DNA of 64,000 nt. Origin: Desulfonatronovibrio hydrogenovorans DSM 9292. GTDB taxonomy: Bacteria > Desulfobacterota > Desulfovibrionia > Desulfovibrionales > Desulfonatronovibrionaceae. The stretch lies in the NCBI RefSeq assembly GCF_000686525.1, contig NZ_JMKT01000015.1, positions 62,001-126,000 on the forward strand, in the 5' to 3' direction. A model generated the notes under the pieces. The model was not told where the DNA came from and did not search any database. It saw only the letters and a list, made by a program, of their open reading frames with translations. A program made the translations under genes and the position numbers. Positions 1 through 64,000 of this stretch are shown here, piece by piece (the first letter of the stretch is position 1; each line of letters opens with the position of its first letter).

Positions 1-2004
1 GAAGATTATTTTACTCAGGCTTTTGCCAGAAACATCGGGCTGTTGTCTGCTGGAGAACAAAAACACCTCAGCCGGTCAAAGGTTGCCATTCCTGGCATGG
101 GTGGAGTGGGCGGAGTGCATTTGATCAATCTGGTTCGGACCGGATTTCGGGTCTTTAACCTGGCTGATTTTGATCACTTTGAGCCCGTGAACATCAATCG
201 TCAAAGTGGAGCCAGAGTCTCATCCTTTGGCAGGCCGAAGCTGGAAGTCATGATGGAAGAGGCGTTAAGCATCAATCCTTACCTGGAAATCAGCCCTTTT
301 TCTTCAGGCCTGACCAGGGAAAATGTCCGAGAATTTCTGCAGGACGTTGATGTGGTGCTGGATGGACTGGATTTTTTCCAGTTTGAAATCAGAAGACTTT
401 TGTTCAATACAGCCAGAGATATGGGGGTTCCGGTCATAACTGCCGGACCTTTGGGATACAGCTCGGCACTGCTGGTTTTCATGCCCCAGGGCATGGGGTT
501 TGATGCTTATTTTGACGTTGCCAAGGAAATGCCGGAAGAGGAGAAATACCTTTGTTTTGCCATGGGGCTTGCTCCAAGCCCCACCCATATATCTTATATG
601 GACCTGGGCAGGGTTGACCTCAAGAGCGGAAAAGGTCCATCTCTGGGCATTGCCTGTCAACTCTGTTCAGCTTTGGCAGTTACCGAAGCAGTCAGAATTG
701 TCCTTGGGAAGCCTGGTTTAAAGCCTGTACCTGATTATTTCCAGTTTGATCCTTATCTTAAGGCTTTCCGGAAAGGCCGGTTGAGAGCAGGCAACCGGTC
801 CATCAGGCAGAAGCTGAAATTATGGTATGTCAAAAACATGCTCCTTGCCTCAGCAGCCAAGTCCAGGCCAGCTGTTTCCCAAAAGCCTCCCAGGGTCGTG
901 GATGACATGCCCCTAGAAGACCGGCATATTGAATATGTCATAAGATCAGCTGTTCAGGCTCCTTCAGGAGATAATGCCCAGCCATGGAAGTTCAGCTCAT
1001 CACTTGAGGCAGACAAGGCATCAATTTCGGTTTTCCTGGATTCGTCGGTGGATAACTCTTTTTTCAATGTGCGCCAGGTTGCTTCAATTATCTCCTGTGG
1101 TGCTGCAATTGAGAATATTTGCATATCGTCATCTGAGGCGGGTTTAAAACACGAGGTTGAGTATTATCCGGATCAGGAAAAGGACAGCCTTGTTTCCAGG
1201 ATATCCCTGAGGCGGGCTGGCAAGGACCTCCCTGCTGATCCTCTGGCATCGGCTGTCTGGTCGCGCTGTACCAACCGCCGTCCATTTTCAAAGCATCCCG
1301 TACCGGAGTGGGTCCAGGAAGATTTGCTTGCCAGAATAAATGATATTCAGGGAGCTGGACTGGATTTACTCACTTCCAGGGCTGGGATCAGGAAGATGGC
1401 CCGGCTTGTTTATCTTGCTGACCGAATACGGACTGAACACCGGGCCCTTCATGAGCATTTTTCTTCGATGATCAGGTTCAGTCAGAATGATGCAACAGAT
1501 AAGCGGGACGGACTGCCTTTGAAGAACCTCGAAGCAGGTGTTGCCGGTGAAGTGTTCTTGCGGCTTACCAAGCCGTGGCCTGTCATGAATGTTGTCAACA
1601 AAATCGGTATGGGCCGGATGGTTGCAATGCACTCAGCCCAGGGTATCCTTTCCAGTGGACTGGTGGGACTGGTGAGTGTTTCTGGAATGGGACAGAAAGA
1701 TTTTTTGCTGGGCGGGCGGGCTTTGCAAAGGATCTGGCTGGCTTTGGATTACAACGGTCTGCAGATGCAGCCCATGACAGCCATCACTCTGTTCTGGCTG
1801 AGATGGCTATGGGAAGGTGAGGATTCCTTTTCTTTAAAACATCGCAAGTTGTTGAAAAAGGTTTGGGCCGGATTTGAGAAGTTATTTCCTGAAGTGGATT
1901 TTCAAGGCCAGGGGCTGGTCATGCTGTTCAGGGCTGGTTATGGACCTGGGATAAGACACAGGACCCTGCGAAAGGACATGTATACATTCATGGTTGACGA
2001 TTAA
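1..2004 (+). CDS. E1-like (ThiF/MoeB) adenylyltransferase-nitroreductase fusion, 5' partial
   Basis: The frame is open from base 1, and residues encoded upstream of the TTG at 43 look like normal E1 N-terminal sequence, so the gene almost certainly begins outside the window. Counting from 43, residues 18-24 (GMGGVGG) are the ATP-binding glycine loop of the ThiF/MoeB/E1 fold. They are followed by the acidic residues, the NINRQ segment and the GRPK lysine typical of adenylating E1 enzymes, up to about residue 250. From about 295 to 600 the protein matches the FMN nitroreductase fold (RSAVQAPSGDNAQPW near the start). This architecture resembles the Rv1355c/MoeY-type fusions. E1 proteins adenylate a C-terminal carboxylate, and the nitroreductase half could reduce or oxidise the product. 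The substrate is unknown and no ThiS/MoaD-like partner is visible. A strong hairpin follows the stop. Confidence 0.85.
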   Translation, partial: EDYFTQAFARNIGLLSAGEQKHLSRSKVAIPGMGGVGGVHLINLVRTGFRVFNLADFDHFEPVNINRQSGARVSSFGRPKLEVMMEEALSINPYLEISPFSSGLTRENVREFLQDVDVVLDGLDFFQFEIRRLLFNTARDMGVPVITAGPLGYSSALLVFMPQGMGFDAYFDVAKEMPEEEKYLCFAMGLAPSPTHISYMDLGRVDLKSGKGPSLGIACQLCSALAVTEAVRIVLGKPGLKPVPDYFQFDPYLKAFRKGRLRAGNRSIRQKLKLWYVKNMLLASAAKSRPAVSQKPPRVVDDMPLEDRHIEYVIRSAVQAPSGDNAQPWKFSSSLEADKASISVFLDSSVDNSFFNVRQVASIISCGAAIENICISSSEAGLKHEVEYYPDQEKDSLVSRISLRRAGKDLPADPLASAVWSRCTNRRPFSKHPVPEWVQEDLLARINDIQGAGLDLLTSRAGIRKMARLVYLADRIRTEHRALHEHFSSMIRFSQNDATDKRDGLPLKNLEAGVAGEVFLRLTKPWPVMNVVNKIGMGRMVAMHSAQGILSSGLVGLVSVSGMGQKDFLLGGRALQRIWLALDYNGLQMQPMTAITLFWLRWLWEGEDSFSLKHRKLLKKVWAGFEKLFPEVDFQGQGLVMLFRAGYGPGIRHRTLRKDMYTFMVDD

Positions 2005-2010
2005 AAACAA

Positions 2011-2040
2011 AAAGGCCCCCTTAAGGGGGCCTTTCTGTTT
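2011..2040. terminator. Bidirectional Rho-independent terminator
   Basis: A perfect 10-bp inverted repeat (AAAGGCCCCC, TTAA loop, GGGGGCCTTT at 2011-2034) is followed by CTGTTTT on plus and by a T-rich run on minus. It lies between the convergent ends of the E1-nitroreductase gene and the PEP-CTERM operon and can serve both. Confidence 0.92.
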
Positions 2041-2058
2041 TAGTCGTTGATGACAGGA

Positions 2059-2946
2059 TTATTTTTTCTGCATTTTCCTTCTGCCAAGGGCTGCCAGGCC
2101 AAGAAGGCCGGTTCCAAAGAGAAGCCATGTGGTGGGCTCAGGTACTTCAGCCAGTCTGTAGCTTCCGTCATGTTCGATGAGAGATGTAAAAAAGTCGTCT
2201 CCAAACACGAAGTTGAAGTTGTTAGGGGCAATAACGTTATCCAGGCTGAGCAGGGCATAGTAGTCATAGCCCATGGCAACCATAGACTCAAAGCTGTTGC
2301 CACCAGGAGTAAACCATACTCCTGGCTCAAAATCGATGAACAGACCGGTCATGCTGGTTTTGCCGGTGAACTCATCTCCTCCGCCAAGAAAGCCTTCAGG
2401 TCCTGTCCCGGCAGAAGGCGCAACAAGTTGAAACTGGGCCAGCTGGGTAACTCCGGGTGCTGTGGGATCAAAGCTGAAAGGATCTAGAACATTAGCCGGG
2501 CCGTCATAGTAGTACATTCCAAGATTAGTCTGGCCGAGATCAAATGAATAGTCAAAATCCCAATCAGCAGGATTGGGGCTGGCACCTGCATTGTCTACGT
2601 TCTTGACAGTACCGGTGATGTTGTTTCCCCAGAGATAGAGGTGCTGCATGTTCTGGGGCAGACCGCCTCCCTCAGGCACAAAAGAGAGCTGGTAAAGGAT
2701 GGAGGTTTCAAAAAAGGCGTCGCCCTCCTGCATGTAATAGTAAGCTCCTCCACCGCCCACACCGGTCAGGTTCTGGGTCAGGTAGGATGATCCCACAACT
2801 GACACAGACCTGATATTTTCATATTTTGGTCCACCCAGGCTTGTTAAATCAAGGTCCCATCCAAACATCAATGGGAGTGCCTGAGCACTTGCAGCCATGA
2901 ACAAAGATAATGTCATGGCGCATAAAAACATTTTGAATCTTTTCAT
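2059..2946 (-). CDS. PEP-CTERM sorting domain protein 1
   Basis: A 295-residue exported protein. It has an N-terminal Sec signal peptide (about residues 1-23, ending SAQA), a low-complexity Gly/Asn/Asp/Tyr-rich body with no catalytic motif, and a C-terminal sorting signal: VPEPTTW, a hydrophobic helix and a basic tail (GRRKMQKK). PEP-CTERM proteins are processed at the inner membrane by exosortase and end up surface- or polymer-associated. The exosortase of this window is the likely partner. I chose the ATG at 2946 because AGGAG precedes it at good spacing and the signal peptide starts there. An in-frame ATG at 3078 also has a strong AAGGAG and follows the upstream stop by one base; it would add 44 residues that look nothing like an export signal. 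The gene is the second of a two-gene unit under the riboswitch at 3901-4003. Confidence 0.9.
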   Translation of the reverse strand: MKRFKMFLCAMTLSLFMAASAQALPLMFGWDLDLTSLGGPKYENIRSVSVVGSSYLTQNLTGVGGGGAYYYMQEGDAFFETSILYQLSFVPEGGGLPQNMQHLYLWGNNITGTVKNVDNAGASPNPADWDFDYSFDLGQTNLGMYYYDGPANVLDPFSFDPTAPGVTQLAQFQLVAPSAGTGPEGFLGGGDEFTGKTSMTGLFIDFEPGVWFTPGGNSFESMVAMGYDYYALLSLDNVIAPNNFNFVFGDDFFTSLIEHDGSYRLAEVPEPTTWLLFGTGLLGLAALGRRKMQKK

Positions 2947-3079
2947 AGTAATTTCTCCTGTATTTTTGATGAGTAAATATTTGTACCACAAACTTGGATG
3001 ACTGACTGGCGGATCTCTTGCGTCCGAGCCTGGGTTCCGCCGGACTTGTCCAGGCTGCGGATATGGCTTTTCTTTCATA

Positions 3080-3850
3080 TTACTCCTTTTGTTTATTGTT
3101 AAAGGGTCTGTTTCTTAAAAAGCCTGCCAGAACCAGGAGTCCTGTCCCTAGTAGGAGCATGGTGGCTGGTTCTGGAATTGATGGTGCATCAGCATTATGA
3201 GAATACGGTGCAAATACAGGCCTGATGATTCCGTTGTTACCATGGAGCATCGCTGTAACATCCAGGTGAACACCGAATAGATGACTCGCCTGGTAGCTGA
3301 TGATGTATTCGTAGATGACTCCCAGTCCAGAGCCCTGGTCCTGGGAGTCATAGTCAGGATCAAAATTTGGAATGGATACCAGGTTGCTGCCTGTGGTAAA
3401 GTCCATGTCTGGCAAATCCAGACTTAAATAATATCCTGGCCAGGGCTCAGGAGTGCCGTTTCCGGGCAGTTCTCCAGGAACCCCATGTGGCCCACTGCTG
3501 GTAAAAATGATGGTCTGGGCTGATTCATATCCTGGTCCCTGAATACTGACTGTTCCTCCAGGCTGAAGAAACCAGTCTGAAGGTCCGCTCCATGCGTCAG
3601 GAGCAGAAGTGGGTATCCCTATGTGCAGTTTCAGATTGGTGAGTTTGGCTGCATTGCCACTGTTGGAACCAGCCACCAGAAGAGTGAATGGATTGTCGTA
3701 AGACATCCACGACTCAGTGGATTCATTGTATTGAGCACCCATGATATAGAGCTGCAGGCTGGGAACTGCCTGAGCTGCTGAGGGCATGGCTACAACAGCC
3801 AACAGTAAGCAAAGGCTGATAATGATCTTAAAGATGGACAGTTTTTTCAT
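3080..3850 (-). CDS. PEP-CTERM sorting domain protein 2
   Basis: A 256-residue protein with a signal peptide (residues 1 to about 28, ending AAQA) and a C-terminal IPEPATM motif, hydrophobic stretch and basic tail, the tripartite exosortase signal. The body is beta-rich-looking and Gly/Ser/Asn/Pro-rich, and I recognise no enzymatic domain. GGAG sits just upstream of the ATG at 3850. It is the first gene after the c-di-GMP-I riboswitch and its terminator, and the downstream PEP-CTERM gene follows without a terminator, so both are expected to be co-regulated. Likely role: a surface or matrix protein delivered together with the exopolysaccharide. Confidence 0.9.
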   Translation of the reverse strand: MKKLSIFKIIISLCLLLAVVAMPSAAQAVPSLQLYIMGAQYNESTESWMSYDNPFTLLVAGSNSGNAAKLTNLKLHIGIPTSAPDAWSGPSDWFLQPGGTVSIQGPGYESAQTIIFTSSGPHGVPGELPGNGTPEPWPGYYLSLDLPDMDFTTGSNLVSIPNFDPDYDSQDQGSGLGVIYEYIISYQASHLFGVHLDVTAMLHGNNGIIRPVFAPYSHNADAPSIPEPATMLLLGTGLLVLAGFLRNRPFNNKQKE

Positions 3851-3862
3851 TTAATTCTCCGT

Positions 3863-3911
3863 AAAAAAAACCGGATTGCCAGTGTGAACTTGTTTTCACT
3901 TGGCAACCCGG
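3863..3911 (-). terminator. Riboswitch-controlled intrinsic terminator (expression platform)
   Basis: Read on minus, CCGGGTTGCC (3911-3902) pairs with GGCAATCCGG (3880-3871), with one G-U pair. An inner AGTGAA/TTCA helix extends the stem, and eight T residues (3870-3863) follow immediately. The 5' arm is also the 3' end of the c-di-GMP aptamer (GGGTTGCC), so aptamer and terminator cannot both form fully. This predicts an ON switch: ligand binding holds the 3' strand and lets transcription continue into the PEP-CTERM genes. Confidence 0.88.
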
Positions 3912-4003
3912 CTGTCGAGTACTTACCGTTCTTTTGGTTAAGCAATGGACCCGTGGCTTTCCGTCCCAGCCTCACGACTGGTTTGGCCTTATCTTATCCA
4001 CAG
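3901..4003 (-). promoter_or_regulatory. Cyclic di-GMP-I riboswitch aptamer (GEMM-I)
   Basis: On minus the conserved GEMM-I landmarks occur in order: GGCCAAACC (3988-3980), a P2 hairpin CCAGTC-GTGA-GGCTGG with a GNRA loop (loop at 3975-3972), GGGACGGAAAGCCACGGG (3967-3950), a P3 stem around CTTAACC/GGTAAG, and the closing GCCGGGTTGCC (3912-3902). Aligned to the Vibrio Vc2 aptamer from memory, the ligand-contacting G20 is G here, which favours c-di-GMP over cGAMP. The usual GGGCAAACC/ACGCAAAG pair is GGCCAAACC/ACGGAAAG here, which looks like a G-C to C-G swap at one tertiary pair. P1 is short (TGG at about 4000-3998 with CCA at about 3903-3901). It lies between a sigma-54-type promoter and the PEP-CTERM operon. 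Confidence 0.92.
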
Positions 4004-4007
4004 GTAC

Positions 4008-4023
4008 TTCAATTAACATGCCA
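4008..4023 (-). promoter_or_regulatory. Sigma-54-type promoter of the PEP-CTERM operon
   Basis: On minus the sequence reads TGGCATG-TTAA-TTGAA, close to the -24/-12 consensus TGGCACG-N4-TTGCA, with GG and the -12 element 10 bases apart. The predicted start, near 3998, falls at the 5' edge of the aptamer. The TGGCATG element recurs upstream of the prsR-like and FemAB genes. Confidence 0.65.
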
Positions 4024-4056
4024 TATGGAATGGGTTGTTTGCTGATTCTAACTATC

Positions 4057-4174
4057 TGCATTTAAAGCCATATTGAGTGTTGCTAAACTAGCGGATTTGA
4101 GGACTGGTTGAATGTATGCAAGATGGTTCCGTGATTTGCAGGTGAAACTGATTGCATAATGGAACTTGTTTGCA
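4057..4174. promoter_or_regulatory. TGCA-element cluster, putative upstream activating region
   Basis: TGCA occurs at 4057, 4117, 4137, 4153 and 4171, about 45-165 bp upstream of the -12 element of the minus-strand sigma-54-type promoter. The spacing is looser than the TGCA-N6-TGCA pairs at 11152-11208 and 21283-21336, so this is the weaker member of the set. The rest of the 3851-4341 gap, from 4175 to 4341, shows nothing I can name. Confidence 0.4.
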
Positions 4175-4341
4175 TTTAGTGTGTAATTATCTGTTATTTA
4201 AGGATATTATGTTGAGTGTTTTGGCGGGGATAACTCAGGTTGCTGGAATTGTTTGATTTAGACCGTGAAATCTAAAGACTGACTGGGTGGGGGAGGCTGT
4301 CGGGCTGGTGGTGACGAAGGTTTGGGATGGTCTAAAGGGTT

Positions 4342-5922
4342 TTAACTGTTAATGTCATCTGGATCTTCCTGAGGAGCTGCTGTTCCATTGAATTTAAGCA
4401 TCCTTGTGACAGCTCTATTTTTGCCTGACTGCTTGGCCTGGTAAAGAGCCCGGTCTGCGCTTCTCAGTAAAATTTCAGGGGGGAGATCCTTCAAGCCAAC
4501 CAAGGGCTGGATGCTGGCTCCGCCTATGCTTACGGTCAGGACGCTGGTCACTGGAGAAAATTCATGTTTGATCTTCAAACCCTCTATCAGGGAGCGCATT
4601 TTCTCAGCCATGACCTTGGCGCCTTTAACATCAGTCTGGGGAAGAAGGGCCACAAACTCTTCCCCTCCATACCTGGCAATAATGTCTCCTGGTCTGGTCA
4701 GAGATTGGGCTAAGGCATTGGAAACCCGCTGCAACACCTTGTCGCCGTCTACATGACCGTAGTTGTCGTTAAATTCCTTGAAATTGTCTATATCAAGAAT
4801 CAAAAGGGATAGATGGGACTGATCCCGCTTGGCTCTTCCCCATTCTCTGGACAGGGCCTGGTCCAGGTATCTGCGGTTGGGTATATTAGTCAGGCCGTCA
4901 ATCATGACCTTGGATTTCAAGATCTTCAGCTTGCCCTTCAAAGCTTCCTGATTCTGACGGACCCTGGTAATGTCCTGGGCAGTACAGACTACCAGGACAA
5001 CCTTATCATCTGGATCAAAAACCGGAGTCTTGGAAATTGACAGCAAACGGCTTTCGCCCTGAGCACTTGGCATCCATTTGGTGCTCCTGACCTGTATCTT
5101 TTCTGAAAAAATCTTTTTGTTTTCTTCAATTACCTGTCTGGCCAGATCCTGATCCAAAATATCCGATATCTTGGCCCGGTAGAATTTCTTTTTTTCAATC
5201 CCCAGAAAGTCAGCATGGGTTTTATTGGCCATGCCGTAGGTATAGGGATCAATGAAATAACAGATATGGGTCTGGACACAATCCAGAAGGGTTTCAAATT
5301 CTTTAGATTCTGATTTGCCCTGACTGACGGACGGACGTCTGCTGCGGGCAGGGGGTTTTTGCGATCGGTGTTTAAGGGCTTCAATGGCCCTTTGAGCAGC
5401 TGAAGAGTCGTGCAAAAGACACAGGATCAGCTTGCGTCCGTTTTGATAAACCGGGCCAGCACTTACCTCTACCTCGCTTAGGCCTCCTCCGGCCAGACGC
5501 TGCATGAAAAAGGCCGGTTTGATCCATTGAAGGCCGGCCCGGTGCAGCTCTTTATGCATGACCTGTTCAGGCAGCGGAGTAAGGTCCATAAAGTTGGCCT
5601 GGGACATTTCCTGGGGGGAATACCCGTAAAAGGCACAAGCCATCTGGTTGAAATCAACTATTTCGCCTGTGTCAGGGTCAAGAAGCAGTTTTGGCGTGTC
5701 ATTTCCCCGGAAAAAAGACCAGAATCGGTCTTCGCTTTCCTTATATTCTTTTTCCATTCTTCTTTTCCAGCCTTCAACATCAGCCAGTCGCTTGCGCAAA
5801 GACTCAAGTTCAGAACGCAGTTCTTCCCTGGTCTTTCCAGCATCTGCCTGTCCGCTTTCATCCTTGGTTAAAAAGCCAAGCTCAGAATCGGAGAGCAGGG
5901 ACATTGCTTTGTCTTTAAGCAT
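4342..5922 (-). CDS. PAS-PAS-GGDEF diguanylate cyclase
   Basis: A 526-residue soluble protein without membrane segments. A short coiled coil (about 30-65) leads to a PAS domain (about 65-180), a second PAS domain (about 205-325) and a GGDEF domain (about 340-505). The active-site motif is GGEEF at 419-423, so it should make c-di-GMP from two GTP. An RxxD inhibitory site (RPGD, 410-413) lies exactly five residues before it, so product feedback is expected. The PAS pair presumably senses a redox or small-molecule cue. The gene ends about 320 bases upstream of a c-di-GMP riboswitch that controls PEP-CTERM genes, which makes a local signalling loop plausible. The start at 5922 has no clear ribosome site; the ATG at 5904 is an alternative. 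Confidence 0.9.
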   Translation of the reverse strand: MLKDKAMSLLSDSELGFLTKDESGQADAGKTREELRSELESLRKRLADVEGWKRRMEKEYKESEDRFWSFFRGNDTPKLLLDPDTGEIVDFNQMACAFYGYSPQEMSQANFMDLTPLPEQVMHKELHRAGLQWIKPAFFMQRLAGGGLSEVEVSAGPVYQNGRKLILCLLHDSSAAQRAIEALKHRSQKPPARSRRPSVSQGKSESKEFETLLDCVQTHICYFIDPYTYGMANKTHADFLGIEKKKFYRAKISDILDQDLARQVIEENKKIFSEKIQVRSTKWMPSAQGESRLLSISKTPVFDPDDKVVLVVCTAQDITRVRQNQEALKGKLKILKSKVMIDGLTNIPNRRYLDQALSREWGRAKRDQSHLSLLILDIDNFKEFNDNYGHVDGDKVLQRVSNALAQSLTRPGDIIARYGGEEFVALLPQTDVKGAKVMAEKMRSLIEGLKIKHEFSPVTSVLTVSIGGASIQPLVGLKDLPPEILLRSADRALYQAKQSGKNRAVTRMLKFNGTAAPQEDPDDINS

Positions 5923-6027
5923 AATAAGTCCGGGAAGTTAACCAATGCCATGAAATTAACAAACAGCCGGCTACCAGTCAGCTTCAAAGCAGGTCTGCCA
6001 GTAGGTTCAAGCCGGTGTTGAGGGCAA

Positions 6028-6654
6028 TTACCAGTAGAACCATTCCTGGGACCATAGAACATAAAGACCCAGGAGAAGATTTGTCACTGCATGGGAAATA
6101 ATTGGTGAAAAAAGGTTTCCGGTTCTGTAGAGGACTCCAGCATAAATCATTCCGGCAATAATCCCTGGCAGCCACTGGTGATGTACAAAGCCGAAAGCAA
6201 TGGAAACAGCAATAAAGGAAAAAAAGGAATACTGACCCAGGGGTATTTTTTTAAAGTCTGAATCTATAAGCACCCTCAGGGCAAAGGATCGCCAGAAGAT
6301 TTCCTCCATTACCGGGACCACAAGGACAGCACCTGCCATTCGGAAGGCAATAAGGATATATGTCTCAAAGTCTGTTTCAGACAGGGTATAGGGGTCAAAC
6401 CCTTTGGGAGTTCCCAGCTGGGGATACAAACCATCCAGCCCGATCCAGAGCAGAAAAACCGCAACTCCGGCTGCAACAGCTGTCCAGTCCCAGAAAGGTC
6501 TGATTTCAGGTCTGAATGTCTTCCATAATATAATGATCAGTGCACCCACCAGGATGGTCTTGACTGGATAGGCAACGGCCTGGCTTAAACCTGTTACTTC
6601 AGGCAGGTAGGTTAAGACTGCAAACAGGGCAAATGGTGCGATATATTTGAACAT
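6028..6654 (-). CDS. CPBP/CAAX-protease-like membrane protein, exosortase-associated
   Basis: A 208-residue polytopic inner-membrane protein of the CPBP (Abi/CAAX protease) family, in the form linked to exosortase loci (TIGR03008-like). The putative catalytic residues are present: the EE pair at 117-118 with R122, the histidines at 158/159 and H188 in a late helix. Family members are intramembrane metallo-independent glutamate proteases. In this setting a role in maturing or clearing sorted proteins is inferred only. GGGAG precedes the ATG, and the gene starts one base after the stop of the secretion ATPase, so the two form an operon. Confidence 0.87.
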   Translation of the reverse strand: MFKYIAPFALFAVLTYLPEVTGLSQAVAYPVKTILVGALIIILWKTFRPEIRPFWDWTAVAAGVAVFLLWIGLDGLYPQLGTPKGFDPYTLSETDFETYILIAFRMAGAVLVVPVMEEIFWRSFALRVLIDSDFKKIPLGQYSFFSFIAVSIAFGFVHHQWLPGIIAGMIYAGVLYRTGNLFSPIISHAVTNLLLGLYVLWSQEWFYW

Positions 6655-6655
6655 A

Positions 6656-8275
6656 TTACTCCCAGCCTGGTTGGTTAGTTCTCATGGATTCAGCAAGGTC
6701 ATAGGCGTATTCTCCTACTGTCCTGGCCCATCTGGAATAAACCATCTGTCTGGAAGCTTCCTGAAAGTCCTCCCTCTCCAGGGCTGCCAGCATCCGTTCA
6801 AAACTCAGCAGTCCTTGGATAGAGGTCTGTCTGGTCATCCTGATCAGTACTTCCTGCCTGGTACTGGAAAGATCTTTATAGACCGGGATCAACCTGGCCA
6901 GCTCTTCATGGATGGCTTGATTTTCCGGACTCATCCGGGCTTGGACATCTGATTCAACTCTGACTAGAGCAGGCTCTTCCTCTGGCTGTTCATGGTAGAG
7001 ATCTGACTGCAAGCTTGGTTCCCTTGGATCATCTTGAATCAGTGAATCAGCTGATGCTGGCTGGTCTGCCCTTGTGGTTTCCAGATGATCCGCTTTAGCC
7101 TGACCTAAGACAAGATTTTCTTGCAATGCTTCTGTCTCAGGGGATGAGGATTTCAGTTCAGGCTGAGTGTGCATCTGTGCTTCAAGGGGATCATCACTTT
7201 TGGCTTCAAATGCACCAGTGTCAGGTAAAATGGTCTGCTGATCTGAATGATGGATGGATTCAAAAGAACCTGGAGATTCAGTCTTCCACGGGGATAGAAG
7301 AAGCACCCCGGCCATGATGTTTTCTCTGTATGGACTGAGCCACAATCCAGCAGCAGCTACCATCAGGATGATGCTTCCAATCAGGGCATATCTGAATCTG
7401 GTCCTGACTGGCTGTCCCTCAAGATCGTGATATACTTCTTTAATAATCGAAGATCCGACCTTTCTTCGTCCATATCCAAAGGCAGTGACCAGGGCGTTAT
7501 CGCAAATTATGTTGATTTTTCTGGGAATACCCGTGGAATATTGAAAAATTTTTTTAATCGCTCTTTTGGTGAAAATATGTTCGGACTTGGCTCCAGCCTT
7601 TTTAAGCCTGTGCAGGATATAGTCCCTGGTGTGTTCTTCTGAAAGAGGCTTGAGGGTAGCTCTTATGGCGATGCGTTGTCTTAGCTGTCTCATTTCCTTT
7701 TTGTCCAGGATGTCATCCAGTTCGTTCTGGCCGATGAGAAAGATCTGAAGCAGTTTGTCCTTGCTGGTTTCCAGGTTGGAGAGCATCCGCAGGTTTTCCA
7801 GGGTCTTGACTGGCATGTTCTGGGCGTCGTCAATAACCAGAATGACATTGTATCCATTCTGGTACTCCTGGATAAGGGTTGAGTGCAGTTGCCTGACCAG
7901 TTCAAAAATTTCATCTTCCAGAGGCAGGGCGTGATAAGGCTGGTCTTTTTCAGGTAGTGAGCTGAGGGCTCCGGGCAGTTCCAGGCCAAGTTCTGAATAT
8001 ATGGTCAGCAAAAGACCCTTGAAACTCAGATTGGAATTAAAGACGAATACTGTCTTGATTTTTGTCCGGTCACTCCATTTATTCAGAAAGGTCCGGATGA
8101 CCGTTGTCTTACCTAGACCCACCTCACCGGTCAGGGAGACGAAACCTTTTCTGTTCTTCAGCCCATAGATCAAGGAGGCATATGATTCCTTGTGGCTGGG
8201 ACTCATATAGAAAAAGTAGGGATCAGGTGTTATATGAAAAGGCTCTTTATTGAACCCGAAATGATCAAGATACAT
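6656..8275 (-). CDS. XrtA-system ExeA-type secretion ATPase
   Basis: A 539-residue protein with an N-terminal AAA ATPase of the ExeA/GspA type (TIGR03015-like). Walker A is at 50-57 (GEVGLGKT) and Walker B at 144-150 (VILVIDD). A single membrane helix at about 297-314 follows, and then an acidic, low-complexity periplasmic part ending in a small helical region. This subfamily is a regular member of PEP-CTERM/EPS loci, where it probably powers or gates envelope assembly; its exact substrate is unknown. It is first in a two-gene unit with the CPBP protein, and a terminator at 8319-8353 separates it from prsT upstream. Confidence 0.9.
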   Translation of the reverse strand: MYLDHFGFNKEPFHITPDPYFFYMSPSHKESYASLIYGLKNRKGFVSLTGEVGLGKTTVIRTFLNKWSDRTKIKTVFVFNSNLSFKGLLLTIYSELGLELPGALSSLPEKDQPYHALPLEDEIFELVRQLHSTLIQEYQNGYNVILVIDDAQNMPVKTLENLRMLSNLETSKDKLLQIFLIGQNELDDILDKKEMRQLRQRIAIRATLKPLSEEHTRDYILHRLKKAGAKSEHIFTKRAIKKIFQYSTGIPRKINIICDNALVTAFGYGRRKVGSSIIKEVYHDLEGQPVRTRFRYALIGSIILMVAAAGLWLSPYRENIMAGVLLLSPWKTESPGSFESIHHSDQQTILPDTGAFEAKSDDPLEAQMHTQPELKSSSPETEALQENLVLGQAKADHLETTRADQPASADSLIQDDPREPSLQSDLYHEQPEEEPALVRVESDVQARMSPENQAIHEELARLIPVYKDLSSTRQEVLIRMTRQTSIQGLLSFERMLAALEREDFQEASRQMVYSRWARTVGEYAYDLAESMRTNQPGWE

Positions 8276-8318
8276 GATAGTTATTGAATTGAACTGGTTT
8301 CAAGATTTCTTAGGAGTT

Positions 8319-8353
8319 AAAAAAGCGGGTGAGTGACTACACCCGCCCGCTTT
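8319..8353 (-). terminator. Rho-independent terminator after prsT
   Basis: On minus, a GC-rich hairpin (GCGGGCGGGTG, loop, CACCCGC) ends in six T residues at 8324-8319. It separates the TPR gene from the ATPase operon. Confidence 0.88.
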
Positions 8354-8373
8354 AATCTAGTTATTCAAGCTGG

Positions 8374-10788
8374 TTATCCTTCTTCTTCCAGCTGTTTCAT
8401 AAGGGCCTGAGCTTTTTCATGCTCAGGAAACGGTTGATCCGAGCTGAAGGCTGTTTGAAGATGTCTTTTGGCCTCAGCAGGATTTCCATATCCATGCTGG
8501 GCAATGGCCATGTGATAGTTTATGGTTGGGCTATGAGGAGCACCCCGTAGGGCATCCTGGAACTGGGCAATGGCACTGACGTATGCTCCTCTTTTCAGGT
8601 AAATCCAGCCCAGGGTGTCACTGATGGCCGGGTCGTCAGGGTGCTGCCTTTTGGCTTGCTGAGCAAGTCCCAGGGCTTCATCAAGATTTCCCCCGGTTTC
8701 AGCAATTATCCAGGCCAGGTTGTTGGCTGCAGGTGCAAAAGCAGGATTCTGATTCAATACTTGTCTGAAATACTCGGCTGCCTGCTCCAGGTCATCTTTT
8801 TCCTGAAACAATATACCAAGGTTCATGAGTACTGGAAGGGCATCTGGTTGGTTTTTCAATAAGCTCTTGTTGCTTTCAATAGCTTTGTCGATATTTCCTT
8901 GAGCAGTGTAGAGTCCGGCAAGGTTCTGGTAAGGTGTTGACCAGTCCGGATTCGCCTGTACAGCCAGCAAAAGGTCATGTTCAGCTCCATCGAAATCTCT
9001 TCTTCCCATGAGTACAAGTGCCCGGCTGTTGTGAAGAAATGACCTCATAACTTGATCTTGGGGGTATTCTCCAAGTTTTATGTCAATGAAGCGTAATGCC
9101 TGATCAGGATCACCTTGAGCCATGAAGGACTGAACAATGCTTTGCAAGAGGACTGTATTGGTCGGCGCCTTTTCAAGTCCGGCCTTGAAATGGTTCCTGG
9201 CCTGCTCCGGCTTGTTTCTGGCCATGGAAACGCTGCCCAGATAATAGTAAGAATCAGGATTGTCTGGATCAGTTTCAAGAAGCGTCTTGAATGATTCCTC
9301 AGCCATGTCCCAGTCCTGTCGAGCCATCCCCACCTGCCCAATCATCAGATACGCCCGGCTCAGCCCTGGTTGAAGCACAGCTGCTCTGCGCGCAAACTCC
9401 AGTGCCTGGTCAAGATTTCCCCTCCCAAACATTTGTTCTGACTGTAACATATTGGCCCGGACATGTTCAGGGTTTAATTCAAGTGTCCTGTTCAAGTGTT
9501 CCCGGCTTCTGTTATCCCTTCCCAGTCCAATATTGGCCAGAGCCATATTGAAATGCACATCAGGATGCTCAGGATTAATCTCCAGCAACCTTTGCAGGGT
9601 GCTTTCGGCTGCACTATGTTTGTGTTCCTGAAGTTCACGTCTGGCTTTCAGCAACAGTATGTCAACATCATTGCGGTCCGTCTCCAGCACTTTGGCAATT
9701 CTGAGGTCTGCCTTTTCAAACTGACCAGTGTTAAAATAGAATGAAGCCAGCCTCCTGGTGGGTCGGATGTCATCCGGGAATTCATTTTCAGCCATTTGAT
9801 AATACTCATAGGCATGGTCATGCTGATTAAATCCCTGATGAAATTCAGCCAGGTTCAAAAGGGGCTGGATTTTTCCAGGATTGTTTTTTTGTGATTTCTC
9901 AAGGGTGGCCAAGGCCTTTTCATGGTTCTCCTGCTGGAGATGAAACTGGGCAAGAACCAGATAAAAATCCGGGGTATGGGGATCCTGGTCTATGGCTTTT
10001 AATAGGTACTCCTCGGCTTTGTCGTTTTGGCCAGTTTGGGCAAAGAATCTGCCTAGAGTGACCTTATGCATAGGCTCATCCGGATATCTGATCACGATAT
10101 CCCGCAAAGCATTTTCTGCCTGCTCTAACTTGTCCTGCTGAGAATAAATCGTAGCAAGCTGATACCCAGCAGGCGATGTATCAACCTTCATGTCCTGGGC
10201 ATCAATCAACACCTGTTCAGCTTCCTTGGTCTTTCCTCCAGCCAGATAAAGTCGGCTTAAAAACATTCTTGCCTGAAGGTTGTCAGGCTCAAGTCGGACC
10301 ACTTTTTTCCCGTCCTCAATGGCGTCGACCAGATTCCCCTGCTGGGCTAGGACCCTTGACCTGATCAAAAGGCCATGAGGATTGTCGGCCTCAATTTCCA
10401 AAATCCTTCTAGCCATGTCCATGGCCTCGTCATGCTGATTTCCCAAGGCATACAAGGTAGCCACCCTGGCCAGAGCCTTGATATGCACAGGATCATTTTC
10501 GATTGCCTGATTATAGGCCCTGAATGCCGGCCCAAAGTCTTGCATGCCTGCATACACCTCTCCCAGGGCAAAGTGAGCCTGAGCACTGCCTGGGTCAATC
10601 TGCAGAGCGTTGCGTAAAGATATCTCTGCTTCATTCAATTTCCCCTGTTCCAGGCTCTTTTGCCCGTCCTCAAGATGCCGGGAAAATTTCTCTTCCGGGC
10701 TTGCGCAGGCCTGAATCACCAGAAGGGCCATGAATGTGCTGATTATAAGCGGCAGTTTGAAATTGATGAAAGAACCTTTCTTCAGCAT
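8374..10788 (-). CDS. prsT: PEP-CTERM system TPR lipoprotein PrsT
   Basis: An 804-residue protein with a lipoprotein signal (hydrophobic stretch ending VIQAC, Cys at about 28) followed by about twenty tetratricopeptide repeats over the remaining length. It matches the PrsT family (TIGR02917-like), which accompanies exosortase/EPS clusters. It is probably attached to the outer or inner membrane and acts as a periplasmic scaffold for polymer synthesis or export. It is somewhat shorter than typical PrsT proteins (around 900 residues, from memory). GGGAG precedes the ATG. It is a single-gene unit ended by the hairpin at 8319-8353 and faces the prsR-like gene across a 600-base regulatory gap. Confidence 0.9.
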   Translation of the reverse strand: MLKKGSFINFKLPLIISTFMALLVIQACASPEEKFSRHLEDGQKSLEQGKLNEAEISLRNALQIDPGSAQAHFALGEVYAGMQDFGPAFRAYNQAIENDPVHIKALARVATLYALGNQHDEAMDMARRILEIEADNPHGLLIRSRVLAQQGNLVDAIEDGKKVVRLEPDNLQARMFLSRLYLAGGKTKEAEQVLIDAQDMKVDTSPAGYQLATIYSQQDKLEQAENALRDIVIRYPDEPMHKVTLGRFFAQTGQNDKAEEYLLKAIDQDPHTPDFYLVLAQFHLQQENHEKALATLEKSQKNNPGKIQPLLNLAEFHQGFNQHDHAYEYYQMAENEFPDDIRPTRRLASFYFNTGQFEKADLRIAKVLETDRNDVDILLLKARRELQEHKHSAAESTLQRLLEINPEHPDVHFNMALANIGLGRDNRSREHLNRTLELNPEHVRANMLQSEQMFGRGNLDQALEFARRAAVLQPGLSRAYLMIGQVGMARQDWDMAEESFKTLLETDPDNPDSYYYLGSVSMARNKPEQARNHFKAGLEKAPTNTVLLQSIVQSFMAQGDPDQALRFIDIKLGEYPQDQVMRSFLHNSRALVLMGRRDFDGAEHDLLLAVQANPDWSTPYQNLAGLYTAQGNIDKAIESNKSLLKNQPDALPVLMNLGILFQEKDDLEQAAEYFRQVLNQNPAFAPAANNLAWIIAETGGNLDEALGLAQQAKRQHPDDPAISDTLGWIYLKRGAYVSAIAQFQDALRGAPHSPTINYHMAIAQHGYGNPAEAKRHLQTAFSSDQPFPEHEKAQALMKQLEEEG

Positions 10789-11151
10789 TGCTGGTCTCCC
10801 TGATTAGGATTTTTATTTTGTGCCTGTTGGCTCAGCTTGCACCTGTCAGTGTTTACCCAAGGCTTTCCAGGCAGCAAAGCTGATTTGATGTTAGCTTGCA
10901 ATTTTGAAACCAGTCTTGCCCTTCCTTACCGGATCTGATGTTGCAACATGAGTTATCTTCTTAAAATCAAAGGTTTTTTCAGAACACCTTTTACTAAAGG
11001 GGAGGGTTAGGGGAGCTGGGAATTGCCTGGTGTTGTGAAAGGCAGATCTTTGTTTGAAATAAGAGCAATGGGGTAATATTCTGTTTTTATTGATAAAAAA
11101 TCAAGCATGTCAGTGTTGGAGATTGATTGGGCAAGCTTTTTAAAAACATCT

Positions 11152-11208
11152 TGCAAACATTTGCAGATCATATGCAAAAATATTTCATTGGTTTTGCAAA
11201 AATTTGCT
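11152..11208. promoter_or_regulatory. Paired TGCA-N6-TGCA sites, putative activator binding region
   Basis: TGCAAA-CA-TTTGCA (11152-11165) is a perfect 6-bp inverted repeat. TGCAAA-AA-TTTGCT (11195-11208) repeats the same architecture 43 bp on, with a half site TGCAAA at 11173 between them. They sit about 100-155 bp upstream of the sigma-54-type promoter at 11294, the usual place for an enhancer-binding protein. The rest of the 10789-11412 gap holds no other gene I can support. Confidence 0.6.
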
Positions 11209-11293
11209 TTTTTAATGATCCTCAAACGTAGTCCTGTGTTGATAGTTTAATTATTGCGGGTAGTTAATATTGATTATTTCTTTTTTCATGCTC

Positions 11294-11309
11294 TGGCATG
11301 GTAATGGCA
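11294..11309 (+). promoter_or_regulatory. Sigma-54-type promoter of the prsR-like gene
   Basis: TGGCATG-GTAA-TGGCA fits the -24/-12 consensus at all but two conserved positions, with GG and GC 10 bases apart. The predicted start is near 11320, giving a leader of about 90 bases before the chosen ATG at 11413. Confidence 0.65.
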
Positions 11310-11329
11310 AATTCAAGTCATTACCATGC
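11296..11329. repeat. 11-bp perfect inverted repeat over the prsR promoter
   Basis: GCATGGTAATG (11296-11306) and CATTACCATGC (11319-11329) are exact complements separated by 12 bases. The left arm overlaps both promoter elements and the right arm covers the predicted transcription start. It looks like an operator more than an RNA hairpin, because most of the left arm would lie upstream of +1. Confidence 0.6.
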
Positions 11330-11412
11330 AACGGAAATTGCCTGTTCAAAGCAGGGAATTTCCCAATAACCCTTGGAGTCAGGCATTCTGGGCTGTTTTT
11401 TTGCTGATAATT

Positions 11413-12765
<1,353 letters not shown>

Positions 12766-12768
12766 TTC

Positions 12769-14298
12769 ATGAAGAACATACCAAAGATTGAGTGGCGTCC
12801 TTATGTCGAAGTACTGGTCAGGCGAAAATGGTGGATTATCATTCCGGTTGTGCTTTCCATTATATCCGGAGGCATATACCTTAAGAAAAGCCCCAAAACC
12901 TATCGTGCCTCCACCTTGATCCTGGTAGAAGCCCAGCGTGTTCCGAGGGACTTTGTTCCAAGCACGGTTTCAGACAACCTTCAGACAAGACTGCAGACAA
13001 TTTCACAACAGGTCCACAGTCGGACCAACCTTGAAAGCATAATCCAGCGTTTTGAGCTCTATCCAGCGCAACATGAGGTCATGCCTGGTTATTTTTCCAG
13101 GGCAAAGAGAAAGGCTTTATCGATGATCGGATTCAGTCAGGCAGCGGCTAAGGAGCAGGAGAGTGAACCCCCCTCAATGCAGCAGCTGGTGCAGAATGTA
13201 AGGAGCAAGATAGACATAACCTTGAGAGCCAGGAACCAGGCCTTTGAGATTTCATTTGAGTGGCCTGATCCCCAGGTGGCTGCGAGGGTCACCAATGCCA
13301 TAGCCTCACAGTTTATTGACCAGAATTTAAGAGTCAGAGAAGAAATGGCAATGGGTACTACCAGATTTTTGGACTCGGAAGTTAGAAGACTTCAACATGA
13401 ACTGGAACAAAGAGAAGTGGCCCTGGAACAGTTCAAAAGATCAAATATGGGACGTCTTCCCAGCCAGCTGCAATCAAACCTGAACATACTGAGTCAGCTC
13501 AAGGAAGAATTGAGCAGGGCGGAAAACCAGAGTGATCAGATCAGGCAGCAGATTCAGCAGACTCAGAGCCAGGCTCAACTGCAGGCTCAACAGCATCTTT
13601 ATGACTTTGATACTTATGATGCAGATATGTTCGGCAATCCAGAGCTGGCATCCTTGAAAAAGCTCCTTGATGACTTGAGGGACAGGTATACAGAGCAACA
13701 CCCTGAGGTTCAGGCAGTGAAAAGAAGATTGGAACGTCTGGAAAATGAACTTTCCCAGACGCCTGCTGTTGCCCAGAATCCGGTTTTCTCAGCTGAAGAT
13801 ATGCTCACCTCGCATTTGAGCCAGATGAGAACCCGTCTTAATGACAATGAAAGGAGGACCAGGGAGCTTAGAGGACAGATCAGACTTTATGAAGATAGAG
13901 TTGAACAGACATCGGAAGTTGAGCTGGAGCTGAGAAACCTGGAGCGGGACTATAACGCTGTTAACGACAGATTTCAGGTGTTGCTCAGGCGTAAGCTGGA
14001 TGCTGAACTGGCCGAACAGATGGAGAGGAGACAACAGGGTGAACAATTCAGAGTTATTGACCCGGCGATTACACCTGACAGACCCTTTAAGCCGGATAGA
14101 AACAGGATCATGTTTCTGGCCATGGTCTTCGGTCTGGGTATGGGCGGAGGCATGGCCTTCCTGCGTGAAGGAATGGACTCGGCGTTTTACAGTTCTGATG
14201 AGGTGGAGCATGTCTTAAAACCAAAGATGCTGATCAGTCTGCCCCCAGTAAAAAACAATAGAACAATTAAAAAAAGATTCTTTCGGTGGAGAAGATGA
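12769..14298 (+). CDS. XrtA-system chain-length determinant (Wzz/GumC type)
   Basis: A 509-residue polysaccharide co-polymerase (TIGR03007-like). There is a transmembrane helix at about 21-38, a long periplasmic part rich in heptads and Gln (about 180-430, coiled coil), and a second helix near the C-terminus (about 445-465) before a short cytosolic tail. Such proteins set polymer length and link synthesis to export, usually under control of the tyrosine kinase encoded next. It starts three bases after the prsR-like stop, and its own stop overlaps the kinase start (ATGA), so the three genes are probably co-transcribed. Confidence 0.92.
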   Translation: MKNIPKIEWRPYVEVLVRRKWWIIIPVVLSIISGGIYLKKSPKTYRASTLILVEAQRVPRDFVPSTVSDNLQTRLQTISQQVHSRTNLESIIQRFELYPAQHEVMPGYFSRAKRKALSMIGFSQAAAKEQESEPPSMQQLVQNVRSKIDITLRARNQAFEISFEWPDPQVAARVTNAIASQFIDQNLRVREEMAMGTTRFLDSEVRRLQHELEQREVALEQFKRSNMGRLPSQLQSNLNILSQLKEELSRAENQSDQIRQQIQQTQSQAQLQAQQHLYDFDTYDADMFGNPELASLKKLLDDLRDRYTEQHPEVQAVKRRLERLENELSQTPAVAQNPVFSAEDMLTSHLSQMRTRLNDNERRTRELRGQIRLYEDRVEQTSEVELELRNLERDYNAVNDRFQVLLRRKLDAELAEQMERRQQGEQFRVIDPAITPDRPFKPDRNRIMFLAMVFGLGMGGGMAFLREGMDSAFYSSDEVEHVLKPKMLISLPPVKNNRTIKKRFFRWRR

Positions 14299-15089
14299 GC
14301 AAAATATTTGAAGCCTTGCAAAGGGCCGAGCAGGAGAATGTGCTTCCTCGATCTGAGAAATTCAGTTCAGTAGAAAATGTCGATGTCACAGGAGATCTCT
14401 CGGAGAAGCTTGTGGTTGTGAATAGGCCGGGGTCTGTTGCTGCAGAGCAGTTCAGGTTCCTGCGCTCACAAATTGTAAGGCCTATCGAGGGTTCAGCCCC
14501 TAAAACCATTCTTATTACGAGTTCTCTGCAGGGTGAAGGAAAGACTTTTACGGCTTGTAATCTTGCTGTGACTATTGCCCAGGGAATGGATGAGTATGTC
14601 CTGCTGGTTGATGCAGACCTGAGAAGTCCAAGGGTGCATAGTTTTTTTGGTTATGACCGGGCTGAAAAAGGCCTGGCAACACATCTGGAGTACAATGAAC
14701 CGCTGCCCTCTCTTTTTAAAAAAACAGCCATCAGCAAGCTCACAATCCTGCCTGCTGGACAGGAAACAGACAACCCTTCCGAACTGCTTTCCTCCCAGAA
14801 GATGCATTCATTTATTTCCGAAGTACGGGATCGCTACCCGGATCGGTTGATTATTTTTGACAGCCCCCCGGTCAACCTTGCTCCGGAGACCATGGTCATA
14901 GCAAAGGAGGTGGATGCGATTTTTGTTGTGCTTTTGCGGGGAAAGACACCCAGACACATAGTCAAATCAACTCTGGAGCGGTTTCAAAAAGAAAAGGTCA
15001 AAGGGGTAATTTTTAATCAAGACCCTGATATAGCAAAAACCAAGTACTATTCTTATGGCTATGGATATGGGTCAGGCAAGAGTGCTTAG
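14295..15089 (+). CDS. XrtA-system BY-type tyrosine autokinase
   Basis: A 264-residue CpsD/Wzc-like kinase (TIGR03018-like). It has Walker A (SSLQGEGKT, 76-84), Walker A'/B (VLLVDADLR, 102-110) and a C-terminal tyrosine cluster (YYSYGYGYG) as autophosphorylation site. It should form rings with the chain-length determinant and, by cycling phosphorylation, control polymerisation. The ATG at 14295 overlaps the preceding stop as ATGA and has GGTGGAG in front. An in-frame start nine bases earlier is less likely. Confidence 0.93.
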   Translation: MSKIFEALQRAEQENVLPRSEKFSSVENVDVTGDLSEKLVVVNRPGSVAAEQFRFLRSQIVRPIEGSAPKTILITSSLQGEGKTFTACNLAVTIAQGMDEYVLLVDADLRSPRVHSFFGYDRAEKGLATHLEYNEPLPSLFKKTAISKLTILPAGQETDNPSELLSSQKMHSFISEVRDRYPDRLIIFDSPPVNLAPETMVIAKEVDAIFVVLLRGKTPRHIVKSTLERFQKEKVKGVIFNQDPDIAKTKYYSYGYGYGSGKSA

Positions 15090-15159
15090 TTGCAGCAATA
15101 AAGATGGATTGCCAGCAGATGTTGTCGGTCTTCGCAGATAATCTGAATGGGAGGCGAAG

Positions 15160-16554
15160 ATGATAAAGATATTTCACAAATATTATCCGGTGCGCAATCT
15201 GCTTTTCTTCATGATTGAAGGTGGGTTGATCTTTCTGAGCATATGGATGGTAATTCTGTTGATCTACTCGGGATCAATGCCTTATGATCCGGAAAAGATA
15301 AGCATATGGGCTAGAATACTTCTGATAGGGGTCTTGATTCAGCTTATTATGTATTATCACGATCTTTATGAGTTCAGATATAAAACCGGGATGTTTGAGC
15401 TTAGTGTCAAAATTGTTCAATCCATAGGAGTGTCTTGTCTTATTCTGGCCGGGCTCTATTACTTTTTTCCTCAGTTGGTTCTGGAACAGGGAATATTTTT
15501 TATTGGCATTTTTATTATGCTTTCATTCCTGGTCTCCTGGAGGATTATTTACCAGTATGCAGCACAAAGAAAGCTTTGGAACGAAAAAATAGTGATTTTA
15601 GGCGATGGAAACCTGGCCAGGATGATCAGCGATGAAGTCCGTCAAAACCTGGATTCCGGGTATTCTATCAGTGCTTTTTTTTCGAATCCTGGAAAGTCCG
15701 GCCTGGCTGAGGAACTTGGTGTGGAAAAAAAGGATGATTATGATCAGCTGTGCGAATATGCTCTGCATAACGGAATAAGTAAAATAGTGGTTGCCCTTGA
15801 AGAGAGAAGAGGCCGTTCTCCTATCCAGTCTTTGCTGAACTGCAAAATGCAGGGGATAAAGGTCCTGGATGGGGTTTCATTTTATGAACAGGTTACAGGC
15901 AAGATACTGGCCGGAAGCATCCCGCCGAGCTGGCTCGTTTTTTCCGATGGATTCCGAAGAAGCCGTCTGACCATCCTGGCCAAAAGGGGACTTGACATAG
16001 TCTTCTCCCTGACCGGCATTCTCTTGAGTGCCCCAGTCCAGATAGCTGCAGCTGTGCTTGTTAAAACAACTTCTCCGGGTCCTGTTTTTTATAAGCAGGT
16101 CAGGGTCGGGCAGATGGGCAGACAGTTCAAGGTGATTAAGTTCAGGACCATGCGTCAGGATGCCGAAGCTAAGAGTGGTGCTGTCTGGGCGGAGGAGGAT
16201 GACCCCAGGATCACCCCAGTGGGTAAAATTTTCAGGAAACTGAGGATTGATGAGCTTCCGCAGTTCTGGAACGTTATCAAGGGAGAGATGAGTTTTGTGG
16301 GTCCAAGGCCTGAACGGCCGGTTTTTGTTGAACAGCTTAAAACGGTGCTTCCCTATTATGGGGAACGACATACAGTTAAACCGGGTATCACTGGATGGGC
16401 TCAGGTCAGTTACCCATACGGTGCTTCAGAGGATGATGCCCTCAGAAAGCTCGAATATGACCTTTTCTATATCAAGCACCTGTCTTTGATTTTTGATTTG
16501 TACATTGTTTTAAAGACCGTTAAAACTGTTTTGGCAGGAAGCGGTGCAAGGTGA
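15160..16554 (+). CDS. Polyprenyl-phosphate sugar-1-phosphate transferase (initiating enzyme)
   Basis: A 464-residue polyprenyl glycosylphosphotransferase, PEP-CTERM type (TIGR03013-like). Four N-terminal membrane helices and a CoA-binding-like cytosolic domain (about 140-250) precede the catalytic bacterial sugar transferase domain (about 265-460). The latter contains KRGLDIV, KFRTM, the DELPQ/NV segment, SFVGPRPE and KPGITGWAQV. It moves a sugar-1-phosphate from a nucleotide sugar to undecaprenyl phosphate, the first step of repeat-unit assembly at the inner membrane. GGGAGG precedes the ATG. Confidence 0.94.
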   Translation: MIKIFHKYYPVRNLLFFMIEGGLIFLSIWMVILLIYSGSMPYDPEKISIWARILLIGVLIQLIMYYHDLYEFRYKTGMFELSVKIVQSIGVSCLILAGLYYFFPQLVLEQGIFFIGIFIMLSFLVSWRIIYQYAAQRKLWNEKIVILGDGNLARMISDEVRQNLDSGYSISAFFSNPGKSGLAEELGVEKKDDYDQLCEYALHNGISKIVVALEERRGRSPIQSLLNCKMQGIKVLDGVSFYEQVTGKILAGSIPPSWLVFSDGFRRSRLTILAKRGLDIVFSLTGILLSAPVQIAAAVLVKTTSPGPVFYKQVRVGQMGRQFKVIKFRTMRQDAEAKSGAVWAEEDDPRITPVGKIFRKLRIDELPQFWNVIKGEMSFVGPRPERPVFVEQLKTVLPYYGERHTVKPGITGWAQVSYPYGASEDDALRKLEYDLFYIKHLSLIFDLYIVLKTVKTVLAGSGAR

Positions 16555-16632
16555 GCCTTGTGCCTGGTTTGTGTTTTTCCCTTTCATCTACTTGAAGGCT
16601 TTTATCAATTAATCATTGTAAAGGAGGACTGT

Positions 16633-17211
16633 ATGAAGGCCAGGTTAAGAGAAGTTTCCGGTATTTTGTTTATTTTGTTTATTTCTGCCATCCTTGCCGG
16701 TCCTGTTCATTCGGGGCAGGAGAACGAATACTATATAATTGGTAAAGGTGATGTTCTGGATATTATCGTCTGGAAAGAGCCGGAACTGAGCAGTCAGGTC
16801 AAGGTCAGGGTGGATGGAAGGATCAGCATGCCCCTGGTCGATGACATACTGGCAGCTGGAATGACTCCGGTTGAATTGAAGCAAGAACTGACCGGACACT
16901 TGTCTGAATTTATCGAGGGACCTGAAGTGACTGTAATCGTTCAGAATCAGATCAGCAAATCATACTATGTCCTGGGCGAGGTAGCCCAGCAGGGGGAGTT
17001 CCCCATAGAGAAGGATATAACCCTGCTGCAGGCCCTGGCCAAATCCCAGGGACTCACTGAGTGGGCAAGCAAGAGAAACATTTTTATTCTCAGACAAACA
17101 GATGATGGGGAAGAAAGGATCAGCATTGACTACAGGGAAATAATCAGAGGCAATGATCCTGCTCAGAATATTCGAATCATGCCCGGTGATACTTTGGTGG
17201 TACCATATTAG
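16633..17211 (+). CDS. XrtA-system polysaccharide export protein (Wza-like)
   Basis: A 192-residue exported protein with a Sec signal peptide (ending VHSG) and no lipobox cysteine. The Poly_export domain (YYIIGKGDVLDIIVW to about residue 110) and one SLBB domain follow (TIGR03027-like). It is much shorter than Wza, as usual in this family, and probably forms the periplasmic part of the export channel together with the barrel protein encoded next. I moved the start to 16633 because AAGGAGG precedes that ATG and the signal peptide starts there. Confidence 0.92.
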   Translation: MKARLREVSGILFILFISAILAGPVHSGQENEYYIIGKGDVLDIIVWKEPELSSQVKVRVDGRISMPLVDDILAAGMTPVELKQELTGHLSEFIEGPEVTVIVQNQISKSYYVLGEVAQQGEFPIEKDITLLQALAKSQGLTEWASKRNIFILRQTDDGEERISIDYREIIRGNDPAQNIRIMPGDTLVVPY

Positions 17212-17280
17212 GCTGGATCATTTTGCCGGTTTTTTAGTAATATCTAAATAATTCCGGCCCTTGTGGAGATGATCAATGTC

Positions 17281-17329
17281 CAGGCCGAGGGTGTTTTGAG
17301 TATCGGCCTGTAAGGCTGTCAGGGACAGC
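17281..17329 (+). other. Two adjacent hairpins in the leader of the barrel gene
   Basis: CAGGCCGA/TCGGCCTG (17281-17310, 14-base loop) and GCTGTC-AGG-GACAGC (17315-17329) are perfect stems in the 170-base gap between the export and barrel genes. Neither is followed by a T run, so they look like leader or processing structures and not terminators. Confidence 0.45.
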
Positions 17330-17381
17330 TGGCGATTGATTTTGCTTCATGAAGGAACCTCTAATTCTGATGAGGTAAGTA

Positions 17382-18683
17382 ATGCAAAAACGATTTGTTG
17401 TTCCGGCATTGGTAATGTTGATGGCGTTTTTTTCTCAACCGGTTTCTGCCGGAGCTTTGTGGACCATCACTCCTGATGCCAATATCCAGCAGCAGTACAA
17501 TGACAATATTTTTCAAGCCAGAAATGATCGAAGAAGCGACTGGATCACTGTAATCGGAGCCGGACTCAGCCTTGAAGCTCTGGGAAAGAGTCAGGGCATG
17601 GCCATGAGTTATCGACCCAGCTACTCCATGTATCACAAGTATGACGAATTTGATACCCTTCGACACAGAGCTGACCTTGAAATGTGGAAGAATATCCAGG
17701 AGAACCTGCGTGTTTCATTTCATAATACCCTTGATCGCAGGGAGCAGCCTTATGATCCGGATGATCCGGACCTGGAATATGAGGCTGGTTTTTTTGATGA
17801 GGATGATGTGCGCAGGAGCAGAAAGCCAAGAACCATAAACACGGCCAGAGCCAGGATGGATTACCGGTTCGGGCCCAGGGATTCGGCCTATGTTCAGTAC
17901 GGATTGCGCAATGAATGGAATGATAACGTCGGGGAAGAGGACAGTGCTATTCATTCTCCTTCAGCCGGAGTCACCTACTGGTTCAGCAGGCTCTACGGGG
18001 TTGAAACAGCGATGGGCTACGACTATGGCCGATATGATGAGTCTGAAAACAGGCAGAACTGGGATGGCAGAGTCAGATTGATGCGCAATTTTACCAGGTT
18101 TCTGGACGGTTATATCCAGTATCGGCACAGCCATATACGCTATAGTGGAGACAGACCCGGATACAGTGTTTATGAGCCGTCTTTGGGCGTTTCCTACAGG
18201 TTTTCCCAGGACGGACACATGAGGGTTGGACTGGCTTACAACTTCAGGGACAGGGAAGGCAGGAGCACTGATGAGAGCTTTGTGCTTGACGCTGATATCA
18301 ACCAGACCTGGGCCAGGAAGAGATCAAGTTTTACTCTCAGGGGAAACAGTGGTTATGCTGAAAATTTTCGGGGGACAGATAACGAAGGGTTTACCATATT
18401 TTACCATGGGTCTGCTGTTTATTCCTATGCCTTGAGAAAGGATCTGACCTGGAATGTTTCCGGTGGTTATCGTCGCAACATGTATAAGGACAGGGATCCC
18501 GAGCGCAGAGACAATATCTACAACCTGGGGACCGGGATCAGTTACATGTGGACCAGGCAGTGGAGCCTGGGACTGGATTATGATTATCGTAACGTAAATT
18601 CAAACATCAAAGCTGAAGAATATTACGAGAATCGAGCCACCCTGACCCTGAACTGGAGACCGCAACCCAAAAGGTTGAACTAG
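17382..18683 (+). CDS. PEP-CTERM-associated outer-membrane beta-barrel protein
   Basis: A 433-residue protein with a signal peptide (residues 1 to about 24, ending VSAG). The rest is a long run of alternating amphipathic strands rich in Tyr/Arg/Asp, ending in a strand (ATLTLNWRP) near the C-terminus. It matches the TIGR03016-like family found beside exosortase EPS loci, an outer-membrane barrel and probable secretin-like partner of the short export protein. No enzymatic motif is seen. The stop is followed eight bases later by epsI. Confidence 0.85.
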   Translation: MQKRFVVPALVMLMAFFSQPVSAGALWTITPDANIQQQYNDNIFQARNDRRSDWITVIGAGLSLEALGKSQGMAMSYRPSYSMYHKYDEFDTLRHRADLEMWKNIQENLRVSFHNTLDRREQPYDPDDPDLEYEAGFFDEDDVRRSRKPRTINTARARMDYRFGPRDSAYVQYGLRNEWNDNVGEEDSAIHSPSAGVTYWFSRLYGVETAMGYDYGRYDESENRQNWDGRVRLMRNFTRFLDGYIQYRHSHIRYSGDRPGYSVYEPSLGVSYRFSQDGHMRVGLAYNFRDREGRSTDESFVLDADINQTWARKRSSFTLRGNSGYAENFRGTDNEGFTIFYHGSAVYSYALRKDLTWNVSGGYRRNMYKDRDPERRDNIYNLGTGISYMWTRQWSLGLDYDYRNVNSNIKAEEYYENRATLTLNWRPQPKRLN

Positions 18684-18691
18684 GTATAGTT

Positions 18692-19366
18692 ATGACATCA
18701 AAAACGGATAAGCACCAATTTAACAGAACTCATATTCTGAAGGTGGCGGTGCTTTGTTTGGTTCTTGTTGGAGCGGCCGGCTTTGTGCACTCTTTTGATT
18801 CTGAAACTGAAACCGCTATAAAGGTTCCTCTGAAGTACTTTCCCTATGAGTTCGGCACATGGGAAGCCAGAAACAACATGGAACTTCTGGACAGTGTGGC
18901 TGCGGTACTGGGAGTGGATGATTATGCCTTCAGGGATTATCGTTCTCCATATGGTACAACCATAAACTTTTATGCCAGCTATTTTGCCGCCAACAACAGA
19001 AACAAGGGGTTTCATTCACCCCTTAACTGTATGCCAGGGGCAGGTTGGAATATTTCTTCAACTGACGAAGTGGACCTTGTGCTGCCTGACGGTTCAACTG
19101 TTCGGGTCAGAAAAATGCTTTTGAAACGTGGGTCACATTATCAGGTCAGCCTCTATTGGTATCAATGCCGCTCCAGAATTATTGCCTCTGAATACTGGGA
19201 AAGATTCTACAGGGTTTTGGATTCCATTCGTTACGGCAGGACCGACGGAGCTTTCATCCGGCTGATAGTTACGGGTTCCGATGAGGAAGGAGAAGCCCTG
19301 GACGAATTGAAAAGTTTTGCAGCCCTGGTGATTCCACAGCTTGAAGAGCATTTTCCTGGTCTTTGA
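18692..19366 (+). CDS. epsI: EpsI-family exosortase-associated protein
   Basis: A 224-residue protein with one N-terminal membrane helix (about 15-33) and a periplasmic EpsI domain (TIGR02914-like) carrying its signature HSPLNCMPGAGW (108-119). EpsI is found fused to or beside exosortases and EPS genes; its biochemical role is not known to me. It lies between the barrel and exosortase genes, 58 bases before the latter. Confidence 0.9.
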   Translation: MTSKTDKHQFNRTHILKVAVLCLVLVGAAGFVHSFDSETETAIKVPLKYFPYEFGTWEARNNMELLDSVAAVLGVDDYAFRDYRSPYGTTINFYASYFAANNRNKGFHSPLNCMPGAGWNISSTDEVDLVLPDGSTVRVRKMLLKRGSHYQVSLYWYQCRSRIIASEYWERFYRVLDSIRYGRTDGAFIRLIVTGSDEEGEALDELKSFAALVIPQLEEHFPGL

Positions 19367-19424
19367 TCTTTCCTGACAGCTGGTCCCTGATTGTCCTGCA
19401 AACAGATAACCTGGATATTTTTCC

Positions 19425-20288
19425 ATGAAAAACTTTGTGTGGCAGAATAGAACCATAATAGCTTACGCGATACCTGTAATTGTCTCTTTTTTTCTTCTTT
19501 ATTATCAGGTTTTCATCAAACTCGTCCAGGATTGGGAAGTAGATCCGAATTACTCCCATGGATATTTCATTCCCTTTCTGGCTGGATTCATGATCTGGAG
19601 TCGAAGAAAGGAACTATTTTCTACCCCTGCAGGTTCGTCTCCTTTTCTGGGAATCTTTTTTGTTTCCATGGGCCTGGCCCAGCTCATGCTGGCCTGGATT
19701 GGAAGTGAATACTTTCTTCAAGCTGCATCCATGATCCCTGTGCTCCTGGGCATCAGTCTGTTTTTCTGGGGCAGGGGGGTCACCTGGAAGCTGGCTGTGC
19801 CCATTTTATACCTGATCTTCATGATTCCATTGCCGGCAATTATCTGGGATCAGATCGCCTTTCCTCTTTCTCTGATGGCTTCCAAGATTTCTGCTGACTT
19901 CATTAACTTTTTGGGTATGCCCATCCTCAGGGAAGGGAATATCCTGTACCTGCCCAATGTGACCCTTCAGGTTGAAGAAGCCTGTTCAGGCCTTCGCTCC
20001 CTTACCACCATGTTTGCCCTGAGCGCTTTGGTTGCCTATCTGAGTCCCCTGGGTCGGATTTCCAAGACAGTGATATTTCTGGCAGCTGTACCCATAGCTA
20101 TTGCCGGTAATATCGTCAGGTTAATAGGAACGGCTATCCTGGCCCGGAAGTATGGCACTGTAGTGGCTGAAGGATTTATTCACGACTTTTCAGGCTGGCT
20201 GCTCTTTGTCTTTGGCCTGATTGCCCTGATGCTGCTTCAGGGAATGCTGATTAAATGGGACGGCCGGGATAGAAATGGGACTTCCTGA
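19425..20288 (+). CDS. Exosortase (XrtA-type by context)
   Basis: A 287-residue inner-membrane protein with about eight helices. The exosortase catalytic residues are present: C187 in EEACSGLRS, R232 in GNIVR and H253 in FIHDFSGW. It should cut PEP-CTERM signals and transfer the protein to an acceptor, in the manner of sortase. The two PEP-CTERM proteins at 2059-3850 are obvious local substrates, though the genome may hold more. EpsI is a separate gene here, whereas some XrtA proteins carry an EpsI domain at the C-terminus. Confidence 0.93.
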   Translation: MKNFVWQNRTIIAYAIPVIVSFFLLYYQVFIKLVQDWEVDPNYSHGYFIPFLAGFMIWSRRKELFSTPAGSSPFLGIFFVSMGLAQLMLAWIGSEYFLQAASMIPVLLGISLFFWGRGVTWKLAVPILYLIFMIPLPAIIWDQIAFPLSLMASKISADFINFLGMPILREGNILYLPNVTLQVEEACSGLRSLTTMFALSALVAYLSPLGRISKTVIFLAAVPIAIAGNIVRLIGTAILARKYGTVVAEGFIHDFSGWLLFVFGLIALMLLQGMLIKWDGRDRNGTS

Positions 20289-20385
20289 TCGTTCTGAGCT
20301 GCAGGGACCAATGCCCGGAAGACCTGATAATTGTAGTGGGCTGTCTTTATTTAAATGGGGTTTAGCGCGAGGATCAGATTAAAAA

Positions 20386-21258
20386 ATGAAGTTTTTTCTG
20401 ATAACCATAGATGTGGAAGACTGGTTTCAGGTCGAGAACCTGAGACCCTGGTTTCCCATGGAATCCTGGGCTTCTCAGGAAATCAGGGTTGAGTATGCCA
20501 CCCGAAATATCCTGGATCTGCTGGACCGGGTTTCAGCAGAAAACGGAATAAGGGTTAAGGCGACTTTTTTTACATTAGCCTGGATAGCCCAGCGAATGCC
20601 TCATCTGGTCAAAGAGATCAGTTCTGCTGGGCATGAGGTTGCTTCTCATGGCTTCAGCCATCAGTTGTGCCTGGAACAGGCGGAGAGTGAACTGCGCAGA
20701 GACCTGGAGGAAAGCAAAAAACTTCTGGAAGACATAATCGGTGATGATGTTTCGGGATATCGCGCCCCAAGTTTTTCCATATCAGAAAAGGTTCTGAATG
20801 TGATTAGGCAAGCCGGATATGCATATGACGCCAGCTACAATTCATTTGGTCTCAACGGTCGTTATGGAAAGCTGGATTCAACCAGGTATCCAAACAAGGG
20901 TATTGCCCTGGATCTGGGAGATGGTTTTTACGAGCTTCCCTTGACCAATCTCAAGGTTCCGGGCGGCTGTCTCCCCTGTGCTGGTGGCGGATATTTCCGT
21001 CTGTTTCCTGAAGCTGTTTTCAGGGCTGGAGTACGTAACATCCTGAAAAAGCAGGATGCGTATCATTTTTATCTTCATCCCTGGGAGACCGACCCGGATC
21101 AGCCAAGGCAAAACCAGGCATCAGCCTTGTCCAGGTTCAGGCATTATCATAACCTGAAAAAGACTCTGCCCAGGCTGGAAAATCTGATTTCTTCTTTTCG
21201 ACACTGCTCTTTTTGCACCTGCAGGGAGTACCTTAAAGCAGTCTCTTCCGATTGTTGA
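20386..21258 (+). CDS. XrtA-system polysaccharide deacetylase
   Basis: A 290-residue NodB-type carbohydrate esterase (TIGR03006-like). The metal-binding aspartates lie in TIDVEDWF (D9, D12) and the HxxxH pair is H88/H92 (SHGFSH). A PSFS motif and the late HPWETDP segment complete the active site. No signal peptide is seen, so it probably acts on lipid-linked or cytosolic glycan. It ends the first stretch of the cluster, just before a sigma-54-type promoter region. Confidence 0.92.
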   Translation: MKFFLITIDVEDWFQVENLRPWFPMESWASQEIRVEYATRNILDLLDRVSAENGIRVKATFFTLAWIAQRMPHLVKEISSAGHEVASHGFSHQLCLEQAESELRRDLEESKKLLEDIIGDDVSGYRAPSFSISEKVLNVIRQAGYAYDASYNSFGLNGRYGKLDSTRYPNKGIALDLGDGFYELPLTNLKVPGGCLPCAGGGYFRLFPEAVFRAGVRNILKKQDAYHFYLHPWETDPDQPRQNQASALSRFRHYHNLKKTLPRLENLISSFRHCSFCTCREYLKAVSSDC

Positions 21259-21282
21259 ATTCTGAACCACAGCTTTAATATA

Positions 21283-21336
21283 TGCATCTTTTTGCATTAT
21301 ATGAACTGCATTTGTTATTGGTTGCAAAATAATGCA
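21283..21336. promoter_or_regulatory. Paired TGCA-N6-TGCA sites upstream of the FemAB gene
   Basis: TGCA-N6-TGCA occurs at 21283-21296 and at 21323-21336, 40 bp apart, with a lone TGCA at 21307. The layout matches 11152-11208. The sites lie about 105-160 bp before the -12 element at 21440, as expected for enhancer sites. Confidence 0.6.
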
Positions 21337-21428
21337 GCTTGTTGTCTTTGCCCTGTTGATTCGTTCAATCATGATTTGTAGCTCCTGATTGATTATTGTT
21401 TAGGTTGGTGGTGATTAATGGCAGTGGC

Positions 21429-21444
21429 TGGCATGCAACTTGTA
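21429..21444 (+). promoter_or_regulatory. Sigma-54-type promoter of the FemAB/epimerase segment
   Basis: TGGCATG-CAAC-TTGTA resembles the -24/-12 consensus; the -12 element has GT in place of GC. The predicted start is near 21454, just before the TTG start at 21470. Confidence 0.55.
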
Positions 21445-21469
21445 AAAAGACCTGTAACATTTAATCAAT

Positions 21470-22555
21470 TTGAATTTGTTAAAGATTTACGAACAGCTGT
21501 CAGGACAAACTGCCTTGCTTAAATCAAAATTATATTCCCCTGAATACAGGTCTATGTGGGATGAATACGTTGACAATCATTTCCAGGGGAGCCTTTTTCA
21601 CACCCGGTTGTGGCAGGAAACCGTCAAGGCTGTTTTTGGCCACTCTGAACATTCAATAATGCTTCTGGATAATAAGGATGGAAGGCCTGTAGTAAAAGGA
21701 TTGATCCCATTATTTCGGATAAGAAGTTTTTTATTCGGGGATTACCTGGTTTCAGTCCCTTTTGCTGAACAGGGTGGTCCCCTTGCTGATCATGAATCTT
21801 TGAGGATCAGGCTGGTGGATTTGGCTGGTGAGAAACTCAAGAAAAATAACCTGGATTACCTGGAAATGAGGAATGTAGATCCATTGCCGGACCTGTTGTG
21901 TAAGGATCTGTATTATGGGTTTCAGAGGGAGATATTGTCTGATCTTGAAGATAATCTGATGGCCATTCCCAGGAAGTCCCGACGAATGGTCAGACAGGGC
22001 ATGAAAAACAACCTTCAGATTGCTGTGGGGAGCCACCTTTTGCCGGAATTCTATGCCATCATGGCCAGAAACTTCCATGGGCTGGGTACACCTATTTTCC
22101 CATATTCCTGGTTTAGTGGGCTTATGGAATCATTTCAGGAGAATTGTCTGCTGCTTCTTGTCAAGGATGAAAAGGGTAATCATATAGCAGGAGTGATGAG
22201 TTTTTTTTACAAAAACAGGGTGATGCCCTATTATGCTGGTTCTCTTGTAGAATACCGCAACCTTGCTCCCAACGATTTCATGTACTGGAAATTGATGGAA
22301 TATGCATGGGAAAAAGGGAGCAGGATTTTCGATTTTGGAAGAAGCAAAATAGGTACTGGCTCATTCAGGTTTAAGACCCACTGGGGTTTTGAACCCAGAA
22401 GCCTTGCCTATCAGTACGTCCTTCATAAAAAAGATGAGCTTCCTGATTTAAGCCCGAACAATCCAAAATACCAGAGTAAAATCAAGACCTGGCAAAGGAT
22501 GCCTCTGAGCTTGACCAAGATCATTGGTCCCAGGATCTCCAGGTATCTGTGCTGA
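21470..22555 (+). CDS. FemAB-family XrtA-associated acyl/aminoacyl transferase
   Basis: A 361-residue protein of the FemAB/GNAT-fold superfamily (TIGR03019-like), with two tandem GNAT-like halves. In the second half, NDFMYWKLMEYA and the FDFGRS-T-GSFRFK region are typical. FemAB proteins transfer aminoacyl groups from tRNA. This subfamily is tied to PEP-CTERM loci, and its acceptor and donor are unknown. The frame has no ATG near its beginning: a stop lies at 21455, so TTG at 21470 or 21476 is the probable start, with no clear ribosome site. Confidence 0.88.
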   Translation: MNLLKIYEQLSGQTALLKSKLYSPEYRSMWDEYVDNHFQGSLFHTRLWQETVKAVFGHSEHSIMLLDNKDGRPVVKGLIPLFRIRSFLFGDYLVSVPFAEQGGPLADHESLRIRLVDLAGEKLKKNNLDYLEMRNVDPLPDLLCKDLYYGFQREILSDLEDNLMAIPRKSRRMVRQGMKNNLQIAVGSHLLPEFYAIMARNFHGLGTPIFPYSWFSGLMESFQENCLLLLVKDEKGNHIAGVMSFFYKNRVMPYYAGSLVEYRNLAPNDFMYWKLMEYAWEKGSRIFDFGRSKIGTGSFRFKTHWGFEPRSLAYQYVLHKKDELPDLSPNNPKYQSKIKTWQRMPLSLTKIIGPRISRYLC

Positions 22556-22570
22556 GATTTCCAGAAGCTT

Positions 22571-22610
22571 CCTGACAGCTGCTGCATCATTGCTTGAGGT
22601 TGCTGTCAGG
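22571..22610 (+). other. Hairpin after the FemAB gene
   Basis: CCTGACAGC and GCTGTCAGG form a perfect 9-bp stem with a 22-base loop just after the FemAB stop. There is no T run, so it may be a processing or Rho-related end. Otherwise the 22556-22790 gap shows only AT-rich sequence. Confidence 0.45.
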
Positions 22611-22790
22611 GCATTTAAAGTTTAATAGGATAATGAAATATTTCAACCTGCTGTGATGCTTGGAAGATTTTTGGATGGAATTGGTCTGACTATTTTTTGT
22701 TTTTTTACATTTTTATCTTTGCTACCTGGCTTTTTCAAAGGGTTTGATTAACATGGATCTTTACAACACGCAGTTAATACAGGGCTGGAA

Positions 22791-23849
22791 ATGAATAACA
22801 ATTACGATCAAGCCATAAGATTGCTTCGCAACAATCCCAGGACCTGGCTTGTTACCGGTGTGGCTGGATTTATTGGTTCCAATCTGCTGGAGACCCTCCT
22901 GATGCTTGATCAGAAGGTGGTTGGCCTGGATAACTTTGCCACCGGTCATCAGCATAACCTGGACGATGTTCAGCATGCTGTTACTCCTGACCAGTGGGCT
23001 AGATTTAGATTTTTCCCAGGTGATGTCCGTGACCTGGAAACCTGCATGGATGTCAGTGCAGGTGTGGATTATGTTTTGCATCAGGCAGCCCTGGGTTCTG
23101 TTCCCCGCTCCATTGAAGACCCTGTTTACACCAATGAAAACAACATCAGTGGATTTCTGAATATGCTTGTGGCGGGCAGGGATAACGGGGTGAAGAGGTT
23201 TGTTTATGCCGCCTCAAGCTCAACCTACGGTGATCATCCAGGTCTGCCCAAGGTTGAAGAAGAGATTGGGAAACCATTATCTCCATACGCTGTAACCAAG
23301 TATGTCAACGAACTTTACGCTGAAGTCTTTGCCGGATGTTATGATTTTAAGACCATCGGCCTCAGGTACTTCAATATCTTCGGCAGACGTCAGGACCCTG
23401 AGGGAGCGTACGCAGCTGTCATTCCAAAGTGGTTTGCAGGTCTTATCAGCGGGGAGCGGATTCATATTAACGGTGATGGAGAAACCAGCCGTGACTTCTG
23501 TTACATTGATAATTGCGTACAGGCTAACATTCTGGCTGCAGTTACCACCAATCCCGATTCCCTGAACAAGGTGTTTAACGTAGCCTTTGGTCAAAGGACG
23601 ACTCTTAATGAACTCTTCAGCATGATCAATAAAATGGTAATGGAGTCTGGCTACCCTGTTCAGCATGTCATGCCGGATTATCGTGATTTCAGACCCGGTG
23701 ATGTGCGCCATTCCCTGGCCGACATTGGCAGGGCCAGAAGCCTTCTTGGGTATGAGCCGGCTTACTCGGTTGAGGAAGGTCTGAAAAAAACTGCAGACTG
23801 GTATTGTAGTTTTGCTGGAAGGTCATCAGAGGATCAGGCTTTGGCCTGA
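22791..23849 (+). CDS. UDP-N-acetylglucosamine/galactosamine 4-epimerase (WbpP/TviC-like)
   Basis: A 352-residue extended short-chain dehydrogenase. It has TGVAGFIGS (22-30) for NAD, ASSSTYG (141-147) and the YxxxK pair Y166/K170. Length and the N-terminal extension before the Rossmann motif fit the WbpP/TviC group that interconverts UDP-GlcNAc and UDP-GalNAc (or their uronates). It supplies a precursor for the polymer. The ATG at 22791 is preceded by CTGGAA, a modest ribosome site. Confidence 0.9.
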
Positions 23850-24131
23850 AATCATCAGCGCAGGAAGGATCCTGAATCTGTCTGGAAAGAGCTCATTTAT
23901 GGTGATCCCGGTGTGCATAATATGGAAAAGTAGAGACTGAAAGGCATCCTGGTGGCTGGATGTGGAGTGTCGGAGCGAAGACAGACTGCTAAGGCTTTTT
24001 TAAATTCCCTCCTTCTCAGGCACATTGACCACGGATTCTTTTACTCTTGAACTTCTTTTCAAGGTTGCAGACAGATGTGCAGGCATTCCGTCTGAGGTGG
24101 TTTTGTCTGATCAAACCAGGCTTGTTAACCG

Positions 24132-25829
24132 GTGAGATACTTAATCCAGGTGGACGCAATAAACAGAATGCAACCAGTACACAGTATGGACCCAGCCCAA
24201 TCAGAAGCGCCTTTGCAGAAAAGAAAGATCCTTTATCTATGTCATCGCATTCCATATCCTCCCAATAAGGGAGACAAGATCAGATCCTTCAATCAGATTA
24301 AGTATTTATCTGAACAAGGCCATGATGTTCATCTTGTATGTCTGGCAGATCAGCAGCGTGATGTCAGCCATCGAGAAAAGCTTCTAAAGTGGTGCAAGAG
24401 TGTTAACCTTGAATTCAGGTCGACTTTTAAGTCAAAACTCCTTGCTCTGCCCTGGTTTCTGAGTTCTCTTCCCCTGTCAGTCCCCTGTTTCTACAGTTCA
24501 GTGCTGCAGAAAAAAGTGGACTCAATTCTCCAGAACAAGGACATTGATGTAATCTTCTGTTTTTCATCGGTGACAGCAGAATACCTTGTCCTGAGCAGGT
24601 TCTCGGGGATTCAGGACAGGCTGCAGATCATTGATTATTGTGATTTGGATTCGGATAAGTGGCTGCAGTACAGTTCCAGGTCATCTTGGCCCATGTCCAG
24701 GATTTACGCCAGGGAGGCCAGACTGTTGCTGAAATATGAATGCAGCTTAAACAGGCTGTTTGATTATTCTGTTTTCATATCCGAGGCTGAAGCTGATCTT
24801 TTCAGGCCCTGGGCCGGACATCCGGAGAGGATCAGGATCATGCCCAACGGTGTTGATCATGATTTCTTCTCGCCGGTCATACCTGCAGAGCTTAACCAAC
24901 ACCCGGTTCTATTGTTTACTGGAGCCATGGATTATGAAGCCAATGTTGACGGAGTAGTCTGGTTCTGCCAATCCATTCTTCCTGAACTGACTTCCAGAAT
25001 TCCCGGTCTGATGTTTTACATAGTTGGAGGGAATCCTTCTCCTGCAGTACAGAGGCTGGCTGGGAAAAATGTCGTTGTCACTGGTTATGTGAACGACATC
25101 AGGACATATTACCAGATGGCGGATGTGTGCGTTGTACCCTTGCGTATGGCCAGAGGAGTGCAGAACAAGGTTCTTGAGGCCATGTCCATGGCCAGACCTG
25201 TAGTAACCACCTCAAAAGTACTCCAGGGCATAAAGGCTGAACCTGGCCGCGAATTACTGGTGGCTGATACTGAACAGGAATTCTGTCAGGGGATTATCAG
25301 CCTGCTCAGTGATCAAAAGCTGAGGTCAGATGTCTCTAAAAGGGGAAGAAGTTTTGTCCTGGAAAATTATGATTGGCGGGAAAACCTCAAGTCTCTGGAT
25401 GAAATGCTCAAACCAGGTTCCGTCCAGGAGAAAAATAGCATCCCATCCAGGTCCTGTCTCAATCCCCTGTTTTTTCCATGCTATATCCTGCTGATGTTTC
25501 TGACCATTCTGTGGCCCATGGAGGAAACTTCCCCCGGGGCAAGCATCACCTATCTGATTAAGCCCGGATTGCAGAATTTTTTGCATTTACCCGTGTTTGC
25601 AGGCTTTTCCTTGCTTTTTTTTGACTTTATTCAGAATTTTCAACTTTCTCCTGCCAAAAGAATGCTTCTCTTTCTAGGAGCCGGACTGGGCCTTTGTGTT
25701 CTGCTTGAATGGCTTCAGCTTTTTGTCCCGGGAAGGTATTTTTCTCTGACCGATGTGCTGACGAACATAGTCGGACTTTTTATCGGCCTGGCAACATACA
25801 GGTACTGGTGCTCTGGTTCATCACAGTGA
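24132..25829 (+). CDS. XrtA-system glycosyltransferase fused to a VanZ-like membrane domain
   Basis: A 565-residue protein. Residues about 32-430 are a GT-B glycosyltransferase (TIGR03087-like), recognisable by LCHRIPYPPNKGDKIRS at its start and a late EAMSMARPVV segment. Residues about 440-560 form four or five membrane helices with the VanZ-like pattern (EWLQLF, then PGRYFSLTDVLTNIVG). The fusion would tether the transferase to the membrane. VanZ-like domains occur near EPS genes but have no proven biochemical role. The frame opens with GTG at 24132. GTG 24150, ATG 24168 or ATG 24186 are equally possible, because the conserved fold begins only near 24220. The preceding 280-base gap has no recognisable element. 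Confidence 0.87.
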   Translation: MRYLIQVDAINRMQPVHSMDPAQSEAPLQKRKILYLCHRIPYPPNKGDKIRSFNQIKYLSEQGHDVHLVCLADQQRDVSHREKLLKWCKSVNLEFRSTFKSKLLALPWFLSSLPLSVPCFYSSVLQKKVDSILQNKDIDVIFCFSSVTAEYLVLSRFSGIQDRLQIIDYCDLDSDKWLQYSSRSSWPMSRIYAREARLLLKYECSLNRLFDYSVFISEAEADLFRPWAGHPERIRIMPNGVDHDFFSPVIPAELNQHPVLLFTGAMDYEANVDGVVWFCQSILPELTSRIPGLMFYIVGGNPSPAVQRLAGKNVVVTGYVNDIRTYYQMADVCVVPLRMARGVQNKVLEAMSMARPVVTTSKVLQGIKAEPGRELLVADTEQEFCQGIISLLSDQKLRSDVSKRGRSFVLENYDWRENLKSLDEMLKPGSVQEKNSIPSRSCLNPLFFPCYILLMFLTILWPMEETSPGASITYLIKPGLQNFLHLPVFAGFSLLFFDFIQNFQLSPAKRMLLFLGAGLGLCVLLEWLQLFVPGRYFSLTDVLTNIVGLFIGLATYRYWCSGSSQ

Positions 25830-25836
25830 AACTTGT

Positions 25837-25870
25837 TGCATGTTGTATGCAAAATTTTTCTATGTATGCA
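25837..25870. promoter_or_regulatory. TGCA-element cluster upstream of the TIGR04063-like gene
   Basis: TGCA at 25837, 25848 and 25867 in an AT-rich stretch, about 75-107 bp before the -12 element at 25943. Spacing within the pair is 7 and not 6, so it is a looser version of the sites at 11152 and 21283. Confidence 0.45.
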
Positions 25871-25931
25871 ACTTTTTTAACATAAATCAGGGTGTAATGC
25901 CTGCTGTTTCAGGTTTCAGGGCATTGTTGGA

Positions 25932-25947
25932 TGGTATATCAGTTGCA
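25932..25947 (+). promoter_or_regulatory. Sigma-54-type promoter of the TIGR04063-like glycosyltransferase
   Basis: TGGTATA-TCAG-TTGCA has a perfect -12 TTGCA and GG-N10-GC spacing. The predicted start is near 25959, about 70 bases before the ATG. Confidence 0.6.
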
Positions 25948-26027
25948 ATGCTAAGACCGCATGATCTACTCAGCTTTATTACTTGATTTTAGTTTGATCA
26001 AAAACCTCCAATGGATAGATTTTTGAA

Positions 26028-27284
26028 ATGAAGATACTCCACATCCTTGACCATAGTCTGCCTTTGCACAGCGGGTATACATTCCGCAGTCAGAATATTT
26101 TTCGATCCCAGAAAAATAGAGGCTGGGAACCTGTTGTCCTAACCAGTCCCAAGCACGAGCAAAGCTGGCAGGGACCGTATAAAGATAAAGAAGTGATCAA
26201 TGGATTCACATATTACAGGACAGGACCTGTGGAAAAGAAAGGCTTTCTGCCGGTTGTTCCTGAAGTCATGATGGTCAGAACCCTTAAAAAAGTTTTGCAG
26301 CGGGTTATTGAAATTGAACAACCAGATTTCATTCATGCCCATTCCCCCTTTATCAATGCAATGTCCGCCCTGGACGTGGGCAGGCAGCTTGGGATTCCTG
26401 TTGCTTATGAAATACGGGCATTTTGGGAGGATGCTGCGGTTGATCATGGCTCATATAAAGAAGGTTCGTGGAAATACAGACTGGTCAGGTTTATGGAAAC
26501 CAGGGTATGCAAGCGAGCAGGGCATGTATTTGTTTTGTGCAATGGTCTTAAGAAGGATCTTGTCCAGAGAGGTATTGACCCGTCCCGGATTACCCCTGTG
26601 TTTAATGGAATAGATCCTTTTGATTTCAAACCCGTGCCTCCTGATGGGGATTTTCGTGATAAATACGGCCTTAACGATAAGAGAATCCTTGGGTTTATTG
26701 GCTCTTTTTATCGCTATGAAGGCCTTGATCTGCTGATTAAATCTTTTGCTGAACTGTCCAGGAACAATCCTGACCTGGTCCTGCTTCTGGTGGGTGGAGG
26801 TGAAATGGAAGCAGAGCTCAGGCAGCTTGTTGCAAGCCTTGATGAGACATTTGCCGGGCATCATGGCCCACCCGGAACAGAACGACTCAGCAGTCGGGTT
26901 CTTTTCCCTGGACGCATTCCCCATGAACAGGTTCCAGGTGTTTATTCATTGATGGATATCCTGGTTTATCCCAGGTACAGGATGCGTCTGACCGATCTTG
27001 TAACCCCACTTAAACCGCTGGAGGCCATGGCCATGGGCAAAGCCCTGGTGGCCAGCGATGTTGGCGGACACAGGGAGCTGATCAGGGACCGGGAAACCGG
27101 GATTTTGTTTAAGGCCGGGGATGAGAATGATCTGACCAGGGCATTGGAAGTTCTTTTGAATGATGAGGATAAGCGCCAGAGCATCCAGGATCATGCTTCC
27201 GAATGGGTCAGGAACAATCATGCCTGGGAAAAAACCACGTCAGTGTATGATAAGGTATATTCTGATCTGTCCGTCAGGGAATAG
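26028..27284 (+). CDS. Exosortase-associated GT4 glycosyltransferase
   Basis: A 418-residue retaining GT-B glycosyltransferase of the exosortase-linked Daro_2409/TIGR04063 type, recognised by its opening ILDHSLPLHSGYTFRS. The C-terminal donor site includes GFIGSFYRYEGLDLL and the EAMAMGKALVASDVGGHRELI segment. It adds a sugar to the lipid-linked repeat unit in the cytosol. It is the first gene after the promoter region at 25837-25947 and is followed after three bases by the methyltransferase. Confidence 0.93.
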   Translation: MKILHILDHSLPLHSGYTFRSQNIFRSQKNRGWEPVVLTSPKHEQSWQGPYKDKEVINGFTYYRTGPVEKKGFLPVVPEVMMVRTLKKVLQRVIEIEQPDFIHAHSPFINAMSALDVGRQLGIPVAYEIRAFWEDAAVDHGSYKEGSWKYRLVRFMETRVCKRAGHVFVLCNGLKKDLVQRGIDPSRITPVFNGIDPFDFKPVPPDGDFRDKYGLNDKRILGFIGSFYRYEGLDLLIKSFAELSRNNPDLVLLLVGGGEMEAELRQLVASLDETFAGHHGPPGTERLSSRVLFPGRIPHEQVPGVYSLMDILVYPRYRMRLTDLVTPLKPLEAMAMGKALVASDVGGHRELIRDRETGILFKAGDENDLTRALEVLLNDEDKRQSIQDHASEWVRNNHAWEKTTSVYDKVYSDLSVRE

Positions 27285-27287
27285 CCA

Positions 27288-28031
27288 GTGAACAGTTATC
27301 AGCCAAACGGGTTTGAAAAGCGCTGGCAGAAGATATTTCAGGCTTTTGCCCAAAAACATGAACACGATGCCGGGATAGCAGGGTGGTCAGTCACTGGGTT
27401 GCGGGCCAGGCAGAATCATTTTGAGCATTACTTTTCAAGAGGTGGAAAAAGGTCCGGGAAATGGCTGGATGCGGGCTGTGGTGCAGGCAATTATTCGCGT
27501 CTGCTGGCTGAAAATGGACTCAGTGTGACTGGACTGGATTATTCTTGCCCCAGTCTGGCCAAAGCCAGGCTGAGGAGTCAGCAGGCTATCAACTGGATTG
27601 CCGGAGATGTCAAGTTGGTCCCTTTTGAAGACAGGGTCTTTAGCGGGGTGGTTTGTTTCGGGGTCAGCCAGGCTCTTTCTGGATCCGATCTTTTTTTAAA
27701 TGAGTTGACCAGGGTGGCTGTCAAAGACTCCGAGCTTTGGGTTGACGGTCTGAACAAATGGTGTGTGGTCCACTTTTTTTCCAGTCTGTGGCGCAGGATC
27801 AAAAGAAAACCAAGACACCTGCGCTATGAGTGTCCGTACAGCATGAGAAAAAAGCTTAAGCTGCTCGGCTGGAACCGGGTTGACATATTATGGCTGCCAA
27901 TTCTTCCAGCCCGGCTGCATCGGATTCAGAATGTTCTGGAAATACCGGTAGTGCGAAATTTTTGGCAGAAGGCCCCCCTGGTGGGTCTGATGAGCAGCCA
28001 CGGCTTTGTTTTACGGGCAAAGAAAAACTAA
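27288..28031 (+). CDS. Class I SAM-dependent methyltransferase
   Basis: A 247-residue methyltransferase with motif I WLDAGCGAGNYSRLL (about residues 62-76) and a following acidic residue in LDYS. The rest fits the UbiE/Methyltransf_11 fold. The substrate is unknown; a sugar of the polymer or the product of the E1-like enzyme encoded next are both possible. It starts with GTG three bases after the previous stop and is probably co-transcribed with it. Confidence 0.85.
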   Translation: MNSYQPNGFEKRWQKIFQAFAQKHEHDAGIAGWSVTGLRARQNHFEHYFSRGGKRSGKWLDAGCGAGNYSRLLAENGLSVTGLDYSCPSLAKARLRSQQAINWIAGDVKLVPFEDRVFSGVVCFGVSQALSGSDLFLNELTRVAVKDSELWVDGLNKWCVVHFFSSLWRRIKRKPRHLRYECPYSMRKKLKLLGWNRVDILWLPILPARLHRIQNVLEIPVVRNFWQKAPLVGLMSSHGFVLRAKKN

Positions 28032-28115
28032 GGGTCGGTTTTAAGTTTTTCTGGATCAGATTTTGATGGTTGGGCTGCAAGACGGCTGATAACATGAATC
28101 ATCAAGGAGGACAGG

Positions 28116-28958
28116 ATGGAGAACAACAGCTATGTCCAGGACATGCTGCAGAGGACCCTTTTGTTTTTCAGCCAGGAGGAAGTGGAAGCGGTCCAAAACA
28201 CTGTTTTTGCAGTTTCCGGTCTGGGAGGGGTTGGAGCCATTACTGTGGAGCTGCTGGCCCGGTGGGGAGTTAAAAGCTTTCGTCTTCTGGATATGGACAG
28301 GTATGATCCCTCAAACCTTAATCGCCAGCTTTTTGCCACCTCTCTGACCCTTGGAAAGCCCAAGGTGGAGGTGGCGGCCCAGCGTATCAGGGACATTAAC
28401 CCCAATGCTGATGTTGAAATGATCCTTGCGGAAAGAGTGGACAATGAAAATGTGGAGCGGTTTGCCAGGGGAGCCGGAATCCTGATTCAAAATGCGGATC
28501 ATCCATCCTGCAGGCTGTTTTATCTGGCCGGAAGGAAACATAAAATACCATTGGTCAATGGCCATGCCACCATCACCGGAGGCAGGGTGCAGACCTTTGA
28601 TTACCGTTGTTCAACCTGTGAAAGCCCCTTGGAAGATCGGTGGCAGAAATTCAAGTTTGGAAAAGATTCAAAGCCGCTGGATAGAATGAATAGCAATGAG
28701 ATTGCTGAATTCGACCGGCAGCATGTGCATCCAACTGCTCCATCATTGAATTTTGTCACCAATATGGTGGGCTGTCTTATTGTGGCTGAGGCTGTAAAAT
28801 TGCTCTCAGGAAAAGGAAAGTGCGTTCTTTACCCGAACTATCTGACTTTTGACACTTTTGACTACCGGATGAAGATCAGGAACTCTCGTTCTCCTTTTAA
28901 TCCGGACAATCTGAAAAGGTTATGGAGCGTGGGTCGCTCCAGGCTGTCTTTAAAGTAG
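28116..28958 (+). CDS. Stand-alone E1-like (ThiF/MoeB family) adenylyltransferase
   Basis: A 280-residue E1-superfamily enzyme: GLGGVG at 35-40, acidic LLDMDRYD at 57-64, NLNRQ at 67-71 and a lysine in GKPK. A C-x2-C (CSTC, near 163) could help bind zinc, though a second pair is not evident. The late region TNMVGCLIVAEAVKLL resembles the E1 dimer helix. It should activate a carboxylate as acyl-AMP. No ubiquitin-like partner gene is present, but a rhodanese-like gene follows, and E1-rhodanese pairs commonly serve sulfur transfer. AAGGAGG precedes the ATG, one of the best ribosome sites in the window. Confidence 0.9.
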   Translation: MENNSYVQDMLQRTLLFFSQEEVEAVQNTVFAVSGLGGVGAITVELLARWGVKSFRLLDMDRYDPSNLNRQLFATSLTLGKPKVEVAAQRIRDINPNADVEMILAERVDNENVERFARGAGILIQNADHPSCRLFYLAGRKHKIPLVNGHATITGGRVQTFDYRCSTCESPLEDRWQKFKFGKDSKPLDRMNSNEIAEFDRQHVHPTAPSLNFVTNMVGCLIVAEAVKLLSGKGKCVLYPNYLTFDTFDYRMKIRNSRSPFNPDNLKRLWSVGRSRLSLK

Positions 28959-29022
28959 ATGAATTCCGATCCCTCTAGTCTTAAATCTGAGACCAGGTTG
29001 GGTTACCGGGCAGGAGCTGATT

Positions 29023-29511
29023 ATGAAAATAAAATCGTTGTCAGTCATTTTTCTGGGCGCAGGATTTTTGCTCATGGCAGGTATGGCCGGTGCTCAGGAA
29101 AGGGGACAGATCCATCCCATCAATCAGCAGCTGGTTCAGGTTGGTTTGATGCCAGTGCCCAAGTATTATCCGGAAATACCCCGGATTACTTCTGAGCATG
29201 CTTACTCCCTTTACCTGGCTGGAAGAGCCCTTTTTGTCCTTATTTCTCATTCAGACCGCCATCTGATCCTGGGCGGGGTTCATTTGACTGAAAATCTGCC
29301 TCCCAGGATTGATCCCAACCGGCTTCCGTTTCAGCCAGGGCAGGTGCTGATCGTCTACTGCCCGTGAGGACCTCACGAGGGAAGCAGTGCCCGTGCGGCA
29401 CATCACTTTATCAGTAACGGCCTGCGAAGGCCGGTTTATGTGGTTATTGAGGGAGTGCATCTGATGGCCAAAGCCGGCTTTCCTTTTTATTTGGACGGGA
29501 TTTCCCGCTGA
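29023..29511 (+). CDS. Exported rhodanese-like protein, candidate selenoprotein (in-frame TGA)
   Basis: The frame from ATG 29023 (CAGGAGC upstream) encodes a signal peptide (ending AGAQ) and the first half of a rhodanese domain. It then meets TGA at 29365-29367, directly after Tyr-Cys-Pro. Reading through, the same frame continues with unmistakable rhodanese sequence (PHEGSSARAAHHF, then VYVVIEG and AKAGFPF) to a TGA at 29509. Related rhodaneses have a second Cys two residues after the catalytic Cys (YCxCPxEAxSA), which is where the TGA falls, so Sec at residue 115 is plausible. A hairpin at the right distance follows. If read as Sec, the product has 162 residues and is periplasmic. The alternatives are a nonsense mutation or a 114-residue truncated protein. 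It follows the E1-like gene by 64 bases. Confidence 0.65.
29387..29401 (+). promoter_or_regulatory. Putative bacterial SECIS hairpin
   Basis: GTGCC-CGTGC-GGCAC forms a 5-bp stem with a five-base loop whose second base is G, 26 bases after the in-frame TGA. Bacterial SECIS elements, as I recall, have a small loop with G in the first two positions, about 16-37 bases after UGA. A second, short fold (TGAG-GAC-CTCA at 29365-29375) could compete. Confidence 0.45.
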
Positions 29512-29518
29512 GTGGCAA

Positions 29519-31006
29519 ATGCTCCAGGAATTGAAAACTCTGACCAGGCATTCGGCAATTTACGGGACAGCTGAGATTCTTAAAAAAGGCCTGGGTTTTT
29601 TGATGATCCCGGTCTATACTCACTTTTTGCTTCCAGCAGATTATGGCCTGCTGGAGCTTCTGGAAATGACGGTTATCATAACCGGGATTATATTTGGTCT
29701 GCGCTTGGGCGGAACAATGATCCGTTTTTATCATCAATTCGATGATCCAGGGCAGAAAAGTGAGGTGGTTTCAACCACATTCATTTCGGTTTCCGTGATC
29801 AGCCTGCTTTTGCTTGTTTTCTTGCAGGTGTACAGTGTTCAGATATCTTCACTCATTTCAGGGACACCGGAGAATGCCAAGGCCTTCAGGCTGATGTTCT
29901 TAAGTCTTGTCATTCAGAACATCTACCTTGTCGGTGAAAACTACCTGCTGGCTAGAAAAAAATCAGCCATATATTCCAGTCTTTCCATCCTGACCCTGGC
30001 CATTTCCCTGACCCTCAATATTTTGTTCGTGGTGGGCTTCGGCTGGGGAGTTTACGGAATTCTTTACAGCATGCTCATAGCTAAGCTGGTTAATTTGATC
30101 ATAGTTGTTCCCCTGACCTTTAAAGACGTATCAATATCATTTTCATGGATAAAACTCAGAGACATGTTGTATTATGGACTGCCTCTGGTTCCAGCTTCAA
30201 TAGGTATGTTTCTGATGCATTTCTCGGATAGATTTTTTATCCGTCACTATGTCGACTTAAGTGAACTGGGCATATATGCCCTGGCATACAAATTCGGCAT
30301 GATTCTCTCAGTGCTGGTTGCCGGTCCAATCTTCAAGATATGGAATACCCAGCGTTTTGAGATAGCAAGACAGGAAAAGCCTGATTCAGTTTTCGGAAGA
30401 ATGTTCACTTATTTTCTGCTTGCAGTTACGTCCTTTGCTCTGATCCTCTGTGTCTTTATTGATGAAGCCATCCACATCATGGCTGCCCAGGCCTACCAAA
30501 GCGCTGCCAGTCTGGTCCCGATCCTGGTCCTGGCCTACCTGATGATCAGTATTTCCGGATTCTTCAACCTTGGTTGCATGATTACCGGGCGGACTAAAAT
30601 ACTGGCCGGGGTTCAGGTGGTGGTGACTGTGCTGAACATCTTCCTGAACATTCTGCTCATCAGCAGGTATGGAATCATGGGGGCCGCTGTTTCCACCTTG
30701 GCTACCTTTTCCGTCCTGGCTGTGCTGAATTATCATTATTCTCAAAAAGTATATTACATCAGCATGGAGCATGGGCGGGTTATAAAAGTGTTTTTTACCG
30801 GACTCTGCGTTTATGTTCTGTCTCAGCTAGTGGACAGTACCTTCTGGATTCAGTTGGGTTATAAGGGACTGGTATTGACTCTTTTTCCTCTCATTCTCTG
30901 GCTGACCGGTTTTTTCAGCTCTGATGAGAAGAAAAAGCTAAAGGGCCTGGTGAGAAACCTGAAATCAAAAGAAATCCACGCCAGGGCAGATGATGCCAGG
31001 CAGTGA
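29519..31006 (+). CDS. Wzx-type oligosaccharide flippase
   Basis: A 495-residue polytopic membrane protein of the MOP/PST family with about 12-14 helices, opening with LKTLTRHSAIYGTAEILKKGLGFLMIPVYTHFLLPADYG, in which the N-terminal pattern typical of Wzx flippases is clear. It moves the lipid-linked repeat unit across the inner membrane. It starts seven bases after the readthrough end of the rhodanese-like gene and overlaps the next deacetylase by 17 bases. Confidence 0.92.
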   Translation: MLQELKTLTRHSAIYGTAEILKKGLGFLMIPVYTHFLLPADYGLLELLEMTVIITGIIFGLRLGGTMIRFYHQFDDPGQKSEVVSTTFISVSVISLLLLVFLQVYSVQISSLISGTPENAKAFRLMFLSLVIQNIYLVGENYLLARKKSAIYSSLSILTLAISLTLNILFVVGFGWGVYGILYSMLIAKLVNLIIVVPLTFKDVSISFSWIKLRDMLYYGLPLVPASIGMFLMHFSDRFFIRHYVDLSELGIYALAYKFGMILSVLVAGPIFKIWNTQRFEIARQEKPDSVFGRMFTYFLLAVTSFALILCVFIDEAIHIMAAQAYQSAASLVPILVLAYLMISISGFFNLGCMITGRTKILAGVQVVVTVLNIFLNILLISRYGIMGAAVSTLATFSVLAVLNYHYSQKVYYISMEHGRVIKVFFTGLCVYVLSQLVDSTFWIQLGYKGLVLTLFPLILWLTGFFSSDEKKKLKGLVRNLKSKEIHARADDARQ

Positions 31007-31991
31007 TTCCAAGCGGAGAAAAAGTGCTTTGACCTGGAGACTGGAAATTTTGACCTTTCACCGTATACTCCCTAAAGGGGAAAAATACTTTATCCCACCC
31101 ATGTCCCTGGCTGTTGATACCTTTGCAGACCTTTTAAGGGCGCTGGCTTCCAGATATCAGGTGCTGCATCTAAGTGATGCTGTCCGAAAAATCAGAAAAA
31201 ATGAACTGAAAGGAAAGATTGTCTGTCTTACGTTTGATGATGGCTATCTGGACAATTTAGAGCATGCTGCTGATGTTCTTTTAAAGACCGGCCTGCCTGC
31301 AACTTTTTTTGTACCTGTTCATCATATTCAAACCCAGCAAGTTTATTGGTGGGATTATCTTGATTATCTAGCAAGAGAATCAGGCCAGGATTTTCTGGCC
31401 TGGACCCAAGATAATGACCCAGATTGGATAAACGATGTTTCTGGTTTAAATAAGGTGACCGGGGAGCCTTTGACCGGAAGTCCGGCCAGAGATCTGGTCA
31501 GAAGACTAAACTCCATATCCAGACAGAACAGAGAAGAATATCTGTCCAAGCTTGCCTTATTTTTCGGACCTTATCAGGGACCAAGGCTCCTTATGGACAT
31601 CAGCGAATTGAAAAGACTGATTGATTTGGGCTTTGAAATCGGATCCCATACTGTTTCTCATAACCCCCTGACAGACTTGACTCTGGGGCAGGCTGAAAGT
31701 GAAATCAGTCAATCCAGACAGGTCTTGGAGCAGATGTGCGAAGCAAGGATCCAGGCTTTTTGTTATCCCCGGGGCGCTTGGAATAATGAGCTTGCCGGGC
31801 TGGCTGAAAAGTCTGGTTACAGCTGTGCTGTAACCACTTGCTTCGGCTCAAACCGTCCAGGCCAGAACATGTATTCTTTGAAGAGAAGAAACATTTCTGA
31901 TTACCATGGGATAAGATCCTTGTTCCCGGTGCTTATGAGTCTGATGGAGTTGTCGGGCAGGATGGATTTTTTATTGTCTTCCAGGAGATAA
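30990..31991 (+). CDS. NodB-type polysaccharide deacetylase
   Basis: A 333-residue carbohydrate esterase 4 protein with LTFHRI near the start, TFDDGYLDN as metal/catalytic motif 1 and SHTVSHNPL as the HxxxH motif 2. FCYPRG is motif 3. An insert of about 60 residues between motifs 1 and 2 is common in EPS-linked members. No signal peptide, so cytosolic or membrane-peripheral action is expected. The frame offers two adjacent ATG codons at 30990 and 30993. Confidence 0.9.
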   Translation: MMPGSDSKRRKSALTWRLEILTFHRILPKGEKYFIPPMSLAVDTFADLLRALASRYQVLHLSDAVRKIRKNELKGKIVCLTFDDGYLDNLEHAADVLLKTGLPATFFVPVHHIQTQQVYWWDYLDYLARESGQDFLAWTQDNDPDWINDVSGLNKVTGEPLTGSPARDLVRRLNSISRQNREEYLSKLALFFGPYQGPRLLMDISELKRLIDLGFEIGSHTVSHNPLTDLTLGQAESEISQSRQVLEQMCEARIQAFCYPRGAWNNELAGLAEKSGYSCAVTTCFGSNRPGQNMYSLKRRNISDYHGIRSLFPVLMSLMELSGRMDFLLSSRR

Positions 31992-31994
31992 TGC

Positions 31995-33308
31995 ATGCTT
32001 CCTCTGAGGACCATGGCCTATTTTGGGCTGTTCAGCCTGGCTGTTCTTGGTGCAATACTTTATCATCCCATAGTGGGAATCTACGCATATCTGGTCACAT
32101 ATAATGTCAATCCTCTTGGCCAGTGGTGGGGCGGATACCTGCCAGACTTTGCCACCAGATATGCCTTTATTCTGGCGGTGGCCACATCCATCGGGGTATT
32201 TCTGCACTGGGGCAAATTGAGGATGCAGACCGTGCTGGAAAGACAGGAAGTGCTGCTTATTCTTTTTCTCGGGGTGATCTGGCTGTCTGTACTTCTGGGC
32301 CAGGGATGGGGGGTCCACTATAATGTGATCAAAATGACCAAGGTCGTGTTCATTATTCTTCTGGCTTCCAGGATAATCACCACGTTCTCCTTCTATGAAG
32401 GGATGCTCTGGGTGCTGATAATTTCCGGACTTTACCTGGGTTTTGAGATGTATTCCGGTTCAGGGGTCAGAATCGGAGGCAGGTTTCATGCAGGAGTAGG
32501 CGGATCTGATTTTGGCGAGGGAAATTTTTTGGCAGCCCATTTTGCCTATGTGATTCCCCTGATCGGGGCTCTTTTTCTAAAGGGAACCTGGAAGTCTAGA
32601 GGGATCTGCCTTGTTTCGGCTGTATTTATCCTCAACGCCATTGTCATCACCAGGTCCAGGGGGGCTTTTCTGGCCCTTGGAGTTGGAGCACTGGCAGCGA
32701 TTTTCCTGACCATCTGGCTGAGAGGGCATCGCAAGAAGATAGCTGCTCTTATGGTGCTGGGGGTTGTGGGAGCGGTGTATCTGACTGATCCTGGTTTCTG
32801 GAGCAGGATGGAGACTCTGCAGGTCAGCGATGAAATCACTGAATCCAGGGATGCTTCGGCCGTGGGCAGGCTGGTTGCCTGGAGAGGGGCCTGGGAAATG
32901 GCTCAGGACTATCCTTTAGGCGTGGGTGTGAACGAGTCGTTCAACTTTCTTGGGATATATGTGCCGGAAATGGAGAACAGGGACATCCACAACACCTATC
33001 TTAGATGTCTGGCAGAGCTGGGATTTCATGGCCTTTTGATGCTGGTGCTGTTGATCGGTAATGCATTCTGGATGCTTTACAGGATAGACGGATCAGCCAA
33101 ACATCTGTCTCAGGACCGTGGAATGGATTACTACCTGCACTCCTTTGCCCTTAAGATCGCCATTCTGGTTTATCTTACAGCGGCCATATTCATTTCATCT
33201 GTATTTATTGAAGAATTCTACTGGCTGCTCATGATGCCGGTTTTTCTAAAGCGCGCTTTGGATAATGATCTGTATGATGATGCTAGGCCTGGAGGCAATG
33301 AGGCTTGA
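31995..33308 (+). CDS. Exosortase-associated O-glycosylation ligase / O-antigen polymerase-like protein
   Basis: A 437-residue membrane protein with about ten helices and a large late periplasmic loop (about residues 285-340), the Wzy/WaaL topology. The opening (PIVGIYAYLVTYNVNPL) fits the exosortase A-associated ligase family TIGR03097. It would polymerise repeat units or attach glycan to a protein such as a sorted PEP-CTERM product; the two cannot be told apart from sequence. It starts three bases after the deacetylase stop. Confidence 0.88.
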   Translation: MLPLRTMAYFGLFSLAVLGAILYHPIVGIYAYLVTYNVNPLGQWWGGYLPDFATRYAFILAVATSIGVFLHWGKLRMQTVLERQEVLLILFLGVIWLSVLLGQGWGVHYNVIKMTKVVFIILLASRIITTFSFYEGMLWVLIISGLYLGFEMYSGSGVRIGGRFHAGVGGSDFGEGNFLAAHFAYVIPLIGALFLKGTWKSRGICLVSAVFILNAIVITRSRGAFLALGVGALAAIFLTIWLRGHRKKIAALMVLGVVGAVYLTDPGFWSRMETLQVSDEITESRDASAVGRLVAWRGAWEMAQDYPLGVGVNESFNFLGIYVPEMENRDIHNTYLRCLAELGFHGLLMLVLLIGNAFWMLYRIDGSAKHLSQDRGMDYYLHSFALKIAILVYLTAAIFISSVFIEEFYWLLMMPVFLKRALDNDLYDDARPGGNEA

Positions 33309-33702
33309 AAGCCTTGAGGCTGGGATGTTGGGCGGATGCTCTGAGTTACAGGTGGAAAAGCCAGGATGCCCGGAGGATTTGGGATGACCTGGACTGCAAG
33401 GTTAGGGCTCGTTTTCCTGTAGAAGAAAAAGACGGACTGACATTTCAGTTTCGTCGTGCACCATTGTCCATACAACCAGTATAGTGGTGGAGGGGTGCTC
33501 GCAAAATGAAGACAAAGAGCTTGCCCACTTTGTCAATATTTCTTTTGGTTCCCAGGCTGAAACAAAATACTTGCTTCACCCTGCCAGTTCAATGAAACAC
33601 CAGGATGAATCCATTTCTGCAGACATTGAAAGGCCAGTACGAAGCTTCTGGCCTAAAACTCTGGAGTTTTTATCAGCCAGTAAACAAGGGCGCACAGCAT
33701 AA
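33305..33702 (+). pseudogene. Decayed four-helix-bundle (S23/Avd-like) protein gene
   Basis: From TTG 33305, preceded by GGAGG, one frame reads WKSQDARRIW, then RFPVEEKDGL and RRAPLSIQPV before a TAG at 33482. The next frame picks up with VVEGCSQNEDKELAHF and ISFGSQAETKYLLH. Joined, these match the four-helix-bundle family (SWQDAR, FPxEE-GL-QxRRAxxSI, AEGxxRNxxKEF, SLGSxAE). So the gene carries one frameshift near 33465-33482. Intact members occur inside rRNA intervening sequences and as free genes of unknown role. Nothing else is seen in the 390-base interval between the ligase and the next glycosyltransferase. Confidence 0.8.
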
Positions 33703-34826
33703 TGAATAAAAATTTCATTCCGGATTCCCACCTATCCAGGCTTCCAGTCAAAGTCTGCCTTATTTCTCCCTTCCCTCCGCCTTACGGCGGTATGGCAGTT
33801 CAGGCGGAAAAGCTGGCTTCTCTGCTCAGTGCTGCTGGCTGTCAGGTCTCAAGAGTCAGGACAAATCCGTCTGATTATCCGGGTTCAGGCATTATTTCCC
33901 GTATTCCTGTCCTTCGAACAATGATTAACATGTCTGTTTTTTTGAATAATCTGCGTAAGAAGCTAAGAGAGACGGAGCTGGTCTACTTTTTTACTGGTTT
34001 CTTTAACTTTTTTTTCTGGGTGACCTATCCGGCCCTGATTCTGATTCTATTTTCCGGCAAGCCGGTAATACTCAGCGCCAGGGGTGGCGATGCCCGCAGG
34101 TTCTTCCTCAAATATAAAAAGAGGGTTGTTCCGGTCCTGAGAAAAGTTGACCTGATAACCACCCCTTCAGGCTTTCTCCAGGATGCTTTTAAAGATGTTC
34201 TGGAAATTGAAACCGTGGTCATTCCCAATATTGCGGATCTGAAGCAGTTCGAGTTCAAGGAGAGAAGCGTGTTCAGACCAAAGCTCCTGGTCACCAGGAG
34301 TCTTGAACCCATTTATGATGTTCAAGCAGTCATCAGAGCCTTTCAAATTGTGGCCCGGAGCCATCCGGATGCACTTCTCGGCATTGTGGGCAAAGGCAGT
34401 CAGCGAGGAAAGCTTGAAGAGCTGGTTGCTGATCTTGGTCTTGAATCCAAAGTCATTTTTTACGGCCAGGTCAGCCATGATCAGATTCAAAAGCTTTATC
34501 AGGATTACGACATTTATATCAATGCCTCCCAGGTGGACAACCTCCCAGGGGTAATTCTTGAAGCCTTTGCCTGTGGCTTGCCGGTTGTTTCTACCAATGC
34601 CGGAGGCATCCCCTACATGGTGGAGCATGGAAAAACAGGGCTGCTGTGTGATGTGGGAGATTACCGGGTCCTGGCTGAAAACGTTCTGCGCATTCTGCAT
34701 GACCCTGATCTGGGCAAGTCTCTGGCATTGGCCGGAAGAGCTGAAACCTCCAGGTACTCCTGGGAACGTATCCAGCCAATGATGAGAAATATGTTTGCTG
34801 AATGTGGAAAGAATATGAAGAATTGA
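33702..34826 (+). CDS. GT4 family glycosyltransferase
   Basis: A 374-residue GT-B glycosyltransferase. The N-terminal part opens SPFPPPYGGMAVQAEKL, typical of GT4 acceptor domains. The C-terminal donor domain has IVGKGSQRGKLEEL and the EAFACGLPVVSTNAGGIPYMV segment with its nucleotide-sugar glutamate. It is probably cytosolic and adds one residue of the repeat unit. Its ATG overlaps the stop of the decayed reading frame before it. Confidence 0.92.
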   Translation: MNKNFIPDSHLSRLPVKVCLISPFPPPYGGMAVQAEKLASLLSAAGCQVSRVRTNPSDYPGSGIISRIPVLRTMINMSVFLNNLRKKLRETELVYFFTGFFNFFFWVTYPALILILFSGKPVILSARGGDARRFFLKYKKRVVPVLRKVDLITTPSGFLQDAFKDVLEIETVVIPNIADLKQFEFKERSVFRPKLLVTRSLEPIYDVQAVIRAFQIVARSHPDALLGIVGKGSQRGKLEELVADLGLESKVIFYGQVSHDQIQKLYQDYDIYINASQVDNLPGVILEAFACGLPVVSTNAGGIPYMVEHGKTGLLCDVGDYRVLAENVLRILHDPDLGKSLALAGRAETSRYSWERIQPMMRNMFAECGKNMKN

Positions 34827-34848
34827 ATGTTTTGGGGACAGAGAAGCA

Positions 34849-35511
34849 ATGTTTACTAAAAAGGAACTGCTCTGGTATAAAGATCTGGTTTATTCAAAAA
34901 AAATCGTAATAATATTTATGATGGAGGTACATGATTCATTTGATAATATAAGCAAAACTGATGATTATTATATAAGAAAGGCTGACTATTCAAGTATAGA
35001 CGATCTGCTGTTGTTTCATGACTTGTACTGCATGAAATGGAACTACCTGTTTAACAAAGAGGAAGTTTTAAAAAGGTTTGATGAAGGACATATGTGCTTT
35101 GCAGCGTTTTCCAAAGACAAACATGAAATAGTAGGATTTTCATGGTATGCTATTAATAGTGTCTATTCCAGAGATTTGAAATGCTGGTTTGATATAAATA
35201 ATATTTCAACCATTTCATATAATACTTTTGTCAGGGAAGATTTTAGGGGCATGTCAGTACAGCCATCTATAAGAAAACAGGCATTCATTGATTTAAAGAA
35301 AAGTGGTGTAAAAGATTGTTTCAGCTATGTGTCTGATAAAAACCAGAAGATGATCAGGTCTATCCACAAAAACAACGCCAGGGTGGTTGGAACAGTGGAG
35401 TACGGCTACATGTTGAGTAAATATTACGTGAACCCTAAAATTCCTGCTGATCTGGGAATCCGGGCCAGGCTGGGTAGTACTGATCATTTCCTGGTGTGTT
35501 TCAGTAATTAA
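34849..35511 (+). CDS. GNAT-like acyltransferase, AT-rich, paralogue of 43899-44516
   Basis: A 220-residue protein with a GNAT-type core: EIVGFSWYAI, a SYNTFVREDFRG strand-helix segment that looks like the acetyl-CoA loop, and a late KNNARVVG. The 43899-44516 product shares the same pattern. The gene is clearly richer in A+T than its neighbours and uses more AAA/AAT/ATA codons, a sign of separate origin. Such enzymes N-acylate amino sugars. The donor is not predictable. An in-frame ATG at residue 24 (34918) is an alternative start. Confidence 0.7.
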   Translation: MFTKKELLWYKDLVYSKKIVIIFMMEVHDSFDNISKTDDYYIRKADYSSIDDLLLFHDLYCMKWNYLFNKEEVLKRFDEGHMCFAAFSKDKHEIVGFSWYAINSVYSRDLKCWFDINNISTISYNTFVREDFRGMSVQPSIRKQAFIDLKKSGVKDCFSYVSDKNQKMIRSIHKNNARVVGTVEYGYMLSKYYVNPKIPADLGIRARLGSTDHFLVCFSN

Positions 35512-35545
35512 TGATGAAAAACAGGCAGATATCAGGGGAACAAGC

Positions 35546-37108
35546 ATGAACGGAAATAATCAGCTCCAGCATCAAAGCCCTGAAGCTTTTGTCCGCGACC
35601 TTTTTGAAGTTTGTAAAAGAAATTCCGGGGAGGTTTCCGGAAGCAGGGCTGCCTCTGAGATAAAGAGTCTTTTGAAAAGAAACAATATTTCGGTCCAGGA
35701 GCTGGTCAACATCCTGGAGAAGCCGGAGAAGTTTCTAGGATCGTTCAGCCAGTTGCCCGGACATGTCTGCAGGTCAATGTCAGAATCAGCTCTTTATCAT
35801 GTTCAGGAGGCTTATTATCTGACTTCTCGGATTACCAGGTTTCTGGCCCATGGCCCGGTATTTATCCTGGGTAGAGCGCTGGTCAGTCTGGGCTGGAAAT
35901 GGAACGGACAGCAAATAGAACCCAACAGGACCACGCGTCTGGGAAGATGGGTGATCCTGTTGGCCAGGCTGTCTTCCAAGGCATTTCTCAAGTTTTTTCG
36001 TTTTTCCGTATTATACCGGTCTCCTTTTTTTCTGGCACTTTGGAAGTATTGTTCTCTAGATCCAGGGAGAATGGTTTTTGATTACGTTGAGGAAATCCCG
36101 GTTGATCCAAGGCTGGGTCCTGTATTTCATTGCAAAGATAAAAACATCACTGGGACATGCCTGATAGGTATAGATTTTTTATCATCTGGAAAAAAGTTCT
36201 ACTACCTTGAAAGCAATCTTAACCCCGGTCATCAAAGCTACCGCCTGAATCTTGACCCTGGCGGGGATCCAGTAGCTCTGAAGCTGTTTGCCCGGGCATC
36301 AGACCATGGATATCGGCGGGTATGTTTTTTTCCCCACAGCATTGATGTCTTTCTGGAAAGGGAAGTTCAGAAAGCATGGGAAGAAACAGCCAGGAAATAT
36401 AATATCATTTTCCAGGTAGTAGAAGATCCAGTGGTTGGATCTCCCTGGCAGCGGCAAAGGAGCTTTTTTGTTGATCTGGATCAGGGGAATATGCTGGTAG
36501 TCAACGGAAGATATGTGGTCAGCCCCTTGTCATTATTGATAGCGGAAAAAGGCCTTCTTGACAGAGAAATTCGTCAGTCTGCAATTATGCTGGGTGATGT
36601 TGTCCGCCTACAGGATGAAGTCCTTGCTGAAGACCATGTTCCTGAAGTTACACTGGACTCAATTTTTCCCAATATCATCATGAAGGATAAGAGATTTGAT
36701 CAGGCCAAGGGGATTACCCTTTTCAAAAGCACTACACTTCCAGAGCAGTGTGCTGAAAATAATGTTTTATGTTATAAGTTTGTTGAACCGGATACCATGA
36801 TCATGAATGTCCAGGGAAAACAAAAAAAGTTTGTTACTTCCTTCAGGACTTACCTGCTGGTTACTCCGGATGGGCCATGCTACCTGGGAGCCAAAAAAAA
36901 TATCTCTACAATTCCACTTCCTGAGAAACTTGCCATGGGAAAAGTGAATGATATTCGGCCTTACATTGCTCATGTACTTGCTGACGGGTATTCCGTTGCT
37001 GTGACTGACGAAGAGGATATGCTCTGCCGGGAGGCAACCATGGGGCTGGGAAGGGCAATATCCGGGTTTATTCAAAGAAAGATCAGTGTCCATCCTGGTC
37101 ATTGCTGA
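35546..37108 (+). CDS. Large protein of unknown function in the EPS cluster
   Basis: I do not recognise this 520-residue protein. It has no signal peptide. A region at about 130-175 is rich in aromatic and hydrophobic residues. From 185 to the end it looks like an alpha/beta fold with FYYLESNLNPG (about 220-230), FVDLDQGNMLVVNG, and a late FVTSFRTYLLV. The ESNLNPG stretch loosely recalls the metal-binding E-x-N of ATP-grasp enzymes, four of which are encoded downstream, but I see no nucleotide loop and do not assign it. Base composition is like the glycosyltransferase neighbours. It starts 34 bases after the GNAT stop. Confidence 0.75.
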   Translation: MNGNNQLQHQSPEAFVRDLFEVCKRNSGEVSGSRAASEIKSLLKRNNISVQELVNILEKPEKFLGSFSQLPGHVCRSMSESALYHVQEAYYLTSRITRFLAHGPVFILGRALVSLGWKWNGQQIEPNRTTRLGRWVILLARLSSKAFLKFFRFSVLYRSPFFLALWKYCSLDPGRMVFDYVEEIPVDPRLGPVFHCKDKNITGTCLIGIDFLSSGKKFYYLESNLNPGHQSYRLNLDPGGDPVALKLFARASDHGYRRVCFFPHSIDVFLEREVQKAWEETARKYNIIFQVVEDPVVGSPWQRQRSFFVDLDQGNMLVVNGRYVVSPLSLLIAEKGLLDREIRQSAIMLGDVVRLQDEVLAEDHVPEVTLDSIFPNIIMKDKRFDQAKGITLFKSTTLPEQCAENNVLCYKFVEPDTMIMNVQGKQKKFVTSFRTYLLVTPDGPCYLGAKKNISTIPLPEKLAMGKVNDIRPYIAHVLADGYSVAVTDEEDMLCREATMGLGRAISGFIQRKISVHPGHC

Positions 37109-37155
37109 TGCCGGACATGCTGAGAAATACATCAAATGGAAATCATGGTGATTCA

Positions 37156-38151
37156 ATGCCCAAGGTAAGTGTCATTATTCCAGCCTTCAATCCCGACATA
37201 GGCTATCTGCTGGAAACTCTTGAAAGTGTGTGGGAACAGACCTTCAGGAATTTTGAGGTGATAATTGTTGATGATGGCTCAACCAATGGATTTGTCAAGG
37301 ATCTTCCCCGCAAGTCTAACCTCAAGATCATTCAGCAGGAAAACAAGGGCCAGCCCAGAGCCAGAAGAGTGGCAGTAGAAGCCTCAAGTGGAGAGTATAT
37401 TGCCTTGGTGGATGCTGATGATCTCTGGTTGCCTGAAAAATTGACCAGTCAGGTGGCTTTTCTCGATGCTGAGCCTGATCTGGATTTTATTTTCACCGAT
37501 TTCTTTAATTTTGATTCAAAGGGCATTAGTGATTCTTCATATTTTGCTGATAGATTCACCAGCAGGAAAAGTCATTCAATTCCTGTGTCCACAAACCGCA
37601 AATGGTACAGGTTGAGCAGAGATGCCCTTGGCTCCTATCTGGACGGCAACTACATCCTTCAATCAACTATTCTGGCAAGAAGAAAGTCATGGCTGCAAAA
37701 GAATATGTTTCTCAGTCCCTGCATTCCACGTGAGGGGTATGAATACCTTGTGCGCAGCATGCACCGGCTATCGATTGGATTTATTGACGAACCTTTGGTC
37801 AATCGAAGACTTCATGACAGCAACATATCAACAAATCAGGAAACTTTTCTGCTGAACACCATTCACATTGGTGAAAAGGCCCAAAAATATCCCTGGGTGG
37901 GTGATGAAAATAAACACTGGCTGAAAAATTCAGCTAATAAAGCCCGGTTTTCGCTTGCCCGGGATTATTTTTTCAGATCAAACCATGCCAAGGCGCGTGA
38001 GCACTTAAGGCATCTTTGGAAGGAAGAGCAGGCAAGTTGGAGGATCTTCGTCCTTTACATGTTCACCCTGCTGTTCCCTGGGAAAATGATTTCTCTGGCC
38101 AGGACATTGAAGAGGTTAATCATTCACCAGAAGGATAAGCTCGGAGTTTGA
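37156..38151 (+). CDS. GT2 family glycosyltransferase
   Basis: An inverting GT-A glycosyltransferase of about 331 residues: VSVIIPAFNPD at the start, VIIVDDGSTN, and the DxD-type LVDADDLW. The chosen ATG at 37156 begins MPKVSVIIP, as usual for GT2, with GGTG five bases before it. TTG 37102 or ATG 37108 would add up to 18 residues and overlap the upstream stop. It transfers a sugar from a nucleotide donor in the cytosol. Confidence 0.9.
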   Translation: MPKVSVIIPAFNPDIGYLLETLESVWEQTFRNFEVIIVDDGSTNGFVKDLPRKSNLKIIQQENKGQPRARRVAVEASSGEYIALVDADDLWLPEKLTSQVAFLDAEPDLDFIFTDFFNFDSKGISDSSYFADRFTSRKSHSIPVSTNRKWYRLSRDALGSYLDGNYILQSTILARRKSWLQKNMFLSPCIPREGYEYLVRSMHRLSIGFIDEPLVNRRLHDSNISTNQETFLLNTIHIGEKAQKYPWVGDENKHWLKNSANKARFSLARDYFFRSNHAKAREHLRHLWKEEQASWRIFVLYMFTLLFPGKMISLARTLKRLIIHQKDKLGV

Positions 38152-38175
38152 ATCAGTGAACTGCGAAAATCGGGC

Positions 38176-38191
38176 TGGCTCGACTTTTGCT
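38176..38191 (+). promoter_or_regulatory. Sigma-54-type promoter before the dehydrogenase genes
   Basis: TGGCTCG-ACTT-TTGCT matches the -24/-12 consensus in 10 of 12 conserved bases with exact GG-N10-GC spacing, 45-60 bases before the ATG at 38236. No TGCA pair lies upstream, so a different activator, or chance, must be considered. Confidence 0.5.
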
Positions 38192-38235
38192 TGATTAAAT
38201 TTTTTGCTTAATTTTTACAACACGGTGGAGTGTTC

Positions 38236-39495
38236 ATGACATCCTGGTTTCATTCAGCAGATGAGCAGCAAATATTTAACTTTGATCTGCCATATCAATG
38301 CCGGGGATGGCTTGTGGTGGACAGTGTGGGTGGAGGTCAGTCCACAGGCGGAATTCGCCTGGGAAAAAACATTACCCAGGATGAAGTCCGGGAGCTGGCA
38401 CGGGAGATGACCAGGAAGTTTTCTTTCCTGGGCCTGCCCATGGGTGGGGCCAAATCCGGCATCAATTGTCCGAGGACCTTATCAGTTGAAGAGAGAGCTT
38501 GTCTTTTTCAGGAAGCGGGCAAAGCCATGGCTTCTTTTCTCAGGTCAGGAAGGTATAATCCCGGCACTGACCTTGGAACATATCCTGAAGACGTGGAGAA
38601 CGTATTTACAGGAGCTGAAGTAAAAAAAGCTCGGAGTGGTTCGCCTCTCAACCCTGGAAAGTGCACTGCATATGCAGTCTATGGTGCGCTGAGTGCAGCA
38701 GCATCCAGGCTGGGCATTCCTTTTGCCAGGATCAGGGTGAACATTCAGGGCTTGGGCAAGGTCGGCCTGGAGCTGGCCCGACTTGCCAGGGCAGGCGGTT
38801 TTCAAATTACCGGAGTGAGCACGGTCCATGGAGCTGTACTCAACAGCCAGAGGTTGAACAATAGTTTTTTTGAAGAGCTGGCAAATAAAGGTGAAGACTA
38901 TTTCAAGGATCTGGGCGGATTTGACCTGATTGTTGATCCGGATCAACTTCTGGCGCAAGAGTGTGATATCCTTTGCCTGTGTGCAGGATCCCATCCCATT
39001 GATGACCAGAATATCCATAAACTGAAGACCGGGGCTGTAGTGTCGGCCTGTAATGTTACTGCCAGACCTGATCTGGAAAAACTTCTTCACGAGAAAGGCA
39101 TTTGTTATCTTCCTGGATTTGTATGTAATTCAGGAGGGATACTTGGCCCCATTTTTCGTTCGTATTCCTTTGATCAAGACGAGCTCCATAATGCCATATA
39201 TCAGGGAATTCACTGGAAGACCCTGAATATTCTGTCTGAGGCCGATAAAAGAGGATGTTCCCCTCTTGAGGCGGCTCTGGCCAGAGTGAGTCAGAATCAG
39301 CTGCGTTTTGCCATGGAGTCTGAAGCAGAGAGGTATGGAACACTTGGCAAGGTACTTATCAGGCTCAGGTGCTCAGGAGTAAAGGAGATCACCAGGACTC
39401 TGGTCTGGCCCCTGCTTCAGGGTGCTGTGGCAGCTCGAGGAGGTTTACGCAGGAGTCTGGCCAGGAAAATAATCCAACAAAGGCTTTTCAGTTGA
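38236..39495 (+). CDS. Glu/Leu/Phe/Val dehydrogenase family protein
   Basis: A 419-residue amino-acid dehydrogenase. The N-terminal catalytic domain has GGxxTGGIRLG and PMGGAKSGI with the catalytic lysine (K73). The expected aspartate lies in TDLGTYPEDV. The NAD(P) domain starts at NIQGLGKVGLELARL (about 170). It interconverts an amino acid and its 2-oxo acid. In this setting, just before a hydroxyacid-dehydrogenase-like gene and several ATP-grasp ligases, it may supply or remove an unusual amino or keto acid; the substrate is unknown. GGTGGAG at 38224-38230 fixes the ATG at 38236. Confidence 0.9.
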   Translation: MTSWFHSADEQQIFNFDLPYQCRGWLVVDSVGGGQSTGGIRLGKNITQDEVRELAREMTRKFSFLGLPMGGAKSGINCPRTLSVEERACLFQEAGKAMASFLRSGRYNPGTDLGTYPEDVENVFTGAEVKKARSGSPLNPGKCTAYAVYGALSAAASRLGIPFARIRVNIQGLGKVGLELARLARAGGFQITGVSTVHGAVLNSQRLNNSFFEELANKGEDYFKDLGGFDLIVDPDQLLAQECDILCLCAGSHPIDDQNIHKLKTGAVVSACNVTARPDLEKLLHEKGICYLPGFVCNSGGILGPIFRSYSFDQDELHNAIYQGIHWKTLNILSEADKRGCSPLEAALARVSQNQLRFAMESEAERYGTLGKVLIRLRCSGVKEITRTLVWPLLQGAVAARGGLRRSLARKIIQQRLFS

Positions 39496-39511
39496 AAGGT
39501 TTTGCTGTGAC

Positions 39512-40612
39512 ATGAAAGAAAAAGAAAATTCTCAGAACAGTGAAATTTGTGTTGCCATTGAGTCCAGATATGCAACTAGGGAAAATATCCATAAGATCAA
39601 CTCAATAGTGCCTGATGCCCAGATTCGGGCGTATAAGGTGTTATTCAGGAACCAGACAGTCAGAAAATTGAGGGGGGGGCTTAGAAAAATATTACCCTGG
39701 TCGGTTTACTCCAGATTTGAAAAGATTCTGGATCAGAGGGCAGAAGCCCAGGATATCGTATGGATGGATGGCTCTGCTGAGGAAGCACAGGGAACAAGGG
39801 TTTTGCTCTGGCCTCCAGGGATGCTCCCTGAAACCGGACTGACCCTCACAAGAGAATTCAAACCCGACTGGATTCATTCGCTGACAGCGGGAGTTGACAG
39901 AATACCCTCCAGTCCCGGATATGTCCTGACTAATTCAGGTCAGGTAAACAGTCAGGCTATAGCTGAGTTTACTCTGGCCCTGGTCCTGGCCCTGGCCAAA
40001 AATTTGCACAGGCATGTGCGTCAGGGCATGAACCGGGTTTGGAAGCCTGTCATGTCAGACAGGATTGAAGGAAGAGTCCTGGGCATAATAGGTCTGGGAA
40101 ACATCGGCGGCAAAGTTGCCCGGCTGGGAAAGAATATTGGCATGGAGGTCTGGGGGATCAGGAAAACAAAAGCTTCCACTGACCATGTGGACAAAATATT
40201 CAGACCTGATCAACTGAAACCGTTTCTCCAGGGCGTGGATTATCTGGTACTTGCAGTTCCATTGTCGTCAAGCACCAGAAACCTGATTTCTCAAAAAGAA
40301 TTTAGTTATATGAAGCCGGATTCGTGTTTGATAAACATCAGTAGAGGAGCCGTGGTAGATGAGGATGCCCTGTTCAGAGCCCTGGACGGGTACAGGATAA
40401 GGGGAGCTTGCATCGACGTGTTCAAAGATGAAAGGCCCCTGCCTGGAAACAGTCGTTTTTACAGGCTCTCCAACCTGATTATCACGAGCTACAGTGCATT
40501 TTACACCCCGGAGTCGGTTAAAGACATGCTGGGTGTCTTTTTTAACAACCTTGAACATTATGTTGCAGGTCAAGCATTGCTGAATATTATTGAGAACAGG
40601 AAAGATGGATAA
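39512..40612 (+). CDS. D-2-hydroxyacid dehydrogenase-like protein with altered active site
   Basis: A 366-residue protein of the D-isomer-specific 2-hydroxyacid dehydrogenase family, with GLGNIG (194-199) for NAD, the catalytic Arg in SRGAVVDE (R278) and Glu in DERP (E307). The usual TPH with the acid/base histidine is TSY here (Y327), so normal oxidoreductase activity is doubtful unless another residue serves. The N-terminal ~90 residues are longer and more basic than in standard members. It follows the amino-acid dehydrogenase by 16 bases, and its last codons overlap the next gene. Confidence 0.87.
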   Translation: MKEKENSQNSEICVAIESRYATRENIHKINSIVPDAQIRAYKVLFRNQTVRKLRGGLRKILPWSVYSRFEKILDQRAEAQDIVWMDGSAEEAQGTRVLLWPPGMLPETGLTLTREFKPDWIHSLTAGVDRIPSSPGYVLTNSGQVNSQAIAEFTLALVLALAKNLHRHVRQGMNRVWKPVMSDRIEGRVLGIIGLGNIGGKVARLGKNIGMEVWGIRKTKASTDHVDKIFRPDQLKPFLQGVDYLVLAVPLSSSTRNLISQKEFSYMKPDSCLINISRGAVVDEDALFRALDGYRIRGACIDVFKDERPLPGNSRFYRLSNLIITSYSAFYTPESVKDMLGVFFNNLEHYVAGQALLNIIENRKDG

Positions 40613-41624
40613 AATAAATGTGCTCATAACCATAGACACCGAGCACAGCATCGGAGGGGCTTTTCGTGATCCGAGCCTTAAGCCGGTGGGCAATGATAAA
40701 CGGATTTTCGGACGGATAAATGGTAAAGAATACGGAATTCCCCTGATCATTGATATTGCCGATGACTTCGATATCCGGCTGACATTTTTTGTGGAGGTTC
40801 TCAATAAGCACTATTTTGGTGAAGCAGAGACCTGTCAGGTCTGTGAGTATATACTTGCAAGGGGACATGATGTGCAGCTTCATCTTCATCCTGTTTTTCT
40901 CAGTTTCAGAGACAACAACCCTGTTCCTGGCAAGAAACCGGACAACATGTACGCCTACACCTTTGAAGAACAGGTTGAAATCCTGGGATACGGTAAGGAG
41001 CTGCTTTCCTCATACACAGGATATGAACCTGTGGCTTTCCGGGCGGGAAATTATGGTGCTGATTCCCATACTTTGCTTGCTCTGGCCAAAACAGGCTTTG
41101 TCATGGACAGCTCTTACAACCGCCGCTATCACCGGGCCGGACGGATGAATGTGGGTCCTTTTTTCAATGATATCGGTGAAATAAATGGAATACTGGAAAT
41201 TCCTGTCACCAGCTTTGTTCAAAAAAGTATTACAGACGGTGGACAGGTCAGGCCCATGGACATTAATGGGGCCGGCTTCCAGGAGATGCGCCATGTCCTG
41301 GAACAGGCGCATGCTTCAAGGATGAGTGCTGTAACCATTGTAATGCATTCATTCAGTTTCATTAAGGCCTTCGATCCACAGTACTCCAAGTGCAGCATCA
41401 GGATGAATGTAGTAAAAAGATATACAAAGCTCTGTTCTTTTCTGAATAAGAACAGGGAAAGATTCCAGACTTCAGGGTTGCAGGGGTTTGCCAGACTGGC
41501 ATGTGCAAGAGCTGACAATAATTCAGGATCAGGACTGCCGGTGGTTCCTTTCAGATACTCATTGTCGAGAATGGCTGATCAGGCTTTGGGCGAGTTGATC
41601 AGCGGCAAGAAATTTATTCTGTAA
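40605..41624 (+). CDS. Polysaccharide deacetylase-like protein
   Basis: A 339-residue protein with NodB-fold hallmarks of the WalW-like branch: VLITIDTEHS at the start, LTFFVEV, GHDVQLHLHP (the metal histidines) and FRAGNYG. It is likely a cytosolic amide/ester hydrolase acting on a sugar nucleotide or lipid-linked glycan. AGGA lies a few bases before ATG 40605, inside the end of the preceding gene; the 40590 TTG is less likely. It is the third deacetylase-type gene of the window. Confidence 0.85.
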   Translation: MDKINVLITIDTEHSIGGAFRDPSLKPVGNDKRIFGRINGKEYGIPLIIDIADDFDIRLTFFVEVLNKHYFGEAETCQVCEYILARGHDVQLHLHPVFLSFRDNNPVPGKKPDNMYAYTFEEQVEILGYGKELLSSYTGYEPVAFRAGNYGADSHTLLALAKTGFVMDSSYNRRYHRAGRMNVGPFFNDIGEINGILEIPVTSFVQKSITDGGQVRPMDINGAGFQEMRHVLEQAHASRMSAVTIVMHSFSFIKAFDPQYSKCSIRMNVVKRYTKLCSFLNKNRERFQTSGLQGFARLACARADNNSGSGLPVVPFRYSLSRMADQALGELISGKKFIL

Positions 41625-41650
41625 CCTTTTGCTCTCTGGATATACCAGAC

Positions 41651-42772
41651 ATGACTCAAACCAACGCAACCGGAAAGATAAAGGTTGAGCACGTAGTAAA
41701 ATCGTTTCGGGTCGGTGGGCTGGAAAAAATAATAAAGTACCTGGTCCTTAATTCCGGCAGTAGGTTTCTTCCAGGGGTAACGGTCCTGCAAAGAAGCGGT
41801 CCTTTTTCCGAAGAAGTTTCCCGGAAAGGACACAGGGTGACGGTGTTCAATGCGTATGAACGGAAGATTTCTGCCATTCGCCTGGTCATGGAGATGGTAT
41901 CCGCATTCAGGACTGTTCGTCCGGATATTGTTCACTGTCATGATACTGAGTCCTGGATTTATGGGACCATTGCGGCTCGGTTGAGTGGTGTAAAAAAGGT
42001 CGTTTTCACCAAGCACGGACATATGGAAAATTTCAGTCGAACCTTGGCTGCAGAATGCAGAGTTGCATCGTGGTTTACCAGAACCATTGCCGCTGTATCG
42101 CCTCAGGTCAAGGATGAGCTTGTTTTTAGACTAGGCATCAATCCTCTTAAAATAGATGTTGTGTACAATGGGATAGACAGCAAGGCCTTTCATCCTCCTG
42201 AAGACAAAGGCCAGGCCAAAGAGCATTTAGGATTGCCGGCGGATTCATTTGTTGCCGGTTCAGTAACCAGGTTTTTTCAAGTGAAAAATATCGAGATGCA
42301 GATGGATATGATTGAAAGGCTGAAGGATATGATCCCTGGATTTCATTATCTGCTGGTTGCTCCCATGACTCCGGCCGGGGAAAGAATCAAGCAGGATGCC
42401 GTGAAACGGGGACTTGAAGATCATGTTCATTTTCTTGGTTACAGGTCGGATATCCCTGAGATCCTGCAGGCCATGGATGTATTTGTTCTTACCTCATTTT
42501 CTGAGGGTACTTCTGTAGCCCTGTTAGAGGCAATGGCATCAGGATGTGTTCCTGTTGCAAGCTCTACAGGTGGAACACCGAATTTGATAGAACATGGCAA
42601 AAACGGCTTTCTTTTTGAAATAAATGATCTGGATGCACTCTGCGGAAATGTGTTGAAATGTTTTGAAGACAGGGAGGCAAGATCAAATATTATATCTGGA
42701 ATAGGCGAGAATCTGGGGAAATATACCATGGAAAAAATGGTTGAATGTTATGAAACAGTTTATCTGAAATAA
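41651..42772 (+). CDS. GT4 family glycosyltransferase
   Basis: A 373-residue GT-B glycosyltransferase opening with VEHVVKSFRVGGLEKIIKYL, an acceptor-domain pattern common in EPS transferases. The C-terminal donor half has VAGSVTRFFQVKNIEMQ and EAMASGCVPVASSTGGTPNLI. It likely adds one sugar to the repeat unit. It sits between the deacetylase-like gene and the first ATP-grasp gene, 26 and 14 bases away. Confidence 0.92.
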   Translation: MTQTNATGKIKVEHVVKSFRVGGLEKIIKYLVLNSGSRFLPGVTVLQRSGPFSEEVSRKGHRVTVFNAYERKISAIRLVMEMVSAFRTVRPDIVHCHDTESWIYGTIAARLSGVKKVVFTKHGHMENFSRTLAAECRVASWFTRTIAAVSPQVKDELVFRLGINPLKIDVVYNGIDSKAFHPPEDKGQAKEHLGLPADSFVAGSVTRFFQVKNIEMQMDMIERLKDMIPGFHYLLVAPMTPAGERIKQDAVKRGLEDHVHFLGYRSDIPEILQAMDVFVLTSFSEGTSVALLEAMASGCVPVASSTGGTPNLIEHGKNGFLFEINDLDALCGNVLKCFEDREARSNIISGIGENLGKYTMEKMVECYETVYLK

Positions 42773-42786
42773 GGCCGGAACCTGCC

Positions 42787-43875
42787 ATGAATGTCCAAGG
42801 AGTATACTATAAGGCTTTTTCAAGCCTGTCTTCCACGGTCTTCTTTGGGGTACGCTTGAAGAATTACCTGCGCACAAAGAAAAGTGCAGATCTTCTTGAA
42901 CTGATTCACTCATATTATGAATATGAGGCCAGGGTTCTGAACCTGAATTATGAAATATGCAAAAGTAAAATCGTGCAAATAACAGACGGCAGAACTGCAT
43001 TTAATTTTTCTGGTTCCTACACCGATTTTGACGGAAAACCTACAATGATTCTGGCGGGAGACAAGGAATATTCCTATTCGGTCATGGACAAGAACAATAT
43101 TCCGGTTCCCAGACATCAATTTATAAAAAATGGAGATTTCAGATCAGCCTTGGCATTCAGAAAGAATCCTGAAGAACTGGTCGTAATCAAGCCGGCCAGG
43201 GATACCGGGGACTCCACCGGGGTCTTTGTTGGTCTGAAAAATACGGCGGAAATTGTGATAAGCATGTTTAAGGCCGGACTGTACGGAAAAGATGTTCTTG
43301 TTGAGGAGTTTGTGCATGGAACCAACTACCGCCTGCTTTTTTTCAAGGGGAAGTTGCTCAGTGCCTGTTCCAGGATTCCGGCCAGGGTGGTGGGGGATGG
43401 CAATTCCACGATTTCTCAGCTGATTGATCAAACCAACTTCGGCCGGATGGAGCAGGGGGTGGTGGTCAGATATCGACCGGATTCCAGGCCGTTACGATAT
43501 AAAATCAAGATAGATCAGCAACTCAAGGAAACTATTGCCAGGCAGGGCTTTAAACTGGACTCGGTCCCGGAAAAGGATGTTATTGTTCATCTTCAGAATA
43601 TTTGTCATTGGCTCAAAGGGGGTGAATATTATGATGTTTCAGACAGGATTGCTCCGGAAATCATCCAGACCTGCGCAAAGGCAGTTGCCTGCCTTGGGGT
43701 CAAGCTGGCCGGAGTTGACGTTATTGCCCAGGATATCAGCGATCCTTGTAAAGGATATGTGATAAATGAAGTCAATACCACTCCCTGTCTGCTGGTTCAC
43801 TATGAGGTGCAAAACAGGGATATGGTGAAGCCGGTTTTGAATTTTATTCTTATGGATACTTTTGGCCTGTCTTAA
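42787..43875 (+). CDS. ATP-grasp ligase, cyanophycin-synthetase-like
   Basis: A 362-residue ATP-grasp protein. After an N-terminal ~90 residues, the ATP-grasp fold runs to the end: SVMDKNNIPVPRH, VVIKPARDTGDSTGVFVG (phosphate loop), VLVEEFVHGTNYRLLFF and the metal-binding VINEVNTTPCLL. These features and DGNSTISQLI resemble cyanophycin synthetase and related carboxylate-amine ligases. It should form an amide or peptide bond from an acyl phosphate. It opens a block with three more ATP-grasp genes. Substrates are unknown. Confidence 0.88.
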   Translation: MNVQGVYYKAFSSLSSTVFFGVRLKNYLRTKKSADLLELIHSYYEYEARVLNLNYEICKSKIVQITDGRTAFNFSGSYTDFDGKPTMILAGDKEYSYSVMDKNNIPVPRHQFIKNGDFRSALAFRKNPEELVVIKPARDTGDSTGVFVGLKNTAEIVISMFKAGLYGKDVLVEEFVHGTNYRLLFFKGKLLSACSRIPARVVGDGNSTISQLIDQTNFGRMEQGVVVRYRPDSRPLRYKIKIDQQLKETIARQGFKLDSVPEKDVIVHLQNICHWLKGGEYYDVSDRIAPEIIQTCAKAVACLGVKLAGVDVIAQDISDPCKGYVINEVNTTPCLLVHYEVQNRDMVKPVLNFILMDTFGLS

Positions 43876-43898
43876 CTTAATGTAGAGTAAGGTTTTTT

Positions 43899-44516
43899 AT
43901 GAAATGGTATATTAAGAAAAATATTTATTCTCTTCATAAGATGCATACATTTGCTTATGATCTTGACTCATATAACAGGATTCCTGTGGAAGAGATTGAC
44001 TCTGGTGTATCTGATATGAAGAAACTGTACTTTAAGCATATTAAAAAAAGCGATTCTGTTTTTGAAAGCAGAATGCTCAGTGCTTTTAGCAAAATGGATT
44101 TCAAGCCAAATTTCAATATCGAGGAGCTAAGAAAAAGGTTTGGCTTGGGATATTTTCTAACAATAACTGAAACTGAGCATAAAGAGATAGTTGGCTGGAC
44201 GTGGGCGGCAGTCAAGAAGGTTTTTTTTGATGATTTTAACTGTTATATAAAAATTAAGCCAAAACATGCCTTTTCATACAGTACTTATGTACATAAAGAC
44301 TATAGAGGTAAAAAACTAAATCACTTTATGAAGGAAGTTAATTTCTATAATTTAAAACAGATGGATTACAATTGTATTTGGGCCTTAGTTCATACCTGGA
44401 ATAAATCATCCATCCGATCTCTTCAGAATATGAAGTGGGATTCAATCGGATATTATAAATTTTTAAAATTATTTTATATGAATTTTCACTATCCTCCTGA
44501 GTCAGTAAAAAGTTAG
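43899..44516 (+). CDS. GNAT-like acyltransferase, AT-rich, paralogue of 34849-35511
   Basis: A 205-residue protein with KEIVGWTWAAV, SYSTYVHKDYRGKKLNHF (acetyl-CoA loop region) and a late IRSLQNMKWDSIG, the same order of motifs as the 34849-35511 product. Composition is AT-rich compared with both neighbours. It lies between two ATP-grasp genes. A likely job is acylation of an amino group, either on the sugar or on the amino-acid substituent made by the ligases; this is inference. Confidence 0.7.
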   Translation: MKWYIKKNIYSLHKMHTFAYDLDSYNRIPVEEIDSGVSDMKKLYFKHIKKSDSVFESRMLSAFSKMDFKPNFNIEELRKRFGLGYFLTITETEHKEIVGWTWAAVKKVFFDDFNCYIKIKPKHAFSYSTYVHKDYRGKKLNHFMKEVNFYNLKQMDYNCIWALVHTWNKSSIRSLQNMKWDSIGYYKFLKLFYMNFHYPPESVKS

Positions 44517-44538
44517 CCAACACTTAACTGGGCTGGAA

Positions 44539-45729
44539 ATGTCATTGAAAGTTGATAAAAATAAATTTTTGATTTTTCTGTTGGGCTTAGGGCCTAATCA
44601 TTACAGTATAATACGAAATATTAACGGGCTGGCCCAGGTAACTGTCCTGTCCAGTTCAGATCATATGGCGTTAACCAGGATACCTGTCATCCAGTATCAG
44701 TTGAGCCTGGAAAAAGATGAAGGTGAAGTCCTGGCAAAGCTTTTAAAGCTTGGAGAAGATTCTGCAGCCACCAAAGTGCTTGTTCCTGCCACTGATGAGG
44801 AAGTGCTGTTTCTGGACCGGCATCGATCCAGGCTGGAAAGAGAGTATGTCCTCTGCCTTCCCAGGTCAGATGTGCTCAAGGTGGTTGTGGACAAATTCCA
44901 GCTTCAGGATGAGCTGCACAGCCATGGCCTGAGTTATCCACAATCTGTTCTGGTATCCCGGCCGCCAGGACCGGACAGCAATCTGGCGGATTTTTGTCAT
45001 CCCTGTCTGCTGAAGCCTGTTTTCTCCAATGAATGGAAAACCGGGCAGGCTGAGGGCCTGGTGGGAGCGAACAAGGTTGTGCTTATTAATAATAAGGATG
45101 ATCTTGTAAGGGAATACACCAGGATTTCTCCCATCAGCAGGCAGGTGATCCTCCAGAAAATAATTCAACAAAAGGACCTGGAGAATTATTCCTTTTGTTC
45201 CTATTCAGACAGAAATGGTAAAATACTTCACGGGTTTGTTACCCAGAAGCTCATTCAGTATCCAGACAGATTCGGAACAGCTGTGCTTTGCCGGACTGTT
45301 GAGAACAAAAGAATATTTGAATACGGCAGCAGGGTGATTAATGCCTTGAAATATGACGGTATTGCTGAAACCGAGATCATAGTGGAAGCTGGAACAGATG
45401 ATCTTTTTGTAATCGAGATCAATCCCAGACATTGGATGCAGCACAGGCTCTCAACCAGGCTGGGGATGAATTATACCCTTCTGGACATTTACTATCGACT
45501 GGGCATGCAGGATAAAGTTGATGAAATGCTTTCCAGACACAGTAAAAACAGCCCGGCCATATGGATTGATGATGTAGGTTACATGATCTTTGCGCTTAAG
45601 AATATGCTTCATCCGGGTAAGTATTTTTTTAAAGAAGTAATCTCCAGTCAACGGGAGTATTCCCTGTTCTCAGTTGATGACTGGCGTCCATTCTGGCATA
45701 CTTTGAAGTCAAAATTCAAAAGGATTTAG
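44539..45729 (+). CDS. ATP-grasp carboxylate-amine ligase-like protein 2
   Basis: A 396-residue ATP-grasp protein: an N-terminal Rossmann-like domain (LLGLGPNHYSIIRNI), a linker helix (VVDKFQLQDELHSHGL, equivalent to the K/D-K of related ligases), PCLLKPVFSNEW for nucleotide, EVILQKIIQ-type grasp strands and the terminal EIIVEAGTDDLFVIEINPRHW with metal-binding E-I-N. It belongs to the carbamoyl-phosphate-synthase-like/DUF-type ligases common in polysaccharide loci. It starts 22 bases after the GNAT stop and is followed after three bases by the next ligase. Confidence 0.88.
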   Translation: MSLKVDKNKFLIFLLGLGPNHYSIIRNINGLAQVTVLSSSDHMALTRIPVIQYQLSLEKDEGEVLAKLLKLGEDSAATKVLVPATDEEVLFLDRHRSRLEREYVLCLPRSDVLKVVVDKFQLQDELHSHGLSYPQSVLVSRPPGPDSNLADFCHPCLLKPVFSNEWKTGQAEGLVGANKVVLINNKDDLVREYTRISPISRQVILQKIIQQKDLENYSFCSYSDRNGKILHGFVTQKLIQYPDRFGTAVLCRTVENKRIFEYGSRVINALKYDGIAETEIIVEAGTDDLFVIEINPRHWMQHRLSTRLGMNYTLLDIYYRLGMQDKVDEMLSRHSKNSPAIWIDDVGYMIFALKNMLHPGKYFFKEVISSQREYSLFSVDDWRPFWHTLKSKFKRI

Positions 45730-45732
45730 TCA

Positions 45733-46896
45733 GTGCCTGAAGCAACTCGTCCTGTGATTCTGGGCCAGTTCGGTCCCCCGACTCTGGCCTGTATCCGCAG
45801 CTGGGGCAGGGCTGGGATGAGCACAGGGATGATCTGCGTTCAGGAAAAACAGCATACTGTTCCTGGATCACGGTATTTGAGCCAGTACTGTCTGCTGCCC
45901 AAGGACAGGCTTTACACTGTTGAGGGCCTAAGGGTGATTGCGGGTTTCCTTGAGTCTTTCCGGGCCAGTGGATTGACCTGTATTAATGAAAAAATAGCCT
46001 GCTGGATTCAGGAAAACAGGGCAAGCCTTCCTGCAAAAGTAAAAATATGGCTTCCTTCCATTGAATCCATTCAAAACGTCTTGTCCAAGGAACAGCAGAT
46101 TCAAACGGCTGCTGAATGCGGCTTGCCGGTTCTTCCAACTTATTTCATCGACTCTCTTGGCTATGATCTGACCAGAATTGAACAGGGCCACTATCCATTG
46201 TGTATCCGTCCGGCCGGAAGAGGGACTATCAGTCCCGGATTCAAGGTTAAACTGATCAACAACCCCTGTGAATTTAGAAATTTTTTGAGCAGGGTTAATG
46301 TCTTTCAAGCCAAGATCATAGCTCAACCCTTTATGAACCTCCCCAATATGGTGATTCATGGGGCCAGGAGCCATGGCGGCCCTGATATCAAAGTGCAGGG
46401 TTTTTTGGTGGAGAGAAAATTTGAAGGTGTGACCCTGACTATTAAGGCCTGCAAGGTCGGTTCGGATTTGCTTGAAAAGTGTGCCGCCTTCACAGAAAAA
46501 TTTGATGTTACAGGGCCTTACCACTTTGAATTTCTGTTTGACCCCAGAAAGCAGGAATCCTGGTTTATGGAACTCAATGCCAGGCTTGGAGGGACCACAG
46601 CCAAGGTCCTGGCGTGTGGCTATGATGAACCCATGCTGGCCCTGCAGGCTTATGGTGCTGCTGAAAAGTCCCTGGCTTGCCTTAATACAAAGTCTGTGAC
46701 CAGTCGGATATCTCTTATGAAATATATTCTGCAAAGTATTTCTGGAGATATTGAGCCTTTTGACTATCCATCTGAAAGATTATCAGCAAGGCTTATCCAT
46801 TCAATTGTTATCTTTTTAACATACCGTGATGATGTGTTAAGCTTTAAAGATGTCTCTGGTACTTTAAGTTTATGCAGACAGCTGGAAATAGTGTAA
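45733..46896 (+). CDS. ATP-grasp carboxylate-amine ligase-like protein 3
   Basis: A 387-residue ATP-grasp protein beginning with GTG. The N-terminal part is a pre-grasp domain, followed by LCIRPAGRGTISPGFKVKL, IIAQPFMNLP and a late FEFLFDPRKQESWFMELNARLGG with the E-x-N metal site. It is more divergent than its neighbours in the nucleotide loop. It lies within the tandem ligase block and shares its last base with the ATG of the next gene (TAATG), so translation is probably coupled. Confidence 0.85.
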   Translation: MPEATRPVILGQFGPPTLACIRSWGRAGMSTGMICVQEKQHTVPGSRYLSQYCLLPKDRLYTVEGLRVIAGFLESFRASGLTCINEKIACWIQENRASLPAKVKIWLPSIESIQNVLSKEQQIQTAAECGLPVLPTYFIDSLGYDLTRIEQGHYPLCIRPAGRGTISPGFKVKLINNPCEFRNFLSRVNVFQAKIIAQPFMNLPNMVIHGARSHGGPDIKVQGFLVERKFEGVTLTIKACKVGSDLLEKCAAFTEKFDVTGPYHFEFLFDPRKQESWFMELNARLGGTTAKVLACGYDEPMLALQAYGAAEKSLACLNTKSVTSRISLMKYILQSISGDIEPFDYPSERLSARLIHSIVIFLTYRDDVLSFKDVSGTLSLCRQLEIV

Positions 46897-48095
46897 TGAA
46901 TACTGATTCAGTCATGGTCATTGGAATGTCCACGCCCATGGCCCTGCAGGTTGTCAGGTCACTTGGTTCCAATGGTATTTCGGTTTATGGAGTTTCATCA
47001 AGCAGGATGGATATTGCTAACTTTTCAAGGCACCTTCATAAACATTTGATGATATCCAGTAATAATATTTATCAGAATATCGACATTATTCTTTCTTATG
47101 TTAAAAAATACAGGATAAAGTTTATTATAGCTCTTGGGGAAGTTCAGATATGCGCATTGAATGAGCACAGGTCATTGTTTGAAAAATATTCAAAATTTTT
47201 ATTTCCTGAAGATTCAAAAATGCAGATTGTCCTTGACAAAAAAAAGACCATCGATCTTGCCAGGTCTCTTGGACTGGACGTACCGCAAACCACACTTATA
47301 AAGGATAAGGGTGATATGGAATCTCTATACTCCTTTCCTTTACCCTTCATAGTCAAACCTGTGTTTCGTTCTTATAACTCCAGTGAGAAAAGAAAGAATG
47401 ACTTTCGTATAAAATACTTTACCTCATATATAACAGCAGCAGAATTTCTTCAAAAATACGTTGAACTGGAGTATCCCTGTTTAGTTCAGGAGCATTGTCA
47501 GGGGGAGGAAACCTGTGTCGCCTTTTTGCGATATCAGAAAAAAATTGTAGCCCATTGCCAGTTTAATTTTGCAGGTCTTTCGGAAATTCCTGGCATACCA
47601 TCGATAAAGGAGTCTGTTGAAACCGACGGATATCTGTATGACTATGGGAAAAAGATGCTGGATGCCCTGGACTGGGAAGGGGTGGCTCTTTTTGATTTTA
47701 TCAGGAGAGACTCTGGTTCTTCTTATATCCTCCTGGAAATTAATGGGAGATTCTGGGGTTCAACCACCCTTTGTTCAAGGGCCGGCGTTGATTTTCCCTA
47801 TCTGCTATATAGGACTGTGGGCCTGGGAGATTCAAGTATCTGTGATGTTTCACCTGTTCCTGGGGTAAGGGTCAGAAATCTTTGCGGTGTCACCAAGGTT
47901 TACTTTAAGAGTATTTATCGGGAAAAAAGTTTATCTTACTTTAAAGATGCAACCATTGACTATTTGAAGCCTTTTTTAAAGCCTGGACAGCAGGAAGTTC
48001 AGCTTCTCAGGGATCCACTGCCGGGTGTTGTAGATATTTTTCAAGGGATACGGAGCCTTTTTCTCAGAAAAAAAGTCCGTAATCCCCAGGTGTGA
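46896..48095 (+). CDS. ATP-grasp carboxylate-amine ligase-like protein 4
   Basis: A 399-residue ATP-grasp protein: N-terminal VMVIGMSTPMALQVVRSLG, a VLDKKKTIDLARSLGL linker, FIVKPVFRSYN for nucleotide, CLVQEHCQGEETCVAF and EINGRFWGST as metal site. It resembles the biotin-carboxylase/D-Ala-Ala-like ligases used to build amino-acid amides. The ATG at 46896 overlaps the previous TAA and is chosen over the one at 46872. It ends the four-gene ligase block; a hairpin without T run follows. Confidence 0.88.
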   Translation: MNTDSVMVIGMSTPMALQVVRSLGSNGISVYGVSSSRMDIANFSRHLHKHLMISSNNIYQNIDIILSYVKKYRIKFIIALGEVQICALNEHRSLFEKYSKFLFPEDSKMQIVLDKKKTIDLARSLGLDVPQTTLIKDKGDMESLYSFPLPFIVKPVFRSYNSSEKRKNDFRIKYFTSYITAAEFLQKYVELEYPCLVQEHCQGEETCVAFLRYQKKIVAHCQFNFAGLSEIPGIPSIKESVETDGYLYDYGKKMLDALDWEGVALFDFIRRDSGSSYILLEINGRFWGSTTLCSRAGVDFPYLLYRTVGLGDSSICDVSPVPGVRVRNLCGVTKVYFKSIYREKSLSYFKDATIDYLKPFLKPGQQEVQLLRDPLPGVVDIFQGIRSLFLRKKVRNPQV

Positions 48096-48119
48096 CTCAG
48101 ACTTCTTGTAATTAACCAG

Positions 48120-48148
48120 AGCAGGGCCAAGGCTTGCTTTGCCCTGCT
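48120..48148 (+). other. Hairpin after the ATP-grasp block
   Basis: AGCAGGGC (48120-48127) and GCCCTGCT (48141-48148) form a perfect 8-bp stem in the 104-base gap after the fourth ligase gene. A T run is missing, so it is at best a weak terminator. Confidence 0.5.
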
Positions 48149-48199
48149 GATCAAGACATGAAAAAATTTCAACCTTGGTGTCAGGCCTGGGGGTAGCTG

Positions 48200-48955
48200 A
48201 TGGCTGTGAAAAATTTAATCATTCTGACCACAGGCTCCAGCGGAAGCTCAGTCCTGGCCGGAACAATAGGGTCAAAGGGTTTATGGTTGGGAGATGAGAC
48301 CAAAAAGTTAGGCTTTGACACCTATGAGAATGCCGAACTTGTTGATCTGGATATTGAGATTTTGAGACTATCCGGGTTCAACCGGTATGACTGCAACGAC
48401 ATTCCTGGACCAGGAATTGAAAGAATTGAGAGACTGGCTAAAAACCCTGACGGGCTTGACCGTTTTGTCAGGTTTGTTCAGAAGAGCCAGGAGCACTCTC
48501 CCTGGCTGTGGAAGGATCCCAGGTTGTCATTTACCATACATTTCTGGGCTCATTTTCTGGATTTAAAGAACATAAACTTCATTTTTATTGAAAGGGAACC
48601 GGACCAGAGCTACACAGGTTTGATTCTTAAAAGAAAGATTCCCATGAGTTACAGCCAGCATAACCTCATGAATGATAACTACAAAAAAAGTTGTTCTGTG
48701 TTTTTCTGCAGGTATGGTCTTTCTTATCTGCATTTGACCTTTGAGGATTTCCTGGTGGAGCCTGATGAATATCTGCAGAGAATCAGCAGCCACCTTGACC
48801 TGGATATCAGCCTTTCTGACTTGAGAAAAATCTACAAGGGTAAACTTCATCAGAAAAGATGGTCTGGAACTGATTTCTTCAAAGCCCGAATCTTATACAA
48901 TTTTTATAGATATGCCCGACGAGACTATATAAAATTTCCAAGAATTGATCATTAG
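48200..48955 (+). CDS. Sulfotransferase-like P-loop protein
   Basis: A 251-residue protein whose opening TTGSSGSSVLAG is a PAPS 5'-phosphosulfate-binding-like loop, followed by WLWKDPRLSF, which resembles the middle sulfotransferase motif with its catalytic-region aspartate/arginine. The late LHLTFEDFLVEPDEYL fits the usual conserved segment after the 3'-phosphate site. It is probably a cytosolic enzyme that puts sulfate on a sugar hydroxyl, and it is smaller than most animal-type members. It would need PAPS; no PAPS gene is in the window. Confidence 0.75.
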   Translation: MAVKNLIILTTGSSGSSVLAGTIGSKGLWLGDETKKLGFDTYENAELVDLDIEILRLSGFNRYDCNDIPGPGIERIERLAKNPDGLDRFVRFVQKSQEHSPWLWKDPRLSFTIHFWAHFLDLKNINFIFIEREPDQSYTGLILKRKIPMSYSQHNLMNDNYKKSCSVFFCRYGLSYLHLTFEDFLVEPDEYLQRISSHLDLDISLSDLRKIYKGKLHQKRWSGTDFFKARILYNFYRYARRDYIKFPRIDH

Positions 48956-49043
48956 GAGCAATATAGCTTCAGGTTTGATTCAGGCACAAGCTGGAGCCGG
49001 GTCGTCAATTGCCATGCCTTGGACAAAATTCTACTGAAATAAC

Positions 49044-50630
49044 ATGCTTTCCCGTGACATGGCCAACAACACTTTTGAATATTGGTATGATCGACGCAAC
49101 GATCAAGCCCTTGTTCCAGGCAGTCATTATTTTCACACCTGGATGGCCCTGGCTGCTTTTGAGCTGGACAGGATGGAAGCAGGAAACATGCTTCTTTCCG
49201 GATATTTGAATCTGGAAAAGACAGGACATCCTGAGTTCAACAAACACGCGCTGCTCCTGATCTGTGAGCGGCATTCCAGTGCAATACGTGCTGATCTTGC
49301 TGAAAGAGTGCAATCTCTTGCCCTAAGCCTTGCCTTTTCAGTTGATTTCAAGACCAGGACGGGTAACAACTGGCTTGTATTAAGAATGTTTCTGCATCTT
49401 AAGCTTTATGCCCTTTACAGCAGGATGCAGGATCTGGAGCAGTTCCGTCACTACTTTTTTCAAATGTTTGATCTTGAGCAGGGGGGAATGTTTTGTGACT
49501 TTCCACCGCCCTGGGCAGAGGCTGTAAAAGAAAACAAGGCTTTTCCCCTGACATATTCATTCAAAATCCAGGCCCTGTTCATGGAATGTCTAGGCCTTTT
49601 GAGGTCATTGGATATTGAGCCTGAGCTGCAAAGCAGGCTTGAAATGTTCCTTCCAAAAAACCTGGTCACTCATCTTTCCCTTATAGCTCCTGATGGAGAA
49701 GCCCTTTACTACGGCAGGTCTGACAACACCCTTTTTGGTTATGCCAATGTGCTGAGCGTTCTTTCCATGCTGGAAAGACATCAAGCCGTTGAAAGCCTAA
49801 AAACCAGGGTCTGGAAATACATTGAAGGCAAATTCTCTCGTAATGACACCCTGATCCGCTGTGTTCCCCATAATGGGTTCAGAGATCCCTATGTATATGA
49901 CAGCGTGTATACAGCCTATTTTCTGGCCCGGACTTTGCTATCTGATACTTTGAATCCGGTAATGGATTATACCCAGGAGGCTGAAAAGACTGTTGTTACC
50001 CTCCCGGTGGGAGTGATTGTCAAAAGAGAAAAGTTTTTCTCTTTTATCAGCAGCGCAGGTTGCAGTATCCCGGACAAGGGCAGTGACTTCAGAGGCTACC
50101 GCTATACAGGGCTGACTCCCATGAAGATCTGGCACGATGAAGGAACTGAGGAAGATCTGCTTTCCATCAACAGAGCCAGAATTAATCCAGCCAATCCTGA
50201 ATTGCCTTTGTTGCCGGTTTATAATGGACCAGGGTTTAAGCTCATTCCTCACGTTTTCAGTATTTCCGAGATTACAGTTCATAATAATGGTTGTCTGATT
50301 TCAGGGGAGGCTTTTCCGGTTCTGGTCTTGGGCAGCCGTTTCTTGAGAAGGATTTGCAACAGGATTCCTTTTATCAGAAAGGTGCTGCAGGGGGTGACAA
50401 TCAAAACCGGTCTGTTCAAGATTGTTCGACGTGTCGCTGTGGATGCAGTAAAGAAAAGAGTGACCATTAAGGACAGGCTTGGTGCTGGGACATATTGCTA
50501 TTACTTATCCGGCCGGTGGAGGGTTGATGGATCCTCGGTCGAAACGATTGGAGGCCAGGACGGGGTCATCATTGTCCGGGCAAAAAAATATATTGAATTG
50601 ACCTGTGACCTCAAAAAAAAGCATGCGTGA
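49044..50630 (+). CDS. Alpha/alpha-toroid-like protein of unknown function
   Basis: A 528-residue protein without signal peptide. The first ~330 residues look all-helical, with repeated W/Y-rich helix pairs (TRTGNNWLVLRMFLHLKLYAL, with NNW, is the clearest), as in the toroid of heparinase/alginate lyase or DUF2264 proteins. The last ~180 residues look beta-rich. I cannot identify catalytic residues. Absence of an export signal argues against an extracellular lyase and suggests a cytosolic glycan-modifying role. ATG 49044 is used; ATG 49059 is equally possible. Confidence 0.72.
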   Translation: MLSRDMANNTFEYWYDRRNDQALVPGSHYFHTWMALAAFELDRMEAGNMLLSGYLNLEKTGHPEFNKHALLLICERHSSAIRADLAERVQSLALSLAFSVDFKTRTGNNWLVLRMFLHLKLYALYSRMQDLEQFRHYFFQMFDLEQGGMFCDFPPPWAEAVKENKAFPLTYSFKIQALFMECLGLLRSLDIEPELQSRLEMFLPKNLVTHLSLIAPDGEALYYGRSDNTLFGYANVLSVLSMLERHQAVESLKTRVWKYIEGKFSRNDTLIRCVPHNGFRDPYVYDSVYTAYFLARTLLSDTLNPVMDYTQEAEKTVVTLPVGVIVKREKFFSFISSAGCSIPDKGSDFRGYRYTGLTPMKIWHDEGTEEDLLSINRARINPANPELPLLPVYNGPGFKLIPHVFSISEITVHNNGCLISGEAFPVLVLGSRFLRRICNRIPFIRKVLQGVTIKTGLFKIVRRVAVDAVKKRVTIKDRLGAGTYCYYLSGRWRVDGSSVETIGGQDGVIIVRAKKYIELTCDLKKKHA

Positions 50631-52023
50631 AAATTCAGAGAAGAAAGTTTTGGTAATTGCATACCATTTTCCGCCTGAGCTGGCAGTTGGCTCCATCAGG
50701 CCAAAGAAGGCAGTAAAATTTTTGGGTGAACTGGGGTGGAAACCATATGTGCTGACCATCAGGGAAAAATATATCAGCAACATAGATCCTGACCTGGAAA
50801 AACAGTTGCCAGGAGTTGAAATATCCAGGACTACTGTCTGGCCCACCCCCCTGCAGTTGGCCGTAGCCTTGAAGGCTGCTCTGCCCGGAAAAGGCGGGCA
50901 GCCCCGAAACAGCCATCCCAAATGTTCTCAGATTGAAAAAGATACTGGCAAACCAGGCAATAAAGGGTGGATGGCTTCTGCCAAGAGGGGCCTAGTATCC
51001 CTGAACTGGATACCTGACAGCCGGATGGGCTGGATGGTTCCGGCAGTGGCTGCCGGTCTGAAAATTATCAGAAAAAACAGGATCAGCCTGATACTGGCTA
51101 CATCCCCTCCGTTTACCTGCAGTGTTATCGGCGCTGTCCTGGCCTGCATCACCAAAGCAAGGCTGGTGGTGGACTTCAGGGATCCCTGGACCCATCTTCA
51201 GGACCGCAAGCCTGCTGAGGTGGTCAGTCCTGTTTCCACCAGAATCGAATCCTGGCTGGAAAAAAAAGTGATATCCAAGGCTGATACAGTGGTGGCCACC
51301 ACAAAAAAATACCGGGATGCCTTGCGTTCAGCCCATGGTGATCAGCCAGCGGACAAGTTTGTGACCATTTATAACGGGTATGATGCGCACGATATTGAGG
51401 AAGTCAAATCCAAAACCATAACCCCAGGTATATTCACTATAAGTTATGTGGGAACGTTTTACCGGGACCGCAACCCGGAATACCTGCTCAAAGCCTTGGC
51501 TGAACTGGTGGATGAAGGAACCCTGAGCCGGAAAAATCTGAGGATTAACTTTGTGGGACATGTGCTTAAGGCTGGAGGGAGTTGCGTGGAAGAAATGATT
51601 GCCGCCTCAGGACTGAAGGACCAGGTCAGCCTGACCGGAATGGTCCCGTACATCGAAGCCCTTGAGTACATGGCTTCTTCTTCAGTGCTTGTTCTCCTGG
51701 CCCCCAGCTATTACTACCAGATCCCGGCCAAGACATTTGAATATCTGGCTTTTAAAAAGCCCATCCTGGGACTGATGGATGAAGGCGCTGCCGCAGACTT
51801 GATTCGCAGACTTAATGCCGGATTGATTGTCCGCCAACATGATGTTCCGGGAATAAAAACTGCCCTGGTCAGGCTCCACAGGAACCATGTCCAGAATGGA
51901 AAAGAGTTTCAGAGGTATGATCCTTCTGAATTTGAGCGCAGAGTGACCATTGGGCAGATGGCCGACGTACTTGGTCGGATCCAGAGTGAATCCGATTCAG
52001 TCCAGGGAAGGGCAAAAGGGTGA
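50623..52023 (+). CDS. GT4 family glycosyltransferase
   Basis: A 466-residue GT-B glycosyltransferase with VLVIAYHFPPELAVGSIRP at the start, a long acceptor domain, IVDFRDPWT-like region (LVVDFRDPWTHL) and a C-terminal donor half (ISYVGTFYRDRNPEYLL, then PAKTFEYLAFKKPILG). The FRDPW motif marks the Fcl/WcaI-like group of GT4. The start is uncertain: ATG 50623 overlaps the preceding stop, and GTG 50605 is the other option. Confidence 0.9.
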   Translation: MRENSEKKVLVIAYHFPPELAVGSIRPKKAVKFLGELGWKPYVLTIREKYISNIDPDLEKQLPGVEISRTTVWPTPLQLAVALKAALPGKGGQPRNSHPKCSQIEKDTGKPGNKGWMASAKRGLVSLNWIPDSRMGWMVPAVAAGLKIIRKNRISLILATSPPFTCSVIGAVLACITKARLVVDFRDPWTHLQDRKPAEVVSPVSTRIESWLEKKVISKADTVVATTKKYRDALRSAHGDQPADKFVTIYNGYDAHDIEEVKSKTITPGIFTISYVGTFYRDRNPEYLLKALAELVDEGTLSRKNLRINFVGHVLKAGGSCVEEMIAASGLKDQVSLTGMVPYIEALEYMASSSVLVLLAPSYYYQIPAKTFEYLAFKKPILGLMDEGAAADLIRRLNAGLIVRQHDVPGIKTALVRLHRNHVQNGKEFQRYDPSEFERRVTIGQMADVLGRIQSESDSVQGRAKG

Positions 52024-52041
52024 TGAATTCGGGATGATGAA

Positions 52042-55000
52042 ATGAAAATAATGAAAATGTTTTTGATTCTGATTTTGCTGGTGTGTTTCTGTCAGGTAGC
52101 CCTGGCAGCAAGGTCATCCCTTGATCTTCCTCTTATTATTGAAAATAATACTGCAGTAAACCGTGAATCCTGGCCTGCCAGGGGTGGGATACCTTTACCT
52201 GCAGGTATGCTTTTGCCTGAAGATGTTTCCGGATTATCCGTGGTTGATACAGATGGACAGGTGGTTCCGGCCCAGTTTGATCCTTTTGTCCTGTGGTGGG
52301 GCAGGGACGGATCAGTCAAGTGGCTGCTTGTTGACCTCCTGGTTGATGTGCCGGCCATGGGAAAGGCAGAATACCGCCTGGTCCATGCCCAGGGCTTTGT
52401 AGATGACCCGATCCGGATTCAGGAAACCGAGGTTGATATCACGGTTTATACTGGACCGTTGAAGGCTGTGATCAGCAAGAAGAGGGGTTCTATTCTTGAA
52501 GAAGTATATATCGACTCCGATGGAACCGGTAGTTTTAGCTCTCATGACCGGATAATTCGACCGGACTTGGTGAATGGGAGTATTATCCGGAGTGATTCCC
52601 AAGAGATGGTATACGGTGAGAGTCAGTCTTACAATATGTGGGGACACGGAAGCGGACGGATCGATTCTGCCTCTTACCGGTCGGTGGGTCATCTTACTGA
52701 ACATGAATATGCTTCTGGGATGGCAGTTCCGGATAAGGTGGTGATAGAGGCAAAAGGCCCGGTACGCACCACCGTCAGGATTGAAGGCAGACATATGCCT
52801 GACAACTATGGTCAGGGGATCAGAGAAGAAGGTTTTTACAGCTACACTGTCTGGCTGGACTTTTTCGCAGGCCTGTCTTTCATCAATATAACCCACAGCC
52901 TGGATAATCAGCGCCGTGACTATCCCATGCATCTTTACCGGATAAAGGAATGCAGGATGCAGTTCGCCCTTGACGGAGATGCAGCTCCTTCTTTTGTTTT
53001 GGGAACTGAAGATGGAGGTCATGAGAAGTTTGAACCGGAAACAAAATGGATAAGTCTGCTTCAGGATTCTGCCAATGCCGACCGCTGGGATTTGTATAAT
53101 CGACTGGAAGGCAAGTCCAGAGATGATGCAAAAGAGATTCCTGGATATTTTTTCAGGGCAAGAGCTCTGCTGGGACCTGCGTTGTTCAGGGGATATAAAG
53201 TCGTGCAGGGCCAAGCCCGGTCAGAGTCACCGGTTGCACTGGCCAGGGGCGATCAGGCTCCAGGTTTCGGCGGGATTGACTTTGGAGAAAAAGGGGTCTC
53301 TCTTTTCATGCAGCGTTTCTGGGTGGAATGCCCCAAGGCCATGCGGTTATCCAGAGATCAATTGCATGCCGTGTTCATGCCGGATTTTTCCCCTGAACAA
53401 TTTCAGGTTCATCCGGGAAGCCGGAAAAGCCATGAACTGACCCTTGCCTTTCATCAGGGGGCTGAGGCTCTTCAGTACAATCTTGATCATGCCCAAGCCT
53501 TTCTGCATCCTCTCCACGTCAGAACCAGTCCAGGCCAGTATGCAAAAAGCAGGGCATATCCAAGGCATATCGGAAATCAGAAAGTGAATGGCAGCAACAG
53601 CAGCCACTGGTATCCACACTACCGGTGGGACAGGAATGTATATACCGCCAACTGGCGGACAGCGGGCATGCTCACTGGATTCAACAGTGGAGGCATGCAT
53701 GACAATTACTGGTCAGTATTTCACCGGTATCTCCAGGGAGGAGGACTTTGGCATTGGGAAAGGGGAGTTGCTCACTCCAAGTGGGCTTCTGAATCCTTAC
53801 CCTGGCTGATTCATGAATACAGTTATTCAGGAGATGATCCATGGCCCCAGCATCATCTGGTGGGCTGGGGGGCAAAAAAACTGTACACTTATCCTGAGGC
53901 TGCAAACATAAGTGGATGGGTGACTCCTTATACCACCAATATCCCAGCCTTCACAGCACCGCCCAAGATCCTTCCCGACGGAGAACACCTGATCCACATG
54001 TGGCCTCTGGAGTGGTACTTCCTGACCGGTTCTCCCATTGCCCGGCAAGCTGTGGAAGCCATAGGCAACCAGGCCAAGTATTCAGTTCACAGACATTTTT
54101 TTGGAGACATTCAAAGCCTTCCTCCTGATTTGAGCGAGTCATTTTATTATAATGATCAAAAAAATCCTGAGCGGATACCCAGGTACTTTTATACCAGGAT
54201 TTATGCGACACACCTGATCAGTTCTGCCTGGAAGTACTCAGCCACGGGTGATGAAGAAAGTCTGTTTTTTGCCAGATGGCTGGCCAGGAGGATCCTTTAT
54301 CTGCAAAGACAGAATTCCGGGGTGTTAACCCCAGAAAACAGATGGAACAGCATTCCGCCCTGGCAGGAGGCTGAAGTGGCCATAGCTGCTTATGCTTTGT
54401 ACCGGGAAACCGGAGACAGAGCCCTTCTGGATATCATGGGTTCCTGGCTGACATGGGCGTGGCATGAGGCTTTTGAGCCGGACAGGGGAATGCCTCACCG
54501 TTTCAAGCGGGGTGAAAGAAGTGAACAGTTTGAACACCATTGGTATCCCGGTGTGGCTGCACCTCTTAGTTACGTGTCTCTGGGTGATGCGAGCGCCCTG
54601 GAGATGACCAGACAGTGGGCAAAAGCAGGCATGCACGAAATTAGAAAGGGTCAATTTCTGGAGCATCCTGCCGGGCAAAGTGCAGCCTATGTCCTGACCT
54701 GTCTTCAGAAAAAAGATAAGCCTGCTCCAGTCCCAAATCCTGTCACGGACCTCAGAGTGGAATGGATAGACGGTAAAGGTGCAGGCCTTTTCTGGACAGA
54801 CCCCTGTGGGCCAGGATGTAAATCTGCCTTTTCCCCAAAGCAGTACTGGATAAAATATTCTGAGCTTCCCATTGTGGATCATCCCCTGTTTCCTGATGAA
54901 CTGGGTAATAAAAGGGGTTTTTATCAGGCCGACAATATCTCGGAGGAGCTGAATTTAGCTGGTTCAGGCCAAGAAAAGTCCGTGATTATCACGACCCTGG

Positions 55001-55164
55001 ACCCCCATGGCTGGTATGGATCTACGGAGGTCTTTAACATCTCCATGCTTTCCCCGGGAACGTACTACTTTATCATGAAGTACTGGGATAATGAGGGGTA
55101 CTTAAGCCCGGTATCTAATATGGTCAGAATTGATATATGCTCTGATATGGTTGAGGGACTTTAA
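52042..55164 (+). CDS. Secreted RIFT-barrel protein, exo-rhamnogalacturonan-lyase-like (PcRGLX/YetA)
   Basis: A 1040-residue exported protein with a signal peptide (residues 1-22, ending ALAA). The N-terminal part (about 25-290), from ENNTAVNRESWPARGGIPLPAG onward, matches the RIFT-barrel domain of PcRGLX/YetA-type lyases. A large (alpha/alpha) toroid follows (about 530-880, with HWYPHYRWDRN and many W/H/Y residues), and then a fibronectin-III-like domain (about 895-1035). It likely degrades or trims an acidic polysaccharide in the periplasm or outside, perhaps the product of this cluster or a competing one. No PEP-CTERM signal is present. It is the first of three adjacent exported proteins. 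Confidence 0.82.
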   Translation: MKIMKMFLILILLVCFCQVALAARSSLDLPLIIENNTAVNRESWPARGGIPLPAGMLLPEDVSGLSVVDTDGQVVPAQFDPFVLWWGRDGSVKWLLVDLLVDVPAMGKAEYRLVHAQGFVDDPIRIQETEVDITVYTGPLKAVISKKRGSILEEVYIDSDGTGSFSSHDRIIRPDLVNGSIIRSDSQEMVYGESQSYNMWGHGSGRIDSASYRSVGHLTEHEYASGMAVPDKVVIEAKGPVRTTVRIEGRHMPDNYGQGIREEGFYSYTVWLDFFAGLSFINITHSLDNQRRDYPMHLYRIKECRMQFALDGDAAPSFVLGTEDGGHEKFEPETKWISLLQDSANADRWDLYNRLEGKSRDDAKEIPGYFFRARALLGPALFRGYKVVQGQARSESPVALARGDQAPGFGGIDFGEKGVSLFMQRFWVECPKAMRLSRDQLHAVFMPDFSPEQFQVHPGSRKSHELTLAFHQGAEALQYNLDHAQAFLHPLHVRTSPGQYAKSRAYPRHIGNQKVNGSNSSHWYPHYRWDRNVYTANWRTAGMLTGFNSGGMHDNYWSVFHRYLQGGGLWHWERGVAHSKWASESLPWLIHEYSYSGDDPWPQHHLVGWGAKKLYTYPEAANISGWVTPYTTNIPAFTAPPKILPDGEHLIHMWPLEWYFLTGSPIARQAVEAIGNQAKYSVHRHFFGDIQSLPPDLSESFYYNDQKNPERIPRYFYTRIYATHLISSAWKYSATGDEESLFFARWLARRILYLQRQNSGVLTPENRWNSIPPWQEAEVAIAAYALYRETGDRALLDIMGSWLTWAWHEAFEPDRGMPHRFKRGERSEQFEHHWYPGVAAPLSYVSLGDASALEMTRQWAKAGMHEIRKGQFLEHPAGQSAAYVLTCLQKKDKPAPVPNPVTDLRVEWIDGKGAGLFWTDPCGPGCKSAFSPKQYWIKYSELPIVDHPLFPDELGNKRGFYQADNISEELNLAGSGQEKSVIITTLDPHGWYGSTEVFNISMLSPGTYYFIMKYWDNEGYLSPVSNMVRIDICSDMVEGL

Positions 55165-55184
55165 TCCGGCCGCTAGCCCTGCTT

Positions 55185-57629
55185 ATGATAAAAAACATCC
55201 TCATATGTCTAATAATCGGATCCTGGTGCTTTTTGATCCTGGCAGCAGATCCAGTCAGTGCTTCCGGACATCAGATTCAGGGGATCAGGATCGTGAATGA
55301 GCGCTGGCCTGATCCCTCCACTATGGATAGCTTTGCCAGAGACGCTGTACGTCTGATGGGGGCTGAGACCAGTGAAGAAAAAGCCCTGGCACTTTTTTAT
55401 TTCATCCGAATGTTTACGGCCAGGACTGACGGGAATGTTCCCAGGGAGCCGGTCCTGGGTGACAACTATATTGATGATCCTCTAAAGGTGCTTAATGTTT
55501 ATGGGGCACATCATTGCGACGGTCTGAGCAGGGTGATGGAGATGGCCTGGAGGTCCCTTAATGGCCGGGCTGAAAAGCTTTATCGAAGTGGGCATACTCA
55601 GACCAATGTCAAATGGAAGGATCAGGACGGGATTTCCCGGTGGCATCTGATGGATATTTCAGAAGGGTGGTTTGTATATGACCGTTCAGGAAAGCATATT
55701 GCCGGTCCAGATCAGATTGCCAGAGATTATTCTCTTATTTTCAGGCCATCCAGGGGGCCAGTTCCCAGAAGAGCCCATTACTGGGGGATGTACAACTGGA
55801 TCCATGCACCTCATTTGGACTGGCCTTCCCACAAGATGGATATCGATCTGTACCCTGGTCAGACTTTCACCCGACTGTGGGGAAATATTGATCTACCATA
55901 CCAGGACAATTTTGCTGCCCAAGGGAAAAAAGACTTTGAACATGGTCCGTATCCTGTCACTTTTGGCAACGGTATCCTGAAGTATGTTCCTGTTTTTTCC
56001 AATGGGGATGCCCTGTGTCATAATCACAGCTCAGGACTTGCCGTCAGACAGGCAGAAGACCCGGGCAGGGAATTACTCCTTGGACCGGATAAACCCGGAA
56101 GGTATGCCCAGGCCGTTTTTTCAATTTCTTCTCCTTATATCATATCCCGAGCCTGGATCAACGGATCGTTTTTCCGGCAGGATGGCAGGGATGAATTGTC
56201 CATAGATATTTCAACTGATGAGGGGGAGAGTTGGAATAAGGTCTGGAGCGGGGAGGAATCAGGAGCATTCCAGCTGGTTGAGCAGCCCCTGTCCGGAGAA
56301 TTTGATATTTACGGTGCTCCTCCTGAGAATACTGCTTATCCTTTTGGTCGATACAGCTATCTGGTCAGGGTCAGGATGAAGGCATACCAGGATGTTATGA
56401 GCGTCGGTCTGGATCATCTGGAAATAGTCACAATAACCCAGCACAATCTTTTTTCCCTGCCCATGCTCTGGCCCGGGACCAATGAAATAACCGTATCCGG
56501 ATATATCCCCAGGGGCAAGGGACTTGCGGTTACCTACAATTGGAAAGATCTTGAAGGACGGAACAGGAAAAGCCGGGTCGTGGTAGAGGAAGCACCCTAT
56601 ACCTACAATATCCAAACTTCAGGGCGGAGATGGAATGATGTGGTCACAAGCTCAATCATCCTGGAGGTTATCCCGGCAAATGGACAAGGCAACAGAGTGG
56701 TTATCAGGGAAAGTGAGCTGGATGTATTTGAAGAGATTGGCCCGGCCCAGGCTTTTCCACTCAAGGACATTGTTGGTCAGAATTATCCCCGCGATTTGAA
56801 AAGCCTGGAACAGTATGTTGCTGACCTTGATCATCCATCCAGACAGATCCAGGCTCTGAGCGGTCTGATGGTGCTTGGGGATGATACTGCCTTTGTCGGG
56901 GTTAAAGAAGTTGCTCTTGAATCAGTGTCTCATCCTCAAAAAGAGATGGCCATCCAGGCCCTTTATTTGCTTAATCCTGACCTAGCCCGTCCGGTGTTTT
57001 TGGAGCTGTTAGATAATTCTCCCAGAGTTCGCTGGAAAGATGATCCTGAGAACAGACTGGTGTGGTTGGGACACTGGTATAATATCTCGGCCTTGATAGG
57101 AAATATTCTGGCTTCCAGCCGGGATGTGGCTGGGGTTCCATACCTGATCAGAGTCCTGGAAAGCATCATTATTGAGAATGACCGTTCATGGCAGGCCCAT
57201 ACCTCCATTATCCGCAGCCTGGGTATTCTTGGAGATCCTGCAGCTGCAGAAGCGATTCGTCCATTTCTTGGCAGGGATCTCAATGTTACTGCAGCGGCAG
57301 CCAGAGCTCTGGGTCAGCTGGGTGATTTTGATTCCAGAGACAGTTTAAGGGTGTTGTTTAGAAAGGCAAGTTACCCCATGATTACCTATTATGCGGGCCA
57401 GGCTCTGATAATGCTTGGAGACAGCAGCATCATCCCAGACATGCATATCAAACTTCATGGTCAGGATGAAAACATGAGGGCTCTGGCTGCGTGTGCCTTG
57501 TGCGTTCTTGGGGATGAAAAAGATTTGGCTGTTTTGGACAGTTTTTTGGATATTGAGCCATTTGAATGGGTGAGGCTGGCTGGTTCACATGACAGAGAGA
57601 AAGGATGTGAGTGTGAAAAGATTTTTTAA
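55185..57629 (+). CDS. Secreted transglutaminase-like protein with HEAT repeats
   Basis: An 814-residue exported protein with a signal peptide (1 to about 26). The region 60-170 has a transglutaminase-like Cys-His-Asp arrangement: HHCDGLSRV (C111), RSGHTQTNVKW (H137) and WHLMDISEGWFVYD (D157). A middle beta-rich region (about 190-510) is of unknown type. From about 525 to 800 there are HEAT repeats (recurring ALxxLGD pattern, e.g. AARALGQLGDFDS). The enzyme part could be a peptidase or acyl-transferase, and the HEAT part a docking surface. It lies between two polysaccharide-acting proteins, so matrix processing is a guess. Confidence 0.75.
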   Translation: MIKNILICLIIGSWCFLILAADPVSASGHQIQGIRIVNERWPDPSTMDSFARDAVRLMGAETSEEKALALFYFIRMFTARTDGNVPREPVLGDNYIDDPLKVLNVYGAHHCDGLSRVMEMAWRSLNGRAEKLYRSGHTQTNVKWKDQDGISRWHLMDISEGWFVYDRSGKHIAGPDQIARDYSLIFRPSRGPVPRRAHYWGMYNWIHAPHLDWPSHKMDIDLYPGQTFTRLWGNIDLPYQDNFAAQGKKDFEHGPYPVTFGNGILKYVPVFSNGDALCHNHSSGLAVRQAEDPGRELLLGPDKPGRYAQAVFSISSPYIISRAWINGSFFRQDGRDELSIDISTDEGESWNKVWSGEESGAFQLVEQPLSGEFDIYGAPPENTAYPFGRYSYLVRVRMKAYQDVMSVGLDHLEIVTITQHNLFSLPMLWPGTNEITVSGYIPRGKGLAVTYNWKDLEGRNRKSRVVVEEAPYTYNIQTSGRRWNDVVTSSIILEVIPANGQGNRVVIRESELDVFEEIGPAQAFPLKDIVGQNYPRDLKSLEQYVADLDHPSRQIQALSGLMVLGDDTAFVGVKEVALESVSHPQKEMAIQALYLLNPDLARPVFLELLDNSPRVRWKDDPENRLVWLGHWYNISALIGNILASSRDVAGVPYLIRVLESIIIENDRSWQAHTSIIRSLGILGDPAAAEAIRPFLGRDLNVTAAAARALGQLGDFDSRDSLRVLFRKASYPMITYYAGQALIMLGDSSIIPDMHIKLHGQDENMRALAACALCVLGDEKDLAVLDSFLDIEPFEWVRLAGSHDREKGCECEKIF

Positions 57630-59151
57630 CCTGATCAGGAATGTTCTGGCAGTTTTCGGGCTTATGGGAATAATTGGACTTGGAGTGGCCATGTATGTCC
57701 TGCTGAAATCAACCAGCCAGCCTCCCAGAACTGTTGCCCAGAAAGTGCTGGAGAGGGCGGGACTGGAGTCAGCATTTCTAGCTGCATTGGTTGAAAGAAA
57801 ACCGGCCAGGCCTGAAGGTCTTGATCTGCCTCCTCTTGATGCCTTTGACTGGATGGGGCACGGTGCAAGTCTGAATAATAATCTGCTGCCGGTAGTCTTT
57901 AATCTTTCAGGGCTCCCTGTTCCCCGGGCATGGCTGATTTCCGGGGAAGTCGGATCATACTCGGAGCAGAGTGTGTCACGCACCCTTAAAGTCAATACTG
58001 CATCTGATTTCTTGAGTGCCCTAGGCAGAGCCAACCCCGGGGATGCCATTACTCTTTCTCCAGGTAGCTATACTATCAGCAGGCGCACAATACCAGTGAA
58101 CCGGCCAGGAACTGTGGACGAGCCCATAGTTGTCAGGGCTGAAAGGGTTGGCGAAGTGTCCCTGGAGCTGGATACCCTGGAAGGCTTTTTGGTCAGTGCA
58201 CCGTACTGGATATTTGAAAACCTGGAAATAAAAGGAGTTTGTTCCACTCACAGCCGGTGCGAACATGCCTTTCACGTGGTGGGCAGCGGGAATGGTTTTG
58301 TGCTCAGGAACAGCAGGGTGAGTGATTTCAATGCGGCAATCAAAGCCAATGCCATTGATGGATCGGATGGACAGAGGATTTTCCCAGACGGAGCCTTAAT
58401 AAAGAACAATACATTTTACAACACCAGCATTCGAAACACCAGGTCGCCTGTTGTTCCTCTGGACCTGGTGGGCACGGACCACTGGGTTATCCGGGGAAAC
58501 ATCATTGCTGATTTTTCCAAGGGACAGGGAGATCAGGTAAGTACCGGGGCTTTTATCAAAGGCAATTCCAGTAACGGTGTTTTTGAAAATAACCTGGTTG
58601 TCTGTGAGTATTCCCATTCAGGAGGAGTAAGGCTGGGACTGTCTTTTGGCGGTGGAGGAACAGGAAGTTCAGCTGCCCGTGATCACGTTGTTTCCATTGA
58701 ACACACAGGAGGCCTGGTGCGCAATAATGTGGTCATGAACTGTTCTGATGTGGGGCTTTATTTGAATAAGGCTCGAAAGACCACGGTTCTTAACAATATA
58801 TTTTACCGGACCATGGGCATTGACGTGCGTTTTGAGGCTAGTTCAGCCGTAATCTTCAACAATATTCTGGACGGCAGGATACGCTCCCGGGATGGAGGAA
58901 CTTTTATTGAAAACAATAATCTGATTACAGGGAGTGGAGTCAGAGGGATGTTCAGGCCTGACTTTAAGGATCTTTTTGTGGAACCAGACCGTGCGGATTT
59001 CAGACTGCTTAAACCAGGGCCCGTTGTTGCTCAGGGGATAAGGCATGACAAACTGAAAGAGGACATATGTGGCCACAATAGAGGTGATCAACCTGACCTA
59101 GGGCCTTTTGAATACAGTGAACACACTCTGTGCAGACTCTTGGATTTTTAA
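57589..59151 (+). CDS. Membrane-anchored right-handed beta-helix protein (pectate-lyase-like)
   Basis: A 520-residue protein with an N-terminal membrane helix (about 12-39, no cleavage site), a linker, and from about 125 to 500 a parallel beta-helix: repeated NNxF, VxNNVV and NNIFYRT rungs and a DAITLSPGSYTI entry typical of chondroitinase-B/pectate-lyase-like folds. It is probably an inner-membrane-anchored enzyme facing the periplasm, acting on glycan. It overlaps the previous gene by 41 bases. GTG 57613 with AAAGGATG before it may be the real start. Confidence 0.8.
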   Translation: MTERKDVSVKRFFNLIRNVLAVFGLMGIIGLGVAMYVLLKSTSQPPRTVAQKVLERAGLESAFLAALVERKPARPEGLDLPPLDAFDWMGHGASLNNNLLPVVFNLSGLPVPRAWLISGEVGSYSEQSVSRTLKVNTASDFLSALGRANPGDAITLSPGSYTISRRTIPVNRPGTVDEPIVVRAERVGEVSLELDTLEGFLVSAPYWIFENLEIKGVCSTHSRCEHAFHVVGSGNGFVLRNSRVSDFNAAIKANAIDGSDGQRIFPDGALIKNNTFYNTSIRNTRSPVVPLDLVGTDHWVIRGNIIADFSKGQGDQVSTGAFIKGNSSNGVFENNLVVCEYSHSGGVRLGLSFGGGGTGSSAARDHVVSIEHTGGLVRNNVVMNCSDVGLYLNKARKTTVLNNIFYRTMGIDVRFEASSAVIFNNILDGRIRSRDGGTFIENNNLITGSGVRGMFRPDFKDLFVEPDRADFRLLKPGPVVAQGIRHDKLKEDICGHNRGDQPDLGPFEYSEHTLCRLLDF

Positions 59152-59171
59152 AACAGGTAGCGGGACCAAAT

Positions 59172-60023
59172 ATGTTTAGGATCAGATTGACCCTGACTTT
59201 TTTGATGGTTTTCATGATCGGTATTGCTGGATGCGAATCAGCTGATAGAGGCGGAAGTGAGGATAGGGCACTTATTGAGTCAGTTCTCCGGGACAATCCG
59301 GAACTAATTATGGAAATCATCAAGGACAATAAGACAACTCTGGCTCAATTGGTGCATGAGGGAACAAGAGAGCTTGGAGAAATGGCCAGGCGCCAGGACT
59401 TGATGAGGCAGATGAACGATCCTCTTGACCCGGCAATAGATCCAAAACGAATAATCCTTGGCAGTCCGGAAGCTGAAGTGACTATTATCGAGTATTTTAA
59501 TTTTCTCTGTCCGGTCTGCCATGTAGCTGGTCAGAAGGTTCAGGACGTTGTGAAGGAGCTTTCAAACCAGACGCGGCTGATCTTGAAGCATGTGGTCAGG
59601 GGCGAGGCGTCCAGGAAGGCAGCCATGTACTTTGAGGCTGTATTCAGGCTGGACAGGGACAAGGCCTTGGAGTTCAAAGACCTGGTTTTTTCACGGTCAA
59701 CAGCCTTGGTCAGTGATCCTGGTCAGACTTTGGATGAGATTGTTGCTCAGCTTGGTCTGGATATTGATTCTGTCCGGGACGTTCTGGAAGACCCCGAAAT
59801 TCAAAACATACTGGACAAGGATCTGGAAGAGGTTGAAAGACTGGGTATTCTTGGGACTCCGGTTATCCTGGTTAACGGGATCATGCTGCATGGGTTTGTT
59901 TCTCAGCAGGAATTGTACAGAGTGATTGCTATGATCACCGGGCAGGAGCACCAGGACAATGGTCTTGTTGAAAAGGACAACGAGTATGACATGTGTCTGG
60001 GGGATTTTGAGGAGTGCGAGTAA
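59172..60023 (+). CDS. DsbA-like thiol-disulfide lipoprotein (ScsC/BdbD type)
   Basis: A 283-residue protein with a lipoprotein signal (IGIAGC, Cys21), a helical region (about 30-85) resembling the ScsC N-terminal oligomerisation part, and a thioredoxin-fold domain with CPVC (113-116). The cis-proline segment is GILGTPVILVNG. It should form or isomerise disulfides in the periplasm. The ATG at 59172 is chosen because the lipoprotein signal begins there, and the 14-residue longer form overlaps the previous gene. Confidence 0.85.
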   Translation: MFRIRLTLTFLMVFMIGIAGCESADRGGSEDRALIESVLRDNPELIMEIIKDNKTTLAQLVHEGTRELGEMARRQDLMRQMNDPLDPAIDPKRIILGSPEAEVTIIEYFNFLCPVCHVAGQKVQDVVKELSNQTRLILKHVVRGEASRKAAMYFEAVFRLDRDKALEFKDLVFSRSTALVSDPGQTLDEIVAQLGLDIDSVRDVLEDPEIQNILDKDLEEVERLGILGTPVILVNGIMLHGFVSQQELYRVIAMITGQEHQDNGLVEKDNEYDMCLGDFEECE

Positions 60024-60095
60024 GCGCCCAGTATTTTCAAGTTGCCAACTCAAAAAAAAATGATCTTGGAGTTGTGTTTTCCAAGTTAAAAAAAT

Positions 60096-61994
60096 ATGTG
60101 CGGAATATGCGGAATATTTAATGTTGATGGCAGGCCTGTTGCTGAAAGTTCCATAAAAAAGATGGCCTCAACTATGGTTCACCGGGGTCCAGACGGAGAG
60201 GGAGTTTTTGTCAAAGGCTCTCTTGGGCTGGGGCATAGACGCCTTGCAATCATCGACCTTGATACCGGAGCCCAGCCCATGGCCACCAGGGACGGCCAGT
60301 TGCAGGTTGTTTTCAACGGAGAGATATATAATTTTCTGGAGTTGAAAAAGGATCTCCAAAACAGAGGTCATGTATTTCAGACCAAAAGCGATACCGAAAG
60401 CATTCTGCATGCCTACAGAGAATGGGGTCTTGATTTTGTTAAACATCTCAGAGGAATGTTTGCCATCGCCCTATGGGATGAGCGGAAAAAGCATCTGGTA
60501 CTGGCCAGGGACCGGATCGGAAAAAAGCCTTTATACTACCTGGCCGATGGCAATAAGCTTGTTTTTGGCTCTGAACTGAAAGCTGTTCTTGCAGCTCCAG
60601 GTGTTCCCCGTAATCTCGATCATGCTGCCCTGGACTGTTATTTCAGCTATGGGTACGTGCCTTCTCCCCTGAGCATCTTTAAGCAGATCCGCAAGCTTCC
60701 CCCTGCCCATGCGGCGATCTGTTCCCGTGAAGGTTTTAAATCCTGGCGCTACTGGAAGCTTAACTTGGAACCTGATACTGATTATGGCAGAGAAGAGGAC
60801 ATTTTGGATCAACTTGTCCAGCTGTTTGACGAATCAGTCAAAATCCGCATGATCAGTGACGTTCCTTTGGGAGCTTTTTTAAGTGGCGGAGTAGACTCCA
60901 GCGCGGTGGTTGCTTCCATGGCTGTCCAGAATCCTGGTTTTTCGGTCAAGACTTCAGCCATAGGTTTTTCAGATAAAAAGTTTGATGAATTGGAATTTGC
61001 CCGGAAAGTAGCCCGGCTTTATGGAACCGACCATACGGAATTTATTGTTGAACCCGATGCCTTGGATGTGATTGAGAAGCTTGTCTGGCACTTTGATGAA
61101 CCTTTTGCCGATTCTTCAGCTATACCTACATTTTATGTTTCCAGGATGGCGAGAAAAAAAGTTACAGTGGCTTTGTCAGGAGATGGTGGTGATGAAAATT
61201 TTGCAGGATATGCCAGCCGCTATTCCATGACTGCATTTGAAGACAAAGTTCGTCGGAAGATACCATCCTTTTTTCGGAAAGGAGTAGTCCAGAGAATTGG
61301 ACGATTTTATCCCAGACTTGATAATTTCCCCAGGCCTCTCAGGCTGAGATCCTTTCTGCAAAATATAGGAGTAAGCGCTGATGTGGCATATTTCAGGGAC
61401 ATGTCTTTTTATTTTCGGCCTGAGGACAAATTGGAACTTTTTCGAAGGGAATATTTAAGAATGACTGAGGATGCCGATCCTGCTGAGTTTTTGGGCGGTT
61501 ACTTTAGAGAAGCCGCAAATGCTGACCAATTGAGCAGGGCTCAGTATGTGGACATGATGACCTACCTGCCCGAAGATATCCTGGTCAAAGTTGACAGGAT
61601 GAGCATGGCCAATTCCCTGGAAGTCCGCGCTCCAATACTTGACCATGTGTTTATGGAATACGTTGCCGGACTTCCAGCCAGCCTCAAGTTAAGGAATTCA
61701 GAATCCAAGTATATTTTTAAGAAAATGAATGAAGGAAGACTCCCTCCTGAAGTACTTTATCGGAAAAAGCAGGGATTTTGTGTACCCCTTTCTGATTGGA
61801 TGAAAAATGGCTTGAAACAGTTTGCTGAGGATACTTTGTTTTCTGGTGGGATCCTGAATGAATTTTGTGAACAGGAAAAACTGCAGAAATTATGGCAAGG
61901 ACATCAGCAAGGAAGAGAAGATAATTCGCATCAGATTTGGGCACTGCTTATGCTGGAACTCTGGCATGAAAAATTTGCAGATAACAGGTTCTGA
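60096..61994 (+). CDS. XrtA-system amidotransferase (asparagine-synthase-like)
   Basis: A 632-residue glutamine-dependent amidotransferase of the exosortase-associated type (TIGR03108-like). The mature start MCGICG gives the nucleophile Cys2; RGPDGEG and FNGEIYN are GATase residues. The synthase domain has SGGVDSS (263-269) for ATP pyrophosphatase action. It amidates a carboxylate, perhaps a uronic acid in the polymer or an amino-acid group made by the ATP-grasp block. No ribosome site is visible before the ATG; a small hairpin (CTTGGA/TCCAAG, 60065-60085) lies in the leader. Confidence 0.93.
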   Translation: MCGICGIFNVDGRPVAESSIKKMASTMVHRGPDGEGVFVKGSLGLGHRRLAIIDLDTGAQPMATRDGQLQVVFNGEIYNFLELKKDLQNRGHVFQTKSDTESILHAYREWGLDFVKHLRGMFAIALWDERKKHLVLARDRIGKKPLYYLADGNKLVFGSELKAVLAAPGVPRNLDHAALDCYFSYGYVPSPLSIFKQIRKLPPAHAAICSREGFKSWRYWKLNLEPDTDYGREEDILDQLVQLFDESVKIRMISDVPLGAFLSGGVDSSAVVASMAVQNPGFSVKTSAIGFSDKKFDELEFARKVARLYGTDHTEFIVEPDALDVIEKLVWHFDEPFADSSAIPTFYVSRMARKKVTVALSGDGGDENFAGYASRYSMTAFEDKVRRKIPSFFRKGVVQRIGRFYPRLDNFPRPLRLRSFLQNIGVSADVAYFRDMSFYFRPEDKLELFRREYLRMTEDADPAEFLGGYFREAANADQLSRAQYVDMMTYLPEDILVKVDRMSMANSLEVRAPILDHVFMEYVAGLPASLKLRNSESKYIFKKMNEGRLPPEVLYRKKQGFCVPLSDWMKNGLKQFAEDTLFSGGILNEFCEQEKLQKLWQGHQQGREDNSHQIWALLMLELWHEKFADNRF

Positions 61995-62015
61995 ATCAGA
62001 ATTAGCAGGTGAAGC

Positions 62016-63380
62016 ATGTATCCAAAAATAGTTAAGCATCTTATTTTTCCGCTTCATGAAAAATTCATGGGCAGAAGGACTATGTCATGTCTTGATGAAC
62101 TTGAGAAATGGCAATGGGCTGAACCTGAAGAAATCCAGGAGCTGCAGCTTGCCAAGTTGAAATCCCTGCTGATGCATGCAACTGATAACATACCATTTTA
62201 CAATGAGCGGTTCAGGAAATTCGGTTTCAATCCCCAGGAAATCAAGTCAATCAAAGACATAAGGGATATCCCCATGCTGACCAAAGAGGAGATACGGACC
62301 AATCTGGAAGCCATGCTTTGGAAAGAGTGTCCTGGCGGTCTGCATAGGTACAACACAGGGGGATCATCAGGCCAGCCTCTGGTTTTTTACTTTGACCGCA
62401 GGCGTCAGGCATTTGATAAGGCTGCAAGGATCATGACTCATCGATGGTGGGGGGTAGATATCGGTGACAGAGAGTTTTATTTGTGGGGGTCTCCACTTGA
62501 AATGGCTGGCCAGGACAGACTTAAGCAGATAAGAGATAGGTTGACCAATGAATATCTGTATAGTGCATTTGAAATTTCTCAGGACATGGTACCTGAAATA
62601 GTCACCAGACTGGAAAAATTCAGGCCCAAATGCCTGTTCGGATACCCTAGTACCATCAGCCTTTTTTGTTCCATGGCTGGAAAACAGCATATCGATCTTT
62701 CCGGACTTGGGATCACAGTGGTTTTTTCAACCGCCGAAGTATTGTATGAGCATCAGAAGAGAATTATCAACCAGGCCTTGGGAGGAATTCCGGTTGTTGA
62801 CTCTTACGGCAGCAGGGAAGGAGGTTTTATCAACCACCAATGCAGGGAGGGAACCTATCATGTGATGGATCCCAATTATATCCTGGAGCTGATCAATGAT
62901 GACGGAAAACCTGTGCTGGAAGGTGAAACCGGGGAAGTGGTCATAACTCATCTGGATGCCTGGGGAATGCCTTTTATTCGTTACAGGACCGGTGACATGG
63001 CCAAGTCTGATGGAATGGAGTGTCCCTGCGGGAGAGGACTCAGTTCCATGGCCAGCTTACAGGGCCGGACCACTGATTTTATAGTCACGCCGGATGGCCG
63101 CTGGCAGCATGCCTTGTCTTTGATCTATGTGGTCCGGGACATTGAAGGGGTTTCCGAGTTTAAGATTGTTCAGGAAGAGATTGATCTGGTCCGGGTCCTG
63201 ATCCGAACTGATTCCAGTTTATACCCGGACAATGGTGACCGGAGAATTAGGCAGGGATTTAAAAAACGGATGGGAGGGGAAGTAAAAGTCAGGATTGAGC
63301 ATGTTGAGATGATTCCCAGGGATGCTTCGGGAAAATTCAGATATGTTGTTTCCAATGTCGGCGGAAATTATGACTGCTAA
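62016..63380 (+). CDS. PaaK/CapK-like adenylate-forming ligase
   Basis: A 454-residue protein of the phenylacetate-CoA-ligase-like family. It has NIPFYNERF, the P-loop YNTGGSSGQPLVF, DSYGSREGG near the adenine site, and YRTGDMAKSDG followed by a C-terminal lid. CapK-like members sit in capsule loci, where they activate an acid as acyl-AMP for transfer to sugar or carrier. The substrate is unknown. It starts 21 bases after the amidotransferase stop and overlaps the next gene by 11 bases. Confidence 0.88.
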   Translation: MYPKIVKHLIFPLHEKFMGRRTMSCLDELEKWQWAEPEEIQELQLAKLKSLLMHATDNIPFYNERFRKFGFNPQEIKSIKDIRDIPMLTKEEIRTNLEAMLWKECPGGLHRYNTGGSSGQPLVFYFDRRRQAFDKAARIMTHRWWGVDIGDREFYLWGSPLEMAGQDRLKQIRDRLTNEYLYSAFEISQDMVPEIVTRLEKFRPKCLFGYPSTISLFCSMAGKQHIDLSGLGITVVFSTAEVLYEHQKRIINQALGGIPVVDSYGSREGGFINHQCREGTYHVMDPNYILELINDDGKPVLEGETGEVVITHLDAWGMPFIRYRTGDMAKSDGMECPCGRGLSSMASLQGRTTDFIVTPDGRWQHALSLIYVVRDIEGVSEFKIVQEEIDLVRVLIRTDSSLYPDNGDRRIRQGFKKRMGGEVKVRIEHVEMIPRDASGKFRYVVSNVGGNYDC

Positions 63381-64000
63381 ATATTTGATTAGTACAGTAT
63401 TTATTTTTTCAATTTTATTAGTCGCCATTCAGAATGAGTTGGCATGGGCTTCTCTTGAACCTTCTGAAATCCTTCTTGTTGCCAACAGAAATGCTTCCGG
63501 CAGTGTCGGTCTTGCCAACTACTATATGCGTAAAAGAGGTGTGCCTGAAGAGAACTTGGTTCAGCTGTGGGTTGCTGACAGGGAGACGGTCAGCCGGGAT
63601 GATTATGAGCGCAGAATTGCAGCACCTGTCAGGAGATATCTTTTAGAGAATGAGAATGGGTCTTCCATTCGCTGTATCCTGATCATGTACGGCACACCCC
63701 TCAGAGTGGAGTCAGCCCCTTTGAGTCAGGCAGAAGAAGCTGGATATAGAGAACTGCTTGAACGCAGAGCCCATCTGCAGGAGCTGATCAAAGTTGCTGA
63801 AGGTGAAGAAAGAGTGGAAATAGATAGCCAGCTTATGGCCTTGAGCAGGAGTATTGACCAGGAAAGGATGCGCAGGAACACATCAGCATCTGTGGACTCT
63901 GAGCTGGCCCTGGTCAAAGCTGATGCCTATTCTTTGTCCATGTGGATTCCCAATCCTTTTTTCATACCTTTTCAGAATCAGCAGAGTCTACCAGTCTCAA
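63370..64000 (+). CDS. TIGR03790-like exported protein, 3' partial
   Basis: From ATG 63370 the frame stays open to the end of the window (210 codons). It has a signal-peptide-like start (hydrophobic, ending LAWA), then EILLVANRNASGSVGLANYYMRKRGVPEENLVQLWV, the opening typical of the TIGR03790 family of large proteins of unknown function. The stretch 120-165 is helical and charged. The gene runs off the window, so length and C-terminal signals cannot be judged. Confidence 0.8.
   Translation, partial: MTAKYLISTVFIFSILLVAIQNELAWASLEPSEILLVANRNASGSVGLANYYMRKRGVPEENLVQLWVADRETVSRDDYERRIAAPVRRYLLENENGSSIRCILIMYGTPLRVESAPLSQAEEAGYRELLERRAHLQELIKVAEGEERVEIDSQLMALSRSIDQERMRRNTSASVDSELALVKADAYSLSMWIPNPFFIPFQNQQSLPVS

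Follow-up and report, generated by a model that had tools for sequence, protein, structure and literature searches.

Does the in-frame TGA in the active-site loop of an exported-looking rhodanese of Desulfonatronovibrio hydrogenovorans DSM 9292 end the protein or encode selenocysteine, and what could such a protein do beside an E1-like enzyme? We addressed these questions in a stretch of 64,000 nucleotides (the window, i.e. the whole stretch of DNA that was analysed) and in related genomes. The first-pass annotation had proposed a candidate selenoprotein, a proposal that gains support from the sel genes of the genome, from the exchange of Cys and TGA among homologues and from a hairpin that is conserved in position and covaries. 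From the sequence data we estimate at roughly 0.9 the probability that the gene product is an exported selenoprotein with a single rhodanese-like domain, whose active-site loop has the form C-x-U, and we hold with the same confidence the selenoprotein claim including its SECIS and family placement, the redox role being left out of this estimate. For the codon itself, at 29365, the sequence evidence makes a selenocysteine reading nearly certain.

A reading frame across the UGA

The elements of the gene are as follows.

29012..29016, + strand: AGGAG, ribosome-binding-like site (sequence)
29023..29511, + strand: seleno-rhodanese gene, 162 amino acids, predicted selenocysteine at codon 115, stop TGA at 29509-29511 (homologues and fold)
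29023..29094, + strand: probable Sec-type signal peptide (MKIKSLSVIFLGAGFLLMAGMAGA), read from the sequence; AlphaFold confidence is low there
29359..29361, + strand: TGC, Cys113, the rhodanese catalytic-loop cysteine; TGA (Sec) in the relatives G330, G462 and G863
29365..29367, + strand: in-frame TGA, taken to encode selenocysteine 115 of the C-x-U motif (reading frame, homologues, hairpin)

The ATG at 29023 is preceded, six bases 5', by the AGGAG, and the signal-peptide-like N-terminal stretch ends, as judged by eye from the sequence, at about ...MAGMAGA-QE. Around codon 115 the loop reads Y-C-P-TGA-G-P-H-E-G-S-S-A-R-A-A. It had been noted that the TGA directly follows Y-C-P and that a conserved frame runs on beyond it; this is borne out, as 47 sense codons separate this TGA from the stop. 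Compared with the five nearest relatives, the residues after the TGA are conserved as much as, or more than, those before it (identity with G330: 25/47 after and 41/90 before). Translation Table 11 reads the TGA at 29365-29367 as a stop, and standard gene calling would truncate the protein at 114 amino acids. Taken at face value this would mean a truncated rhodanese, a pseudogene or a sequencing error. Such a stop, however, would delete the rhodanese active-site loop together with the last helices and strands, and the conservation past the TGA also argues against it.

At the level of transcription, promoter matches are at chance level, terminator-like matches are moderately above it (11 versus 6.3 expected) and do not mark a clear operon boundary, and Rfam at the gathering score yields no match at the seleno-rhodanese locus.

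Homologues and selenium machinery

Within the phylum, a homologue search over 395 genomes returned matches in 20 other genomes, most of them with at least one in-frame TGA, and the NCBIfam model NF041203 identified 35 of 247 genomes above its cut-off, again mostly with TGA. In total, dozens of independent homologous genes, in many other families, have TGA at the same codon, and on these grounds sequencing error and pseudogene were rejected. The TGA falls in a single alignment column, in the forms C-A-U, C-S-U, C-D-U, C-E-U, C-P-U and U-x-U. Homologues with a sense codon in that column have Cys, less often Ser or Ala; the Cys/TGA exchange that had been suggested as a check was indeed found, with TGC or TGT in L120, L122, L126 and L027. 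The earlier statement that relatives have a second cysteine at this position is thus right for some homologues, but most close relatives have Sec there. A search of 150 related genomes, which covered the 17 others of its genus and family, returned only the window's own gene, and a scan of genome contigs gave one locus, on an uncultured Desulfosoma contig, apparently that of L019.

Two further patterns were seen among NF041203-type homologues. L121, L123, L124 and L125 have Ser or Ala instead of Sec, and six classic members (L043, L049, L050, L058, L063 and L064) have TGA at both positions (U-T-U, U-A-U, U-S-U), so that double-Sec rhodaneses occur outside the E1-linked branch described below as well.

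The source genome (2.94 Mb in 16 contigs, about 99% complete) was examined for the decoding machinery, a check also proposed with the initial reading, and all four components were present: selA, selB, tRNA-Sec (selC) and selD each score above curated cut-offs, selB and selA lie about 2.6 kb apart on the same contig, and the tRNA-Sec anticodon is UCA. The selD gene of this genome itself carries an in-frame TGA. UCCAGG-GGA-CCUGGA comes after it, its loop at +21 to +23 (by eye), and this hairpin serves as a positive control of bSECIS geometry in the source genome.

A conserved hairpin downstream of the UGA

29387..29401, + strand: bSECIS hairpin GUGCC-CGUGC-GGCAC (conservation among homologues, covariation)

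Published bSECIS rules call for a loop of 3-9 nt, a stem of 4-16 bp, a G within the first two loop bases and a spacing of 16-37 nt (PMC13188914). We coded these rules by hand for our search, and the hairpin at 29387-29401 conforms to them: the stem arms are 29387-29391 and 29397-29401, and the loop CGUGC (29392-29396) begins 25 nt after the UGA. The loop G sits 26 nt after it, so that the distance first given for this G was correct.

In most homologues GUGCC-loop-GGCAC, or a variant of it, recurs, and its loop begins 22-25 nt downstream of the UGA; one extra codon accounts for the 3-nt shift of the window gene and its nearest relatives. All five pairs form in 53 of 59 TGA homologues, as against 1 of 14 sense-codon homologues (one row of L025, in a spurious frame, is left out of this count). 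Shifting one arm by 1-4 nt leaves none of the 59 TGA homologues with all five pairs. The five pairs are retained in 57-60 of 60 sequences, and the second loop base is G in nearly all. The fourth pair joins two wobble positions; here we counted T-A 37 times, C-G 17, T-G 4 and C-A once (Fisher 3.5e-10, uncorrected for relatedness). The bSECIS-like element thus agrees with the rules and is both conserved in position and covarying.

Taken by itself, the window hairpin is not significant, which is the second point in favour of a true stop: shuffled versions of the 61-nt stretch fold just as well (z 0.69) and a synonymous-codon shuffle gives p = 0.10. The case for the hairpin accordingly rests on conservation. 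The nearest relative in the hairpin scan, L018, has a weak hairpin only, and in L021, which has the TGA, the bSECIS-rule search found none. Nevertheless, the hairpin tracks the TGA among homologues, and with the shared codon and the conserved downstream residues this leaves termination at codon 115 an extremely improbable reading. We favour decoding as selenocysteine: SelB with Sec-tRNA(UCA) would read the UGA at 29365, directed by the hairpin at 29387-29401, as we infer from the conserved anatomy and the complete set of sel genes.

The NF041203-type homologue L121, which has a TCA codon, retains all five hairpin pairs, a combination whose sequence suggests a recent loss of the UGA.

Fold and family placement

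The Pfam scan of the window protein gave no match, and its only NCBIfam match is NF041203 at 20.1 bits versus a cut-off of 115, so that it misses the equivalog threshold. The rhodanese assignment therefore rests on the fold and on the NF041203 relatives, and a gene with so little model support is easily overlooked. An AlphaFold2 model built with 51 homologues has a rhodanese fold (pLDDT 85.5; pTM 0.77; residues from about 31 onwards are confident), with the active-site Cys after the central strand of the predicted model. In a Foldseek search against the PDB, rhodanese-like domains were the best matches (E 1e-5 to 1e-3); YgaP and GlpE ranked below them, and the rhodanese domains of Uba4 and MOCS3 were among the weaker matches. 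The window protein shares with the single-domain rhodaneses GlpE, YgaP and BH2092 (PDB 1gmx, 2mrm, 3nhv) the fold and the position of the active-site Cys; those proteins, unlike it, have neither selenocysteine nor an exported CxU loop.

CxU rhodanese selenoproteins were already known from bioinformatics (PMC9312934, PMC13188914). NF041203 (rhodanese_LYCAU) corresponds to the "rhodanese-like form 3, CxU" of one review (PMC13188914) and the "COG0607 form 2, CxU" of the other (PMC9312934). With this family the window protein has in common a small, mostly exported-looking rhodanese domain with C-x-U at the same place, evident in the alignment of its loop, and the same hairpin in the same register. 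Its score far below the cut-off marks it as a divergent branch. Unlike the family, the window protein and its nearest relatives have an N-terminal HP-N...GL-P-PKYYPE-PRI segment. The branch also differs in its linkage with an E1-like gene inside polysaccharide clusters, and three of its six linked members are U-P-U. In the tree, the six linked rows and the long-branch L027 are split from the other 59 rows (96/89), the classic CxU rows lying on the opposite side of this supported branch. CxU rhodanese selenoproteins are in this way extended to a branch that general models miss, lacking a Pfam match and falling far under the NCBIfam cut-off.

A linked E1-like gene in polysaccharide clusters

11326..34826, + strand: XrtA (exosortase A)-type polysaccharide cluster containing the E1-like/rhodanese pair (family models; not every gene typed)
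27288..28031, + strand: SAM-dependent methyltransferase, encoded in one gene run with the E1-like and seleno-rhodanese genes
28116..28958, + strand: E1-like ThiF-family protein, directly 5' of the seleno-rhodanese; orthologues occur together with the seleno-rhodanese in five other genomes
29519..31006, + strand: polysaccharide flippase (Polysacc_synt), the next gene 3' of the seleno-rhodanese

The E1-like protein matches Pfam ThiF (6e-40). It resembles TcdA, MoeB and ThiF enzymes in its N-terminal adenylation region, which matches TcdA at 6e-21 and MoeB at 6e-17, but differs from them in forming a separate orthologous group, and it passes no NCBIfam equivalog cut-off. In a search of 395 plus 293 genomes (E 1e-55), orthologues were found in seven genomes, six of which, the window included, have a seleno-rhodanese in the same cluster; the seventh, G308, is represented by a 4.5-kb contig on which there is no rhodanese. 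In five of the six the two genes are direct neighbours or have one gene or a short gap between them (in G479 a methyltransferase, according to the ORF reading); in G863 the distance is about 8 kb. The linked loops are C-P-U in the window and in G479, C-G-U in G454 and U-P-U in G330, G462 and G863, so that in half of the linked members Sec replaces the catalytic Cys too, giving a double-Sec loop. Across the seven E1 genomes, with the short G308 contig among them, no Cys-Cys rhodanese was found beside the E1-like gene. An exported-looking rhodanese next to an E1-like gene is thus real and recurs. The first-pass annotation had called a seleno-rhodanese in this position unusual; a CxU rhodanese selenoprotein as such has precedent in NF041203 and the reviews.

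All six linked members lie in polysaccharide-type clusters; family models typed the window cluster alone, and the other five were recognised by reading ORFs. In the window the cluster genes include a chain-length determinant, a tyrosine kinase, an exosortase, EpsI, a deacetylase, FemAB, stp1/stp3 glycosyltransferases and an O-ligase, and flippase-like proteins are also encoded downstream in G330, G454 and G479. Gene linkage ties the seleno-rhodanese to an XrtA-type polysaccharide system. What is new here, at the level of sequence, is a divergent CxU branch linked to one E1-like (ThiF) orthologous group in polysaccharide clusters. In the literature searched we did not find this E1-linked branch, nor a link between selenium use and envelope polysaccharide systems, and the text of the 2026 review does not contain the term "UxU" (PMC13188914).

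A second E1-like protein is encoded in the window at 43-2004 (+ strand), about 26 kb from the one beside the seleno-rhodanese. Its ThiF domain is fused to an Acg/nitroreductase-like FMN domain, and its best NCBIfam match, PRK14851, is below that model's cut-off.

Possible roles

As in Uba4 and MOCS3, in which an E1 is fused to a rhodanese, E1-like and rhodanese domains are both present at this locus, and one might imagine a selenoprotein that is a real sulfurtransferase passing sulfur on, perhaps in a pathway shared with the E1-like protein. The gene linkage in six genomes and the weaker Foldseek matches to both rhodanese domains fit this possibility. However, the proteins here are separate, the rhodanese looks exported (by eye, from sequence), no signal peptide is evident in the E1-like protein, and the two genes are distant in G863. 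The E1-like proteins also lack the conserved pair of CxxC zinc motifs in the three members compared. Of the ORFs of at least 60 amino acids listed at 24-35 kb, none terminates in Gly-Gly, which leaves no evident sulfur carrier nearby, though a carrier could sit elsewhere in the genome. We consider such sulfur relay quite improbable. Without an evident signal peptide the E1-like protein should be cytoplasmic, which makes direct cooperation with the exported rhodanese unlikely; within the cytoplasm it probably uses a carboxylate substrate of its own that belongs to the same pathway.

Alternatively, the protein could be a redox helper of the Dsb-like or peroxide-related kind, free of sulfane-sulfur chemistry, that serves envelope proteins exported with the XrtA system. 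The CxU motif looks like a thiol-redox motif, most selenoproteins that are still uncharacterised are believed to be redox enzymes (PMC9312934), and the envelope polysaccharide context fits as well. Against it, the predicted fold is that of a rhodanese, not thioredoxin-like, and we regard it as rather unlikely.

The role that we propose, at slightly less than even odds, is that of a periplasmic persulfide/thiol reductase-like enzyme, and not a classic thiosulfate:cyanide sulfurtransferase; this redox role is drawn from chemistry and analogy. In the periplasm, Cys113 would accept sulfane sulfur (from polysulfide, thiosulfate or a persulfide) or form a mixed disulfide, and Sec115, which lies two residues further along the loop, would attack the Cys113 adduct, freeing sulfide or a reduced thiol. 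The selenenylsulfide left behind would be reduced by an external (envelope) reductant, restoring the Cys-Sec pair, and the U-P-U relatives could form a diselenide instead. These relatives make the chemistry of the loop directly testable across C-P-U, U-P-U and C-P-C forms.

Somewhat more tentatively, the E1-like enzyme and the exported seleno-rhodanese (C-P-U or U-P-U) may constitute an undescribed functional unit of XrtA-type clusters. If so, selenium would have a part in making, modifying or exporting a surface glycan. The repeated E1-like linkage connects selenium use with envelope polysaccharide systems, and this suggests some role of selenium chemistry in a surface-polysaccharide cluster.

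The protein encoded at 48200-48955 (+ strand) has 'ILTTGSSGSSVLAG' near its start and, as judged by eye, resembles sulfotransferase-like proteins whose genes neighbour that of the seleno-rhodanese, in G330 (L068, 8915-9667) and in the G354 cluster (L071, 4748-5494). Sulfation of the glycan is a possibility. Close by the XrtA cluster, Rfam identifies a c-di-GMP-I-GGC riboswitch at 3898-3996 (- strand), upstream of a gene for an exported-looking protein at 3080-3850 (- strand).
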